From Pseudisothecium myosuroides (taxonomy: Eukaryota > Streptophyta > Bryopsida > Hypnales > Lembophyllaceae), in contig OX637287.1 in assembly GCA_951799445.1 (NCBI GenBank), forward strand, positions 5,456,001 to 5,520,000: DNA of 64,000 nt, given 5' to 3'. The notes under the pieces were generated by a model, which saw nothing but the letters and a program-made list of their open reading frames with translations, searched no databases and was not told the origin of the DNA. This document shows, in pieces, positions 1 to 64,000 of this stretch (within the stretch, counting starts at the first letter, position 1; the number at the start of each line of letters is the position of its first letter). The position numbers were made by a program, and so were the translations under genes.

Positions 1-1400
1 AAAAATTTCTTAAGATTTAAATATATATATATATGTATATTTTTTTTTTTACTCGTAAATTTTGGTTCTTGCGCCACTGTTGCTGTAGTTTCAGCTGCGC
101 GGAAATAGGGGAAAAACGAAATTTTTTGCAAAAAAAAAGTAAATTTTAGGGTACCTTGGAGGGCTGTGGAGCAGCCCTCCGGAGGCCCCAGATTTTCTCT
201 AATGATCAAAATATTTTTATTTGGTGATATAAAGAGCTAACTTCATTGGTAATTTTGTAAGTAGGAGAGGTTAAGAGTTCTTTCTTATAGTGAAGCTCAT
301 TGCTCTTCATCAATCTTCAAAGGTTATGAAATATTTGGAGCATGGTGGGAGCTCAAACAAATAAATAAAGTAACTTCACACCTCATTTAAATAGTTTAAC
401 TGACAATTTTTATCAAAAAACAACCAAATTTAAAAAATGTGGGAAATCAGATTAAGTTTCAGTTCCAAAAATGATTTGTGATTTGGAGTCTCTAATAGAA
501 AACTAGACAGGTGCAAAGTTGAGTTGTGAAAATAATTTTTGCATTATATTGATTTGAGTATAACCAGTTGAAATCTTTCATGTTTTAATTTACATATCCT
601 ACATGGATTGTTGTACCTCCTACCTCCCTACTTCTATAAAGTACTTGCTTTCTCTATACAAATCAAACATTAAGTGGCTTATAAAGATAAGGTTGAAGAG
701 CCTATGACCCCTCATATTTGCAATCTACACCAAATAATGAAATTAGATTGTTTGAACAATTAGGTTGCTTTATCCAAGAAAATTACCTTGTACACAAGAA
801 ATTTACTCTACAAGTCATCAAAGTCAATGGATAATCATTAGGGGAGATTTGAGGGCAAGGGAGGGCCGTTTCAGGCCTGTTCCCGGCCCTTGCTGGAAAC
901 TGCAGAACAGTGTTAGATTATTTTAATAATTAAAAATAATAATAAAATAATAAATAAAAATTCAAAAATTAATTAAATATCAATATCTGATGTGGCATTC
1001 TTTGAGCCACATCAGACTGCGGATATGGCAGAGTTCCCAGGGTTTCCACAGCCCAAGAACTTATAGTATTCTTTATCTCCAAAATCTCTTTTAATGTCTA
1101 TAAATATTTTCATTTGTATACATAGAAGTTCACGAGTTTCAATTATAACAATATTTAACCCCTAAAGGTCCAAGGCCTTTTTTTTTCCCAAAAAACACTT
1201 AAAATTGCTGTTTCTATAGCAAAGAGTAAAAAAAATATAGTAAACTTTGATATTGGTGTGCCTCGCAAATTCACATGATTCCAAAAGTAATGAGTTGACA
1301 TGGTGTTATTACTATGTGGCACACTACTTCATTTATTTTTAGCATAAACGGAAGTGACCAACAATGCCCAAATTACCCCCCCAAAAAATGGACCTATGAC
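1..1400. other. AT-rich non-coding DNA with one hairpin and one lone MITE-like end
   Basis: No open frame with protein-like composition was seen on either strand. A perfect 10-bp stem (CTGATGTGGC / GCCACATCAG) with a short loop lies at 987-1015. At 1,155 the sequence TTAACCCCTAAAGG matches the termini of the TTAA-flanked MITEs described below, but no matching opposite end was found nearby, so this is at most a truncated copy. Confidence 0.5.
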
Positions 1401-1419
1401 TAAGAAAATGAACTTCAAA

Positions 1420-2400
1420 ATCCCTTCACTTTGTATGTTCCCATTTAGTAACTAAGATAGAGCTATCCATTCCCGACCAGTGACCCATTACCGACCTATA
1501 GGTGCATGTATTTCTAACCATGCTTAGAATGTGTTTTTTTTCCTTTTCAAGGTTGGAACTAATAAATACATGATACATGTCCCAAGTTGTGAAGTAAAAA
1601 GCAACAGTGCTAGTATGTGAGCCCAAGAATGCGAGCTTGTAAGCATTGAGCCTACAATATAGATACCTATATTATAGATACCACACACTATAGAAGGTGT
1701 ATGTATCATAAACATCTATAATATGGGTATTTGTAACATATATATTCTATAATCATAGACAGTTTCTATAGTAAATACACCTATAATATAGGTGTGTAGT
1801 ATTCTAGGCTTATGGGCTCACATTCCTAGGCTCACATAGTAGCAACCCTCAGTCCGGAGCACTTTTTGCCTTCCAAAATTCATAGTAATTTCAGTTCAAG
1901 CAATAAAATTACCCAATGTTGCTAGGAAGCGAGCGGGGAGTGGTGAGCGGCGAGCGTAGAGTGTGAAATAGCGAGCAGTGAGCGTAGATCTTGGATGGAA
2001 AATGGAAAAATAAAATAAATTTTTTTATTTTTTGGGTGAAAATATTTGAAATTTTGGATTAAAGTCACTAAAAATTTGGATGAAAGGCTCTACAAATTGT
2101 GGATGTGGACTCAATTTTACAGTATAGCATAAGAAGATGGAGATGGTTTGGATGAAAAAAGTGGATGAAAGTAGCTGAAATATTGGTAGAAAGTAGATGG
2201 ATAATATTGGATGAAAGTAGATGGATAACTTGGATGAAAGTTGACATAATATTGGATGAAAGCAGATGAATAAATTGGATGAAAGTTGACAAAATTTTGG
2301 GTGATAGTACATAAATAAATTGGATGAATGTTGACAAAATATTGGATGAAAGTACATGAAATAATAAACGATGGTGTCTATCCAGTATGAGTTCAGGTCC
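1420..2400 (+). repeat. Copy of a dispersed repeat with GGATGAAAGT tandem tract
   Basis: The left part (about 1,440-1,610 and 1,842-1,930) matches the reverse complement of 56,430-56,810 and, more weakly, 56,860-57,110. It is followed by a GCGAGCGG-rich patch (1,929-1,993) and an irregular tract built on GGATGAAAGTNGA (2,035-2,400). The same GCGAGC patch and GGATGAAAG tract occur in reverse order and orientation at about 40,560-41,040. Open frames through the tract are translations of the repeat. The class of element is not known. A 221-bp MITE (1,616-1,836) sits inside this copy. Confidence 0.55.
1616..1836. mobile_element. 221-bp MITE with TGTGAGCC terminal inverted repeats
   Basis: The ends form an imperfect inverted repeat of about 30 bp starting TGTGAGCC. 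The 5-bp sequence TAGTA occurs immediately outside both ends (1,611-1,615 and 1,837-1,841) and looks like a target-site duplication. The interior is an AT-rich palindromic tract of TATAATATAGG-like units with no coding capacity. The flanking sequence resembles the uninterrupted repeat near 57.0 kb, consistent with insertion into an older repeat. Superfamily not assigned. Confidence 0.65.
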
Positions 2401-2945
2401 AAGTGAAAAAGGAAGGGTCCGACACCGCTATAAAAATAAAGAAACTAGAGAACAAATGTAATTGCCATTCACAAATGAATATTTTTGTAGGACTTGATCT
2501 CGAGGTCACGAAAATAGGGTGTCCTATGACCACGGTCCACTGTAGATTGTCCTATGACCGTGGGTTAGGATACAATGTCATTTTGCAAGCACCTACCAGT
2601 GAAACGATAATACACCTATTACCGTGGAAACGTTGGATACCTTTAAAGGTGGACCTGTGTGCTTCGTCAAGGGTTTAGCAAAACTGTAATATAGGATAAT
2701 GGGTCTGTTGTTCCATATGTTGGCTTCTAGATTGAGGATGTCGGCACAACGCTTGAAAGTAGAAAATTCAACACATGAATCCAGGACTTCATGTAGACAG
2801 ACATTATGAACAATACAAATACATTAAAATCACCTTCTGGAAGAACGGGAGTGAGTCCGATGAAATGTAAGTACTGGCCCTTTTAGTCTCAGTACATTTT
2901 CATTCATGTATTCTGAAAACATAAGCAGGGTCCTCAACCCAAACC

Positions 2946-3293
2946 CTAAAAGTAATTCGATCCTAACTGATTTAGTATCCCACTGAGAAGTACTTGCTTC
3001 AATTCATTGAAACTGAAACTGGCTGCATGAATGAAGGCTTGTGATGTAGATTCTAGATTGCAGATGACAGTGAAAATAAAATAAAGATGCTTACAGTTTG
3101 CCCAAGTTCCTCGCTTGCCCAAGCACTTCAACTTCATCTCCTTGAAGTTAGGACATGTGCAATCCGGAAACGAGGATATAGTAAGCATGTACTTTTCATG
3201 GCGAGGCTCTACACCGGAGATGAGGGACACTATGCAACCAAATCCAGGGTGGAGAACCATAGTCATCCTTTCTATGCGTGCATTCAATGTCAA
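2946..3293 (-). pseudogene. SWIM-type zinc finger block, C-terminal part of the MULE-like gene
   Basis: The translation contains YMLTISSFPDCTCPNFKEMK followed by KCLGKRGTWANCKHLYFIF. This gives C-x-C ... C-x-H, the SWIM zinc-finger signature that follows the catalytic domain in many MULE transposases. The block ends at a TAG at 2,946. The region 2,403-2,945 downstream holds nothing that looks coding. Confidence 0.65.
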
Positions 3294-3362
3294 GGCCGAT
3301 GCACAATTGTTTTAGTGCTTCACAATTGGGGCCTTTGGGTTGCGGCGGACGACCTTACCTAC

Positions 3363-3878
3363 TCAAGTTGTGGGGTGTTCATCTAGTGAAGACGACACAT
3401 GGTAGGCACGCACGATTTCTGCGCCAGCTTCCCCACCAAACAGTCTTCGGGGTGAAATGACTTGACGTTGCGGAAGTTGAAATCCTGCCGCTTCGAAGGC
3501 CAAAATCTTGGCCATAGATAGTTTGGTGCCCATTTTCACGGGCCAAATGTCCGGAACAGATGGTACTGATAACACCCACTTCCACCGTGTACCTTTCACA
3601 CATCATTCAATGTCGTCGTTGCAAAAGTAAAATTGCATCCGGTCATGACGATTTTTTCTATAATTCACCATTATACCTGTGTACGTTGGCGCTGCAGTAG
3701 CAATGTTGTTCTGAACTATTTGCGCTGTGCACTTCTTCTTGGTGATTGCTTGTAATGCAAAGCATGCCTTTGCTGATGTTTTAGGTAAACGTGACATATG
3801 CCACTCTCCCTTGTCGCACATAGTCTCTTGAATTGCTGACACATGAGTCGATTTCGGAATACTGATTTTGCCTGCAAT
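3363..3878 (-). pseudogene. Downstream coding block of the MULE-like gene
   Basis: The frame continues from 3,878 through SAIQETMCDKGEWH and NRHDRMQFYFCNDDIE. It meets a TGA near 3,603 and stays open beyond it (VKMGTKLSMAKILAFEAAGF) to about 3,363. The single TGA can be explained by CGA to TGA. The link to the SWIM block 70 bp further on is unclear; no clean splice pair was identified between them. Confidence 0.55.
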
Positions 3879-3886
3879 GTCCTCAT

Positions 3887-4451
3887 CTCGGGGGGGGCAC
3901 CTAGTATTTTACTACAAACCACGTGCGAACAAGTGGTTTCTAATGAACTATAATTTCAACTTAAAATTTTGAGGGTTGCTTAATAATGACTATAGGTTTC
4001 TATTGCCAAAATTTCAAACTAAAATAATTGTTGAAATAATTTGTACAAGAGGTTGAAAATGGCCTAAAACGGCATGTTTTTCAACTCAAATATTTATAGA
4101 GATCACATTTAGATGACCATTGCATCAATACTCAACTCAAAATGAACTTTCAATAGAGAGCTATTTTTAGGAATTTTTTGTTCATTTTTTAGACAATTTT
4201 TTAGGATATAATATAGGGGTGTAAAAGTTATTTTTCAGTTGTACAGTGTATCTAATTACTTCAAAAATTTGTAACTAATTATCATTAACAAATAAAAATA
4301 TCAATAATTCAAAACATAAACTTTTGAAGTAGGAAAATCTAGTCATATTTTTTTTTATTTCATTTTATTTAAATTTTAGGATATAATATAGGGGGTCCAA
4401 AGTTTTGTTCGCACGTGTTTTCTAATGGACACTCTAAGTGACCCCCCCGAG
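3887..4451. mobile_element. 565-bp hAT-like MITE inside the MULE-like coding sequence
   Basis: Both ends are the inverted sequence CTCGGGGGGG, followed by related inner sequences that include CACGTGCGAACAA at each side. The 8-bp sequence GTCCTCAT is repeated exactly outside the element (3,879-3,886 and 4,452-4,459). An 8-bp duplication is typical of hAT-superfamily insertions. The interior is AT-rich, without coding capacity, and carries two direct copies of TTTAGGATATAATATAGGGG. Removing the element plus one target copy restores the MULE frame, which proves insertion after the MULE sequence existed. Confidence 0.8.
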
Positions 4452-4459
4452 GTCCTCAT

Positions 4460-4994
4460 ATGATGTCGAAACAAGAGGGTCCACATTCACACTTGGGTAG
4501 ACGTCCTCAAAAATTGTGTTCAAATTCGATGCACTTGTTGTGGCCCTCCACGATCTTGTTTCGATGCGTGGGTGGGAGAAATTCACTTTGTCCGGTCTGT
4601 GGGAGTCATATTCGCACCCTAACGGCATGTCCGCCTTCCTCTTCTGAGATCCGAACACTTCTTCACCTTCAAGGTGAGGCACTCTATTGAAGAATTCTTC
4701 CACACCGGGAAGGTTTGAAATAGCCTCCAACAGCGGTTTAGGATTTCCCGTTCTTTTTGCTGAACGCTGGGCTACGCGGAGCATAAGCTCTTCCTTCCCC
4801 AATCCCGTACCAGCTTGATTTCCCTTCAGGTATTGGTAATATTGCACCATTTGCATGAACGCTCTGACGAAATCGTCTACGGTGGCAATATATAGATCAT
4901 TACCCCGATTTCCAGATTGTTGAAGCCACTTGTTATGTACTGTCTCAGTAAGGTTGCATGATGGCATTTCGGCTAGCTTTGACTCGCTAAGATT
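4460..4994 (-). pseudogene. Middle coding block of the MULE-like gene
   Basis: After the acceptor at 4,995 the frame reads NLSESKLAEMPSCNLTETVHN, then a YYQYLKGNQAGTGLGKEELM region, and stays open until the 565-bp MITE. The protein is rich in Ser/Asn and helix-forming residues with no recognised domain name. Its last codons (STSYED) join directly to IAGKISIPKSTHV at 3,878 once the MITE and one 8-bp target copy are removed, so the downstream block belongs to the same exon. Confidence 0.6.
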
Positions 4995-5541
4995 CTGAAA
5001 GGGAAACATCCATACACCACTATTAATTTCTATTGTCCCCAAACCTACCCTGAAGTAATTCATATACCATCAAAAAGCTATAGTGGTGTCAAATGAGTTC
5101 AACGCAATTTGAAAATAATTAGTAAATGTTCCATGACCTTGGTAACTTCAAGACGGTCTCGGTACCAAGACTATCCCTGCGGTACCAAGATCATAGAACA
5201 CTCTTATATTGTCTGCTACTCGATACCACAATCGTTCTTCTAAGGAATGAGAAAAATATAAGACGGTTTTAGGGCTAAGACCCGTCTAGGTACTGAGATG
5301 GGTCCTCATGTCCTGAACGTCATGCATCACTATAAGGTGTCTTGCTAATAGAGCCCAATCGCACTTGCTGGCATCCAAAGGAATCTAGTCGGATTACTTG
5401 CCAACAATTGGGTGGAGTCGTGGAGAGCATTTTGAATTCAAGTAATTGAACTACTACAACAATAAAGTTGCACGATCAAACATTATTATACAAAACTGAC
5501 AGATAATTTACAAATGGCATGTTGCAGGAGAAAGGACTTAC
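4995..5541 (-). other. Intron of the MULE-like gene, with GTCTCGG-type palindromes
   Basis: GTAAGT at the donor and CCCTTTCAG at the acceptor give a phase-0 intron of about 547 bp on the minus strand. It contains two imperfect copies (near 5,155 and 5,275) of the GTCTCGG-N2-CCGAGAC type palindrome that is abundant at 15-17.6 and 22.8-27 kb. Confidence 0.55.
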
Positions 5542-7079
5542 AAGTTGTATGAATCCGCCCCATTGACGATACCAAAAATGTCAGAAAGAAAGCTACAATT
5601 CCAGTCGATGCAATCCTGACTTAGTGGTGGCCCTTGATGATGACCACCATGATTTTATGGCAAGGTAACGAGTCTCTGACTCCTCTGAAGTCTCGGCGTT
5701 CTTGTACTGCTTACAGAGTAGACAATGTTGATCTTGTAAGTCCGCACGAATATCTGCTTTTGTATGTTTTTCCATAGATTGTGTCCAATGAAAGAGGCAT
5801 GTCCTTTCACGGTGTTCCATTGGTATGTTAGTCTCCCCAAATCCATAGATTGTCCGTATACATGACACGCCATGGTTGTCCATCCGGACACGCGTTTTAC
5901 ATGATCAAACATTAGCCATGCGTCTTGAAGATCCCCTCCACTTTGCATTCGCTTCACCAGGTCAACTCCACTTCCAGGTTCTACTTCTGATATTTTAAAA
6001 ACAAAAACTTTGTCCACATCCGTCCCCTGACCTGGAAATTTATTCTCTTGAACAAATGCCCACGTGCTTGACCCCCTCAACTTGGTAATGCTGTCAATCA
6101 CTCCAAACCTCCTCAAATATTTGAAAGACGTTACCTCATTCTGAATACTTAGAGAGCTGAAGTATTTGCATTTGTCTAGCACTGGGACCAGTTCATTGAA
6201 GTCAAGATTCTTGGGTTGCACTCCGTCCGGACGTAGAATGAGCTTGTCCAGGAGTTCCTTTGTAGCCTCTATGACAATGGAAGAGTTGGTGCCACTCGGT
6301 GTTCTCTCCATCTGTTCACCAATTAGAATACGAGTTCTCTCCTTCATGTCTCGGAGTTCTCCATCCTTCACTGGGTGATTGTGAGTCCCGAGATGAACGA
6401 AAGCACGAGTAAGCGCTTCATTCCTAGTGACATAATAGACTTTCACAGTACACCTAGCAATACACGAGGGAGGTTTTTTGCAAATTTTACATACAAGAGA
6501 TGACCCTGGAGGATGGATAGCGCCGACAGCGAGTGGAGTAGGTGACAGCCCTTCCCATTCCATTTCATTCAAGGCCTCGGTTCGGTGAACGCGACTAAGA
6601 AACTCACACAAGGGATTCATGCAATGAAGATGACCTAGACAGAAAGATGTGCGGAATAACAACCCCATGGGGTTCGATATGTTTGTAGTCACCATCTTGA
6701 ACCAGACGTGACCATCACACCGTCTATCCATTCCAACCATGTTCTTGGCCTCAGATTGAGTAGGATAGGACTGTAGTGCAGGCAACTCGAATATCACATT
6801 TCCATTGAATTTTGGAGGCAATCCCTGTACACAATCTATGGAAATATTGTTGTAATCAAGTTTGGACAACACATTCCTACATCCTTTCAACTTACAAAGT
6901 TCTTTCAAGCAGTCTATGAGAGATACGCCGGAGAGACCAAATGTAGAAGTACTGCTTTGGATTTTCAAAGTCATATTTGTAGGGGTTGGATCAATTGCTT
7001 GCAAAGGAGTGTCTACATTCCTATCGTCCTGAGGGGGATCAACATCAGAGTCATTGCTCAAAGTAGTGACATGATCCGG
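5542..7079 (-). pseudogene. Zinc-finger and transposase core of the MULE-like gene
   Basis: This block continues in frame from the N-terminal block across the LTR-like insertion. It carries CKICKKPPSC, then a spaced HLGTHNHPV, giving the C..C / H.H pattern of GCM1/WRKY/FLYWCH-type fingers, and later LMFDHVKRVSGWTTMACHVY, probably holding the first catalytic Asp of a MULE DDE domain. The frame then switches near 5,845-5,862. The continuation (ERTCLFHWTQSMEKHT and onward) lies in another frame to a TAG at 5,593-5,595, past a TGA at 5,581-5,583, and ends at a good splice donor (GTAAGT at 5,541). The stretch expected between the Asp region and the FHW region seems too short, so an internal deletion accompanies the frameshift. 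Confidence 0.65.
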
Positions 7080-8349
7080 GGAGGTGTGAGCTCCAAATTC
7101 GTCACTTGGGACTCATAGTCTTCTTTTTTTCCTAAATTGTGCAATTTAAGTCGTAATTATATACAAAAAGCCCTAAAAAAAGTGTAAAACGAGAATGGGC
7201 ATGTTACATACCAATGTGCCCTTTGGTCTTAAATAGCCTTTTCTCCTTAGAATAGCCCTAAAATCCACTTGTAAATAGGTTAGAACCACAGAAGTAGTGG
7301 GAACTAGAAGGTTTGAGGGTTCTTACCCAAAACAGCTTAAAATCACTGTGCATGTGACCCGGCTTGGCTAAAATTGGTCTGAAGGAAGTCTAGGGAGATT
7401 TTTAGATAGATTCCCCAAGAGAGGTTTCAGTTTTCCCATCCCATCGATGAATAGTAGAAACCCCAATTGTTAGCTTGCAGGTGTCACTTTCGCAAGACAG
7501 GCCAGTGGAGGAATCTACGGTCACCGGATTGTGATCTTGGGTCGGACCCGTACCGGGAAGTCAAAAGTGAAATCCATTCGCCAAAATTCCCCTGTATGCG
7601 GAAGATTCCCTGACTGCCGGTAAACCAACAGAGGTATCTTTTTGCCCTCCGTATCAAGACATGCAAGATCAAGATGTGAACTTGAAAATCTCTTGGGAAA
7701 CTCCATGAGAGGTTCCCCAAGAAGTTTCGGAATTTTCTGGATTGAAGAAATACCCCTTCCGAACGGTCAACCGCCTAAAAACACGATGGGAAATTCACGG
7801 TAATTACCCAGGTGGCGGTAAAATCTCACTAAGAATTAAGTTAGCTTCTTTTATGCTAATAACGTGCCCCGACAAGTTTCATGGTGTTTCAATAGCAGGA
7901 GACGGCCGAATCACCGACATTCCTTCGAATTATCCACGTGGCGGGATTTACGTGGAGTTGACCGGCGTCCAAAGAGCACACAAAGTCGGAACGAAGTCAA
8001 TGAAGGGTCTTTTCTTACTCCCTAAGACCTCTTAGACCACCCTGGCTAGTCACCTTTGTCAGAAAAGGTAACCTCCAAAAAATAGATTTTTACCTCTTTT
8101 ATTGACTCCAGTTGGCATTAGTTTACAGTGGGATTTTGGGATTGGAATAGGGGGTAGAAGTACTCAAGGACTAAAAATGGCCTTCTGAAGCCAATGGCGT
8201 AATCGGTTTTTAATTTGGAGTTGATCTCCAATAGTTAGAGTGTTGGACCAGCGTAAAACCCAAACTAAGTGAAAATCCTAAAGATAAGGATGAAAATCCA
8301 AGTTGATAGGGTTACCTAGGTTAAACGAGAGGAGGCGAGGGCCTTGGAA

Positions 8350-8366
8350 AACCTATAAAAGGGCCC
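8350..8366 (+). promoter_or_regulatory. TATA box of LTR copy A
   Basis: ACCTATAAAAGGGCCC is conserved in copies A and C, and slightly changed in B, at 1.27-1.29 kb from the TG end. This is the pattern of an LTR U3/R promoter. Transcription would start roughly 30 bp to the right. Confidence 0.6.
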
Positions 8367-8484
8367 TCATTTTTCTCTCAATTCACCCCCATTCATGTTT
8401 TGGGTCCGTGGGTCCAACTTATGTTGGATTTTTTGGCGATTTTAGCCAAAGGCACTTCCACGGTGTTTTGAGCACGTGGTGCTC

Positions 8485-8530
<46 letters not shown>

Positions 8531-8531
8531 C
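8485..8531 (+). repeat. GTT trinucleotide microsatellite
   Basis: About 15 uninterrupted TTG/GTT units lie ~120 bp downstream of the TATA box of copy A. Copies B and C lack an expansion at the corresponding site, so it arose in this copy. The polyvaline stretch in one frame is an artefact of this repeat. Confidence 0.85.
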
Positions 8532-8964
8532 TATTTTCAACTTTTGAAGGTCTTGGGGGTCCTTCTTCCTTTGTGTTTATGAGCTTTGAGTGGTCTTGGG
8601 TATTATTTGGCTTATTTTTGAGTTACTTTGGTCATTAACTTGTAAGTTGAAGTTCTTTGCTTGAAAACACTAACTTGCTTGGGAGTTCTTTGAGTTTTGT
8701 CCTAATCCTAAAGCTCCCCCCTTCGTGCCTTGGCTCTGCCGCCCACTGGGCGGTCTTTAGTGTTTAAGGATTGCGTTTTCCAAACCGTGTGTTCATATTA
8801 ACCTCCGAGTGCTTCTCCCTTAGTCGGGGACCTCTTTTTGCTTTCTCTAAGAGCCCTTGGTGTGTGGTCCTCCCCCCCGTACGGTGGAGTTGTGGGCCCC
8901 TCTAGGGTCGTTATGTTCTAACGGTCTGGGTCCTTCTTTGAAGTTGGTTGTTGACACGTGGCTT

Positions 8965-9115
8965 CCCCCTTAGACGGCGAAGCTTTGATTCCATTGATAC
9001 CTAAGTCTTAGAGGAAGTGTTAAAAACCGGTTAGACGGCGAAGCTTCGAACTACCTCGTGTTCTCAAAGTCTTAAAGTTGGTGTTAAAACCAACTCGATG
9101 GCGAAGCTTTGATCC
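8965..9115 (+). repeat. GACGGCGAAGCTTTG repeats in LTR copy A
   Basis: Three copies of a block holding GACGGCGAAGCTT(T/C)GA and GTGTTAAAACC occur within 150 bp. Inverse copies (CAAAGCTTCGCCGTC) recur in the matching parts of LTR copies B and C, so the motif is a conserved structural part of the LTR. Confidence 0.6.
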
Positions 9116-9519
9116 CCCCCCCCGGAAGTTACGTACAAGGTTTAGTTTCCAAAACCTCTTGGAACTAATTCAAGGTTTAGTCTCCAAAATCCCCCTACGG
9201 GCTTAATTCGAGTTACTTTTTAATCCAGTTTAACTTTGCTTTGTGGGGAGCCCGGCTAGTACGCCTGGGCCCTCCCTAAAACTCTAGCCAGCCAAGCCCC
9301 AGCTAGCCGGCCGGGCCACCGCAATCCAAGGTACCGCAACAACCGGACCACCGCAGTGCCGGGCTCCACAGCAGCCAGGCCGTAGGCCAAATTTTTTTGG
9401 TCTTTTTCTCTTTCTTTTTTTTGACCTTTTTTTGGTAGTTTAGGTTCTAGAGAAGAAAAGAAAAAGGAATGATAAAAAAGGGGGGGGATAAAGCTAGAAT
9501 CTAAATAGTAGAAGAAGAA

Positions 9520-9625
9520 ATTAGCATAGTAGAAGTAGAAATTAGCAAAGTAGAAGTGAAAATTAGCATAGTAGAAGTAGAAATTAGCAAAGTAGAAGTG
9601 GAAATTAGCATAGTAGAAGTAGGAA
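9520..9625 (+). repeat. 21-bp tandem repeat in LTR copy A
   Basis: ATTAGCAAAGTAGAAGTRGAA-like units start at 9,520, 9,541, 9,562, 9,583 and 9,604. The Ile-Ser-Thr-Ser-Thr frame on the opposite strand is a translation of this repeat and not a gene. Confidence 0.85.
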
Positions 9626-10524
9626 AGTAAAATAATAGAGGAAGGGATTTAGCAAAAGGACGTGTAAGACAAGATGTTGTAGGGTTGGAAAAGGAACTCG
9701 TGTTGAAGCACCAAGTAACCTGCAAACTCACACAATCACTCCACGCACAACTCACCCAAACTCTCCACACACTATAACCAAAAACCTTGAGCATTACGAA
9801 CAAGGAGGAAGATGAAATAGGAGAGAAGCATGTTAGTGGATGGATTAGGGGAAATTTCAACTAACAAATTTGGACCATTGAGAGAGCAAGTGTAAGAATA
9901 AAAAAGAGTGTGCCCTTGGGATGTAAGAGAAAGGTCAATGCGTAAGCACTTGGGTAGGTCAAGGCGTAAGAGGTGAAGTCAACGCGTAAGAACTTTGGAA
10001 GGCAAAGTCGGTTGGTGTAAGAAGGGGTGGAAAGAAGGAGAAGAAAGAAATCCCACCACATCTACCACTTCGTTCTGAAATCTTCTCCGATTCAAGAATC
10101 ACTCAAAGAGCCAAGAATCCAAGAGGAAGGGACATGGCCGAGGGGGAGAACCTTGACCGTTTGATCCAAGACCTCCAATATGAGGTGAGCCCCTAAAAAC
10201 CCCACTCTTATTTGTTAAAATTCGTCTTATTTTAGGTAATTAGAAGAAGGCCGAAAGCTAGAGTAGCATAGACCATAGGTCACGTCAGATTTAGGTTAGG
10301 AGGAAGGAAGTAAGGATCTAGGGGTTTCCAAAAACCTAAAACAAGTCCAAATCCGAGCTAAAACGAAGGAGTTATGAGCGGATGAAGTTAGGGAGTCATG
10401 TTGGATGAAACCTAACAAATTTCATCCAAGAGGAACAAGAAAGCTAACATAAAAAGAGGGATTAATTTAGGAACCGAAAGTTAAATTAGAATTTAGTTTT
10501 GAAATTAAGGCTAGCCATAATTAG

Positions 10525-11025
10525 CGGATGAAGTTTGAAAGACCGATTAGCGGTCAAACTTCATCTATGGATAACTTTTGATAGGAAACCCCAAATCTAA
10601 TGTGGTTAGTCAAAGTAGAAAGCTAAAATCAAGATCTCCTCGGAACAAGTCTTAAGTTTCTAAGATTAGTACATTAGTAACCACACTTAAAATCCTAAAG
10701 TAAGATTAGAAGGCGGATTAGGGACTTTTAAGATTAAGTTTAGGTTAAGTATAGATTTAGAACATCTTAGAACAAGTTTAAGGTAACCCAAAACTAAACC
10801 CAGCTTAAGGAAATACCTAAACCCCAAGCAGTTAAGAAGGGATGAAGTCCGGAATAAGTAATGGATGAACCCTAGAAGATTTCATCCATTTGAGTCAAGA
10901 CTTGGTAATTAGGTTAACCTTAGGGGGTCAGGCTCATAGCCCAAATCCCAAGTCAAATCAAAATCCGGAGTCCATAGAAAAGCATGGATGAAGTTTGAAG
11001 AACCGAGTAGCAGTCAAACTTCATC
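10525..11025 (+). repeat. Hairpin-forming inverted repeats in LTR copy A
   Basis: GGATGAAGTTTGA is followed within ~20 bp by its inverse TCAAACTTCATC at about 10,527-10,565 and again at 10,984-11,023. The short loops contain CGATTAGCGG or CGAGTAGCAG. The same hairpins occur in copy C at about 35,158-35,200 and 35,620-35,660, so they are conserved in the R-U5 part of the element. Confidence 0.6.
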
Positions 11026-11383
11026 CATCCATAACTTTCTCTAGGAGAGTCCAATTCAGACAAGCTTTATACTTTTAGGAATGACATGAGGTGCTCTTTC
11101 AATTAGGATAGATAAGTTTAGACTAAGACTAACTCTTCTCCCAAATCACCAAGCCCTTTTAGGCTTTGATTCAGACTTAGCAGTTATAGCAATTCTAATT
11201 AGGGTTTTGTTTTGTTTTCTTCATTATCTGAATTAGCGAGTTTTAGGAGCATAGAAAAAATCAATTTCTTGGAAGGTACAATGGATTGGCGCTAGACACC
11301 CATAGATCGAGTCAGAATGGTTATTTATCGAGAGTCTGGTTGTGCTCGCTTCTTTATCAAGGGTGGGTAAACAAGCACTCACA

Positions 11384-11764
11384 GGAGGCCTCCCTCTTCA
11401 CTCGACTGAAGGGAAGGGTTTGAAACGACGACGGCAAGGATCGATGGGTTGTAAAAGTCTCAGCGCAAGAAGATCTATTTGACTCTAGTACTCCATATGC
11501 CCTGTATTTTTCGGATTTCAGATGCCAATACCTGTCTTCAGTTTCTGAAACAGGGAATTGACCCATGCTATAAGTGACGTCCCCAGTGTCGGCATCAAAA
11601 ATGTCTTCTTCTACGTGAATCGACTCTATCTTTAGATTGAACCATACACTTAATCTACAGGCTAAAACCATGGCAAGACCATCCTGGCCCAGTGGAAAAA
11701 TGACTGGAACGTTGTCTCCATTTGCACTAACGACTACCATGTCCTTGAAGTCTACTCGGGCCAT
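11384..11764 (-). pseudogene. N-terminal coding block of the MULE-like gene
   Basis: An ATG at 11,764 opens 127 codons that run to the edge of the LTR-like insertion at 11,383. The last native codon is the TCC formed by the target-site copy. The block contains the run DMVVVSANGDNVPVIFPLGQ and a hydrophilic stretch with FDADTGD. No named domain was recognised. Codons beyond 11,384 belong to the insertion. On the far side of the insertion the frame resumes exactly at 7,079, so this is the upstream part of the same reading frame and not a separate gene. Confidence 0.6.
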
Positions 11765-12150
11765 CGATTGCTATTTGGCGGTATGAGAACCTTGGTTAGG
11801 ATCACTTGTAGCCAGATAGAAGTGTTACATGACAATAGACGCCAATAGAAACAGGTGGGCTGACTTGTTGCTGCGGAGGTACAGAGGTACTACAAAGGAA
11901 AGGTCCATCAAGAAACAACAAATGTCAATAATCAATGGAGAATTACGAATGTCTAATAGGTAGTACAGTAGGTAGAAGTTCACTTTTGAAATGCAAAATG
12001 CAGTTTGACGGCTAAGTGATAATTAACTACCTGGTGATAGTGTATATCATGAAATGCAGAACCCGGTACCAGCCGCCTAATATGGTTATTCATCACCAAT
12101 ATAATAAAGGAACTGACTACTTAGCATTAGACAATAATGGCAGCCACTTT

Positions 12151-12799
12151 TTAACCCCTAAATGCCCAAGGCCTGTTTTGAGCTTCCTGGAATTAATTTG
12201 CTCTAAATTGAACAAAATGACAACATTTTGATAAGTTGTATCAATTTTTTTTGAATTGTAACCGTACAAATTCAAACTAGACATGTTAGAGATCTTGTAG
12301 GAAAAGAAAACACAACAATATCACTTATAAAGTGAAAGATTATAACGTTTGACCATGAGGGTGCTAAAATTGCAAAAATCTTTCAATCTTCTTTACACAA
12401 GTCAAATCTAAAAAGTTGGTGACCAAAAAAATATGAGGTTAAAGGGCCTGACATGTATAATCCCGATCAATTTATGGTTTCTTAAAATCTACTCTACAAT
12501 TTTTTTAAATGAATTTTGAATGTGATTTTTTCTCCAAGATCTAGTGTATTTGAGGCTCATTTCTAAGAGCTCTCAACACTGCGGGAAGTCAAGATTGCAC
12601 TAGGTACCCTTGCACAAAATCGTGAATAGAAAAATCACTATCATTTATTTTCAAGATCGGATTATCGATGCTAAGACTAGACTTCAAGAAAAACTTTCTA
12701 AAAATATAAACTACTAAAAATAGCAACTTGGTTAGGCTTTATTTAACCTTGAAGTTTTGCAAACACCAAATTCTGGTGCCTTAGGCAGTTAGGGGTTAA
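12151..12799. mobile_element. ~650-bp TTAA-flanked MITE
   Basis: The left end reads TTAACCCCTAAATGCCCAAGG and the right end is its imperfect inverse finishing AGTTAGGGGTTAA. TTAA is present at both outer ends, as expected for a TTAA-specific (piggyBac-like) inserter. The interior is AT-rich and closely matches 42,081-42,725, so this is a multi-copy family. No transposase is encoded. The class is inferred from the TTAA flanks and CCC start only. Confidence 0.7.
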
Positions 12800-13745
12800 C
12801 TAGGTTTCACCTTGTGAAATGTACATTGCCAACTAAGACAGTCGTTTAAGATATAACGATAAGGGACCAGTGAATCAGTCATTTGTAACTGATTAGTGAG
12901 GAGCACAAAGCAATCTTTCTAGAATTTCCAGAGTATTTTGGAATACAAAGCCATGGTGAAAGAGTAAATGCAGAACCCCAAGGTTCGGGGTCAAAATATG
13001 AATTTGATAAAAACATAATTACAATCTATAGAAAAGTACGCAGAGAACATTTTCTATTTAAAAGGAATACACCAAAATAGAACTAAATTTATATAAGTGC
13101 TCTGACCACCATATCCGAGTATATCATTTTTGGATATTGAGAATCAAGAATGAAAGTCTCAATAATCGTGCTACGCGAAATGGCATGAAATTCAATGTAT
13201 TGGGAGAAAATATTTCATAAAGAAGTAAATAGTTTATTGCTCATTCTAGGGTCGACCGGCAGGTCACTTTGACATAGGAAAATTAATTATAAAATGTTAA
13301 AAAAAAGGTGACCACCACACACCCCAACCCAACGGGCACAGTCAACCCCATCCGGCCCACCCAACCCACCCGACCCAGCTGATCCACCCGAAAACCATGA
13401 CGCCAACCGACCCACAAAATCCAACCCAAGACCCCAACCGACCCAGCCCAACTTCTGCACCCGACTTCGACAACGATAAACCCGCCGACCAGAAATCCTA
13501 GTCAGCGGAACACTTCTCTATATGCGTCCGCCATTGTTGCCATTTCGAGTCTTCTCCGCTGTGTACGCCTCCTCTCCCTTCCACCTTGCGCTTCTCTGAA
13601 TGTTAGATTCATTGTTCTGTATGATAAACTTTTTGCATGTCTGGATACCTCGGTTGATTGGCAACGTCGTTTTGCGCATTGCATGCTCTCTGAGTTCCTC
13701 ACTTGTATTTTGAATCACAGAATTTGCCTTAGGTTGAAGCTGATC
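12800..13745. other. Non-coding DNA with a C-rich minisatellite
   Basis: Between 12,800 and 13,300 nothing coding was seen. At about 13,312-13,470 an irregular C-rich tract repeats ACCCAACCCGACCCA-like units. After it, base composition rises towards the possible first exon at 13,746. Confidence 0.5.
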
Positions 13746-13835
13746 ATGGATCGCGTCACGAGGTCGCGGAGCGGGAAGCCACTTGCAGGAGGTGGCGACG
13801 CAGCAGCCGAGGAACTGGAGTCACCGAATGACAAG
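13746..13835 (+). CDS. Candidate first coding exon, unknown gene
   Basis: An ATG opens 30 codons (MDRVTRSRSGKPLAGGGDAA and onward) that end exactly at AAG|GTATGT, a good splice donor. The composition is more GC-rich and Ser/Arg/Gly-rich than the surroundings, like a basic N-terminal tail. It could be exon 1 of the ParB-methyltransferase relic whose first clear exon begins at 23,951; the intervening palindrome array, which also occurs inside later introns of that relic, would then be its first intron. No protein family was recognised, and the link is inference. Confidence 0.35.
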
Positions 13836-15180
13836 GTATGTCCTGGCACACAATTCCACCACTTCTCTTCATCATTGTCATTAGACTTTGGTCCATGCAG
13901 AGAAAGTAGCACTTGCCTGTGACTAGATAACAAGTGACGCATCAGAGAGATTCGGTTTTGGAACTGCGCAAGGCTTCTGCATGACCAATAGAAGGATTGA
14001 ATGCTTTTTTGGATGCCTTTGGACTCAGCTCGGGGTGATTCAGGTTGGGATTCTTCAGGATTCAATATTGGGCTTGTACCCATTGCGGCTGTGTTTGCCC
14101 ATTATTGTAAACAAACGATCCTTCCGTTCAGGCTGTCGCGGCATCCAGATCCTTCTAGCCGGGGCAACTCTTTAGCACTACTGATATGGGTGGTTGCAAG
14201 AAAGACTAGTACTGTTTTGCATCACACTTGAAGTGACGGAGTTGTCATGTGCTATAACTTTTGAAGCATGAACCAGATTAACTTGAAATTTTTATTGAAG
14301 GTGGCCAATATGATAGTAATTAGATTCCTTATTTTTCAGAAATTTTTAAAAATCGTTTTATATTTAATTTTAATTTTGGCTAATTTGTCACACTTTGCGG
14401 TTTAGGGGTTTTTAGTATTGGGGAGTACCCAAAATTAATGATCTCAAGCTGAAATTTCTGTGGTCTATTCTTACACTAGGGACACATGTGCCTACCAAAG
14501 GAAATTTAAAAAAACATTGTTTTATATCCTCCACATGTGTGCAAACAGGGCTCCCTTGCGCCCGCATTTTTGACTATTGAAGATGGTTTTGAGATCATTC
14601 TTTTCATGAAATCTCTTCATCATAAAGTTCTCCCAAATGGCCAATTTTTAGTTTTCTAAAAAATTGCTTTTCCTATTTTTCACAAATTAAAATGTGACAG
14701 TCCCTATTTTCCTAAGATTTTGCTAGTTTATGAGATTTTTCTAGTTCACTTGCTTAGAGAATTTTTTTATGCTTTTCCTTTTGAGGGTACCTTCTTCTTA
14801 AAGTTGTATACATTAAAAATATTTTTCACATTTTTCTAAAATTGTTTTTCTAATTATACAGTACTCCCGAAAGAAAACATGAGTACTATGGAGAATGCTA
14901 CAAAAACTGGTGGGTCTTTCTTGCAATCACCCATATCGGGGTTTAGGGTCCAACAGCCAAAGTTCCAATCTGTATATTCTATCTCCTCATTCTAATGTCA
15001 TATGCTGGAATTCATGATTGAGCAAGAAGATCGTTGAGTGCCCCGCAAATTCCTTGGCAGTCAGCGCGCGTCCCAGATGTCTTTGATTGAGCGTCATGGT
15101 CCATGATTTGTTAAATATTCATAGTCCAATCGTGGCTGTGGTTTGTAAATTTTGTGTCCGGCCGAGCCCTAGCCTTTGCA
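13836..15180. other. Non-coding stretch before the palindrome array
   Basis: No convincing coding sequence was found. Open frames at 13,981-14,231 lack biased composition and splice context. From about 14,230 the DNA is AT-rich with long T and A runs. Confidence 0.45.
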
Positions 15181-17625
15181 GTCTCGGCACCGACACCCTT
15201 TTGGCCGAGGGGGGCTGTAGCGCTATTCCCATTTCGGCTTGGTTGCCTAAGGCTGAATGACTTTTTCTTTTTAAAACTGTTGTCTTTGGCATTATCGATT
15301 GCATGAAAGGATGTCGTCTACTACTAGATTTCAGATCGTGGAGGGAGCTTGGTCACGAGCCAACCAATGGTTTTGCGAACGTTGTTTGTTTCAAATCTAT
15401 GTGACTGAGAATGTTGCATTGGGAGATCTGTGTATGACCGTGCCATCGTGGGGACAGTCTTGTCACCGAGATCCTCCCGGCCGTTGGGTCGGTGTCTTCC
15501 AATTTCTAATTCGGCCTAGTAACTTGAGCCTCGCGGTCCTTCATTTTTTAAAAATTGCTACCTCTTGGATTTCTCGTTGTATATATGGATGTCATGTCTT
15601 CTGATTTAGGATCGGAGGGGGAGTTGGTTTATGTACCACTAGATTGTTTGGCGGTCAATTTTTGTTTTTAGACGTTGTGATTGAGCTGGTTACCTTAGGA
15701 TTGATCAGAATATTTCGGGAATTCCTTGTTTCAACTAGCAATGCCTAGGGAGATCTATGTATGAATGCACTTCTCTCGAATACAGTCTCGTCACCGAGAC
15801 CCTCTAGGGAAGAGGGATTAAACTCGCAATTTCATTTTGAAAACATAAAGGGAGAATTACAATTACGTTGAAGTCATTCGGATATTTGATCTCATGTTTC
15901 TGTCCTTCCATGCTGCAAATCAAGATTGAGGGAGGGAAGCAAATTCTATGCCCCTAAATTACTCGATGCACATTCTGCTTCCCAAATTTCTGTGACTGAG
16001 CTTCATGACTCACGATTCCCGTTGACTGTCTTCATCCCAAGAAGCAATTGCTGGGAAGTTTTGTGTAAGCCCGATCCGCCTTGTGGACAGTGTAGTCACC
16101 GAGCCCCTTTTGAGTGTTGGGGGGCTCTTACGCAATTTGAATTTCCCATCTCAAATTTCTTCAAGAGATTTTCAAATCTGTCATCCTCCAAATTGATTAG
16201 AACTCATTATCTGTCCCAAATGACTGGATGAGATTGATGCTCCAGTATTTCGAGATATAATATGTCCCACTTAGGCTTTGTCCGGGAGAATGATCCTATT
16301 GCATTGCCCCTTCAGAGAGTCTCGGCACCGAGACCCTTGAGACTGTGGGGAAGCTCTTGCGCAAATCACATTTCGGGGTCTTTCCTGTGGGATATAGTTC
16401 TGTTTTTCTCCTGGTTCCGTTTTCTCAAGTTCCATGTATATACTTGACATCGTCTCTTGGATCCTCAAACTCGTGTTTCTAATGTCTTGCGGTTGCTACA
16501 ATATTGAGATTGTTTTTTTTTTTGGGATCCCCCCATTGATTAAGGTGGTTATCCGATCCAAACTGGAAGGGGTTGAGCTTGTATCATTAGGAGTATTTTA
16601 GAACGATTTGAAATCCTTTTGTTTTGATAGGCATTAAGAAGGGGTATCTGGGTTTAGCCAAGCCCACTAGCAGACAGTCTCGGCACCGAGGCCCTTCCGG
16701 CAGGGGGTTGTTGTTGCTCTATGTCAATTTATTATTGGGATTTGTCTCCAGATTTTGCATCCAAGCTTGATGCTTCATTACCTGAAGAGATTTGTTTGTA
16801 CACAATCCCCTCTCCAGACAGTCTCGTCGCTGAGACTGTTCGGGGTGGTCGAAAGGTCTTACGCAATATAGATTCTTGTTTGAGTTTGAGAGTCAAGTCC
16901 CGTTTATATTCAAAATTCTCGTGTATCTTTTTCCCCATCAAATTCCCCATCTCGTGTTTCTGATGTCCACAATTCTAATTGATGATTGTTTGTCACTCAT
17001 TATTCAACCGATACGGGCTGTAACTGAGTTTGATAACTAAGGAATGTCATTCAATGCTTTGAACTGCGTAGTCATCAGGGTAGGTGTCCTGGGAATTATG
17101 GGTAAGTCCGATCCCCCCTCCACCTTGTCTTGGCACCAAGACCCTTTCGGCAAGCCTAGATTTTCTTCGCAATTTCATAGTAATATGGAAAATGCAGAGT
17201 CTCATCTTCCTCTATTATGATGTAACTGGAAATTTCTTTTCGTGTTGTGATTCATGATTGAGATAGAGATCTGTTCATTGCTGCTCATTGTGCGACCCAA
17301 ATGGATGAGGCTAAGCTTTATTGACCTGAACAATTGAATTTGATATGTCCGAAAATAGCGGTTTTAGAGAAAGTACGTGTATAGCAGATCCCCCCTCCGT
17401 ACAGTCTCGGCACCGAGACCCTTGAGTTTATCGAGGTGCTCTTCCGCAATTTCCGCTTCCATATTGTAGACTGGCTCTTGTTATGCGACCAATTTAGGAT
17501 GCATCTTAGCTTGTTCCTTCTAGATTCACTCAAAACGCTATGAGCTCCTCTTTATCCAGAAGTTTCTAGTTCGGTATTTGTACAGCCAAGTCTCCCTTCA
17601 CACTGTCTCGGCACCGAGACTGTTC
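15181..17625 (+). repeat. Array of ~300-bp units with a GTCTCGG/CCGAGAC palindrome, part 1
   Basis: At least ten copies of GTCTCGGCACCGAGAC or close variants occur near 15,181, 15,457, 15,785, 16,088, 16,318, 16,678, 16,819, 17,128, 17,403 and 17,604, mostly 200-360 bp apart. Each is followed by CCCTT, a G-rich spacer and GCTCTTNCGCAATTTC, so the conserved block is about 60 bp and the rest of the unit has diverged. The 7-bp arms with a 2-bp centre could form a hairpin. Short open frames in the units are not protein-like. The array resumes at 22,795 after LTR copy B. Confidence 0.75.
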
Positions 17626-18179
17626 AATACAGGGGAGAGCTCTTCTGCAATTTCCATTTAGTCATGGAAGCCTTAGCCTCAGCGTTCATTTCTTGGTTCA
17701 CTTGCCTTTCCGTGTTTGGACTTGTGTATTCGTTGACGAGTGTCTTGAATCAAATACTATGTCCTACTACGGCTCGGTTGGTGAGTATGTGGTATGACCG
17801 AGCCTACCCTGGGGAGGGTGTGGGCGCAAGATTACCCACCCTTGGTAATAGAGCGAACACCGACCAGGTTCTATGCCTTTATCCACTTTTTTAATATATG
17901 GGGGTGTTGTGAGCGCGGTCCACTGTGCCTTCCAAGCAATGGATCTTTTTTGCTAACGTTTCCTAAGGGTCGTGGATGGCAGCGAATAATTAGAATGCAT
18001 GTAGTAACTCACAAGGTAACTGCAATGCTCAGGGGTAATGGTGAAATTCTAACTCCCTAACTATCTATCCTATGTCGAGGATAGACTGGGTAGTTGGCGT
18101 CATTTCTAACGTCCCTAACTATGTGAAAAGAGGAACCCCTATGTTCCTTCCATGAACCTCTAAGACTATCGTGGGATTT

Positions 18180-19140
18180 TAAGACTCCACCTAGAAGTTC
18201 TACTCTAAAGACTAACTCTAAAGTTTAACTCTTACTCTAATCTTCAACCTCTAAATGAAACTCTAGATTTTTACTCTTTTAACTTGAGTTTAAATATTAA
18301 CTACCGACTTTCAACTCTAGGTTTTTACCCCTCATTTAACTCTGAAATTTATCCTCGGAATTAAACTCTAGGTTTAACTTTCAACTCTAAGTTTTTACTC
18401 CTCTATTCTATTCTAAGTTTCACCTCTAATTCTATGTTCTTATTTTTAAACTACTCTAGGATTTACCCTCTAAAGTTAACTCTAAATTTTCCCTTTTCAC
18501 TGTAGACTTTTATTCCTAATTTACTCTAGGTTTTTGATTTTTAACTCTAAATTTTTACTTCTAAAATTAATCCCCAATTTTAACCTCTAGGTTTGACTCT
18601 ACGGTTTCACTTTGACTCTAGATTTTTCTACTAACTCTAAAATTTTACTTCTACTTCTAACTTTTAACTTCTACTTTTAGCTTTTCACTCTCACTTTTTA
18701 CTCCCCAATTGACTAAAATTTAACCTTTTAATTTAATCTAAACTTTTGACTTTTTACTTTTGACTTCTACTTCCAAATTTAATCCTATCGTTTTAATCCT
18801 ACATTAGCTCTAAATGTTATCCTCCTAAATTTAATTCCAACTTTTAACTCTAGGGTTTTGACTTCTAATTTTAACTCTATTTTTAACTCAACAATCTACT
18901 TCCTAAGTGGATTCTACTTTTGACCTCTATTTCCTATTCTACTTTCTACTTCCCAAAGTTAACTCCAAATTCCGACTTTTGAATTTTAACTTCCCTAATT
19001 AAAATCTTAATTTAACTCTAGGTTTTTAACCGTTAATTGATTGTTAATTTTTATCCTAAATTCTCCTTCTAATCTAATCCTAATTTCCGTCCATTGTTTC
19101 TTGTGGTTCAATTTTTATTAAAATTCCTCCGTTCTACCCC
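18180..19140. repeat. CT/AT-rich degenerate tract in LTR copy B
   Basis: About 1 kb is made of loosely repeated AACTCTAGGTTTTTACTC-like units. It is strongly pyrimidine-rich on the plus strand and non-coding. Copy A and copy C have a shorter related region with less repetition. Confidence 0.5.
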
Positions 19141-20026
19141 CTAACGCTTAACTTAGCCTAACATGGTCAGTTTACGGTCAAATCTTAATTATAAGATGTT
19201 TTCGGAAACCTCTATTCCTAATCTATCAACTTTTGGATCTAAACTTCTAATCTACCCTAATCTCGGATGCTAATCACGCTCTAAGGGCAGATTAGGGCAA
19301 TAAATGCTAATTAGGAAGAAACATCAAAGATTAATTCAAAAACTCACCTCTTCACTACCGGTGTCGGAAATGACTTCGTCCACGTCCACGTGTACATCCT
19401 CACGCTCCATGGTAGTCTTTGGCTTTGTTTTGAATTTTTTCCAAGCTCACCGCTTATTGAGAAAATACTACAATTTTTGATGATCTAAACTCCTTCTTTC
19501 CCTTCCTCCTTCCTTTTCTTTCTTCCTCTTTCTTCCTCTTTCTTCTACACTAGCACTATTCCACCTAAGCCTTTATGGGTCTTACACTATGGTTTCAAAC
19601 TACGAGAAGGCTTAATTGTTCTTTCCTACCCTCTTACGCAACCTTGCTTTGTGTCATCCTAATCTTCCTCCCAATGGTTGCAAGGAGTTCTTCTAGATTT
19701 CCTACCTAATCTCCTAGCTAGGCACTATTCATCGTCTCTCTCCTTTTCACTCCTATAACACATCCCTCTCCCTAATTTCCTTCCATTGTGTGTAAGTGGG
19801 AGTGGTGATAGAGACCGTTTTCGTGTGCAGGTACGGTGGTGCTCCGCTCTCTTCTTCCTCCTCCCTTTCGTATTTTTGTATTGGACCTAATTCTGCTTCA
19901 CCCCTGCTTAGCACTTAATTAGCCCAACATTCCTTGAGTTTGCTTTATCTTTGTTCGTGTTCTGGTTTGAGAGAACCAAAACGTGAAACAAAAAAAAAAG
20001 GAATCAAAATTTTGGAGGAGCCTGCT

Positions 20027-20160
20027 GTCCACCGGAGCCTGCTGCCACCGGAGCCTGCTGCCCACCGGAGCCTCTGCCCACCGGAGCCTCTGCCCACCGG
20101 AGCCTGCTGCCCACCGGAGCCTCTGCCCACCGGAGCCTGCTGCCACCGGAGCCTGCCTGG
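20027..20160 (+). repeat. CACCGGAGCCT minisatellite in LTR copy B
   Basis: About eight units of 15-19 bp share CACCGGAGCCTSTGC. The Gly/Arg/Trp and Pro/Glu-rich frames here are repeat translations. The same LTR position holds a different GC-rich repeat in copies A (9,290-9,390) and C (36,665-37,060). Confidence 0.85.
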
Positions 20161-20244
20161 CCCTTCCCGGCTAGCTGGCCTTCCCGGCTAGCTGGTTGGG
20201 GGGGTCGGGTTTTTTTTTAAATAGAAATTTTTTTTTTTATTTCT

Positions 20245-20370
20245 CTAATGGAATGCTGGTTGGAATCGCTGGTTGGGATGCTAGTCGGGATTACTGGTTG
20301 GGATGCTGGTTGGGATTACTAGTTGGGGTTACTGGTTAGAATTGCTAGTTGGGATGCTGGTTGGGATTGT
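20245..20370 (+). repeat. GGGATGCTGGTT short tandem repeat
   Basis: Roughly nine units of about 13 bp of the form GGTTGGGATTACT or GGTTGGGATGCT lie directly after the poly-T tract of copy B. They are non-coding. Confidence 0.7.
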
Positions 20371-20766
20371 TGGGTTTTTTTTCTCTAAGGCTATTTAGGA
20401 CTGAAATTTTGCTAAGGCTATTTTAAGGCTAGGGGGAAATAAAACCTTGGGGGTACTAAACTCACTAAGACCCTGGGAAACAACTAAACTAGATAAACTT
20501 TGGGAAGACACTACACTTGATAAGTACAAAGGAACCTACATCTCTTGGAAGCTAAACTCTGGAGGTTTCCACAAAGGTCTTGGAAACTAGACTTTGGAAT
20601 CTAAGGCTATGGAGGTCCAAAGCTTCGCCGTAAAATCGGGTTTAACACCAACTTTAGGACTTGCGACACTCCATGGGTTCAAAGCTCCGCCGTCTAAGAG
20701 TATTTTAACACACACTGTAGGATTTGACGTTGTTACTAGTTCAAAGCTTCGCCGTCGATTTGAGGG

Positions 20767-21060
20767 GTCCACGCAACAAGGGGGATATTAGAAGAAGATA
20801 AAAAGACAAACTTAGAGACACGTGGGACAAAGCCAAAGCTTTGCCGTCTCGAGGGGGGGTCCACGCAACAAGGGGGATATTAGAAGAAGATAAAAAGACA
20901 AACTTAGAAACACGTGGGACAAAGCCAAAGCTTCGCCGTCCCGAGGGGGGGTCCACGCAACAAGGGGGATATTAGAAGAAGATAAAAAGACAAACTTAGA
21001 AACACGTGGGACAAAGCCAAAGCTTCGTCGTCCCGAGGGGGGGTCCACGCAACAAGGGAA
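20767..21060 (+). repeat. 92-bp tandem repeat in LTR copy B
   Basis: GTCCACGCAACAAGG starts at 20,767, 20,859, 20,951 and 21,043, giving three 92-bp units and a partial fourth. The units are nearly identical, indicating recent expansion. Each contains CCAAAGCTTCGCCGTC, the inverse of the GACGGCGAAGCTTTG motif of copy A. The repeated open frames on the minus strand are translations of the repeat. Confidence 0.88.
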
Positions 21061-22794
21061 AGATTAGAAGGGGGTGAGGACACATAAGTAAGGAAAAACA
21101 CACGTTTTAGTACACGTAAAGACACACAACTTCACAAGCTAAAGGCCCCCCAAAGCGGCATCGCCAAGGTACGGTGGGGGGTGACTTTAGGATTAGGACA
21201 CGACCCCAAAAGACTCCTAAACTCACAAGTTAGCTCACAAGGGTACAGCAAGAGAGAACAAGGACTCTTAACTTGTAACAAGGGTATAACAAACGCACGA
21301 GAAGTACACAAGGCAAGATAGAAGGACCCCCAAGGACCTTCAAAGCTTGAAATCTAGCAACAATGGAGCAAAAAGTGCTCCAAAAACACCGTAGAGGTTC
21401 TTGGCTTCAAACGCCAAAATATCCAAAGCAACTTGGACCCACGGACCCAAACAAAAGTGAGAGGGTGTTTTAGAGAGAGAAATGGGGCCTTTATATAGGT
21501 TTCCCAAGGGCTCACCCCTCTCTCTAAAGCTCTAAGGTAACCTTATCAACGGGGATTTTCATCCTCATTCTCAAAGATTTTCATCCTACATCCTAAATTT
21601 CTACTTCTACCATCTATGCTGGACCAACATCCTAACTTTTGGAGATTAGCTCCAATCGCCAAACGGATTGCGCCGTTGAATCCAGAACGCCGTGTTTAGT
21701 CCTAGGCCCTCCTACCCCCCGTACCGAGGCCAAAAATCCATTGTAGGCTAATTTAGTTTAAAAACCAAATCGTGGTAAAATCCTAGATCTTGGGGGTCTC
21801 CTATTTTGAGAAATGTGAATAGCCTAGGGTCTCCGGTAGGTGCGAGAGAGTCGGGAAGGACTTTTGGTTGACTTTGTTTCGCCATCGTATGGTCCCGGAA
21901 TGCCGGTCAACGTGGCGGGGACCCCGCCACGTGATTAATTCCCGAGGAATCTCGCCGGTTCGGGTACTTGCCGCTATTGGAATGTCGTGAAACTTCACGG
22001 AGCGCATTATTAACATAAAACAAGCTAGTCTAATTTTTAGTGAGATTTTATTGTAACCTGGGTAATTTCCATGAAATTCCCGTTGGAGGTTAGGAGGGTT
22101 GACCACCCGGAAAAAGGTTCTTCTGCAAGTCGGAAGATGTCGGGATTTTTCACGTGACCTCTCAGGGAGTCACATGGAAGACGTGCGGGTGCGTTTCCGT
22201 ACCTGGCACGATTGGTCAATGGAGATTCACAACTGGCCATCTCCTCGAATTAGCGACGGTGCGGGAATCTTCTGCAGGTGGAGGAATCTTGGCGAACCGA
22301 TTTCGCCGTTGGACTCCTGGCATGGGATTCACCCTAGAACACCATCCTTGGGCTGTAGATTACTCCACGGGCCCGGTCTTGCGTGAGTGGCTCCTGCATG
22401 CTAACAATCGGGATTTTGGGAATTCGTCGATCTAATGGGGAATTCTAAATCTAACTCTAGGACCCGACCTAGTGGCCTCGCTGTGGATCCCTCGGACCGA
22501 CCTAGCCATGAATCGCCACATTCATGGTGGGATTTAGCCCTTTTGGGGCTGTGTGACTCGAATCCTCCAAATCTAACCCTTTCGTTATTTCTACACTATT
22601 TTTAGGCAAGGTTTGGGGGATTCTAAGTAAAAAGCACAAATCTAGACCAAATACTATAATGGGTATGACACAACCCTATTTCGGTTCTACACTCTTTTTA
22701 TGGATTTTTGTATACTTTTATCAACTTTAAATTGCAAATTTCCAAAAAAATAATTCTACGAGTTCCAAGTGACAAATTGGGAGCTCACAGAGGG

Positions 22795-23660
22795 TCTCAG
22801 CATCAACACTATTCGGACCTCTAGGAGCTCTTGCCCAATTTTGACCTTTATGTGGTAGTTTGAGGGACCACATTCTTGAAATTTCATGTGATGGTGTACT
22901 TGGATCATTAATCTTGAGTCATGGTTTAGTTGTGTTGGCATTCAAGATTTAGCGAGGACTTTGTTTCCGGACTCGCATATTCATTGGTACTCGCTTCGCC
23001 ATATACATGGAGGTTCCTGAGCCTGTTGCGTTAAGGGATTTCCATGTTGCACTGGCTACTGGTATTTTGATATATCCAAGTGGTTCTTGAGGCAGTCTCG
23101 GCGCCGAGACCCTTCAGGACGTGAAGAAGCTCTTGACATTTTATGCTCTATGTATTACCCCGTGGCTCACGCTTTCCATTTTTTATTTTTTATTTGTTGT
23201 CAAGTATGAATTATGATGGGGGGAATGCAAACTTCTGTGTTCCTTTGTTTGGTTCTCCTCGTGCAACTTATATGGATGTACCTGAGCTTCGTATCCCTTG
23301 TCCCATAGAAGCATTCCGTGGGAAGGTTTGTATATAGCTGACATCTCCGTCCATAGAGTCTCGGCACCGAGACCCTTCGACATATGGGTACCTCTAGCGC
23401 AATTCTGAATCTGGGATCGTAGTCTACCAACGCTGGTTTCCAATTTTGGTGGGATATCCTGTCGCTACGATTTTCAATCACATGTTTCTGGCCTCATAGG
23501 TTTTGACTTAATGTTGATTTGACCAAGGTGCGGCGACATGGTTCTCACTGAGCTCAACTCCCATGCATTTCCTAGAATTAAATTGTTTCTTCTGGCCGCA
23601 GGCTTCAGTGTATGGCCAGCTCCTTTACTTTAGGAGTCTCGGCACCCAGACTGTTTGTCA
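22795..23660 (+). repeat. Array of GTCTCGG/CCGAGAC palindrome units, part 2
   Basis: Further units lie near 22,795 (decayed), 23,094, 23,359 and 23,634 with the same trailing GCTCTT/GCGCAATT context as part 1. With LTR copy B removed, parts 1 and 2 form one array of about 3.5 kb. The array ends shortly before the first clear exon of the ParB-methyltransferase relic. Confidence 0.7.
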
Positions 23661-24660
23661 TAGGTGGCCTTCTAGTGTAATTTGGAGTTTGTGGTGAAGG
23701 CATATTGGCAGCACGGTCTCCACTTTCATACGCCACGGCATTCTTATTTGCACTTGATTGATTCTGTTCTCGTTTGCTGAAATTTAATCACGGGTGGGAG
23801 TATTGAGTAGCTTGCAATCCATATTCTATCGTGCTGGGCGTAAAGCACACATAATTGATTTTGTTGCAACTGAAGGTGCTGGTGACGCCATTTTCCTATC
23901 GTGTCTTTGCATTCTCTGAATTGTCTTGGTCTCCGGGTTTAGGTGTGCAGGAGAGGCCTTTGGTTCGGGATATTGAGGAAGGTGCTACAGAGGAGGCCCA
24001 CATTGTCATGGCCGAAAGTGAAATGGCCTCACTACCTCCGGTAAGCCGCCAAGGATTACTGCTAGATCCCGTGTCGATAATAGATGACTTTCCAGATAGA
24101 GGAGTGTTTTCTTCTAAGGACTCTTCATGCACCTCAATAGGGGAGAATCTGCTAGAGGAGATAAACTCATCTCCTCCTCATAGCATAGAGTTCTGCACTA
24201 GTGATCGCATGGACTTAGAGGTCACATCCAGCCTTGCATTGGATGATGACATATTGATTGATTATTGTGGTCATTATATGCCTTTCAGCGAGAGGTGCAC
24301 ATGTGGTCTTTGAGGTGGTCCAACAATCCAATGCAAATGCTTGTAGATTTGGATTATGATCATTAATATTTGTAATTATCTATTGGATCACTCATCTCCC
24401 GTGTCAACATGCCTATATATTCCAAACTTCTACACGTATTTGATTGGGATGCATAATCGAGTTCTAATGTCTACTACTCTGTTTTGGTTCAGACATATAT
24501 AGAGACACATGTAGGATCTTTGTCAAAGACACCTACTCCTACAGTTACAGATGGTGTTCCACAACAGCCAGTCCAGTTCCCGTCCATCAATGACTTGGAG
24601 GAAGACAAGAACTCGGGATCGGGTGGCGAGTTGATGGAGGACGACATAAGGAAGTCTCAG

Positions 24661-25151
24661 AGAATGGATATTGTTTCCATTATTGCGAGCTTGAAGTTGA
24701 CATCATCATATCAGTCCATGATGAAAATCCCCTTATGTCAAATGATACCCATGCTAATGGTTAGGCCTACTTTAGATTGTGACCTTGTGCAGCTTGAGAA
24801 CCACTTCGCATAGGAATATGAAGAAGGTGCCAGAGTCTTCTATGTGTCCATTGCAGACGAGCAAGGGCAGACTGGCGTGTTCTCGGAGGCAGAGAAAACA
24901 GAGTGGGATCCGCTGTGGAACCAAGTGAATGACAAATTCAATGCCCACCTCAGTGCCCACACTGCGCTCAGGCATCTTGTGGACCACAAATTCTATGTTT
25001 GCGACGGCAATCATAGGAGAATAGCTTGGATGAATCACATTAAGCGCAAGCACTCTGCCAACATTGATTGGCACTATGCTGTAGACTCTATTGTTCTAGA
25101 CACGAGGAGTCAAATCAGCACTACTATGCAAGCTATGCACGACATTAACCA
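24661..25151 (+). other. ParB-like domain segment
   Basis: The conceptual frame reads RMDIVSIIASLK, IPLCQMIPMLMVRPTLDCD, an amber codon at 24,811, then FYVSIADEQGQTG and finally HKFYVCDGNHRRIAWMNHIK. In ParB N-terminal domains, a strand with an R-containing segment and a later V-x-DG-x-HR motif bind CTP or form the nuclease-like fold. The spacing here is longer than in classical ParB because of a ~50-residue insertion, so function cannot be deduced. Confidence 0.5.
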
Positions 25152-26412
25152 GTAAGTTCTTAATCAACTCTAGAAGGTGGACTTGTCGATTTTCGTAGTC
25201 ATTGTCGGTTACATATGAAATCTAACGACCTTGTGACCTAAATGTTGTGCAGGCAAACCGAAAATTCGCACGTCAAGACCAACCTCGTGCACACGCTATA
25301 CGGAGTGCAAAAGTATGGTCTCATGGATCTTGAGAAGTTTCACGAGCTTTTGAGCACCGAGGAAATTAAATATTGCAAAAATACTGCACACAAAACATGG
25401 TACTCAATGCCCCTCGAAGTCTTCACGACATTCATCTTCAAGGTATGAAGTTTAATTTTGTTTCTAATTTCCTATACTTGCATTGATCTATACATCAATC
25501 AAGAATAATTTAAATTCTAATTCATTGTTTGGCCCATACCAGCAAGAGATTTCAGAGTTGGCGGACCTTGCTATACGAAAGTATCACGAGGATACTCCAA
25601 AAGACGACGTCACCCCGGATGGTGTTACTGCAGCTATGAGGAAATCCATCAAAGATTCCACAGCAGATGTCATTTTGACAGAAGATGTCAAAGATCACCT
25701 CCGTGGCGGCTCTACACTTAGGTCCGGAGTTCGTACAAGAGGTAATGTTTTATTCCGCATGCCCTTGGGGTAGTGGTAGGGCATTCAACTTTCAGTATAT
25801 TATCTAATTCCACATGTCTGTGATCTTACAGATTGAGCGGCATTGGAGTCTTTTCACGGTTCCGGAGTTAACCCTTGACAAGCTGCAGATTATATCATCT
25901 GCCATTGTGTCCTCTCCCCACAAGGTGAAATGGCTAAAGCCGATGAATGCATCTCCTCCTACAAGAGAAGCTCGCAAAATGCCAGCCCGTCTGATGAACG
26001 AGGACAAACTGTTGTTGTTCCTGGCAAAGGCTGTTTGGTATGCTGGGGTAAGGATATCTTCATTTCTCTTTCAATTTTAGTTGTTAGGCTAGTATTCTTA
26101 TTCATTTGTGAGCTTATAATTTTTTGGGATTTGCAAATATTGCTTGATTCATTGCCATGTACCATGCACATTGCAGCTAGAGGATGAAGCTGTGACACTC
26201 TTTGAAACCATTCGGAAGGGCAAAAATATTCCGATAAATATGGATGTAGAGGCGGAGCCGCAAACGCTACCAGAATATTTGGAGGAATGGAGAATGAAAC
26301 TATGGGATATAGCCTACACTGGCGCGTTCAAGGAAAATGATTACTTCAAGAAGTTTGATACTTTTATTGAGTTTCGAGGAACTGCCCTCGCAGTGAAGCG
26401 ACTGCTCTACAT

Positions 26413-27184
26413 GTACTATATTTGTAATTTGATCGTCAATATTATCAATTGCGTACAGCCTCCATAGAGGGCACTTCATTCAACCAATTGATCAATTGTT
26501 TGAAATAAGTGAGCACATAAATTGAATTTGGGACCTTCATGTTCCGCATTCTCAGTACCATGGAATGCAATTCGGTGTTACCATCAATGAGAGGCAGCCT
26601 CAAGATCGTTAACTTTTGCAGGTTTAAAAAGAGTATGTTTAAATGAGAGTCCTCCCTAAAGCCCCAAATTAGAGCCCTACGGTAAGGAGAGGCAGATTTT
26701 GCTCCATTCACCAAATATGAGGGATTGAAATCAACTTCGAGATTCTAGGGGAGGACTGGAAAGTTGCATGGTGTCCACCTATAGAACACTATAAAGAGAG
26801 TCTCAGCACCAAGACCGTCTTCCATGGGGTTACCTCGTACATTACTTCATTGATTTATAGGGTACTACATTTAGTCGCTGAAATTTCAAGTTGGGATTTG
26901 GATATATGATTTGTTAGAGACCACGCAATCTATGCAAGTATCTCGGTACCGAGACGCCTTCTACGGGCGCTCACCACTTCTCATAATTCTTCAAAATAGT
27001 TTTGGCCATTGTATGTCGTGACCCGGAGGCCGCAATGATCCATGAGGTTTAGGATCAATGTTAAAACCTTGGTACTGAGAGGGTGTCCAAGGGGGGGCTT
27101 CTCATGCATGGAATTATGCATGAAATTTGGTATTAAATTTTCAAATATATGAATTCTCATGCTTGTTGAAAATGACAATTTCAG
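26413..27184 (+). other. Intron of the ParB-methyltransferase relic with two palindrome units
   Basis: Donor GTACTA after CTCTACAT and acceptor TTTCAG join as L-Y-M-Y-I-K in frame. Units of the GTCTCGG/CCGAGAC family occur at about 26,799 and 26,940. The same repeat family is therefore in the introns of this relic, in the MULE intron, and in the array at 15-23.7 kb. Confidence 0.6.
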
Positions 27185-29027
27185 GTACATAAAGTTCGAA
27201 TTATATGACAAGAAGGCGATAATGAAGGCGGACTTACCACCGATCCTTACGACATGGTTGGACAGATCGTTGGACGACTGCATGTTTTCGTCTTCCCAGA
27301 TGCACCTTTGGCCCTCTCCGCATTTACAGGCATGTCCATGGTACCTCGAGTGCAACTTCGGCACCACTCCGCCTCAAGAGGAGGCCCTATTCAAGAGACT
27401 AAAGGAAACCTCCGACCACGAGCCAGAGTTTGATGAATTTGCAGGACTTGATCCCGAGGCTCGAGCTAAAGTAATTGCGAAAAGGGATGCGTCTAACAAG
27501 AAGAAGGAGGAGAAAATGGAAGAGGCCAAGAAGAAGGTAGAAGACACCAAGAAGAAGCGTATGGCAACGAAGGCGGAGAAGGAGGAAGAGAAGGCCATCA
27601 AGAAGGGGATTAAGCGGAAGGGCGAGATGCCCTTACTTGAAGCAGCTACAAGTGCAGCAGAGGTGAAGGATACTTCGTCCGGTTTCTCACTCACGTAGGA
27701 GCGACTAGTGCACGGTTTGACACTGACTGCTCAGAACATCGACCCCGTCCCCGACGTCGATGAGTGCATCTTGAACTTCTCTTTGAATAATCTCATGGAT
27801 CATGTGAAGGAGCATAAGAAGGTCGAGGCCTTCTTGGCCATGGTAAGTTCACTAGATTTTGTCATTGCTTCGTCTTTCTATGATTCGCTTTCCGATTTCA
27901 GTTCACCATTAGGGAACTTCTTCTGGATCTTACATGTGGTCCACATCCTCAATGTGAGTAACTGAAACTCATAATCATTCTAATATTCTTTTCAATGCAT
28001 GTCCTTGGTATCATTCCAACGACAAGGATCGCTTCTTCGATGGTAAAGTAAGCACACAATCTGTTGTCGACATGATCATTGTCGACATGCCGGAAGGCCT
28101 CCATGTGCCTACCATTTTTGCACCGCCAGCACCTATCCCCAAGTGGAATGAGTTGAACCAGGATTGGCTCCTAGCCGTGTTTGATCTAGCCCAAGAGTAC
28201 CTGCATGACAAAGGCGGGATGCTTAAGATTTACCCTAGCCTTTCTAGAATGCACCGAAGCAAGCTCAAGGGCTTACTTGAAGAATATAAGTTCCGGATAC
28301 TCAATACTTACTTCAGCAACAACCACCTCCATCTTACATTAGCACTAGATCCAACTAAAACGGTAAAAAAGCTTATCCATCTTATTTGTTCAACTTTTGC
28401 TTGTTTTCTTCATGTACGAGATTCTAACTTACAATCTTCTGCAGACAAAGCGCTTCTCCATCTCGTTGTTGGTCAAAGACAGTGGCCCAAAGACTCCATC
28501 AGATTTCCCATTCCAGTTTGTTCCATCCCATCACGCAGTTGGGGTCACCGTGGGCAAGGACGACATCCTCACCAACCTCTGCTTCAAAGAAGACTTGACC
28601 ATGAACGGGGACATACCTTGGCGAGGCCCTCGGAAGAAGGCCTGATAATTCATGCAGATGTTAGTAGAGGCCTTGACGGAACCGGGAGACGTTGTCGTCG
28701 ACTGCATAGCGGCCACAAGTATTTTTCATTCATTGTTTACTTCAGGATCATCAGTACTGCGCCTAAAACCTCATATTTCCATGTTGTTTTCTAATATTTC
28801 CTGGACATGATTGCAGGATCCACTATTCAAGCCTGCCGCGCCACGCGTTGTCATATATTGGCTTTTGAGGAGGACAAGGCTATCTTCAATGCCCTTATCG
28901 CTCCAAGCATGCGCACAACTATACTAGTTTGCCCACCACCGCCACAACCAGAGCTAGACATTGTGGACTTGGCCGAGGAGGAGGACATACCTACGCAGCC
29001 CGTCAAGAAGACATCTCAATTCAATAA

Positions 29028-29575
29028 GTAAGTTTTACTTTGATGTACTTGTTTGTTCACTATGATTCACCAAACTCTCTTGTATTCTTATAATTTTTTA
29101 GCTGTGTGGGAGCACGGAAACTTAGAATAAAGGAAGATAGCATAGAAATAGGTTAGGAGTTAGTTAAAAATTTCAAAACTTTGGTAAGAAATAAGAAATT
29201 AGATCCGGATACAGATAGATTCCGGATAGTTAGAATCCGAGATTTCAGATCCTTTAAACCGGATTCTTTCGAGAGCAGGAACAGATCTTAAATCCGAGTT
29301 AGGTCGGATCGGAACGAGCTACAGAATAGGTATCCGACCTACGCTGCTAGGGAACCGTTACGGGAACGGACCTCTTTCCGTTCGCCAAGGGGAACGGTTG
29401 GCAGCTCGATTAGTACTTAAACCTTCGCCAGACCTAATCTTCCTCATTCTTCACTTTGCTGATTGTCTTGCGCACTTAGCTGAGAGAAAGAGTGGTGAGT
29501 TAGAGATCGCGACAGGGAGAGACGGGTGAGGTCGGTGCCGATTGCACCGGATTTAGTAGTCGGTGTCGGTGAACT
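29028..29575 (+). other. 5' region of the CCGGA-rich element
   Basis: After the last splice donor of the methyltransferase relic an acceptor-like TTTTTTAG lies at about 29,102. Beyond it the sequence changes in character, becoming rich in TCCGGAT-like words. This part probably is the untranslated leader of the following gag-like frame. No direct terminal repeat was found to mark the element boundary. Confidence 0.4.
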
Positions 29576-31477
29576 ATGGCGGAGTCCAGCAAACCGGTAG
29601 CGCGCCGACCTTCTGTCACAGCTCGGATAGTTAGACCGGCTATTCCCACCGACCCAACGCACCGGAAGGAATTAAAGACAGATCTGACCCGGATGGGGTG
29701 CGTAGGTTTGATCCACCGACCGTGGAATGTTAAGGACACGGAGATGCTGGAGCAGCTGATCTCAGGGGTCCCAAATCAATTCGAGTTGACTGTAAGAGGC
29801 CAACCCGGAGCATGGACGGCGGATGTATGGGCTGACGTATACGGGTTTGAGAAGAACGGTTCCGGATTAGGTTCTCGGGTAGAGACGTACGGGATTGGGA
29901 AGTTTCGTAATCCAGTTACCACTAAGGACGGATACCCAGTGAGTGACTGTAAGGACGCTAGGCAGAAACGGGTGTTGGAATTTTTGATTCCGATCATGTA
30001 TCCGGAAAAGCCCACCCGAGTTACGGTTACGGTGGCCAACACTATCTTTGGGGCTTTAGAAGATAAGGTAGTCCATTGGGGGAAAGTCCTAGCCGTTATA
30101 GTAAAGAAACTTGTGTCGCACGTAGGGAAGGGGAAGCCGAGTCTTCTCAGTCTGTACCTGTTTCACCTGTACCACCATCAGGAGGTGCTGACTAGTGAAG
30201 AGGTGGTGATTTACAACACCGGATTGGAAATAGTAAAGTACGGTCTCACGCACGAAATTCCACCGGATACTCCAATCGAGGGAGAAGAGGAGGAAGAAGA
30301 AGAAGACGAGGACGAGGAAGAAGAAACGCAGCAGCAAGACCTGGTCGACAAACGGGAGAAGAGAAGGAAGTCGACCAATCCGAACTCGAGAGTGGAACAG
30401 TTGACCCCGGAAAAAGGAGAGCCGAGTCAACCCCCGGAACCGGAAATGCAGTCGGACTTCTTCGACGCCGGAACGCAATGGATGGAGGAGGCCAAGCACA
30501 TGTATTTCGAGATGTCAGACATGATCCTGGGGATTGCTGCGGAGCTGAAGGTGGAGCCGGAAGATATCATAAATCAGATCCGGAAACTACCAAGCCCGGA
30601 TCTGATTCGTGAGAAGGACAAGCAAATCAAGAGCTTGGAGAAGGAAAGGGATGACCTGTTAGGTCGGGTGAACTGGTCGGATACGGATGCCGCAGTTGCA
30701 CGGCAGAAGGAGACGGAAGCTCTCCAACTCGTCCACAATTTGACCGCGTTGGTGGAGCAGCCCGCAGAAGCTGTTGTCAAATCCCGACTCTTCAGCAATC
30801 AGCTGAGTGGCATAGGCCACTTATCCGGGTCCAAGGTGGTAACGATCTTGGTGGACTTCCAAGCCTGGATGGAAGGTATTTTGAAGGAGATGGCGCAACT
30901 GTTGGGGCACCTCGACCCGAACAAGCCCTTGGACTTCACCCACTTTCCGAAGCTGCCCAATGTCGACTTGTTGAAGACGCCCCAGAAGCCGGGGCAAGGG
31001 ATCGGTCTACCGGCATCTCCAAGACCTACTCCAGGTTAGGCACAGATCCAGACAAAGACCACTAAGTTCGGCCAGACGAGGAGTATCCAGTCAATTCCGG
31101 TAGTAACAGGGAGTACCGTTCCGACATCTGGAACATCCGTCTAGAGCAATTTAATCCACCGGATGGGGGCCTTGTCAAACCCAGCTCGGACCAATCCGGT
31201 CGACTTTACTCATATGCAGAAGGCATCGCCCAAGAAGAATACAACACCGATTCAGCTGGACGATTCACCCGAGAGAGAGACCAAAGTGGAGATGATCTAG
31301 GAGTCTGAGAAGGGGGAATTCACTTCCGGGGACGAGACGGCTTTAGATGACGACCCGCCGCCGATCAAGCGGAAGATTCCGACCCGGGCTGCAACGAAGT
31401 CCACTCCACCGAAAGGAAGCAGGAAACCTCCTGCAGGGCCGAGTAGTAGCTCGAAGAAATCAAAGCAAGGAAAGTAG
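29576..31477 (+). pseudogene. Gag-like frame of an unclassified CCGGA-rich element
   Basis: An ATG at 29,576 opens 487 codons to a TAG at 31,037. The same frame stays open for a further 146 codons with only two more ambers (31,142 and 31,298), up to a final TAG at 31,475, giving 633 codons in all. Visible parts are a basic N-terminus, a globular region with W-rich segments (WADVYGFEKNGSGLG), an acidic run of Glu/Asp at about residues 235-255, a coiled coil (KDKQIKSLEKERDDLLGRV), and a basic, Pro/Ser-rich tail (KRKIPTRAATKS, SSSKKSKQGK). The layout is gag-like, but no zinc knuckle, protease or polymerase was found. Codons such as CCG-GA are unusually frequent. Family not recognised. Confidence 0.55.
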
Positions 31478-32435
31478 TTAGTATATTTGCAGTATTAGGA
31501 TTTTTAATCTGGAGCGGATTTTTTGTGCGTGGGGCCCGGTTCCGGATTCTTAGGAGTAGTTGACTTTGAACTTTTCGGATATTACGGTTGGTTACTGATT
31601 GGTCACCTGGATTTTCAGGTGTTCTTTTTTTGGCTTTTTGTTTGGGCTTTTTAAGTGGAGGGCAGCTTGTTGCCCTTTCATTCCAGCCTTGCCCATTTTG
31701 TGTGCATTTGATTATGTTCATATTCTCTTTTCTCTAATCTGAGCCACTAAGTGGACATTCGGATTTCTGGCTATGTGCGTTTTCTTAAGTCATTTATGAA
31801 TGGTGAAAGTGTGAGAGAAGGCGGATGAAGGGGAATCCGGGTTGAGAATTAGTTGGACCTGATTTGAGCAAGTAAGTTTGTGAGGAAACTTTACTAGACT
31901 TGTGAGTAAGGACTTGTGCGTGGTACCTTTAAATTGCTGTAACGGTGATCCGGTTCTAAGGAGTGGTGCGGATGCGAGTCCGGAATCCAGGGAGGGTTCC
32001 GAGCGGAGATAAGCGACCGCCAGCGAAAAATCCCCATTCACCGGAAGGTCTGCCAACCATAGGATCAGTCTGGTAGATAGATGCACGAATCTTTTTTCAG
32101 TCCCGGCTGCCTTGATCTGTCGTTGTAGTAAAAGTGGGAGGATGCAATTCTGAGTGACCTGTTTTTCGAGCAAGCTACCCGGGGAATTGTGAGGATTATT
32201 ACTTTCTCTATTCTACAATAAAAACTCGGTTAGGATTGTTTTGTGTGAAGTTTTGTGCAGAGAAATAGATGTCTATGAGTGGTGTGTTCCTACCCCTCTA
32301 AAGATCAAATGCGGACACCCTGAAGGTAAAACAAGGGAATAGAAAACCAGTTGAAATTAAGAAGTGAAACCCGGAATCCGGATCAAACCGGAAACCGGAA
32401 AGGGATAGATCCGGATTGGGATCCGGAAGACTATT
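31478..32435 (+). other. Non-coding spacer inside the CCGGA-rich element
   Basis: No protein-like frame was seen. TCCGGA words continue to be frequent, so this stretch belongs to the same element as the frames on either side. Confidence 0.45.
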
Positions 32436-32885
32436 GTGTCAGAAATAGGAAAAGAAAGAGGTGTTGCTTGGGGTTTTGTTGTTTTGATTACAACCCGGAT
32501 ACTCCTCAACTTGCTGAAACATACTAGAATCTCCTGGGATGATATTTCGTGTTATCTTATCATCTTTTTGGTGTTAAGGATACTTACGCCTAGATTGCGC
32601 GTACGACAGGCTGGACTGTGTAGGAAAGCCAAAGAATTGAAGTGTTGTTAGACCGTTCCTTTCTTCGCGAATCCAGCTTTTTTTCCTAGCCCTCCTAAAG
32701 CATTTCAGCTACCTGTGTACGTTGAGGCTATTTGTAGGGATTTTGTGACCCGGAATCCAAGACCCACTTCTAGGGCCTATTCGGTAGATCCTCGTGTGCT
32801 TCGTTTTATAGATGATTGTGCCGTGGAGTCAGACTTGTAGACATCAGATAGTGAGGAAAGTTCGACTTCCGACTTGTGTATGTAA
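32436..32885 (+). pseudogene. Small frame with two hydrophobic segments
   Basis: The frame from 32,436 reads about 150 codons to a TAA at 32,883, interrupted only by two TAG codons (32,649 and 32,838). Residues ~10-27 (VAWGFVVLITTRILLNLL) and ~40-52 (CYLIIFLVLRIL) could span a membrane. The tail contains SVDPRVLRFIDDCAVESD and a Ser/Glu-rich end. As in the gag-like frame, both stops can be explained by CAG to TAG. The first codon shown is a TTG/GTG-type start region, so the true start is uncertain. No family recognised. Confidence 0.35.
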
Positions 32886-33199
32886 AGTATTGATATCTGG
32901 CACTATGCATAGATGACAGGCATGTACTTCATTTCCAGTATAATTATTTTCTATTGTATTTATATTTGAGGTTTCCTTCGGGATCTACATGCACTATGAA
33001 AACCAAATTTTCTTGTCGTGCAAGCTTCACCACAATCACTCCTCTTTTACATGACATTAAATCCTCATTGTTGTTGTCTAATAATAAAGATACTCTAGAA
33101 TTCTTTATGCTATCTATGATTCTATGCAGCCTAGTGCCCCAGTGCGGGAAAAAGGTTAGCCTGCCAGCGCGATCATTTGGACGGGTGGGTTGGCCAAAT

Positions 33200-34795
33200 G
33201 CACCTGCCAAATCCTTGAAGACTGCCCCCCCGTACCTTGTTCAAGGGGGCGCCCGCCTCCCAAGTGAAACCCCTACCTACACCACCTTCTCAGTCTAAGT
33301 GATGGGATGGGCCCCCCGCTAGATGGATGTGGTATTCCTTCCACGCTGCCCACCTCAACGGGGTGGACAGACCCTCCTCCCTACCAACCTAGAGGAGCTA
33401 GACAGCACTTCCCCCAGATCAGACTGAGGTTCTCGCTGTCTGCCCTCCTTGCCCTTCCCAATGGGCTGGGCAGCTAGCCCACCCTGGCCAACTTGGGTGG
33501 CTTGATCCCCTCCCACCTTGCCCGCCTTCAGTGGCTGGGCAGCCACACAACCTTGCCTTGCTAGAGGGGGTGGTTAGCTCGGACTCCCTTCCCTACCTTA
33601 TTCGAGGGTCTGAGTAGCTTAGAATGCGTGCTCGGCCCTATTTGAGGGGCAGGGCAATCCGACCACCCTAAACTGCCCAGCTCGAGGGGCTGGCCTACCC
33701 GGCCAACCCAGCTTGCCTAGCCCAGTTGGGGGTGGCCTACCCTGCTCAGCTCGAGGGCTTACGGCAACTAGCCTTTGGGCCTTACTAAGCTCCTCGAGTT
33801 GGGCTGGGCTGGGCAACTAAGGTAGCCTGCTCTGCCCAACTCGAGGAGAGCGGAGCTCGGCCTCCCTACTCTACTCAACTGGCGAGGCTGGGCAGCCCGG
33901 CCTCCTTGCTCAGTCCAAGTGGAGGGGATGGGCAGCTCGGCCTCCCTGCCTAGCCAAACTGGAGGGGCTGGGCAATCCAACCTCCCTGCCTAGCCTAACT
34001 CGAGGGGCTAGGTAGCCTGGCCTCCCTATCCTATTCAACTCAAGGAGTTGGGCAGCCCAACCTTTGTGCCCTACACTGCCCAGCTCCACTCGAGAGGTTA
34101 GACAACCCGGCCTTGCTGCCCTGCCCAAGTCTAGGGGCTGTGCAGCCCGGCTTCCGTGCCCTGCACTGCCCAGCCCAACTCGAGAGGTTGGACAGCCCAG
34201 CCTCCCTGTCCTACACTACCCAGTCCAACTCGAGAGGCTGGACAGCCCCGCTTCGCTGCCCCGCCCAATTAGAGGGGCTGGGCAGCCCGGCCTCTTTGTC
34301 TTGCACTGCCCATCCTAACTGAAGAGGCTGGGCAGCCCGGCCTCCCTGTTCTACACTGCCTAGCCCAACTCGAGAGGTTGGGCAGCTCGGCCTCCCTGTC
34401 CTACACTGCCTAGCCCAACTCGAGAGGTTGGGCAGACCAGCCTCCCTGTCCTACACTACCCAGCCCAACTCGAGAGGCTGGGCAGCCCGGCCTCCCTGCC
34501 CAGACCAACTCGAGAGGTTGGACAGCCCAGCCTCCCTATCCTATACTACCCAGCCCAACTCGAGAAGCTGGGCAGCCTGGCCTCCCTGCCCAGACCAACT
34601 CAAGGGGCTGGGCAGCTCGGCCTCCCTGCCTAGCCCATCTAGAGGGGTTGGACAGCCCGGCCTCCGTGCCCTGCCCAGTCGAACTTTAGGGGCTGGCAGC
34701 CCCTCGAGATCGCCCTACCCACCTCAATTTGAGGGATTGGCAACCTGGCCTCCATGCCCTACCCTATCGAACTTGTGGGGCTGGCAGCCCTTCAG
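33200..34795 (+). repeat. GC-rich CTCGAG minisatellite, part 1
   Basis: Irregular units of about 40-55 bp share GGGCAGCCCGGCCTCCCTG and CCCAACTCGAGAGGTTG. Order and length vary (some units contain TCCTACACTGCCCAG). The Pro/Ser-rich open frames on both strands are translations of the repeat. The array continues at 39,185 after LTR copy C. Confidence 0.85.
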
Positions 34796-34800
34796 ACCGT

Positions 34801-37800
34801 TGTGAGCACTTGTTTACCCACCCTTGGTAAAGAAGCGAACACAACCAGGCTCTCGATAAATAACCGTTCTGACTCGATCTATGGGTGTCTAGCGCCAATC
34901 CATTGTGCCTTCCAAGCAATAGATCTTTTCTATGCTCCTAAGACTCCCTAATTTGGATAATGAAGAACACAAAAACAAAACCTTAATTGAATTTGCTATA
35001 ACTGCTAGGTCTGAACAAAGCCTAAGAGGGCTTGGTGGTTTGGGAGAAGAGTTAATCTTAGTCTAAACTTATCTATCTTGAATGGAAGAGTACCTTATGC
35101 CATTTCTAAAAGTATAAAGCATGTGTGATTTGGACTATCCTAGAGAAAGTTATGGACGGATGAAGTCTAACCGCTACTCGGTTCCTCAAACTTCATCTAT
35201 GTTTTTCTATGGACTCCGGATTTTGATTTGTCTTAGGATTCGGGCTATGAGCTTGACCCCCTAAGGTTAACCTAATTACCAAGTACTGACTCAAATGGAT
35301 GAAATCTTCTAGGGTTTATCCATTACTTGTCCCGGACTTCATCCCTTCTTAACTGCTTGGGTTTTAGATATTTCCTTAAGCTGGTATTAGTTTTGGGTTA
35401 CCCTAAACTTGTTCTAAGATGATCTAAATCTATGCTTAACCTAAACTTAATCTTAAAAGTCCCTAATCCGCCTTCTAATCTTACTTAAGGATCTTAAGTG
35501 TGGTTACTGATGTACTAATCTTAGAAACTTAAGACTTGTTCCAAAGAGATCCTGATTTTAGCTTTCTAATTTGATTAATCACATTAGATTTGGAGTTTCC
35601 TATCAAAAGTTATCCATGGATGAAGTTTGACCGCTAATCGGTCCTTCAAACTTCATCCGCTAATTAGGGCTAGCCCTAGTTTCAAAACTAAATTCTAATT
35701 TGACTTTCGGTTCCTAAATTAATCCCTTTTTTTATGTTAGCTTTTTTGTTCCTCTTGGATGAAATTTGTTAGGTTTCATCCAACATGACTCCCTAACTTC
35801 ATCCGCTCATAACTCCTTTGTTTTAGCTCGGATCTGGACGTGTTTTAGGTTTTCGGAAACCCCTAGCCCTCTACTATAAGATTTTAAAGTTAATTCTAAC
35901 CTTACTTTGCTTCTTGCCTACCCTAGCTCTCAGCCTTCCTAACAAGTGTTCATTCTTTGGAGATTTCGAATTCAAGGAGGGATTTTAGGGACCCACCTCG
36001 CCTTGGAGATTGCGAATCAAGTCGCTTAGGTTTCCCCCGGATGCCATTTGGGGTGACTTGCGCTTTTGTTTGTGGAAGTGAGAACGTGTATTATAAATTC
36101 CAACTTTGTGTATCTTGCTATTCTCTTTTCCTTTCCCCTCGATCTTTTTCTTTCTACACTATTCCCTTACATGCCCTTAATGCCTTCCAACTACCCTCAA
36201 TAATGCGAATGACGCATTTGTTTCTTTTTCTCTTACGCAAAGAGCAATCGATGGCTCACAATGCCTTGTGGGATTTTTGTTAATCTACACCCTATTCATC
36301 ATCTTCCCTACTAAAGCATTCTTCTTGGTTGTCCTTCTCAAGCATTGTTTTGTGCTTGTGAGGTATGCGAGTGTTTTCGTTGAAGAGGCATGTTTTGATT
36401 AGGTGTGAGCGTGTGGTGTGTGAGGGCTTTCTTTCCTCCAATTAGTGGAGTCTCCTCAACCTAACTGCTACTTCTTCCTCTTCTATTCTCCTCCTTTTAG
36501 CAACCCTCCCTACCTTGATTAGATTCCTCCTACACTGCTTCCCCCTCTAATTTCTACCCTAACCCTTCCATCCCTTGCATTTATATTCTAGCCTAATCTA
36601 CTTCCTAATCTTGAGTTGTTGGCGTTTAGGAATGATAAAAAAAAGGAATAAAAAAAAACCAAGTTCGGGGCTTGGAGTGGGGCGGAGCAAGGCCTGGAGC
36701 GGGGCAGAGCAAGGCTGCTGCGGGGCGGAGCAAGGCGGAGTGCGGGAGCCTCCGGGGAGGGCCGGGCTGATTGCCACGTGGCGGCGCCGGATTGCCGAGC
36801 TGCCGGGATTGCCGGGCTGCCGGGCCTGCCTGGCTGCCGCAACTGCTGGGCTGCCGACTGCTTGGCTGCCTGGCTGCCTCGGCTGCCTGATACTGGGGCT
36901 GGGTTGCCAATACTGGGGCTTGGGCTGCCAATACTGGGCTGGGCTGCCGAATACTTGGGCTTGGGTTGCCAAATACTAGGGCTTGGGCTTGCTGAATGCT
37001 GGGGGTTTTTTGGGGTCTCGGGCTGCTTGGGTTTGCCAGGCTGCCTTAGTCACAAAAAAGACCAAACGGAAACCATATAAAGAGAAAAAAATAGAAAAGA
37101 ACCAAGGAAAGGAAAAAAAGGGGAGGGCCCCTTCCTTTCAGGGGAAAAAAATCCTTACTAGCCTAAGTAACGTCTGTCCTTTGTGATCACTACATGAGGG
37201 TAATTAGGTGGGGGAACTTGTTTGTCTAATCTTTTGGACACTAAACTTTGGTTAGCTTCCATACTCTTTTGGAAACTAAACTTTGGGCATGACAAGCGGG
37301 GGCGTTCAAGGCTTCGCCGTATTCCGGGTTTTAACACCGGATTTGGGACTTCTAAAAAGACTCTTACAGTCAGAGCTCCATCGTCTCGGCGTTTTAACAC
37401 ACTAATTGGGACTAACCAACGTAACCAGGTTCAAAGCTCCGCCGTAGGGGCTAAGCCTTGCTATTACCACCACCTTAACAACACAAACAAACAAACAAAA
37501 AGATCAACACCACTTACTACCGAGGGTAATGAATCGAACTGAGTTAGTGACCGCTCACTGTTAGTTCTCTCAATGACTCATACTAAAGGCCCTCCAAAGC
37601 GGCATCGCCAAGGTACGGTGGGGGGTACTTTAGGTTTAATGCAAGGATTTAAAATACTCAGAAGGACCTCCTTAATCACAAAGTACGGCAATTAGAACCT
37701 AACTTGTACATCCCAACTTGGAAGAAAACACCTCAAGGAAGATGAGAGCTCGAGAAAGTACAACAATGAGGCCAAGAAGTGCCCCAAAAACACCGTTCAA

Positions 37801-39179
37801 GGTTTTTGACTAAAATGCCAAATATCCACGATCACGTGGACCCAACGGACCCCAAAACAAGCATAGGGGGTGGCTTTGAAGAGAAATGAGGGCCCTTTTA
37901 TAGGTTTCCCAAGGCCCTCACCTCCCCTCTTTTAACCTAGGTAACCCTATCAACTTGGATTTTCATCCTTATCTTTTAGGATTTTCACCTATTTGGGGGT
38001 TTACGCTGGTCCAAATCTCTAACTATTGGAGATCAACTTCAAATTGAAAACCGATTGCACTATTGGCTTCAGAAGGCCATTTTTAGTCCTAAGTTTCTCC
38101 TACCCCCTATTTCAACACCAAAATCCCACCGTAAACTATCGCCAACTAGAGTCAGTAAAAGAGGTAAAAATCTACTTTTTGGAGGTTATCTTTTCTGACA
38201 AATGCGACTAGCTAGGGTGGTCTGGGAGGTCCTAGGGAGTAAGAAAAGACCCTTTGTTGACTTCGTTCCGACTTCATGTGCTCCCGGGATGCCGGTCAAC
38301 TCCACATAAACCTTGCCACGTGGATAATTCGAAGGAATGTCGGTGATTCGGCTGTCTTCCGCTATCGAAACACCATGAAACTTGTCGGGGCGCGTTATTA
38401 GCATAAAAGAATCTAACTTAATTTTTAGTGAGATTTTACCGCCACTTGGGTAATTACCGTGAATTTCCCATCGTGGTTGTAGGCGGTTGACCGTCCGGAA
38501 GGGGTATTTCTTCAATTCAGAAAATTCCGAAACTTCTCGGGGAACCTCTCATGGAGTTTCCCAAGAGATTTTCAAGTTCACCTCTTGATCTTGCATGTCT
38601 TGATACGGAGGGCAAAAAGATACCTCCGTTGATTTACCGGCAGTCAGGGAATCTTCCGCATACGGGGAAATCTTGGCGAATGGATTTCACTTCCGACTTC
38701 CCGGTATGGTTCCGACCCAAGATCACAATCCGGTGACCGTAGATTCCTCCACTGGCCTGTCTTGAGAAAGTGACACCTGCAAACTAACAATTGGGGTTTC
38801 TACTATTCGTCAATGGAATGGAGAAACTGAAACCTCTCTTAGGGAATCTATCTAAGACTCTCCCTAGACTTCCCTCGACTTCCCTCAGACCAATTTAGCC
38901 AGCCGGATCACATGCACCATGATTGTAGGCTATTTTGGGTAAGAACCCTCAAACCTTCTAGTTCCCACTATTTCTGTGGTTCTAACCTATTTACAAGTGG
39001 GTTTTAGGGCTATCCTAATGAGAAAAGGCTATTTAGGACCAAAGGGCATATTAGTATGTAACATGCCCATTCTGGTTTTACACTCTTTTTAGGGCTTTTT
39101 GTATATAATTACGACTTAAATTGCACAAATTTGGAAAAAAGAAGACTATGAGTCCCAAGTGACGAATTGGAAGCTCACA
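34801..39179 (-). mobile_element. 4.4-kb solo-LTR-like element, copy C
   Basis: On the minus strand it starts TGTGAGCTTCC (from 39,179) and ends GTGCTCACA at 34,801. ACCGT flanks both sides (34,796-34,800 and 39,180-39,184). Its TATA box lies at 37,893-37,904 on the minus strand, 1.28 kb from the TG end. It aligns with copy A along its length in inverse orientation, with differing tandem repeats in the middle. It inserted into the CTCGAG minisatellite. No gag or pol is present. Confidence 0.82.
36660..37060 (+). repeat. GC-rich minisatellites in LTR copy C
   Basis: Two short-unit tracts follow each other: GGGGCGGAGCAAGGC-like units (36,670-36,745), then GCCGGGATTGCCGGGCTG and TTGGGCTGCCAATACTGGGGC-like units (36,790-36,990). 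All open frames on both strands here are repeat translations. Confidence 0.8.
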
Positions 39180-39184
39180 ACCGT

Positions 39185-39345
39185 CTTACGCACTCTTTCT
39201 CCAAGGGCTGCCAGCCCCTAGAGACAGCCCTACCTACCCTAACTCGAGGGGTTGGCAGCCCACCGTCCATGCCCTGCCCACCCCAACTCCAGGGGCTGCT
39301 AGTTCTTTGAAACAGCCTGCCAACCCCAACTCGAGTTGTTGATGC
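39185..39345 (+). repeat. GC-rich CTCGAG minisatellite, part 2
   Basis: GGGCTGCCAGCCCC and CCCAACTCNAGGGGTTGGCAG units resume directly after the target-site copy of LTR C and match the last units before it. This shows the array was one block before insertion. Confidence 0.75.
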
Positions 39346-40560
39346 AGTTTAATTTTATTCGCTTGTCCTAGTCTCTTGTAGATGAAGTTCGTAGGATGAT
39401 CCAATGTTCTCAGTTGGATAAGGTACTCAATGGTGAATGTATCTGTTTGTACCACGTATTGCCATGTTGTGGTATTTGAAGTGCATGAGGTGGTGTGCAT
39501 CGCCCTCCTAAAAATGCATGCATGTAGTTGTGATAAGGTTAGTGTTGTGGAGCTCGATTTGAAGACATTGAATAGCGTGGGCAATGTCGCAGGTAGTAGA
39601 AGCAGTATCACATGACGTTCCCCTTTAGTAGTTCAAGTGCATATAGGTGATAGCTCAATTGAAGATTTGAGTTGCCATTTGAAGTTCAAATTGCCTTACC
39701 CATTTGGAATGTGCAGTATGTCGTTTCTGAAGTATTATTACTAGTGCTTTGTACTTCAATCATTATCCAACACACTTGACATCTTTCTAACACTCATCGT
39801 ACATTTTCTTCAGCCAAACTACATACTCCTCGACTAGCACTCTTGAATTTCTTACTTGCTTGCCCTCGCGACCAAGAGAGCACGCTCTTGTGAGATTGTG
39901 GTCAATTGGACAAGCATCTCATTAGTTCTAGGGTATTTTTGGATGAGTGCGTTGTCTGCTGTAGGGGATGTACAATCGATGTCAGGAAAATGGTGAGCTA
40001 GTTGGCATGTAATGATAATTAGGGGAACATGATGCTCTAATTGCTGAACCTGAACTGGACCCTGAAATAGCAGCCACAAGAGTGTAACAAATAATGGAGA
40101 TGTTGCAGCGCTCAATGAAGCAAGGCGATCTTAGAAGACTTCAGGAAAAAGGTAAGAGGTACCGGAGGATAATTGCAGAGAATGGAACTCCAAGATTGCA
40201 GCCACAATGTTTATCCACTTTCATAAAAGATCCAATGTTCTCACTATGTTGATGCAGTTTAATTTTGTTTGCTTGTCCTAGGCTCTTGTAGATAAAGTTG
40301 GTAGGATGATTCGATGTTGTCACTGTGTTGATGCAGTTTAATTTTATCCGCTTGTCCTAGACTCTTGTAGATGAAGTTGGTAGGATGATCCGATGTTGTC
40401 ATTGTGTTGATGCAATTTAATTTTGTTCGCTTGCCCTAGTCTCTTGTAGATGAAGTTTGCAGGATTATCCTCCTACACTGAAACCACATTCAACCCTTGT
40501 CGCCATACAAGCATGATTTAATAAAAGTAGCACCATACTCTTTCTTGCAAACTGGGAAGC
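39346..40560. repeat. 79-bp tandem repeat and related non-coding DNA
   Basis: GTTGATGCAGTTTAATTTT starts at 40,248, 40,327 and 40,406 (79-bp period), and one more isolated copy starts near 39,348. Each unit ends with GTAGATGAAGTTGGTAGGATGATCCGATGTTGTC. Between the copies (39,430-40,240) no recognisable gene was found; open frames there have no family resemblance. Confidence 0.7.
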
Positions 40561-41040
40561 CGCAAATGAGAGGTCCACCAATTCTAATGGCGAAGTGTAC
40601 TCTTGCTAATTTTAAATCAATCCATAATTTTTCATCCATTGTCATCCATATTTTTCATCCACTTTCATTCACATTTTCATCCACTGTCATCCATAATTTT
40701 CATTTATTTTTTCTAATTCCTTTCATCCATTTTTTCCAACAACTTTCTTCCATTTCTTCCATTGAATTTCAGGAATTTCTCTGAAATTTCATCCATTTTT
40801 TCGTCAACTTTCATCCACTTTTCTATCCATTTTTTCCCACTTTTTTGGTTTTCCTTCTAATATTTCAGCTCCCCGCTCACCAATCCCTGCTTCCCGCTCT
40901 ACACTCGCTCCCCAGCATTCCCCTAAAATTACCAAACTTTTTGCAATCCTTGTCATTTCTATCAATGTACCTCTAAAAAATATTTGTTTTGCCTTCACTA
41001 CTCCAGATCATGTTAGAATCTCTTATTTGGTCGGTTATGG
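40561..41040 (-). repeat. Second copy of the GGATGAAAG dispersed repeat
   Basis: On the minus strand this reads an AAAACAAAT-rich start, then a GCGAGTGTAGAGCGGGAAGC-like patch, then many GGATGAAAGT/GGATGAAA words. This is the same order as 1,842-2,400 on the plus strand. The plus-strand frame of Ser/His/Ile residues is a repeat translation. Confidence 0.55.
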
Positions 41041-42080
41041 GTGTCTCTACTTTATTTATGCTTAAAACTCTTACATTTATTTTTCAAAGATGAAATCCTG
41101 TATTTTCTATAAGTTATAAAAATTTCACATTTTTTGAAATTTTGAAACTATAGTGATTTGTTGAAAATAAAAGTGAAGAAAAGTCACATTAACTACAAAA
41201 TTAGCTATAAAAATCTGAAAATTTGTCTATAGGTGTATATAATAGTATATAATACATAGAGTATCACAAAGTAAAATATTTATCACATTTTTCTAAAATT
41301 AGAAAATCAAGAGACTATGATTAAAGACCCAAAGTTCAAATTGCGATAAAATATTGAATTTTAGGAATTTTTCAAATTTTCAAGTTGTAGCTGAAGCCAA
41401 ATTCATCACCTACATTTCAATAATTGAGCCCCAATTCAAAAAAAATCATTTTTATTTCTCAAATCCACATTAAACCCTAAGCAAGGGAGTGACCATTTTA
41501 TGGTTACTGCTCGACTCCGGGCAGCTTCTTTGGGCAGAAAATAATTTTTTCAATTTATCTTTTTAGAGCAAACTAGATTGGATTGTCTTTAAATTTTTAT
41601 ATTCAAAATTACGATTGCTATGGTCAAAAAAAAAGTTATAAGGGAAATAACACAACATATTTAGAATTAGCCTAGTATTGAGAATTTTTTTATTTAGAGA
41701 AAGTGTTGATTGTTCTCATTACTAAATCTTACACATTTTTTTACAAATCAATAGAAACTACAAATTTAATCAATTCAAATGCTAAAGATAGGTATTACAT
41801 TTTTGGTGAAGTTTTGAAGTTATATCTTTAGATATAAATATAACTAAGGCTTCAAAAAAATTGGATGAAATTTTTTTTTATCCATCTCCTAGTGGTGTTA
41901 ATGTCATCCAAAAGCCATTTTTGGACCTCCAAGGCATTCTAGGGTCATAATTGAAACTAGAATCTAGCAAATTTAAAAAAACTACTCCTAATTGTAGTAA
42001 AAAATAGATAGTTTAGCTGACATAATCACTGGTTCACCAAGTGGGTACATCCTGATTCCACTGATTTAGGGGTACCCACG
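41041..42080. other. AT-rich non-coding DNA
   Basis: No open frame, repeat or splice structure could be supported. The composition is strongly AT-rich with long T and A runs. Confidence 0.5.
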
Positions 42081-42725
42081 TTAACCCCTAAATGCCCAAG
42101 GCCTGTTTTGAACTTCTAAAAATTTGTTCTAAATTGAACAAAAAGACAACAATTTGATAAGTTGTATCAATTTTTTTTGAAATGTAACCGTTCAAATTCA
42201 AACTACACATGTTAAAGATGACATAGGAAAAGAAAACACAACAATATCACTTATGAATTGAAAGATTATAATGTTTGAACATGAGGGTGTTAAAACTAAG
42301 AAATTCTATTAATCCTTTTTTCACATATCAAATCTAAAAAGTTGGTAACCAAAAAAGTATGAGGTTAAAGGGCCTAACATGCATAAACCCCAATGTATTA
42401 TGGCTTTTCAAAATCTACTCTACAATTTTCTAAAATGAATTTCTAATGTGAATTTTTCTCCAAGATCTAGTGTATTTGAGGCTCATTTCCAAGAGCCCTC
42501 AACACTACGGAAAGTCAAGATTACAATAGGTATCCTTGCCCAAAATCTTGAATAGAAAAATCATAATCAATCATTTTCAAAATCGGATTTTTGGTGCTAA
42601 AACTAGACTTCAAAAAGAATTTTACAAAAATATAAACTATTAAAAATAGCAATTTGATTAGGTTTTATTTAACTTCAAAGTATTGTCAACACTAGAATTT
42701 GGTGACTTGGGCATTTAGAAGCTTA
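42081..42725. mobile_element. ~645-bp TTAA-type MITE, second copy
   Basis: The left end is TTAACCCCTAAATGCCCAAGG. The right end (GACTTGGGCATTTAGAAGCTTA) is a decayed inverse of it. The interior is co-linear with 12,151-12,799 and highly similar to it (for example ATTGAACAAAAWGACAACA and AGGAAAAGAAAACACAACAA in both), in the same orientation. Confidence 0.7.
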
Positions 42726-44169
42726 TGACCTATTTCCAACCACTTAAGCATTTCAGCATAGCTGCCAGCTAGGTTTGGTGCGGGAATTTTTTTCTCCATG
42801 TGGGGAAATAGATTTCATACAAATTTGAAATTTTTCTTAATTTTTTAGCCTAAGAACAAAATTACAGTGAATATTTTTGGTTCAGATTTTGTGAAACCTA
42901 TTCTTATTATGTAGGTATGCCTAATTCCAACCCTAGGCTCGTCATGAGTCGATTGGAAATCAACGGCTCATAATACATCATAATTGAGCGGTTTCACGTG
43001 TCCACTTGATCAGAAATGCAACAGCCTATGTTGTGGAAATGGGGGGTTGATTGAGAATGGGTCGCTTACTCTAGGGGTTAAGAAGGAACTCCCAACTCTT
43101 CTCAAATATTTCCCACACTGTTCACCGACAGTCAATCATTCCATGGCCAACGTTAAGGTATGCCGATGGTTCCATCTCAGCTGATGTGAACTTCAATGTC
43201 AGTATGCCCCAAAGAGAACTCACTGCTGCAACTAGTCGAAATCTTTTGATAAGAAACAAACTGAGAGAAAGCTCGAGACGAGGATCAATTAGACCTCGTG
43301 TTGTCACATTCCAACAGACAGGATACTGGAACAAATAACGTACACAACAAAATGCTGGATATGAAAGATACACAACCAAACATGCTCTTCAGAGTCTTGA
43401 GTAAAGGACCGTCAAAACAGGATCAATTAGGAGTAATGAGCTCTCCGGGCGCAAAGTCTCTCCTAATCCTCAGAAAGAGTCTTCAATTTCTAGCCAAATG
43501 CTCAACGTCACGGAAGTGGGAGCATAAAGAACAGATCAGTATGAAACTCTACTGAGGCCAGAGTCTGAATGTTCACGGCGCGCATGTGAGTTTTATGACT
43601 CAAATCTCTTCGTCCATCCACTTCAGTAGTTCAGTCGTCCACCAAGGGAGGTCCTGCATGACCCTTTCCCAAATTTCCTTCCGCAAAGAACTGTTGGTGA
43701 AGTTCGCGACCTTCACTACCAAGAGGGCCCCAGATTTTGTTGAAGAACGCATCAGTTGGCAGCCAAACAGCATCATCGCCTGAGAACATATGTAACAGGC
43801 GGCAGGCAGCACGTCCCAGGACGGAAAAAAACGAACAAAAACTGAGCGTGTGCGCGACGGTCACTCTTGACTACACATCAGTCCTTGATTGGAAATCCAA
43901 TGACATAGCTATAGCAGCTTTAGAGAATCTGCAAGAACAAGGACAGCCACGACCACTAATTCTACTAGACACAACGAAACAAAAGAAATGGTGCCAATAA
44001 ATCACCCAGAACCAGACACAAGCCAGCGAATTAAAAACCTGACGCAATTTAGCATAGAAACAAAAAGAAGGCAAGCACCTATCCATCCGCAACATACATT
44101 TCACGCAAGCAGAAAGTTGAGAGAAAGAAAGTCCCCTGTGGAAAGGTGCCAGTCTTTATGACATAAGAC
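42726..44169. other. Intergenic DNA downstream of the SR45-like gene
   Basis: No coding sequence with splice or family support was found. The last ~500 bp probably include the 3' untranslated region of the SR45-like gene, whose stop codon lies at 44,172-44,170. Confidence 0.5.
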
Positions 44170-47100
44170 TCAGTTCTTGATGGGAACTGGTTTCTCCAGC
44201 GCCCTGCAGAGAACAGATCATGAGATTAACACTTCCAGAATGTCACATCCAAAAACATAACCCTAGAAAAAAGGTAATGAGTAATTCAAAAAGATGAGAC
44301 TCCATCTTCTTTGTAAGAACTTTGGTACGCTGCAGGAGAAGCAGCCTTTCATATGTCCGGCAATCAACTACAAACTCCAATAGTAGAATAATGCAAGTGT
44401 CTGAAGAACATGTTTCATGCTCGCGCTCTTACTATGCATATAGATACTACCTTCGGCCATAAATAACCTTCACTCCTCTCCAACTCACTGGTTTCTTTTT
44501 GACGGTAGTGGAGAGCTACTACTTCGACCACGGGGGCTGCTGTTCGCAATGGCCCTGTGATTCGGCAACAACGAAAGACGTTAGCCATCAATGCAATCGA
44601 CCACAACACAGATATAGCATATGGAAAAGTTCAATTCATATAATTTGCTGAACCAATCAACCCAATAGTGCACCCCTCCATGTCACTCAAGCGTTTTACT
44701 TCCAAAAGGAGCAACTTCTGTGGGTATCAAAACAAATTGTCAAAGTAAGCAGTGCAAAGCTTGAGCAAGCGTTTCTTACTTCTTGGGGCTTCGGCTCTTT
44801 GAAAAATTCTTAGCTCCACGTGGAGGAGAAGCCCGCTACATAGAGGGCAGCAACAAAGGTGAAGTCAGAAAGAATCATTTCTGGACATAATGTATCACAA
44901 GCGACTGAATCAATCACGCGATTGGCTTTCGAAAATTTCTAGAAACACAAATATGTCATACCATTACGCATGGATGAGACTTATAAAATGCATGAAGCGA
45001 GTCAACTTAAACCCTACGTGCCCAAACGGTCAAAGTGTTTGCTTCCATATCTATGGGAGTTGAAATATATCATAGGAGGTAATAAAATATACCAAAAGAA
45101 AGAAGAAATCATACACTAAATTTTTGAACGATAGAAATATATCCTGAACGTTACTGTAATCAAGTATTGGCTTTCAAAGTGGGCTCCCTATTATTTAGCT
45201 TGGACACTTAGTGGTTACTGAGATCCACTGCCCAGACAACTGACGCCTACTGAAATTCAGATAGGAGGCTAATGATAGCAACGAACCATCAGCATGCAGA
45301 TCGTATAAGCAATTAGTAAAAGAGATGAAGAAACCTTCTTTGCTGGGCTTGGTGAAGACGAGTAAGAGTTTGACCTCCCACGCTTGCCAATAGGAGAGCG
45401 TGCCCTGCATACACAAAAGAGACTTCACTAAGTTACAAGATATAGAGATTTAGATCACCGAAAAGGTAATTCAACTATTATTATTATTAAAAAAATACAG
45501 TAACAAAAATAATCTCGACTACGGGATGCTATTTTAGAAGCAGGAATTGTTAAGAAGTACAATTTAAATACCTTCGTGGAGCTGAACGCGATCTGGAGCG
45601 TGAGCGAAGTGGTCGGCGTGGCGGAGGAGACCTGTCAGTGCGGCGTCTTGGTGGGGATCTGCGGGGCGGTGGTGACCTTGCACGTCTCCCAGGCGGTGGA
45701 GATCTGCTCATCATATATGGTGAGGTACAGCACGGCGTTAAAACCTAAACGACATGGTTTTAAAATGACCAATTCGATTAATAATATTTGTCCGAAACAT
45801 AATCAAGACGGAGCCAAATTTTATATCACCGGAATAACTGCAGCATATTGCATATGCTGTTTAAAAAACAAACATAATTGGAAAAAAAGGTCCCATATGG
45901 TCTACTCAAAACTGCTAAAAAAACGATGAGGTTCAACTTGGTCCTCTGAATTCTTGAGGGGATATATTATCTCTAATAATCGTTTAGAATACCCTCGAGA
46001 CATCCCTCACACAGTCCAGCATCTAACCAAGAGTATATGATGAGAAGATGGATTAGCCAAGAGCACAAATTCATTTACTGACCAGGGCAATCAGCCTCAC
46101 TAACCTTCTCCTGTATGGGGGTGGAGAGCGTCGGCGTCCTACAGGGCTGCCTCGTATTCTTCTAGGAGGAGACCTAACACAAGAAACAAATATGAATAAT
46201 CGATTACATTTCTTAACAAATCGCTTCACAGAAAATGCTTAAGTGTGAGAAGCCCCACCTAACAGGTGAACGATGGCGGCGACGAAAAGGCGAAGGGGAG
46301 CGGCGGCGAGGAGACGATGCCACTGGAGGCCGTCTACGAGGTGGAGAATCGACCTTTCTCCTTCGGGGTGACACAGAACGTCTTCGAGGGGAAGGAGATG
46401 GCGATCGTCCTCTTCGAGTCGATGGAGCTGTGAATCCATATATGATCAGCGTCAGCCCCCCAAAATAATGAAAGTAGGGTAGAGAATACAAAAACTCGTT
46501 AGGGATCTGGTTCCGTCTCCTGTACAGACCCCTGTGCAACAGCAACTCATCTCTTCCAATACACTCAATTGACAAGTGATGTAGGCATGACTTGGCTACA
46601 TGTCTATGGGTACTGATCTTTGAATGGAAACGAGGTTCTCTACTGTCCCTTCAATTGTGGACTACAACCTCCCACTTTGAAATGGCATAAGAAATTCATA
46701 CATGGTGATAAAAATTTGATCTCAACTGACTTGGCTCTTGTACCTAAAGTGATCTCTCCATAGCTCTATAGTGATCACACGCCTACATGAGTTGATATGC
46801 TTAAAGAGACAAAAATGGTACTCCTCTACTTTACGTGTACATACATAGAATGTAAGACCAATGTCCGGAACAACAGAGGGATAATATCGCTTACAATCAC
46901 GGCGGCGTGGACCATCCTTCAGATGGTCACGCGGATGCATATCTCGCCCCATGATTTCCCTCTTAGGAGGAGGTGAGACGACTCTTTTCACAGGAGGGGG
47001 GGTGACCTTCTTTCTGGGTACCAAAATGAACTGTGCACTCACAACGTTTCCATCAATTTGGCCCTGCACCATCATGTCCATTTTGGTCAGTAGTGATTTG

Positions 47101-48845
47101 CAAGGAAGCACCAATGACACTTCATTTACGAAGGCTCCAGCACAATGCAATAGCAAGTACTTCCCAGAAAATGCTTCTGAACCTGTCCCGACTTCAGCGA
47201 GACCCTCAACTGTGCAAAAGATTTGAGATGTAAACCAAGAGGACCAAGAGGACCAAATTGGGCTTCATGATTTTTTGGCACTTTTGCGCGAGTCATATGG
47301 AGATTTATTTTTGTTCTTTTTTTTGAAAGAAAGAACACATACAATGTTCTTCAATGATTCTGGTGCTATAAAACTTGACCACATCTGAATTGTAGTTTTC
47401 ACAATATGATCAATCAAATTGGATTGAGCATTCCTATAGGTAAGATCACACACCCCGTCCATATGCGCCAAAGCCTTTTCAGCATCGACTCTTGATTTGA
47501 ACACGACATAACCGTAGCCTTTGGGTAAATTCACCTATTCATCACATTACCAGAATGTCAGATATATACGTTCACCCTCCACACAGCACCGACGTGTGTA
47601 CAAATTCGTAAAACATCTTCACATTTCTGCTTGGATAATTACTTCAATCTAGACCTGCAGGAACACAATACCTCAAATAATAAAGAATCTACTATTGTTA
47701 AGACACTGTCCTCAAGGCAATCGATGTAAAAGAATGGACAAGCTTATGGGTGACCTACAGTGCGATCCATAGCCAGCTCCACATTCGCCACCTCCCCATA
47801 ATTTCCTGTAGCACATAAGCCAATAGATACGTTTAGACAAACACAAAGACATACGCACAGAGAGCTCAAACATGAAGAATCATACAGGTCAAGTACATTC
47901 TAAAGCACTCGTGATTGCGTTACAGACAGAGATACGGAGAACACAGCACACATACCAAATATCTCTTTTAAATGAGCTTCATTCACATTCCGAGTAAGAC
48001 AACCCACATGCAGCACAGTAGACTCGGGAGTCGGAGTGCTTAGTTTTCTGTCCAGAAGATCAGTACATGATAAGTGTACAATACTATGGGCATTCAAAAA
48101 CAGCAAAAGCCATTTCTGCCTTCAGACGGAGATACAGCGTGTGCAAAGGACCAAGTAGCGGTCGACAGAGCCCTTCGAAAGACTCACCGCAAAAATAACT
48201 GCTAACCCCTAAGGGGACAGGGAGACCAAATTGGACCTCGCGTTTATTTAGCAAATTGAGTATGTCATGCACGGACTTTCTTTTGTCCAATTTAATTTAA
48301 TTTTTTGACCAACACATGCAATGTTCTTCACTGATTCTGATAACACAAAAGTTTGCCCCATCTGAATATGATCAATCAAATTGGGCGTTTTAAAAGCTTG
48401 AAATCTCGGATAACTAATTGCTTACCTTACTGGAGAAAGTTTCTTGGGGGGCGGCGGCGATGGTCTGCTTTTCTTCGCAACATCACTGCACAAAGCAGCA
48501 AGAACTATGAAAATTTGACCAAGAAAGCATAACCAAACAAAAAATCTTTAAATATCCCATTCGATCTTGTGAAAGAAGTGTTCACTGTTCGATAAAACCA
48601 CTACGAAACCCCAAAATATGGAGCTCGTCCAATTCAGAACAACACTCTTCAGAATCATCTTATAATACAGAACAGAAAGATTAGTACCTTGGTTTCACAG
48701 GAGGGCTCCGACTTCTGGAGCTCTCGCTTCCCGAAGACGAAGACGACCGTGACCTTGATCTCGATGTCGAAGAACCCGTGTATGAGGACGAGCCAGTGGT
48801 CACTGATGGCGATGCCGCTTTCGGTTTCACTGCAGGTTTTGCCAT
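44170..48845 (-). CDS. SR45: SR45/RNPS1-like serine/arginine-rich splicing factor, 13 exons
   Basis: Exons (minus): 48,845-48,688, 48,485-48,426, 48,047-47,956, 47,805-47,759, 47,534-47,454, 47,063-46,895, 46,427-46,259, 46,173-46,105, 45,703-45,572, 45,404-45,335, 44,835-44,780, 44,539-44,489 and 44,203-44,170. They sum to 1,188 nt, an exact 395 codons plus stop, near the ~414 residues of Arabidopsis SR45. Order: an N-terminal SR stretch (SRSRSRSSSSSGSESSRSRS), one RRM (VLHVGCLTRNVNEAHLKEIF, then MDRTVNLPKGYGYVVFKSR), and a long C-terminal RS domain with many SPPRRR units. The RNVNEAHLKEIF RNP2 region and LPKGYGYV RNP1 region fit SR45/RNPS1. Such proteins act in the nucleus in exon definition and the exon-junction complex. 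The gene is divergent from the monooxygenase. Introns 2 and 5 hold MITE copies. Confidence 0.92.
47228..47445 (+). mobile_element. Small TTAA-type MITE in SR45-like intron 5
   Basis: GGACCAAGAGGACCAAATTGG, then ACATACAATGTTCTTCAATG, then CATCTGAAT and ATGATCAATCAAATTGG are shared in this order with four other intronic copies. The ends are decayed. It extends up to the donor side of exon 5. Confidence 0.6.
48202..48420 (+). mobile_element. Small TTAA-type MITE in SR45-like intron 2
   Basis: The left end CTAACCCCTAAGGGGAC is close to the family terminus TTAACCCCTAAAGGACC. The interior has ACACATGCAATGTTCTTCAC, CATCTGAAT and ATGATCAATCAAATTGGGC in the family order. It lies just before exon 2 on the minus strand. 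Confidence 0.65.
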
Positions 48846-49961
48846 CGCTCTCGCACTACACCAACCTCACTTCCCTCTCTTTCTCTCCACCTGTTGGCCA
48901 ATTGAGCGAAAACAAAGGTTACTCAAGAACTCAACAGCATAACAAGAGTCTCGACGACCAAGAAAAAGGTAGAAAGAAACCACAATGTGCTCTTCATTGT
49001 AGCATTAAAAATACATTTCGAAAACCTCCTACGTGACTCGATTTCTATAACATACGCAGGATATTCCAAGCCTCCAAACGTTAAACCCTACATCTCTCTC
49101 TCTCAATTATAAAAGACAATGGCGACCGGTATTCGCTCTTCTGCTCATGGAAAGCAAGCCACAAAGTGCCAAATCAAACTCACAAGGCGCATATTTCCAA
49201 ACCCTAAACCTCTTCAAAGAACTACACGAAACCTTCAAAACACTAACTCATGAATGCAACACCATAACGACCATTTCCTCATCAATATTTCAACCATCAC
49301 CTCAGACACAAAACTCCTAAAGAATCCACTAAAAGAAACCGATGCATGGACGGATACCCAGTCCAAGGTCACCGAACGGCCAGAATCATGCAGCACTCAT
49401 TAACCACCATAACGCAAGAGAAGTCTCAAGAGACCACAGCTCTGATCGAATCGACACTCGTTGCAAGCAGAGTTGAAAGACCGAACGTCAACGAACCTGT
49501 GCAGGAATTAATAGGCCGCTGGCTCGACTTGCTACCAAACGAAATCAGTAGACAGAACAATTCATTAACCGAACGCTACTGAGCTCAACGCTCAAGTTAG
49601 GGCTGTGCAACCCATATCTCGGTCCCAACTAGAGTTTCGATGCTATATCTACCAATCGACAAGATGTCCCTTGATGAGTTGGTTGTCGAGTGGAGCGTTA
49701 TCAGCATCTGGCTGAAGATGTTCGAGAATGCTTCCTGCCGACTCTGTGAAGATTGATTCCAGAGCAGCAATCTCGAGCATGAGATTGCCATTCTTCTGGG
49801 AATCTCTGTCATCCTGTAGCGTTTGATGACATTTTTTTTCCATTTTCGAGCTCTCTGGCTTGTGCTCCACCCAAGAAAATGCAACATTGTGCTCTAGATG
49901 AGCGTCGCAGCCACTCCAGAGGGGGAATTTAGAGCTTGGGATTCGGGCTTAGGGGTGAAGT
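48846..49961. promoter_or_regulatory. Shared divergent promoter region
   Basis: About 1.1 kb separates the start codons of the SR45-like gene (minus) and the monooxygenase gene (plus). It contains CT-rich tracts near 48,870-48,890 and 49,093-49,110, often seen near plant transcription starts. No clear TATA box could be assigned. A minus-strand open frame of 73 codons (49,870-49,649) with a helix-like Leu/Glu composition lies here. It may be an exon of an unrecognised small gene or chance. Confidence 0.45.
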
Positions 49962-52900
49962 ATGGATTTCTGCTTGGGTCCGCGACTTAGTAATGGATTG
50001 GAAGCAAGGACTCATAGCTTGGGGTTAAGTCATGGCCCTGTGCATCACGCTGTGAGATTTTCGTGGGTTAGAAACGGAGTCTATGGGGAAGCAAGTCTAT
50101 TGCCAGGAGCAAGTGGATTGTCTGGGAAAAGGGGGAGACGATATGCGGTTGTGTGTTGTAATGGCCGAGAGAAAGGCAAGACGGCAGTGATTGTAGGAGC
50201 TGGTCCAGCAGGTGCGTTGCTAGCGTTGCTGCTGGCGCGGCACGACTGGAAGGTGGATGTGTTTGAGCGCAAGCAGTGGAGCGGTGCAAGCTGGGCTTCT
50301 GGACAACCCGAGGGATGGAATGTGATGCTGGGAGCGCGCGCGGCTTATTGTCTCGAAAACGTGGGGCTCAAGGAAGATGTGTGGAGTGAAGGCGTTTTGT
50401 GTAGCGGTCGCACTGCAGTGACAGGTACTCTTGAATTCACCAGGGGTTTAGGGTTTAAGGCTTTTGATGGCCATCTGGTTTTGTTTGTGTGTGCAATCTG
50501 GATTTGTTTGTGGGCCAAGAAGCGGATTGAAACTAACGTACCGGCCATATGGATACGAATTTCTAGCCGTTCCGCAATTCTCCACAGGGTTTAGGGTTTA
50601 TCTCGAAAGGACCAAGAGGTGCAAATTGGGTTTCTAACAGTTTTGCGTAGTTCACATGGAGACTTTCTCATGTCCAATTTTATGAATTATATGACCAACA
50701 AGTGCAATGTTAGTTACTGATTCTGTTGATTTAAAATTGGCACCTATCTGAATTTATTTTTTCATAATATGATCAATGAAATGGGCCATTTAAAACCATA
50801 AATCCTCGGTCAGTGAGGGTTTAAGGGTTAGCATTCGTCTTTCAAGTGCAATCTGGTTTCAGTTGTGTTGCAGGTCCAACTAGTGTTTTTTACCGACACA
50901 TGCCATGTTCTTCGCTTATTCTGGTGATATGAACTTTGGCCCCATCTGAATTCTAACATTTCACTACATAATCAATCGAATTAGTCGTTTTAAAACCATG
51001 AATCCTTGATCTTGTAGGGGTAAGGGATAGTAGTCGTGTTTGAGTGCGATGTGGTTTGGTTTTTGTGGTGCAGGTGGCGGATTGAAACCAAAGTACCAGC
51101 CATATGGATACGAGTTGCTAGCCATTCCGCAACCGAAGCTAGCGTCCGTGTTGATCAATTCCGGGATGCGTCAGTACCCTGGCCAGATTTCCTACCACTT
51201 CGGCTGGGCTTTGCAATCTCTGCATCCGGAAGACACCATGGCGGAGTTTTGCCCTGATGGTTCAACTGGTCAGGACAAGATGATCGTGACAGCTGATCTC
51301 GTGGTGGGGGCCGATGGGCTTCATTCCAGAACAAGAGCTGAACTGGAGACTAAGACGGCGGGTTTCAAATCCACCGTGCACTCTGTGCCTGCAGGTCGTC
51401 ACATCCGGTAAGGTGTGTGCACTCTATGTTTTTAGCACTATTTGAAGGATTTGATGGCTCCTAGAGCCTTCTAATTTGCTTGCAGAAGTAGCAATTTGCG
51501 TATTCGATCAGAACATGGGTAATAGCTTGTTCTTAGCATTCTATAAGCTATCACTCACAAAATTTGACCCAGAATTGGGCAAGAAATCTCAAAGAACGAA
51601 CTGGTGGTTGGATCTGCTGTCTCCTAAATTTCAATTACTTGTTGTGACCTCAATACTTTGACTTATTTTTCACTAGAAGCGCATTTCAGTAGCTTTCCAA
51701 CAAGATACCACTCAAAACATTTGTTGAGAGTTGAACACAAAACTTCTAGTTACAATTTTGAGTGCAACTATTGATTATGCCATCTCTGGTTACCAGGGCC
51801 TTTAAACCCGCTGTTCCAGTTTTACAAAGTAGAAATGAAAGTAATGTTAAATTGTTTAAGTAGCAATCATTATAAAAGCCTACTTTCGAGTTGTAGCCTC
51901 CGATCAATCAATGTGGGTTTGCTGTCATTGTATCAGGCTAAGAGTACCTGTAGATGTGGTTGGGGAGCAAGTGGACGAAGATGGGAGCACGCATGGCCCA
52001 AGCATGCTGGTTGTAGCCAGACGGGCAAAGCTCATGTGGGGTGTTCCGAACCGGGACGGATCTATGGGGTTGACACTTCAAGGCATTCAGGGCGCCACGC
52101 CAGCTGATGTTTCTTTAGAAATGCAGGAGACGTTTCCTGAGGTATACCTCAATGAACCCTCTTGCAATTACGAATCGGTAATTGCATCCTTCTGTTTGGA
52201 AGTAATGGCTCCACTACCATGCTCGACGTTGGTTTGAGGTCACTTCAGATTGCATAGGTCGAAGCAAATAGCTTGAGATAACAAGAAATCCTACTCCTTA
52301 ATTGGTGGAATATCATATTTTAATTCATGTTAACTCGTTTTGTTCAATGGTAACTTGACAATAGTCCAAATGACATGAATGAGCTTGAAGAGGTGATGCT
52401 TACATGACTCTAATGTGGCATGCTTAAAGTGTTTGAGATAACAAGGTTTGAAGCTTACTAGAGGTGGAGTAGACGCCTGTTACCTCAGATGTATCATAGG
52501 GTGTCATAAGTGGACTGAATTATATTTAAGCTTGTTATCTCACCCCTACTTGCATATGATGTTGTTTCGAATTTTAAGCTTGTTGCTTTAACTTGAACAA
52601 TGTGAAGTAGCCCTAAGCCATTGGTTAAGGTGCTCTGGTTTGTTCATTATTTCAACAGGAGAAACTGTCTTCGGTTGACACATTTTTTTGTTTCCTGATT
52701 GCAGTTGTCAACGTTTTTTAACGCGGATGGGGAAGCAAGTGCACGTTTAGCGTCTGCTCCAGAGCGCATGCAAGGCACGGTTATGGCAACATCGTACAAC
52801 TACAAGCAAATTGTATGTTCCTGACCTCCACTCCACACGGTAACGTCTCATGCAACTGTGCTATTGCTCAGAATTTAATTCCAAGAGGCGCAAATTGGGC

Positions 52901-54121
52901 CTGATGAGTTTTAGCAGTCTTCAGTAGGTCGCATGGGGTCTGGGTCGTTTAGATGTTTCAAATTTTTATTTCTTTCTAACTAGCACATGCAATGTTCTTC
53001 ATTGCTTCTGGTGACATTAAGTATTGCCTCATCTGAATTACATCTTCCACAATGTGACCAATTGAATTGGTCGTTTTCTAACCATCAATCCGTGGTCCTT
53101 TAGGGGTTAATTATCGAGTTTAGTTTGCCTAGGGAAGTCACTGTGAGATTCACATAATGTGGGCCTGTCGTTTCTGCAGGTGTTATTAGGTGACGCTGCC
53201 CATTCTCTGCTGAATGTCACTCACCTAGGAACAGGCTTGGCGCTGGAGGATTGTCTCGTGCTGGATCGGCTGCTACAAACCGCGTTGCAAGATCCTGACA
53301 ATAATGTGATGAAGTGCGTAGCCAGCGCTCTGTCAAACTTTTCCAGTGAACGTATTCCAGAAATGAGAGCTGCGGCACAGCTGTGTTCCGACGTTTCTAA
53401 GACTAACATGTAAGATTTCCCTTCTACTGTGAAAGCTCATATTCTAGCATCCCAGGCGCTCTGTCTCAACAAGGTAGAGGGTACTGTTTGCTTCATTTAA
53501 AGCATTTTGAGTGTGTTTTTTGAGAGAGATCACTCAATAGAGGTCACTGGAGAGATCACCTTGAGTACAATAGCCAAATCTTTTGGGATCACTATTTATA
53601 CATTGCCTCTACAATTATTCAAACTGGGAGGTTGTAGACCACCATTGAAGGGACAGTAAACCCCATTTCCATTCAAATATTGGTATGTATTTAACCAAGC
53701 CATACTTGCACCACTTCTTTATTGAAGGCAAACCGAGTGTATAAATAGATGAGTTACTGTGGTAACAGGGGTCAATAAAGGAGACAGGATCACGTTCCTA
53801 ACGTCTTTAAGATCCTCTTATCATATATTAAGAATTTGGAGCCGGCATTGTGTGTCTTCAATGTACAGGTTCCAAGTGGATTTGCAGCGGGCCATTTTGA
53901 GGGTTGTGACAAGAGTGTTGCCAAGAGTGCAGCCTTGGCAGAAGGCAGCCAACACGCAAGTAGTACCAGTTCAGCAATTAGTGAAGTGGCGAGCCAGAGA
54001 GATTCTGATTGTGCGAATGGCACTCGTCTTTGCGATGGTGCTTTTGCTAATGCGTGCTATTCGTTTGGTTCGGCTGGCATTCAAAGTAGTCCCTCCACTG
54101 ACCGGTTTTCTGCAAAGATGA
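49962..54121 (+). CDS. FAD-dependent monooxygenase, kynurenine 3-monooxygenase-like, 6 exons
   Basis: Exons 49,962-50,424, 51,074-51,407, 51,937-52,141, 52,705-52,812, 53,180-53,409 and 53,869-54,121 join in phase to 1,593 nt (530 codons). Residues 1-65 are Ser/Arg-rich with few acids, like a plastid transit peptide. Then come AVIVGAGPAGALLALLLAR (GxGxxG dinucleotide fold for FAD), VVGADGLHSRTR (DG motif) and LLGDAAHSLLNVTHLGTGLA with LED (the GD motif contacting FAD ribityl). These three motifs in order define class A flavoprotein hydroxylases. The C-terminus has a hydrophobic helix (LIVRMALVFAMVLLLM), as in KMO membrane anchors. The substrate cannot be told from sequence; KMO is one candidate and other aromatic hydroxylases are possible. 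The ATG at 49,962 keeps the transit-like region. Confidence 0.85.
50518..50595 (+). pseudogene. Partial duplicate of monooxygenase exon 2 inside intron 1
   Basis: The sequence GCGGATTGAAACTAACGTACC ... CCATATGGATACGA repeats the start of exon 2 (51,076-51,132) with several changes and then stops. The preceding ~70 bp (GTGCAATCTGG, TTTGTTTGTG) also resemble the tail of intron 1 before exon 2. The duplicate lacks a proper acceptor AG and is out of use. Confidence 0.75.
50590..50824 (+). mobile_element. Small TTAA-type MITE in monooxygenase intron 1, copy 1
   Basis: The family order AAAGGACCAAGAGG, AAGTGCAATGTTAGTTACTG, CACCTATCTGAAT, ATGATCAATGAAATGGGCC and CCTCGGTC is retained. The right end is TTTAAGGG. 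It lies immediately after the duplicated exon fragment. Confidence 0.6.
50868..51035 (+). mobile_element. Small TTAA-type MITE in monooxygenase intron 1, copy 2 (5'-truncated)
   Basis: It keeps ACACATGCCATGTTCTTCGC, CATCTGAATTC, ATAATCAATCGAATTAGTCG and a right end GTAGGGGTAAGG, but the left ~60 bp are missing or diverged. It sits just before exon 2. Confidence 0.55.
52875..53110 (+). mobile_element. 236-bp TTAA-type MITE in monooxygenase intron 4
   Basis: TTAA lies at both ends (52,875 and 53,107). The right end GGTCCTTTAGGGGTTAA is the best-preserved terminus of the small family. The left TTAATTCCAAGAGGCG is decayed. The interior has ACATGCAATGTTCTTCATTG and CATCTGAAT in the family order. 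Confidence 0.7.
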
Positions 54122-54765
54122 TGACCCCCCGCCGACATGTAGACTTTAACATTGTATGGAGATTCCATACACAAGACTTCCTTGCGATAGAGTCCCTTCG
54201 TACATTCTGTTTCGGTTTTCTGGTCAAATTTTCTCATACAAGGTAGTTTGAATGGAAGACCTTTGCACGTCAATCTTCGTGCAGATTTGAAGCAATGGTT
54301 AGATCAGTGGGCCTTCTTATGGATCATTGAAGCAATGGATCATACTGGTATTCCCAGTTTTCATTCTGTGTTATTGCACAGTTTCAATGCAATGTCAGAT
54401 TTTGCCTTACCGTGGATCTACTACTGCACTGTGAGTTTTAGTAGAGGCCCCGCTATGATCTCCAGCAACTGTATGTTGAAATAATTAATTATCTTTAGTA
54501 AATTTGGCTGTTTTTTTAAATCATTTTGGAGAAGTATCCAGCTATTTCTTCAATACTCATGTGATACTTGGGTGATACTTGGGTGATACTTGGTGATATC
54601 TATATCAAAACTAGGTGATACCTAGGTAAAATTTGACTAATGGTCTTAAAAAGCAGCAGTAATCTAGCTATTTTGATTGAAAAAAATGAAAATTTCCTTC
54701 ACAAAAAATAGCCAACGTCTTTTGGTTGTACTCAAATGGCGAAAAATCATGCATAAAATAAACAC
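54122..54765 (+). other. 3' flank of the monooxygenase gene
   Basis: The 3' untranslated region probably lies here. At 54,571-54,600 GTGATACTTGG is repeated three times. No further gene was seen. Confidence 0.45.
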
Positions 54766-55694
54766 TTAACCCCTAAAAGCCCAAAGTCCCCTCGGGGGAC
54801 ACTTGAGATTTTGGGCAGGCTCGTGTGACCTGAAATTTTGACCTGATTTTTTGAAACTTTTTTTGAAGATAGGGAACCACATTAGCTTTCTAAAAAAAAA
54901 ATTCATTTTTCAATTGGTGCCTGGGAGCAAAAGTTATGCCACCCGAAGTCAAAAAAGCAGTTTGCCGGGCAAAAAAAAAAACTTTTAAAAATTGAATTTT
55001 TTTTTTTGAATTTTTTTTCTTAAAGATCATGTTTTTGTCTACATTTGAAGCTTTTATTCATTCTATTTGGACTCAGAATGAGAAAGTTATGGACAATCTT
55101 GTTTTTCAGGATGTCTAAGCATCTTCTTCAAAAAACAACTTATAGAGTTCATTTTTGAATGCAATTTTCAAATTTTCTCAATTTTTTCTTTTTGACAAGG
55201 TTAAGTTTGTTTGCAAGAACAATCCCACCATTGGGATTATGGTGTTTTAATTCCGCCTAATAGCTATTAACGATTTAGTGTTTTGTTCAATTTTGGACCT
55301 AGTTCTACTTAACAGTTTTTTTATATGTGAAAATCAAGTTTTGACATTCTGAAATTTTTTTCTCCAACTCTTAACTCAAATTTTTAACACAAAAAATTTT
55401 AACTTTATGGTGTGTAGTGCAAAAAAAATCCACAAATGGCCGTCAAAGTCATCTGAAATTGCAGGTCACAGTTCAAAAAACTTTTTTTTTCCAACTTCAA
55501 ATGCTAATATCTTCCAATCCGTACGGTCAAACTTCATGAAATTATTACCACATAATCTGAGACAAGTGAAGTACAAGATCCTACGGTTAGATTCTTAAAA
55601 AAAAAAAAAATTGGGTTCAGGGAGTGATCACAGCAGAAATGGCAGTTTTCAGTGATTTCAGAGCCAGAAAATACCTTGGGCCTTTAGGGGTTAA
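54766..55694. mobile_element. 929-bp TTAA-flanked MITE with CCCCTAAARGCCCAARG ends
   Basis: The left end is TTAACCCCTAAAAGCCCAAAG, and the right end is its inverse, CCTTGGGCCTTTAGGGGTTAA. The outer TTAA is present at both sides. The interior is AT-rich with long A and T runs and encodes nothing recognisable. It shares the first ~20 bp with the 650-bp elements at 12,151 and 42,081, but the interior is different, so it is a separate subfamily mobilised by a similar transposase. Confidence 0.75.
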
Positions 55695-57960
55695 AGGTGA
55701 TTTGGCCTCATGTACTGGTCTCTTTATTTTCAAAAGTCATAACAAAAACTTTGAGGTTACACTTTGTATCAAGAAAAGCGGTTTAATTTTGTAAATTGAG
55801 TAGTAATTGGCACATGGCAGAATGAATGTTTTCAGGAAGAAAAAGTAAGTACTGAATGCAAAATTTGCATGGGGCAAGCACTCCACCAAGTGGCTTTACC
55901 AATGTAAAGAAACATGCACAAGGGCATGAGTCCCAAGTGCCTCAAATTGGTGAATTGTTCAGGATTTCCTTTCGGGGGTGTGGAATACCTTTTCAAACAT
56001 AAAGAAGAGATATTGCAGCACTTCCCTTACACTCTGGCAGCACTTAATGCAACTAACCAATAAACAACCATAATGAAGGAGACTTGGTAATTCGATTTGG
56101 CAGAAGTGCTATTATTACCTGCAAAAACTAAAAAAATTGTATTAAGAATCTTTCATTCCAGAATGTGTAAGTGAATATAATGCTTACCATTAGTTAGCTA
56201 AAAGTTGTCATTACCTGCAAAAACTAAAGTTTTTGTATTAAGAATTCTTCATTCTAGAATGTGTTAAGATTAATAGTCAACACTGAGGGGTTACGTGAGA
56301 ATCTTTTAGGTGAACAATGGAAGACACTTCTCACCTCCTTTGCATACGCTTCTAACCCTTTTTGAAAGACACTTCATACTTGTATACTTTCACTAAGGTA
56401 GAAGCACTAAGGCAACCCCCCCTAACCAACCGAATAAGGAATTTCGACATAATTTGGAGTAGTGAAGGCAAAACAAATCTTTTTCAAAGGTAAATTAATA
56501 GAAATGACATGGATTGCAAAAAAATTGGTAATTTTATCAATTGAATTGAAATTACTATGAATTTTGGGAGGCAAAAAGTGCGCCGGACCCATGGCCAATG
56601 TGCAGACTCTTCCAATTTCGATCATTGAATAACCTTTTACCTAATCATTATTTCCTACTTTTTTTTTCACAACTTGGAACATGTGATATGTATTTCTTAG
56701 TTCCAATCTTGAAAAGGAAAAAAAAAACATTCTAAGCTTGGTCAGAAATACGAGCACTTATAGGTCAGGAATGGGTCAGTGGTCAGGAAGGGGGGGGTAC
56801 CTTAGTTGTCAACCACGCCCAGTACCCAACCTGCAAGCGTACAGTATTTCCAACCAAGGCTAGAACAAATTCCCAAGGGAAGCTCGGAATGTGTTTTTTG
56901 GGTCCTTTTCAAAGTTGGGACTAATAACGTTATGACACATGTCCCGGAGTAGTGAGCAAGAAAGTAAGAAGTAATGAGCGGGAAAGTAGTTCTTGAATGA
57001 TCGGAATTGGAAGACTCTTAGAGAGTGGCTACTAGTGAAATGCACGTTTTGGTTCCCAAAATTCACTGTAAATTCAGTTTTGGGAATAAAATTCTGAAAA
57101 TTTTGTAATCCCCATATTTCCTATCTTCCTACATGGGAACAATATCCACCACTTCTTACTGCGCACAATCTGCTCCGAAATTCCTTAAAAGATCGACTAC
57201 TGGTGCTTCTACCTTAGCTACCTCTCTTCTATTGAATCTGTGGTTCGTTTTGTTTTTTACTCGCAAGAAGAAACTTGGCAATTATCGAGGACTTGGAAAC
57301 TGCATTGGAGCACCAGGGGCCAAAATCCAACCTTTCCCATCACAGACTGGACAGAGGACCTCAAAATACTCTCGGTTAAAGAGCAAACAGCAGCCAACAT
57401 TGTAAGCTTGCGACTGATCTCAATACAAAACATTTCAATATAGTAACCAGAAGTGCTATTTCAGCGAGGAATCTTTACTTATAATTTACAGTGAAACAAG
57501 GCAGCTTCTGTTAACACTGCTGAAGGAGTAAAAAACGCACGACCACTTTATTGGACAATCCTAAGCCTGGAAACAATTAGCAGATCAAAAAACTACTAGG
57601 ATCATTTGTTTCTCGATTTCTAAAACTCTTCTCTACAATGCTCACTCGTGGCTCGCTAACTTCGGCAATTCTTCCCAACTACGTCCTGGATTGCCAACAC
57701 AATTCTCCCAAGGACTCTTTGAAATCCCTTCTTGGGCTCGTGGTGTGTGGAGTACAAAGGGGACTGTCGAAGCAGAGCGGTGAGTAGGTACCAAGTAGCT
57801 GAAAAAGTAGGTGCGTGCAAAGAAGGAAGTAGAAGCCAAGATCTAAGTTTGAGCGAACTGAACAGAGAGTGCCTGCTAAAATTTGCAGGAGTAGGTTCAG
57901 GCTAAAAATAAGGCAAAACCAAGCTATTAGAGCTAAATGGCATCCTCAATGAAATTTTGG
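55695..57960. other. Intergenic repeats between monooxygenase and nucleoporin genes
   Basis: A tandem duplication with 96-bp period begins TTACCTGCAAAAACTA at 56,115 and 56,211. From 56,430 to 57,110 there are two oppositely oriented fragments of the dispersed repeat seen at 1.4-2.4 kb. The last ~400 bp before 57,961 likely include the nucleoporin gene's 3' untranslated region. A short plus-strand open region at 57,240-57,400 ending near GTAAGC was noted, but no family was recognised. Confidence 0.45.
56430..57110. repeat. Fold-back pair of the dispersed repeat
   Basis: 56,430-56,810 matches the reverse complement of 1,440-1,930 (without the 221-bp MITE found there). 56,860-57,110 matches the forward orientation of the same segment with more divergence (GGAATGTGTTTTTTGGGTCC, then CAAAATTCACTGTAAATTCAG). 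The two arms face each other around 56,815-56,855. Confidence 0.55.
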
Positions 57961-60900
57961 TTACTTCCTTTTGACGCTCCCTGCTCTTTTGGCTTTAATA
58001 AACTTGCGATTAGGTTTTGCACCTGCGTCTTGTCCGGTAGCCCCAACCGCAAAACCACCGCCACCAAAATTGAGAGGCTGTCCTGGTTGAGGCGATGCAG
58101 CGAAAGGATTAGCAACAGGGGTCGACTGTTGAGGAGATGCCGCAAAAGGATTAGCAACAGGGGTAGGCTGCTGAGGCGATGCCGCAAACGGATTTGCCGG
58201 AGGAGTTGCTGCAGCAGCTCCAAATCCCCCAAAGACTCCAGAAGGTGTAGCCACTGGTGTAGCAGGATTACCGAACTGAAAGGTCCCTGACCCGGGAGTT
58301 TGAGGAGCGCCAAACGGGGTAGTTTGCTGTTGAGGAGGCGGTGAAGAGGCCATCATTTGGCCATCATCAGCCATAGTGTCCTCCATATCATTTCCCATGC
58401 CACCATTTGGAGAAGATCCAAAAGCAGGTGCAGAGCTTCCAATACCAAACACAGGCGGAGAGGCAGGCTTTGCACCGAAATTGAAAGGGCTAGCAGGAGA
58501 CGCGGCACCAGAAGCACCGAAGGCAAATGCACCAGTAGAGGTAGTGGGTGACGCTGCACTAGATCCTCCAAAAGAGAAGGGAGAGGTTCCAGCGGCAGCA
58601 CCAAATGAAAAGGTAGTTGGAGACGAAACAGAACCTGTGTTAGTTGGGGCTCCAAAGCTAGAAAACAGAGAAGATTGGGAAGATTGAGTAGAGGACCCAA
58701 ACGCCGGGGTGCTGGAAGCTCCGAATGATGGGGTACTGGACGCTCCGAATGCTGGCGTGCTAGAAGCTCCGAAAGCTGGCGTGCTGGAAGCTCCAAACGC
58801 TGGGGTACTGGAAGCTCCGAATGCAGGAGTGCTGGAAGCTCCGAAGGCTGGGGTGCTAGAGGCTCCAAAAGCAGGGGTGCTAAAGGCTCCAAATGCTGGA
58901 GTGCTAGAAGTTCCAAATGCTGTTGAAGCTCCACCAAATGATGGTGCTGCATTACTTGACCCGAATGTTGAGCTGCCAAACATAGGAGAAGACGACCCAA
59001 ATGCATTTGAAGTACCGAATGCTGATGTGGTTGGCGATGGCGACGGCGTCAACGACTTTTCAGGGGTAGTATCTGAGGCAGGTTTCAATCCAAACAGGGA
59101 TGTATTGTTGGACGATATTGCTGATGAGCTTGCACCTTGACCGAATCCAGTAGTGGTGAAAGTAGAAGCGCCTACTGGTGTTGAGGCAGAGGTAGTTGCA
59201 ACAGCAGACAATCCAAAACTCACAGTGGCTGGGACAGCTGTATTGAAAGATAGACCAGTGTCAGCCATAGAGGAAACTTCGTACATCACAGTAGCCAAAA
59301 CATGACTACCGTAGCAAATAACAGGTTGAACTTTCGTCAATACGAGAGACCAAAATATAGGCAGAGTACAGCACGAACCAAACAAACAAACTTGATATCA
59401 AACTAGAAATTCCGAAAAATGAAGAACACTTAGGTACCTGTAGCGTCACCACTCTTTATCGGTTCTTGACCAAACATTCGCTTTTGAGGCCTGTTTGCAT
59501 CATCGGAAGTTGCTGAAGGAGCAGTTAATAGCACCGGAGCTGCTGGAGAAGAGCTGACGGATGACCCAAACGCAAATGGAGCCTTGGACATTCCAAAAGC
59601 AGAGGAAGACTCAAATGTTGGAGAAGGAGATGCTGTTGTGGCAGTTGAAGGTGTCATAGTGCTACTTCCAAACAAACTAGAACCAGCAACAGCAGATGCA
59701 GGTGTCACTGTTGCAGGTTCCGAAGATGGAGGTTTGCCAAAGTTGAAAAAACTCGCTTCGTTCGTTGGAACTGGGGCCGTCGACTGAGCTAACGAGCTTC
59801 CTGGAGTAGAGCTAGTGGGTTGATTGTTTGAATTGAATATACCTGCAAAAACAGCACGAGTACATCAGACTGTGCTGAAGGTCTAACTTAGCAAGCAATA
59901 AAAGAAAGCAGATGTAATCAGGTAGTATTCAAATAATCATTCAACCACGGAAAATTCAAATACACAGTAAAAATAGAAAATAACTTTTCGGGGCACACCA
60001 TACCAGGCTTTGCCCCTGCACCAGGGGCACCAAAATTGGACAACGTGAACGTGGAAGCTGTGAATGCAGTTGTGGTAGAGGGCAGAGTGGAGATTTCAGA
60101 ACCAAAAGAACCCGGTATAGAAGACACTTCTCCCTTCATAGCCTCAGCTGGCTTTGTTGAAATATGTTTAGATGTCCCATGTGCAGACACATCACTGCAG
60201 AGACAATACGAAATAAAACATATAATTCATATTTTCGACCACAAGCCTGTGATAGATATGATAGCAGATACTTACATACTTGACGCTAATAGATCTAACC
60301 AGAACAAGATAACATGATTCCCAGCACCGAGAAACGTACCTTGATGCAAAGTCTGATTTACTATCAAGCAGATGGGTGGATTTCATCTCTGCCGCGTGTG
60401 CTTTATCAAACCCTCCATCAGCGAGCGGGACGACGGGCAACTTAAACATGTTATCGACTGAAGGACCTGTGTTAAACTTGTAAGTAGGAAGGCCATTCGG
60501 CTTAGCAGTAGGATCCGTGTTGGATGGAGATGGAAACGGTTTCGGTGTTGGTGGGGGCTCCAGAGAAGTACCAAAAGGATTAGAGGACGGAAACGTAAAC
60601 CCCCCTAAAGCAGCATTTGACTTTCCATCAATGGCCTCTGACACAGTTCTCTGAGACTCCACTGGAATCGGAGCACCAAGCATAGGTGCTGTGATATTCA
60701 CAGGTCTGGATGGATTATTATCAAATAATCCATCCCAAGAAGTAGAACTTTTCCCCGAAAGGAATGAAGTTGTGCTCGGAACACTTGTGGTAAGCAAGTT
60801 AGCATTAGCACCCCGATTCTCCTCGTCCGAGTCCTATAACCAAAATAAGAAAACAAGGCCCACATCACCATTAAAAAGAATACAGGAATGCAAGAAAATA

Positions 60901-63833
60901 AAGAAATAGGCCAAAGAGCTAAATGCCTTCACTGTGCAAAGCGAACTCTGACACAATCATGACTTGGTATAAACTACGTTTCTACATGACAAAGCAAGCA
61001 ACGGTTCACTCACATCAAAATCAGCATTGATTTGGAACCCTTGATTCTTTCCAATGGTTGGACTTGGATTAGCCAAACTAGATTCTGAGACCTTTAACCT
61101 AGCTGTATCCTGGAAAGAGAATGGTGGTTGATCTGCAAGCAACAGTTCACGTCCACAACCAGTCAGCAGCAGCAGCACTTTAGTTAAATGTTGATACATT
61201 CATGCATCCTGATATGTGCAACTACGAACTTTGCTACGTACCATGAGGTCCAAAAGAACAGCGGCCACAGTGGTGGCATTAAACATTACCAAAAGCGATC
61301 ATTATACCTGTACTCTTCTCTTCAAAAGTGTGTGACAGGGTCGAAACTGGCGCTTTTCCTTTGCTTCTAGCCTTTGCACCCTGTTCAGTTCCCTTCCATG
61401 AAAAACTGGCAGCGGAGGAGAGGTCATGCTCCAGATTGCGACCACGTCCAGAAGGTCCAGCTACTTCCAGATTTTGAGGCCCTGGGAGATCCCAAGACTA
61501 CACAACCACGCCAGGTAAGAATCATTTGAGAAACGCAGGCTACGTAACACAAGAACCACAACACAATATATTCAAAGCAGAGGAACAGCTCGCAGACACT
61601 CTACCTGCATAGTCTGGCGTGCCTTCTCGTTTATCATACTTGTAGTCAGTTCGGTAGGTGGACGCTCCCTTACCAGTGCCAGTTCTGTGTCTAAGGATTT
61701 CTCTTGCGGAGAAGGAGTCATCATGTCCAAAGTTTCCAAAATCTTGCGAGCTGTTGCACTGGCTCTTTCAGGTACAGATGCAGTTGTACCCATCGCTGAA
61801 CCTCTAGTCTCCTCCTTCTGTTATTGGGCGTTGATCACGTTACTTTTATCATGAAGCAGCCAAACCCATTCTACTAGTGATACCGCCTACTGAACATACT
61901 TCTAGTAAAACAAACCCTTAGTAGCACCATGGTTCTAAATCAAGATCTGGGTCCAATACATAACCCCAATTCATGAATTCTACATTGCTCGTATCCATCT
62001 CATAAACAGGATTGCCGTACATAATTAAGGTTCTCACCTCGGTATCAGTACTCCGGTTCCACATTGTAATCGACTTTTGTTTGACATCAGTGGGCGTCTG
62101 CAATATCCTTGGAGGAGGGTACATGCTCAAGCCTCCTCTCCTTTGCAATCCACTAGCTGGACTCGGTGTATATAACGATGACCTGGGCCTTAATCGTCGA
62201 ATAGGCCCACCTGAAGAATACACACCATCCTCCAGAGCCGCAGAACCTCTCTTTTTGGATCCCTGCAGAAACAGACAGGAACCATTGTCGATGCACATTA
62301 ATCACGAAAAATAACCAGAAATCGCCATGTACAAGCAATATCAGGACAGGTTTTACAGATTAAAAAAGCACACACGTTTGAACATTAGAGTGCAATTAGC
62401 ACCTTCCAAATTGATAGAAGTAAAATTTCGCAAGAATCACGGAATCAAAAAATAAGCTTCTGCTCTTATTGAGAGACTATGAAAGTCTTGGAAATTCAAA
62501 ATAAAGTAGACCCCTACCTCTCCAGAAAGTGGATACCCAATTGCCGGGCTGGGTGTATTGGTACGAGCAACGGGCAGAAGACGTCCAACTGTGCGACTGA
62601 CAGGTGGAGTTCTCAAATTCTCATCCAAACCCCCATCTCGGTTGCGGATAACACCTGGAGCAACACTAGCAGGTTCATACTGAGTAGAAATGCTGGTTGC
62701 TTGCTGCTTCCTCAGTAGATACGGCGAAGGCTGGTAAGGAGAGAGGCGTAGTTGACTTGGAATTTTCTCCCGAGTAAGAGTTACCCTAGTTGGTGTTACC
62801 ACTCTTGTCACTCGCTCTCCCATAAAAGCTCTGGCAACATCAACCGCCACTACTTCTCCCACCTAGGACAGGCAGTCGTAAACAAATCAATCTGTCAGAA
62901 GAATCAGAACTCCTCGAATATGTCACGAGAACCATATGGAGAAATATAACCCGGGACAGCCTTAAATCTCAGACAGGTGCTTGTATACTCCTATCATACC
63001 TCGGACGTTCCAGCCTCTGTAAGAGTGCCATTTTCTTTTCCAGATCCCCCCAGCCAAAGGTTAGATTTCTGCTCCTGCCGAGCTTTCGTCCGTTCCTCCC
63101 TCCATCTCTGTGCGTCGGAAAGCTGCCCATTGCCAGGAGCGGGCTCGAGAGCCAGAACTGGATTCACAAGGGAAGTTCTTCTTTGTCCTTCATTGTTTAG
63201 ATGATCAAGTTGCTCTTCTGCAGTTCCAGTCTCCTTGACATATGACCTCAAACTTGCTATCAGCTTCTCAGCCTCTTCCCTGTCAGAGGGAAGAGAACTG
63301 TTTTAATCCAAAGATAATGACATTGGAACTGTAAAGTCCCCATGGCTGTACAGGCAGGCTGGATTCAATAGGCATGCGATCAAAAACGCAAGATTTCTCT
63401 GCTCCGGGGTTATTAAGGAAAACATATCTGAGTCTAACATCTGACATGGAAACCATTAGCAACCAACGAAACGCTAGAGTACCTTGGGAATGTCCTCTTC
63501 ATCCAACTTTCCACTTCGGATGTTTTGTCTTCCTCGCCATGCTGACTTCCCCCTTCCCTAGACTCCTGCACAATTAGGGGTCGACAAAACTATCAACTGA
63601 TTGAAAAAAATATTCATGGATCAACCGAACAACGTGATGACTCTTCCGTTCACCTAAACCGCCAATAATAAATCAACAGAAACAGAGTATGGGAATAGCT
63701 AGACTATGACAACACAACACAATAGTATGAAGTATCGGAAAACTGGAGGGTATTACATGAGATCCACAAGAAATGCTTACAGCTTCGGCAGCTGACGGTG
63801 ACAACATATCCGTTGGACCTTCAATAGTGTCCA
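57961..63833 (-). CDS. NUP1: NUP1/NUP136-like FG-repeat nucleoporin, 5' end outside the window
   Basis: Twelve exons (minus): 63,833-63,781, 63,565-63,483, 63,279-63,000, 62,862-62,518, 62,262-62,038, 61,817-61,605, 61,497-61,308, 61,132-61,014, 60,833-60,340, 60,194-60,004, 59,842-59,438 and 59,276-57,961. Marks of the plant NUP1/NUP136 family: VARAFMGERV (VARAYMGSR-like), SSGGPIRRLRPRSS, ARKILETLDMMTPSPQEKS, then a long FG-rich tail with TPAFGASS units and a basic end (PNRKFIKAKRAGSVKRK). In plants NUP1 sits in the nuclear basket and works in mRNA export and nuclear shape. The first exon shown starts at an acceptor with no ATG, so earlier exons lie beyond 64,000. It is convergent with the monooxygenase gene. 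Confidence 0.88.
58690..58925 (-). repeat. 24-bp coding minisatellite (STPAFGAS) in the nucleoporin FG tail
   Basis: About nine consecutive units encode STPAFGAS with small variants (STPAFGAF, STPSFGAS, STPAFGSS). The frame is kept throughout. FG dipeptides spaced by eight residues here are more regular than elsewhere in the tail, which suggests recent tandem expansion. Confidence 0.85.
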
Positions 63834-64000
63834 CTGCGAACGAGAGAAAGTGAGGAACGTCAAAAATTGCCCGTTGATCCCAAAGCAATCAAACCAGTAG
63901 ACAAATACTCCACTTCTCTGACATCAGAGCAGCCACCACTAAATCCAGTGCAAATTTGACAATGTATCCGTTACAAGCTGAAAACCATGATCAGGCTCCC
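63834..64000 (-). other. Intron of the nucleoporin gene reaching the window edge
   Basis: Upstream of the acceptor at 63,834 (TTCGCAG) no further exon was recognised before the end of the window. Confidence 0.5.

Follow-up and report, generated by a model that had tools for sequence, protein, structure and literature searches.

How does a spliced gene that joins a ParB-like domain to an amino-methyltransferase-like domain come to lie in a moss genome, and is it kept there for any use? Such a gene lies in the stretch of Pseudisothecium myosuroides DNA analysed here (64,000 nucleotides; hereafter the window), where a preliminary description had placed about eleven GT-AG-spliced exons at 23951..29027. 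We assign its parts as follows:

23945..24313, plus strand: E1, an open stretch with the C-terminus ...CTCGL-stop; the stop recurs among the copies listed, and constraint is weaker
24493..25151, plus strand: E2, ParB-like domain, with an in-frame TAG at 24811
25003..25020, plus strand: DGNHRR, a site like the ParB P motif with its conserved arginine beside a GxxR box, within E2
25253..25442, plus strand: E3
25543..25741, plus strand: E4, its frame in the window copy unlike that of other copies
25832..26047, plus strand: E5
26177..26412, plus strand: E6
27185..27842, plus strand: E7, with a charged linker and an in-frame TAG at 27696
28027..28362, plus strand: E8, methyltransferase motif IV region
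28084..28098, plus strand: motif IV position, DMPEG for (D/N/S)PP(Y/F/W), read by eye
28445..28718, plus strand: E9, reaching the beginning of motif I, with TGA TAA at 28643-28648
28700..28833, plus strand: motif I, DCIAATRSTIQA, spanning the E9/E10 junction
28817..29028, plus strand: E10
32624..32885, plus strand: E11, last exon, the window copy having two stops in frame

In the window copy, each of the eight introns from E2 to E10 is GT-AG, and the exon borders of the gene are for the most part shared by the other genomic copies among those listed. The spliced structure proposed at the outset stands for this part, while its outer limits have to be revised: because the terminal stop of E1 recurs among the copies listed, this stretch could be part of a small gene of its own, possibly as its last exon, and the cargo gene itself extends to E11, of whose two stops one lies inside the copy-comparison match and one just beyond it, as located by eye. 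DGNHRR is indeed encoded at 25,003-25,020, and the segments reported from later exons were found in E8 (DMIIVD...GGMLKIY) and in E9-E10 (PGDVVVD...STIQA...EEDK). With its in-frame stops and the frame difference in E4, the window gene is a decayed copy.

The N-terminal domain is assigned to the ParB fold on the basis of a structural model of the corresponding part of P0007, an outside relative with 53% identity across 95% of the query. Its conserved DGNHR site, which we take to be the ParB P motif, occurs in at least 106 of the 120 ParB-part relatives examined; across 78 alignment rows N199 and H200 are invariant, and D197, G198 and R201 are each present in at least 90%. Profile searches of the joined exons, as proposed in the preliminary description, gave a match for N6_N4_Mtase (see below) and none for Pfam ParBc, either in the genome copies or in outside members. 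Weak matches were obtained to the ParB-like family PHROG_1033 in three of six genome copies (best E 0.05) and to PHROG ParB in 22 of 78 family members (best E 0.03). The best Foldseek match of the ParB model to PDB reached only E 0.02; among viral structures the best, at E 1e-4, was a Cafeteria roenbergensis virus protein that is uncharacterised, and the fifth was a phage DNA methylase (E 8e-3).

Sequence comparison shows that the C-terminal domain descends from a beta-class amino-methyltransferase, with motif IV before motif I. Pfam N6_N4_Mtase matches the spliced methyltransferase part in all eight copies tested (best E of 8.6e-7; one of them, the first member, scored 26.6 bits, just under the cut-off of 26.7), as does the DNA methyltransferase family PHROG_3008 (8/8, best E 8.1e-9), and in PDB the part matches DpnA (E 0.0036). 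N6_N4_Mtase had no match in the outside relatives P0131 and P0127, both of which end in or before motif I, and an AlphaFold model of the methyltransferase part of P0131 (13 rows) reached a pLDDT of 39 and was not used. Together with the ParB-fold model of the relative, the eight profile matches bear out the fusion of the two domains in one spliced gene. The motif order is also as had been claimed, motif IV in E8 (28084-28098) preceding motifs X-I in E9-E10 (motif I at 28700-28833). A Pfam match to the IS200 transposase (Y1_Tnp), seen at the cut-off in the raw E8-E9 frame (E 9.3e-5), was rejected as partly intron read-through, the spliced sequence giving E 0.12.

Motif IV of this domain departs from the canonical form in all members examined. 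The canonical (D/N/S)PP(Y/F/W/H) was found in none of the 27 genome copies (one of them unreadable) and in none of 11 outside proteins, these being the ones examined of 12 relatives of the methyltransferase part; D(I/L/M)PEG stands in its place in 18 of the 27 copies and D(V/I/L/M)PEG in 10 of the 11 proteins, which leaves the motif without its aromatic residue and with one proline fewer. In motif I, DCIAATRSTIQA has G in place of R in 8 of the 10 copies listed, and the first glycine is an alanine in most copies listed. Ordinary methyltransferase chemistry has probably been lost or changed, to judge from these motifs. Since motif I retains one of its usual glycines and motif IV its aspartate, some unusual catalysis may remain.

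Where the gene came from was approached through its relatives outside the genome. For the ParB part, 283 proteins match at an E of 1 or less, of which 120 are among the matches listed, and the methyltransferase part has 12 at E up to 0.01, one of them named as Ceratodon purpureus. The phage or prokaryotic origin suggested in the preliminary description received no support from the ParB part: P0007 had no match in phage records, and at the sensitivity applied neither viral contigs nor prokaryote genomes gave the ParB profile a confirmed relative. The methyltransferase profile likewise found no confirmed relative in viral contigs, and the methyltransferase part matches phages faintly, with 332 tblastn records at a limit of E 10; the lowest E in the best 15 of these 332 was 1e-3, covering 30% of the query, in a record annotated as DNA adenine methyltransferase. 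Among the titles and abstract openings searched in the literature, none names such a gene from mosses or from other land plants.

The surroundings of the gene resolve into a transposon, delimited by comparison with a second genomic copy (copy A, C8:21676078-21695314):

1914..40923, unstranded: whole transposon including nested insertions, delimited by blastn blocks colinear with copy A and by ends that match
1904..1913, unstranded: left target-site duplication, TAAAATTACC, the same 10 bp at both edges
40924..40933, unstranded: right target-site duplication, TAAAATTACC, the same 10 bp at both edges
2077..2351, plus strand: left subterminal array, 8 x TGGATGAAA, by motif count
40630..40817, minus strand: right subterminal array, 6 x TGGATGAAA in inverted orientation, with the same layout in copy A
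2162..3886, minus strand: region homologous to copy A 6018-7709 by blastn (3' transposase part, SWIM-like CxC...CxH motif)
5566..7079, minus strand: zinc-finger and MADSA...CLFHW parts of the transposase, by comparison with copy A, the motifs named by eye
about 7080-11385: nested insertion inside the transposase gene, by comparison with copy A
11390..11767, minus strand: 5' transposase part, separated by the nested insertion, by comparison with copy A
29103..32620 (approximate limits), unstranded: repeated insertion in intron 10, unclassified, with a 488-aa open frame at 29573-31039

The 39-kb window element is colinear with the 19.2-kb copy A, and both carry a 10-bp target duplication, making two of the three elements with both ends read; the third, copy B, has no matching duplication. 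In the window element and copy A the ends form imperfect inverted repeats, and the subterminal arrays are inverted too. TGGATGAAA occurs 21 times in the window against 1.2 expected, and its arrays show many steps of roughly 22-23 or 45 bp. It may be the transposase itself that binds TGGATGAAA or the internal repeats.

The transposase gene runs opposite to the cargo gene. Its zinc-finger part (5856-7079) is without a stop and its MADSA...CLFHW part (5566-5865) has two in the window copy; between the window and copy A, dN/dS is 0.12-0.15 in three pieces. Pfam MULE had no match in the transposase pieces scanned, and profile matches were weak, to SWIM in copy A only (E 0.24) and to the IS256 transposase (E 0.014 and 0.071). 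MULE transposases are of the MULE/IS256 DDE type and often have a SWIM finger; by eye, CxC..CxH and D..D..CxxH can be read, copy A having N for the first D. MULE target duplications measure 8-11 bp (PMC6446971), a range that includes the 10 bp found here, and terminal inverted repeats are present as well; the element is probably a large Mutator-like DNA transposon.

A search of the same genome, also called for earlier, placed the cargo gene in 27 places and the transposase in 40. The two are linked in 19 of the 27, compared with a mean of 0.12 and a maximum of 2 of 27 in 2000 shuffles; of the remaining cargo places, seven lack a listed transposase within 50 kb and one has it at 84 kb. The ParB-methyltransferase gene is almost certainly accessory cargo of the transposon, and with the 39-kb element, its target duplication and this linkage the early proposal of spread as or with a transposon holds. 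An ordinary plant gene was rejected in view of the multi-copy state and the location inside an element with target duplications.

Selection on the cargo gene was gauged from 20 pairs, computed without E4. Twelve cross-subfamily pairs (dS 0.95-1.51) gave dN/dS of 0.13-0.19, and 0.14-0.24 for E8-E10; the eight close pairs gave 0.19-0.54. Substitution ratios of this kind show purifying selection on the gene family. The view of the gene as an inactive copy with damaged catalytic motifs is thus half right: the window copy is broken, but its non-canonical motif IV is shared by the whole family, which is under purifying selection. That the catalytic motif is conserved yet altered suggests that the elements keep the gene for a use beyond ordinary DNA methylation.

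What that use might be can be framed from known systems. ParB proteins in prokaryotes are NTP-gated DNA clamps (PMC12704722). Here the ParB-like module would load onto the repeat arrays of its own element, the methyltransferase domain would bind DNA without the usual methyl transfer, and the two together could help the element to evade silencing or to assemble its ends. Precedents for such a role are the Ectocarpus accessory gene discussed below (PMC12477816) and the anti-silencing VANC of the Arabidopsis VANDAL elements, likewise a MULE accessory gene with tandem-repeat target motifs inside the element; VANC is proposed as a working analogy by description, the relevant passages mentioning no ParB or methyltransferase domains (PMC5735166). 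Taken as a whole, a decayed accessory gene of a large, probably Mutator-like transposon, with an altered methyltransferase domain and a role in escape or end assembly, is very likely the best explanation. Its more specific component, an anti-silencing or self-recognition role over a pure transposition cofactor, has a little less than an even chance.

A cofactor that binds the subterminal arrays for cutting or integration, with no effects on chromatin, is a possible if somewhat doubtful alternative. It would account for the stepped, inverted TGGATGAAA arrays at both ends and for selection on both cargo gene and transposase, and several MULEs have additional open frames, such as mudrB, the second gene beside the transposase of maize MuDR, whose product is described as of unknown function, the passage concerned naming neither a ParB nor a methyltransferase domain (PMC6446971); however, it leaves the methyltransferase-derived domain unexplained. 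An active DNA amino-methyltransferase, its catalytic motif a variant one, that would label the transposon itself with 4mC or 6mA is in our view unlikely. The conservation of D-x-P-E-G-L and motif X-I in the family, the low dN/dS in E8-E10 and the activity that the Ectocarpus authors predict for their own protein (PMC12477816) would fit such an enzyme, but the canonical motif IV is missing from every readable copy and every outside protein examined, together with its aromatic residue and one proline, motif I has mostly lost its first glycine in the copies listed, and in bdelloid N4CMT a change of SPPY to APPA abolishes 4mC addition (PMC8885841).

A functionless passenger, hitch-hiking like the gene fragments in Pack-MULEs (PMC6431247), would agree with the damage to E2-E10 in 23 of the 27 copies, where there are stops, odd frames or absent parts, but is highly improbable given the low dN/dS between subfamilies at dS near or above one and the same domains and motif in proteins of other sources. 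An endogenised giant virus or phage relic, to which the Cafeteria roenbergensis virus and phage methylase structures point, can be set aside as scarcely credible in view of the 10-bp target duplication, inverted ends and transposase linkage, no relatives having been found in viral contigs.

The closest described parallel is Sola1-1_Ec32 of Ectocarpus, a 21.5-kb transposon with a ParB-methyltransferase accessory gene of 1104 aa, alongside which green and red algal cases are cited (PMC12477816). Like the moss element it is a giant DNA transposon encoding ParB-like and N4/N6 amino-methyltransferase domains in one long protein on the strand opposite the transposase; it differs in being a Sola1 rather than a MULE-like element and in belonging to a brown alga, and, as far as the two can be compared by description, methylation is predicted for its protein whereas motif IV is non-canonical throughout the moss family. 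Phage fusions of a ParB-CTPase fold to an N6_N4 methyltransferase share the same two domains and an association with mobile elements, but are prokaryotic, and no sequence relative of the moss ParB part was found in phage records; the survey describing them gives sulfiredoxin as the commonest eukaryotic representative of the fold, and its main text contains none of the words 'plant', 'moss' or 'transposon' (PMC12704722). Bdelloid N4CMT is similarly an amino-methyltransferase captured from prokaryotes by a eukaryote, but it has an active SPPY and a chromodomain, deposits 4mC at transposons and is not called transposon cargo in the passages on it (PMC8885841). Fungal DNA transposons also carry a DNA-modification enzyme, TET/JBP dioxygenase, which is another enzyme in other elements (PMC12730594).

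A selected ParB-methyltransferase in a probable Mutator-like element of a plant, together with the Ceratodon relative, suggests that large transposons make recurrent use of this fusion, and not in algae alone. More tentatively, and with the odds against it, the moss elements may form an old, widespread transposon family whose protein, a ParB-type clamp fused to a methyltransferase domain with a catalytic motif fixed long ago as D-x-P-E-G, recognises the element's own arrays, spreads along its DNA and blocks or rewrites silencing; if true, a eukaryotic transposon would here have a self-recognition system built on ParB. Because the usual catalytic motif has been lost for good, the choice between methylating and binding becomes a testable question, for which mosses with laboratory genetics are well suited.

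The further copies that the preliminary description suggested searching for in the genome (388 Mb, 222 contigs; the window is C1:5456001–5520000) were found, 321 bases of the motif IV exon (E8) matching 27 places at 73–100% identity. The remaining 26 places were retrieved and two of them extended; two further elements of the family, copies A (on C8) and B (on C2), match each other over ~19 kb at 93–96% identity. Colinear blocks shared by the window and copy A run from 1914 to 40926, with TAAAATTACC at both flanks of the window element and AAACAAAAAA at both flanks of copy A; no such duplication was found on comparing the flanks of copy B. The two ends of the element are imperfect inverted repeats containing TGGATGAAA eight times in forward (2077–2351) and six times in inverted orientation (40630–40817). 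Both strands of the whole window hold 21 occurrences against 1.2 expected, the remaining seven lying mostly within nested insertions. Copy A carries 11 forward occurrences in its first 650 bp and nine inverted ones in the final 410 bp, the sequence in between being free of them; it also has longer tandem repeats between its two genes and close to its right end. The window has a GC-rich tandem array at 33826–34793 (units of ~40 to 240 bp, CTGCCCAGCCCAACTCGAGAGG...), and copy A has its own at a roughly corresponding place. Two inverted pairs (7085–8492 with 37787–39179; 10318–11383 with 34801–35866), 90–92% identical in these parts, look like two copies of one ~4.3 kb nested insertion, one of which interrupts the transposase gene. 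Past the right end of copy B, long open frames that presumably resemble CACTA tnp2 transposase adjoin it, and outside the window element an open frame at 49959–50591 encodes a domain that binds NAD/FAD (NAD_binding_8, E 2.2e-8) and probably belongs to an oxidoreductase gene of the host.

On the strand opposite to the ParB-methyltransferase gene, a long second gene encodes, as judged by eye, a cysteine-histidine zinc finger, a SWIM-like CxC...CxH and a D...D...CxxH pattern (first D replaced by N in copy A) that we take to be typical of MULE/IS256 transposases. Profile scores were weak (SWIM, E 0.24; IS256 transposase, E 0.014 and 0.071) and Pfam MULE gave no match in the pieces scanned. We term the element MULE-like, not a proven MULE, on the basis of its 10-bp duplication and inverted ends together with this weak profile support. 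The second gene is under purifying selection between copy A and the window (dN and dS in three pieces: 0.10 and 0.84, 0.12 and 0.80, 0.24 and 1.58). A transposase query gave 42 matches at 40 places, 40 being scored among 162 candidates. At 19 of the 27 methyltransferase places a transposase lies upstream in the same orientation, 7.7–47.5 kb away, compared to a mean of 0.12 and a maximum of 2 linked places when positions and strands were shuffled (2000 times), indicating that both genes are part of one element and bearing out the suspected association with a transposon. One further pair is separated by 84 kb, and seven places have no transposase among the matches listed.

The DGNHRR motif (25003–25020) and the methyltransferase-like segments in downstream exons were both recovered. 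The gene is spliced, with GT-AG borders in all eight E2–E10 introns, but a ten-exon model fits rather than the proposed eleven or so.

Exons of the ParB-methyltransferase gene in the window
24493–25151, E2
25253–25442, E3
25543–25741, E4
25832–26047, E5
26177–26412, E6
27185–27842, E7
28027–28362, E8
28445–28718, E9
28817–29028, E10
32624–32885, E11

The E2–E10 borders are mostly repeated in other genomic copies among those listed, with donor or acceptor letters altered in a few. The stretch formerly counted as first exon (E1, up to 24313) terminates at a stop codon common to the copies listed and is under weaker constraint (dN 0.26–0.59, dS 0.42–1.68, eight pairs), and may be a separate small gene. 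Its recurring cysteine-rich C-terminus, CTCGL-stop (23945–24313, immediately upstream of the ParB exon), may also belong to an alternative last exon or upstream frame. Repeated GTCTCGGCACCGAGAC-like palindromic words were seen by eye upstream of the gene (23000–23700) and in the 772-bp intron 6 (26780–26960).

As first described, the window copy is broken. Four of its exons (E2, E7, E9 and E11) contain in-frame stops, E4 departs from the frame of the other copies, and intron 10 carries an insertion. This unclassified repeated insertion (29103–32620) has a 488-aa open frame (29573–31039), and three other copies (L017, L018 and L019) have DNA 80–95% identical to it nearby, inversely oriented. 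Four of the 27 aligned places have stop-free E2–E10 in family frames, two of them with E11 also stop-free. Selection was assessed in 20 pairs, E4 left out. The 12 pairs across subfamilies (dS 0.95–1.51) gave dN/dS of 0.13–0.19, and eight closer pairs 0.19 to 0.54, higher values being expected of decaying copies; these are pairwise estimates, and the majority of copies are damaged in part.

The altered catalytic motif IV, initially read as damage to this copy, is instead common to the family. The window has DMPEG at the DPPY/SPPY position, and the genome's 27 copies comprise 18 with D(I/L/M)PEG, eight one- or two-change variants and one unreadable; none showed (D/N/S)PP(Y/F/W/H). Ten of 11 outside proteins have D(V/I/L/M)PEG and none of the 11 the usual motif IV, so the departure from it is a family trait. 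Motif I, usually DPFxGSGTT, reads DCxAATGST in five of the ten copies listed, with one or two changes in the others; its glycine is replaced by R or C in the window and one other copy (L033).

With an E limit of 1, the ParB profile drew 283 proteins, 120 of which are listed. Phage records, viral contigs and prokaryote genomes, searched at the sensitivity used, yielded no relative for the ParB part; a phage, a bacterium or a giant virus may each have been the source. The methyltransferase profile, with an E limit of 0.01, drew 12 proteins, including hypothetical protein M758_UG251900 of Ceratodon purpureus. One ParB-like (P0012) and one methyltransferase-like protein (P0123) are probably encoded on one contig, since they share a source collection and both have a longest contig of 4168 bases.

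ParB folds bind NTP and many act as DNA clamps, according to the available text of PMC12704722. VANC of VANDAL MULEs binds short tandemly repeated motifs in its own elements and brings about a loss of DNA methylation there (PMC5735166, text available in part). The moss element likewise has tandem repeats, and its cargo protein, itself under selection, includes a domain resembling a DNA clamp. By analogy with these precedents, we favour a cargo protein that would serve as a self-recognition or anti-silencing factor of the element, its methyltransferase-derived domain binding DNA instead of modifying it; both binding and effect are inferred. The main rivals are a cofactor role, mudrB-like, and unusual methylation. 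A ParB-methyltransferase accessory gene is already published for the giant Sola1 transposon of Ectocarpus (PMC12477816, text available in part), so the cargo gene cannot be claimed as a new kind. As far as literature titles and abstract openings show, what is new is the land-plant host, together with carriage by a MULE-like element and a non-canonical motif that has become fixed.
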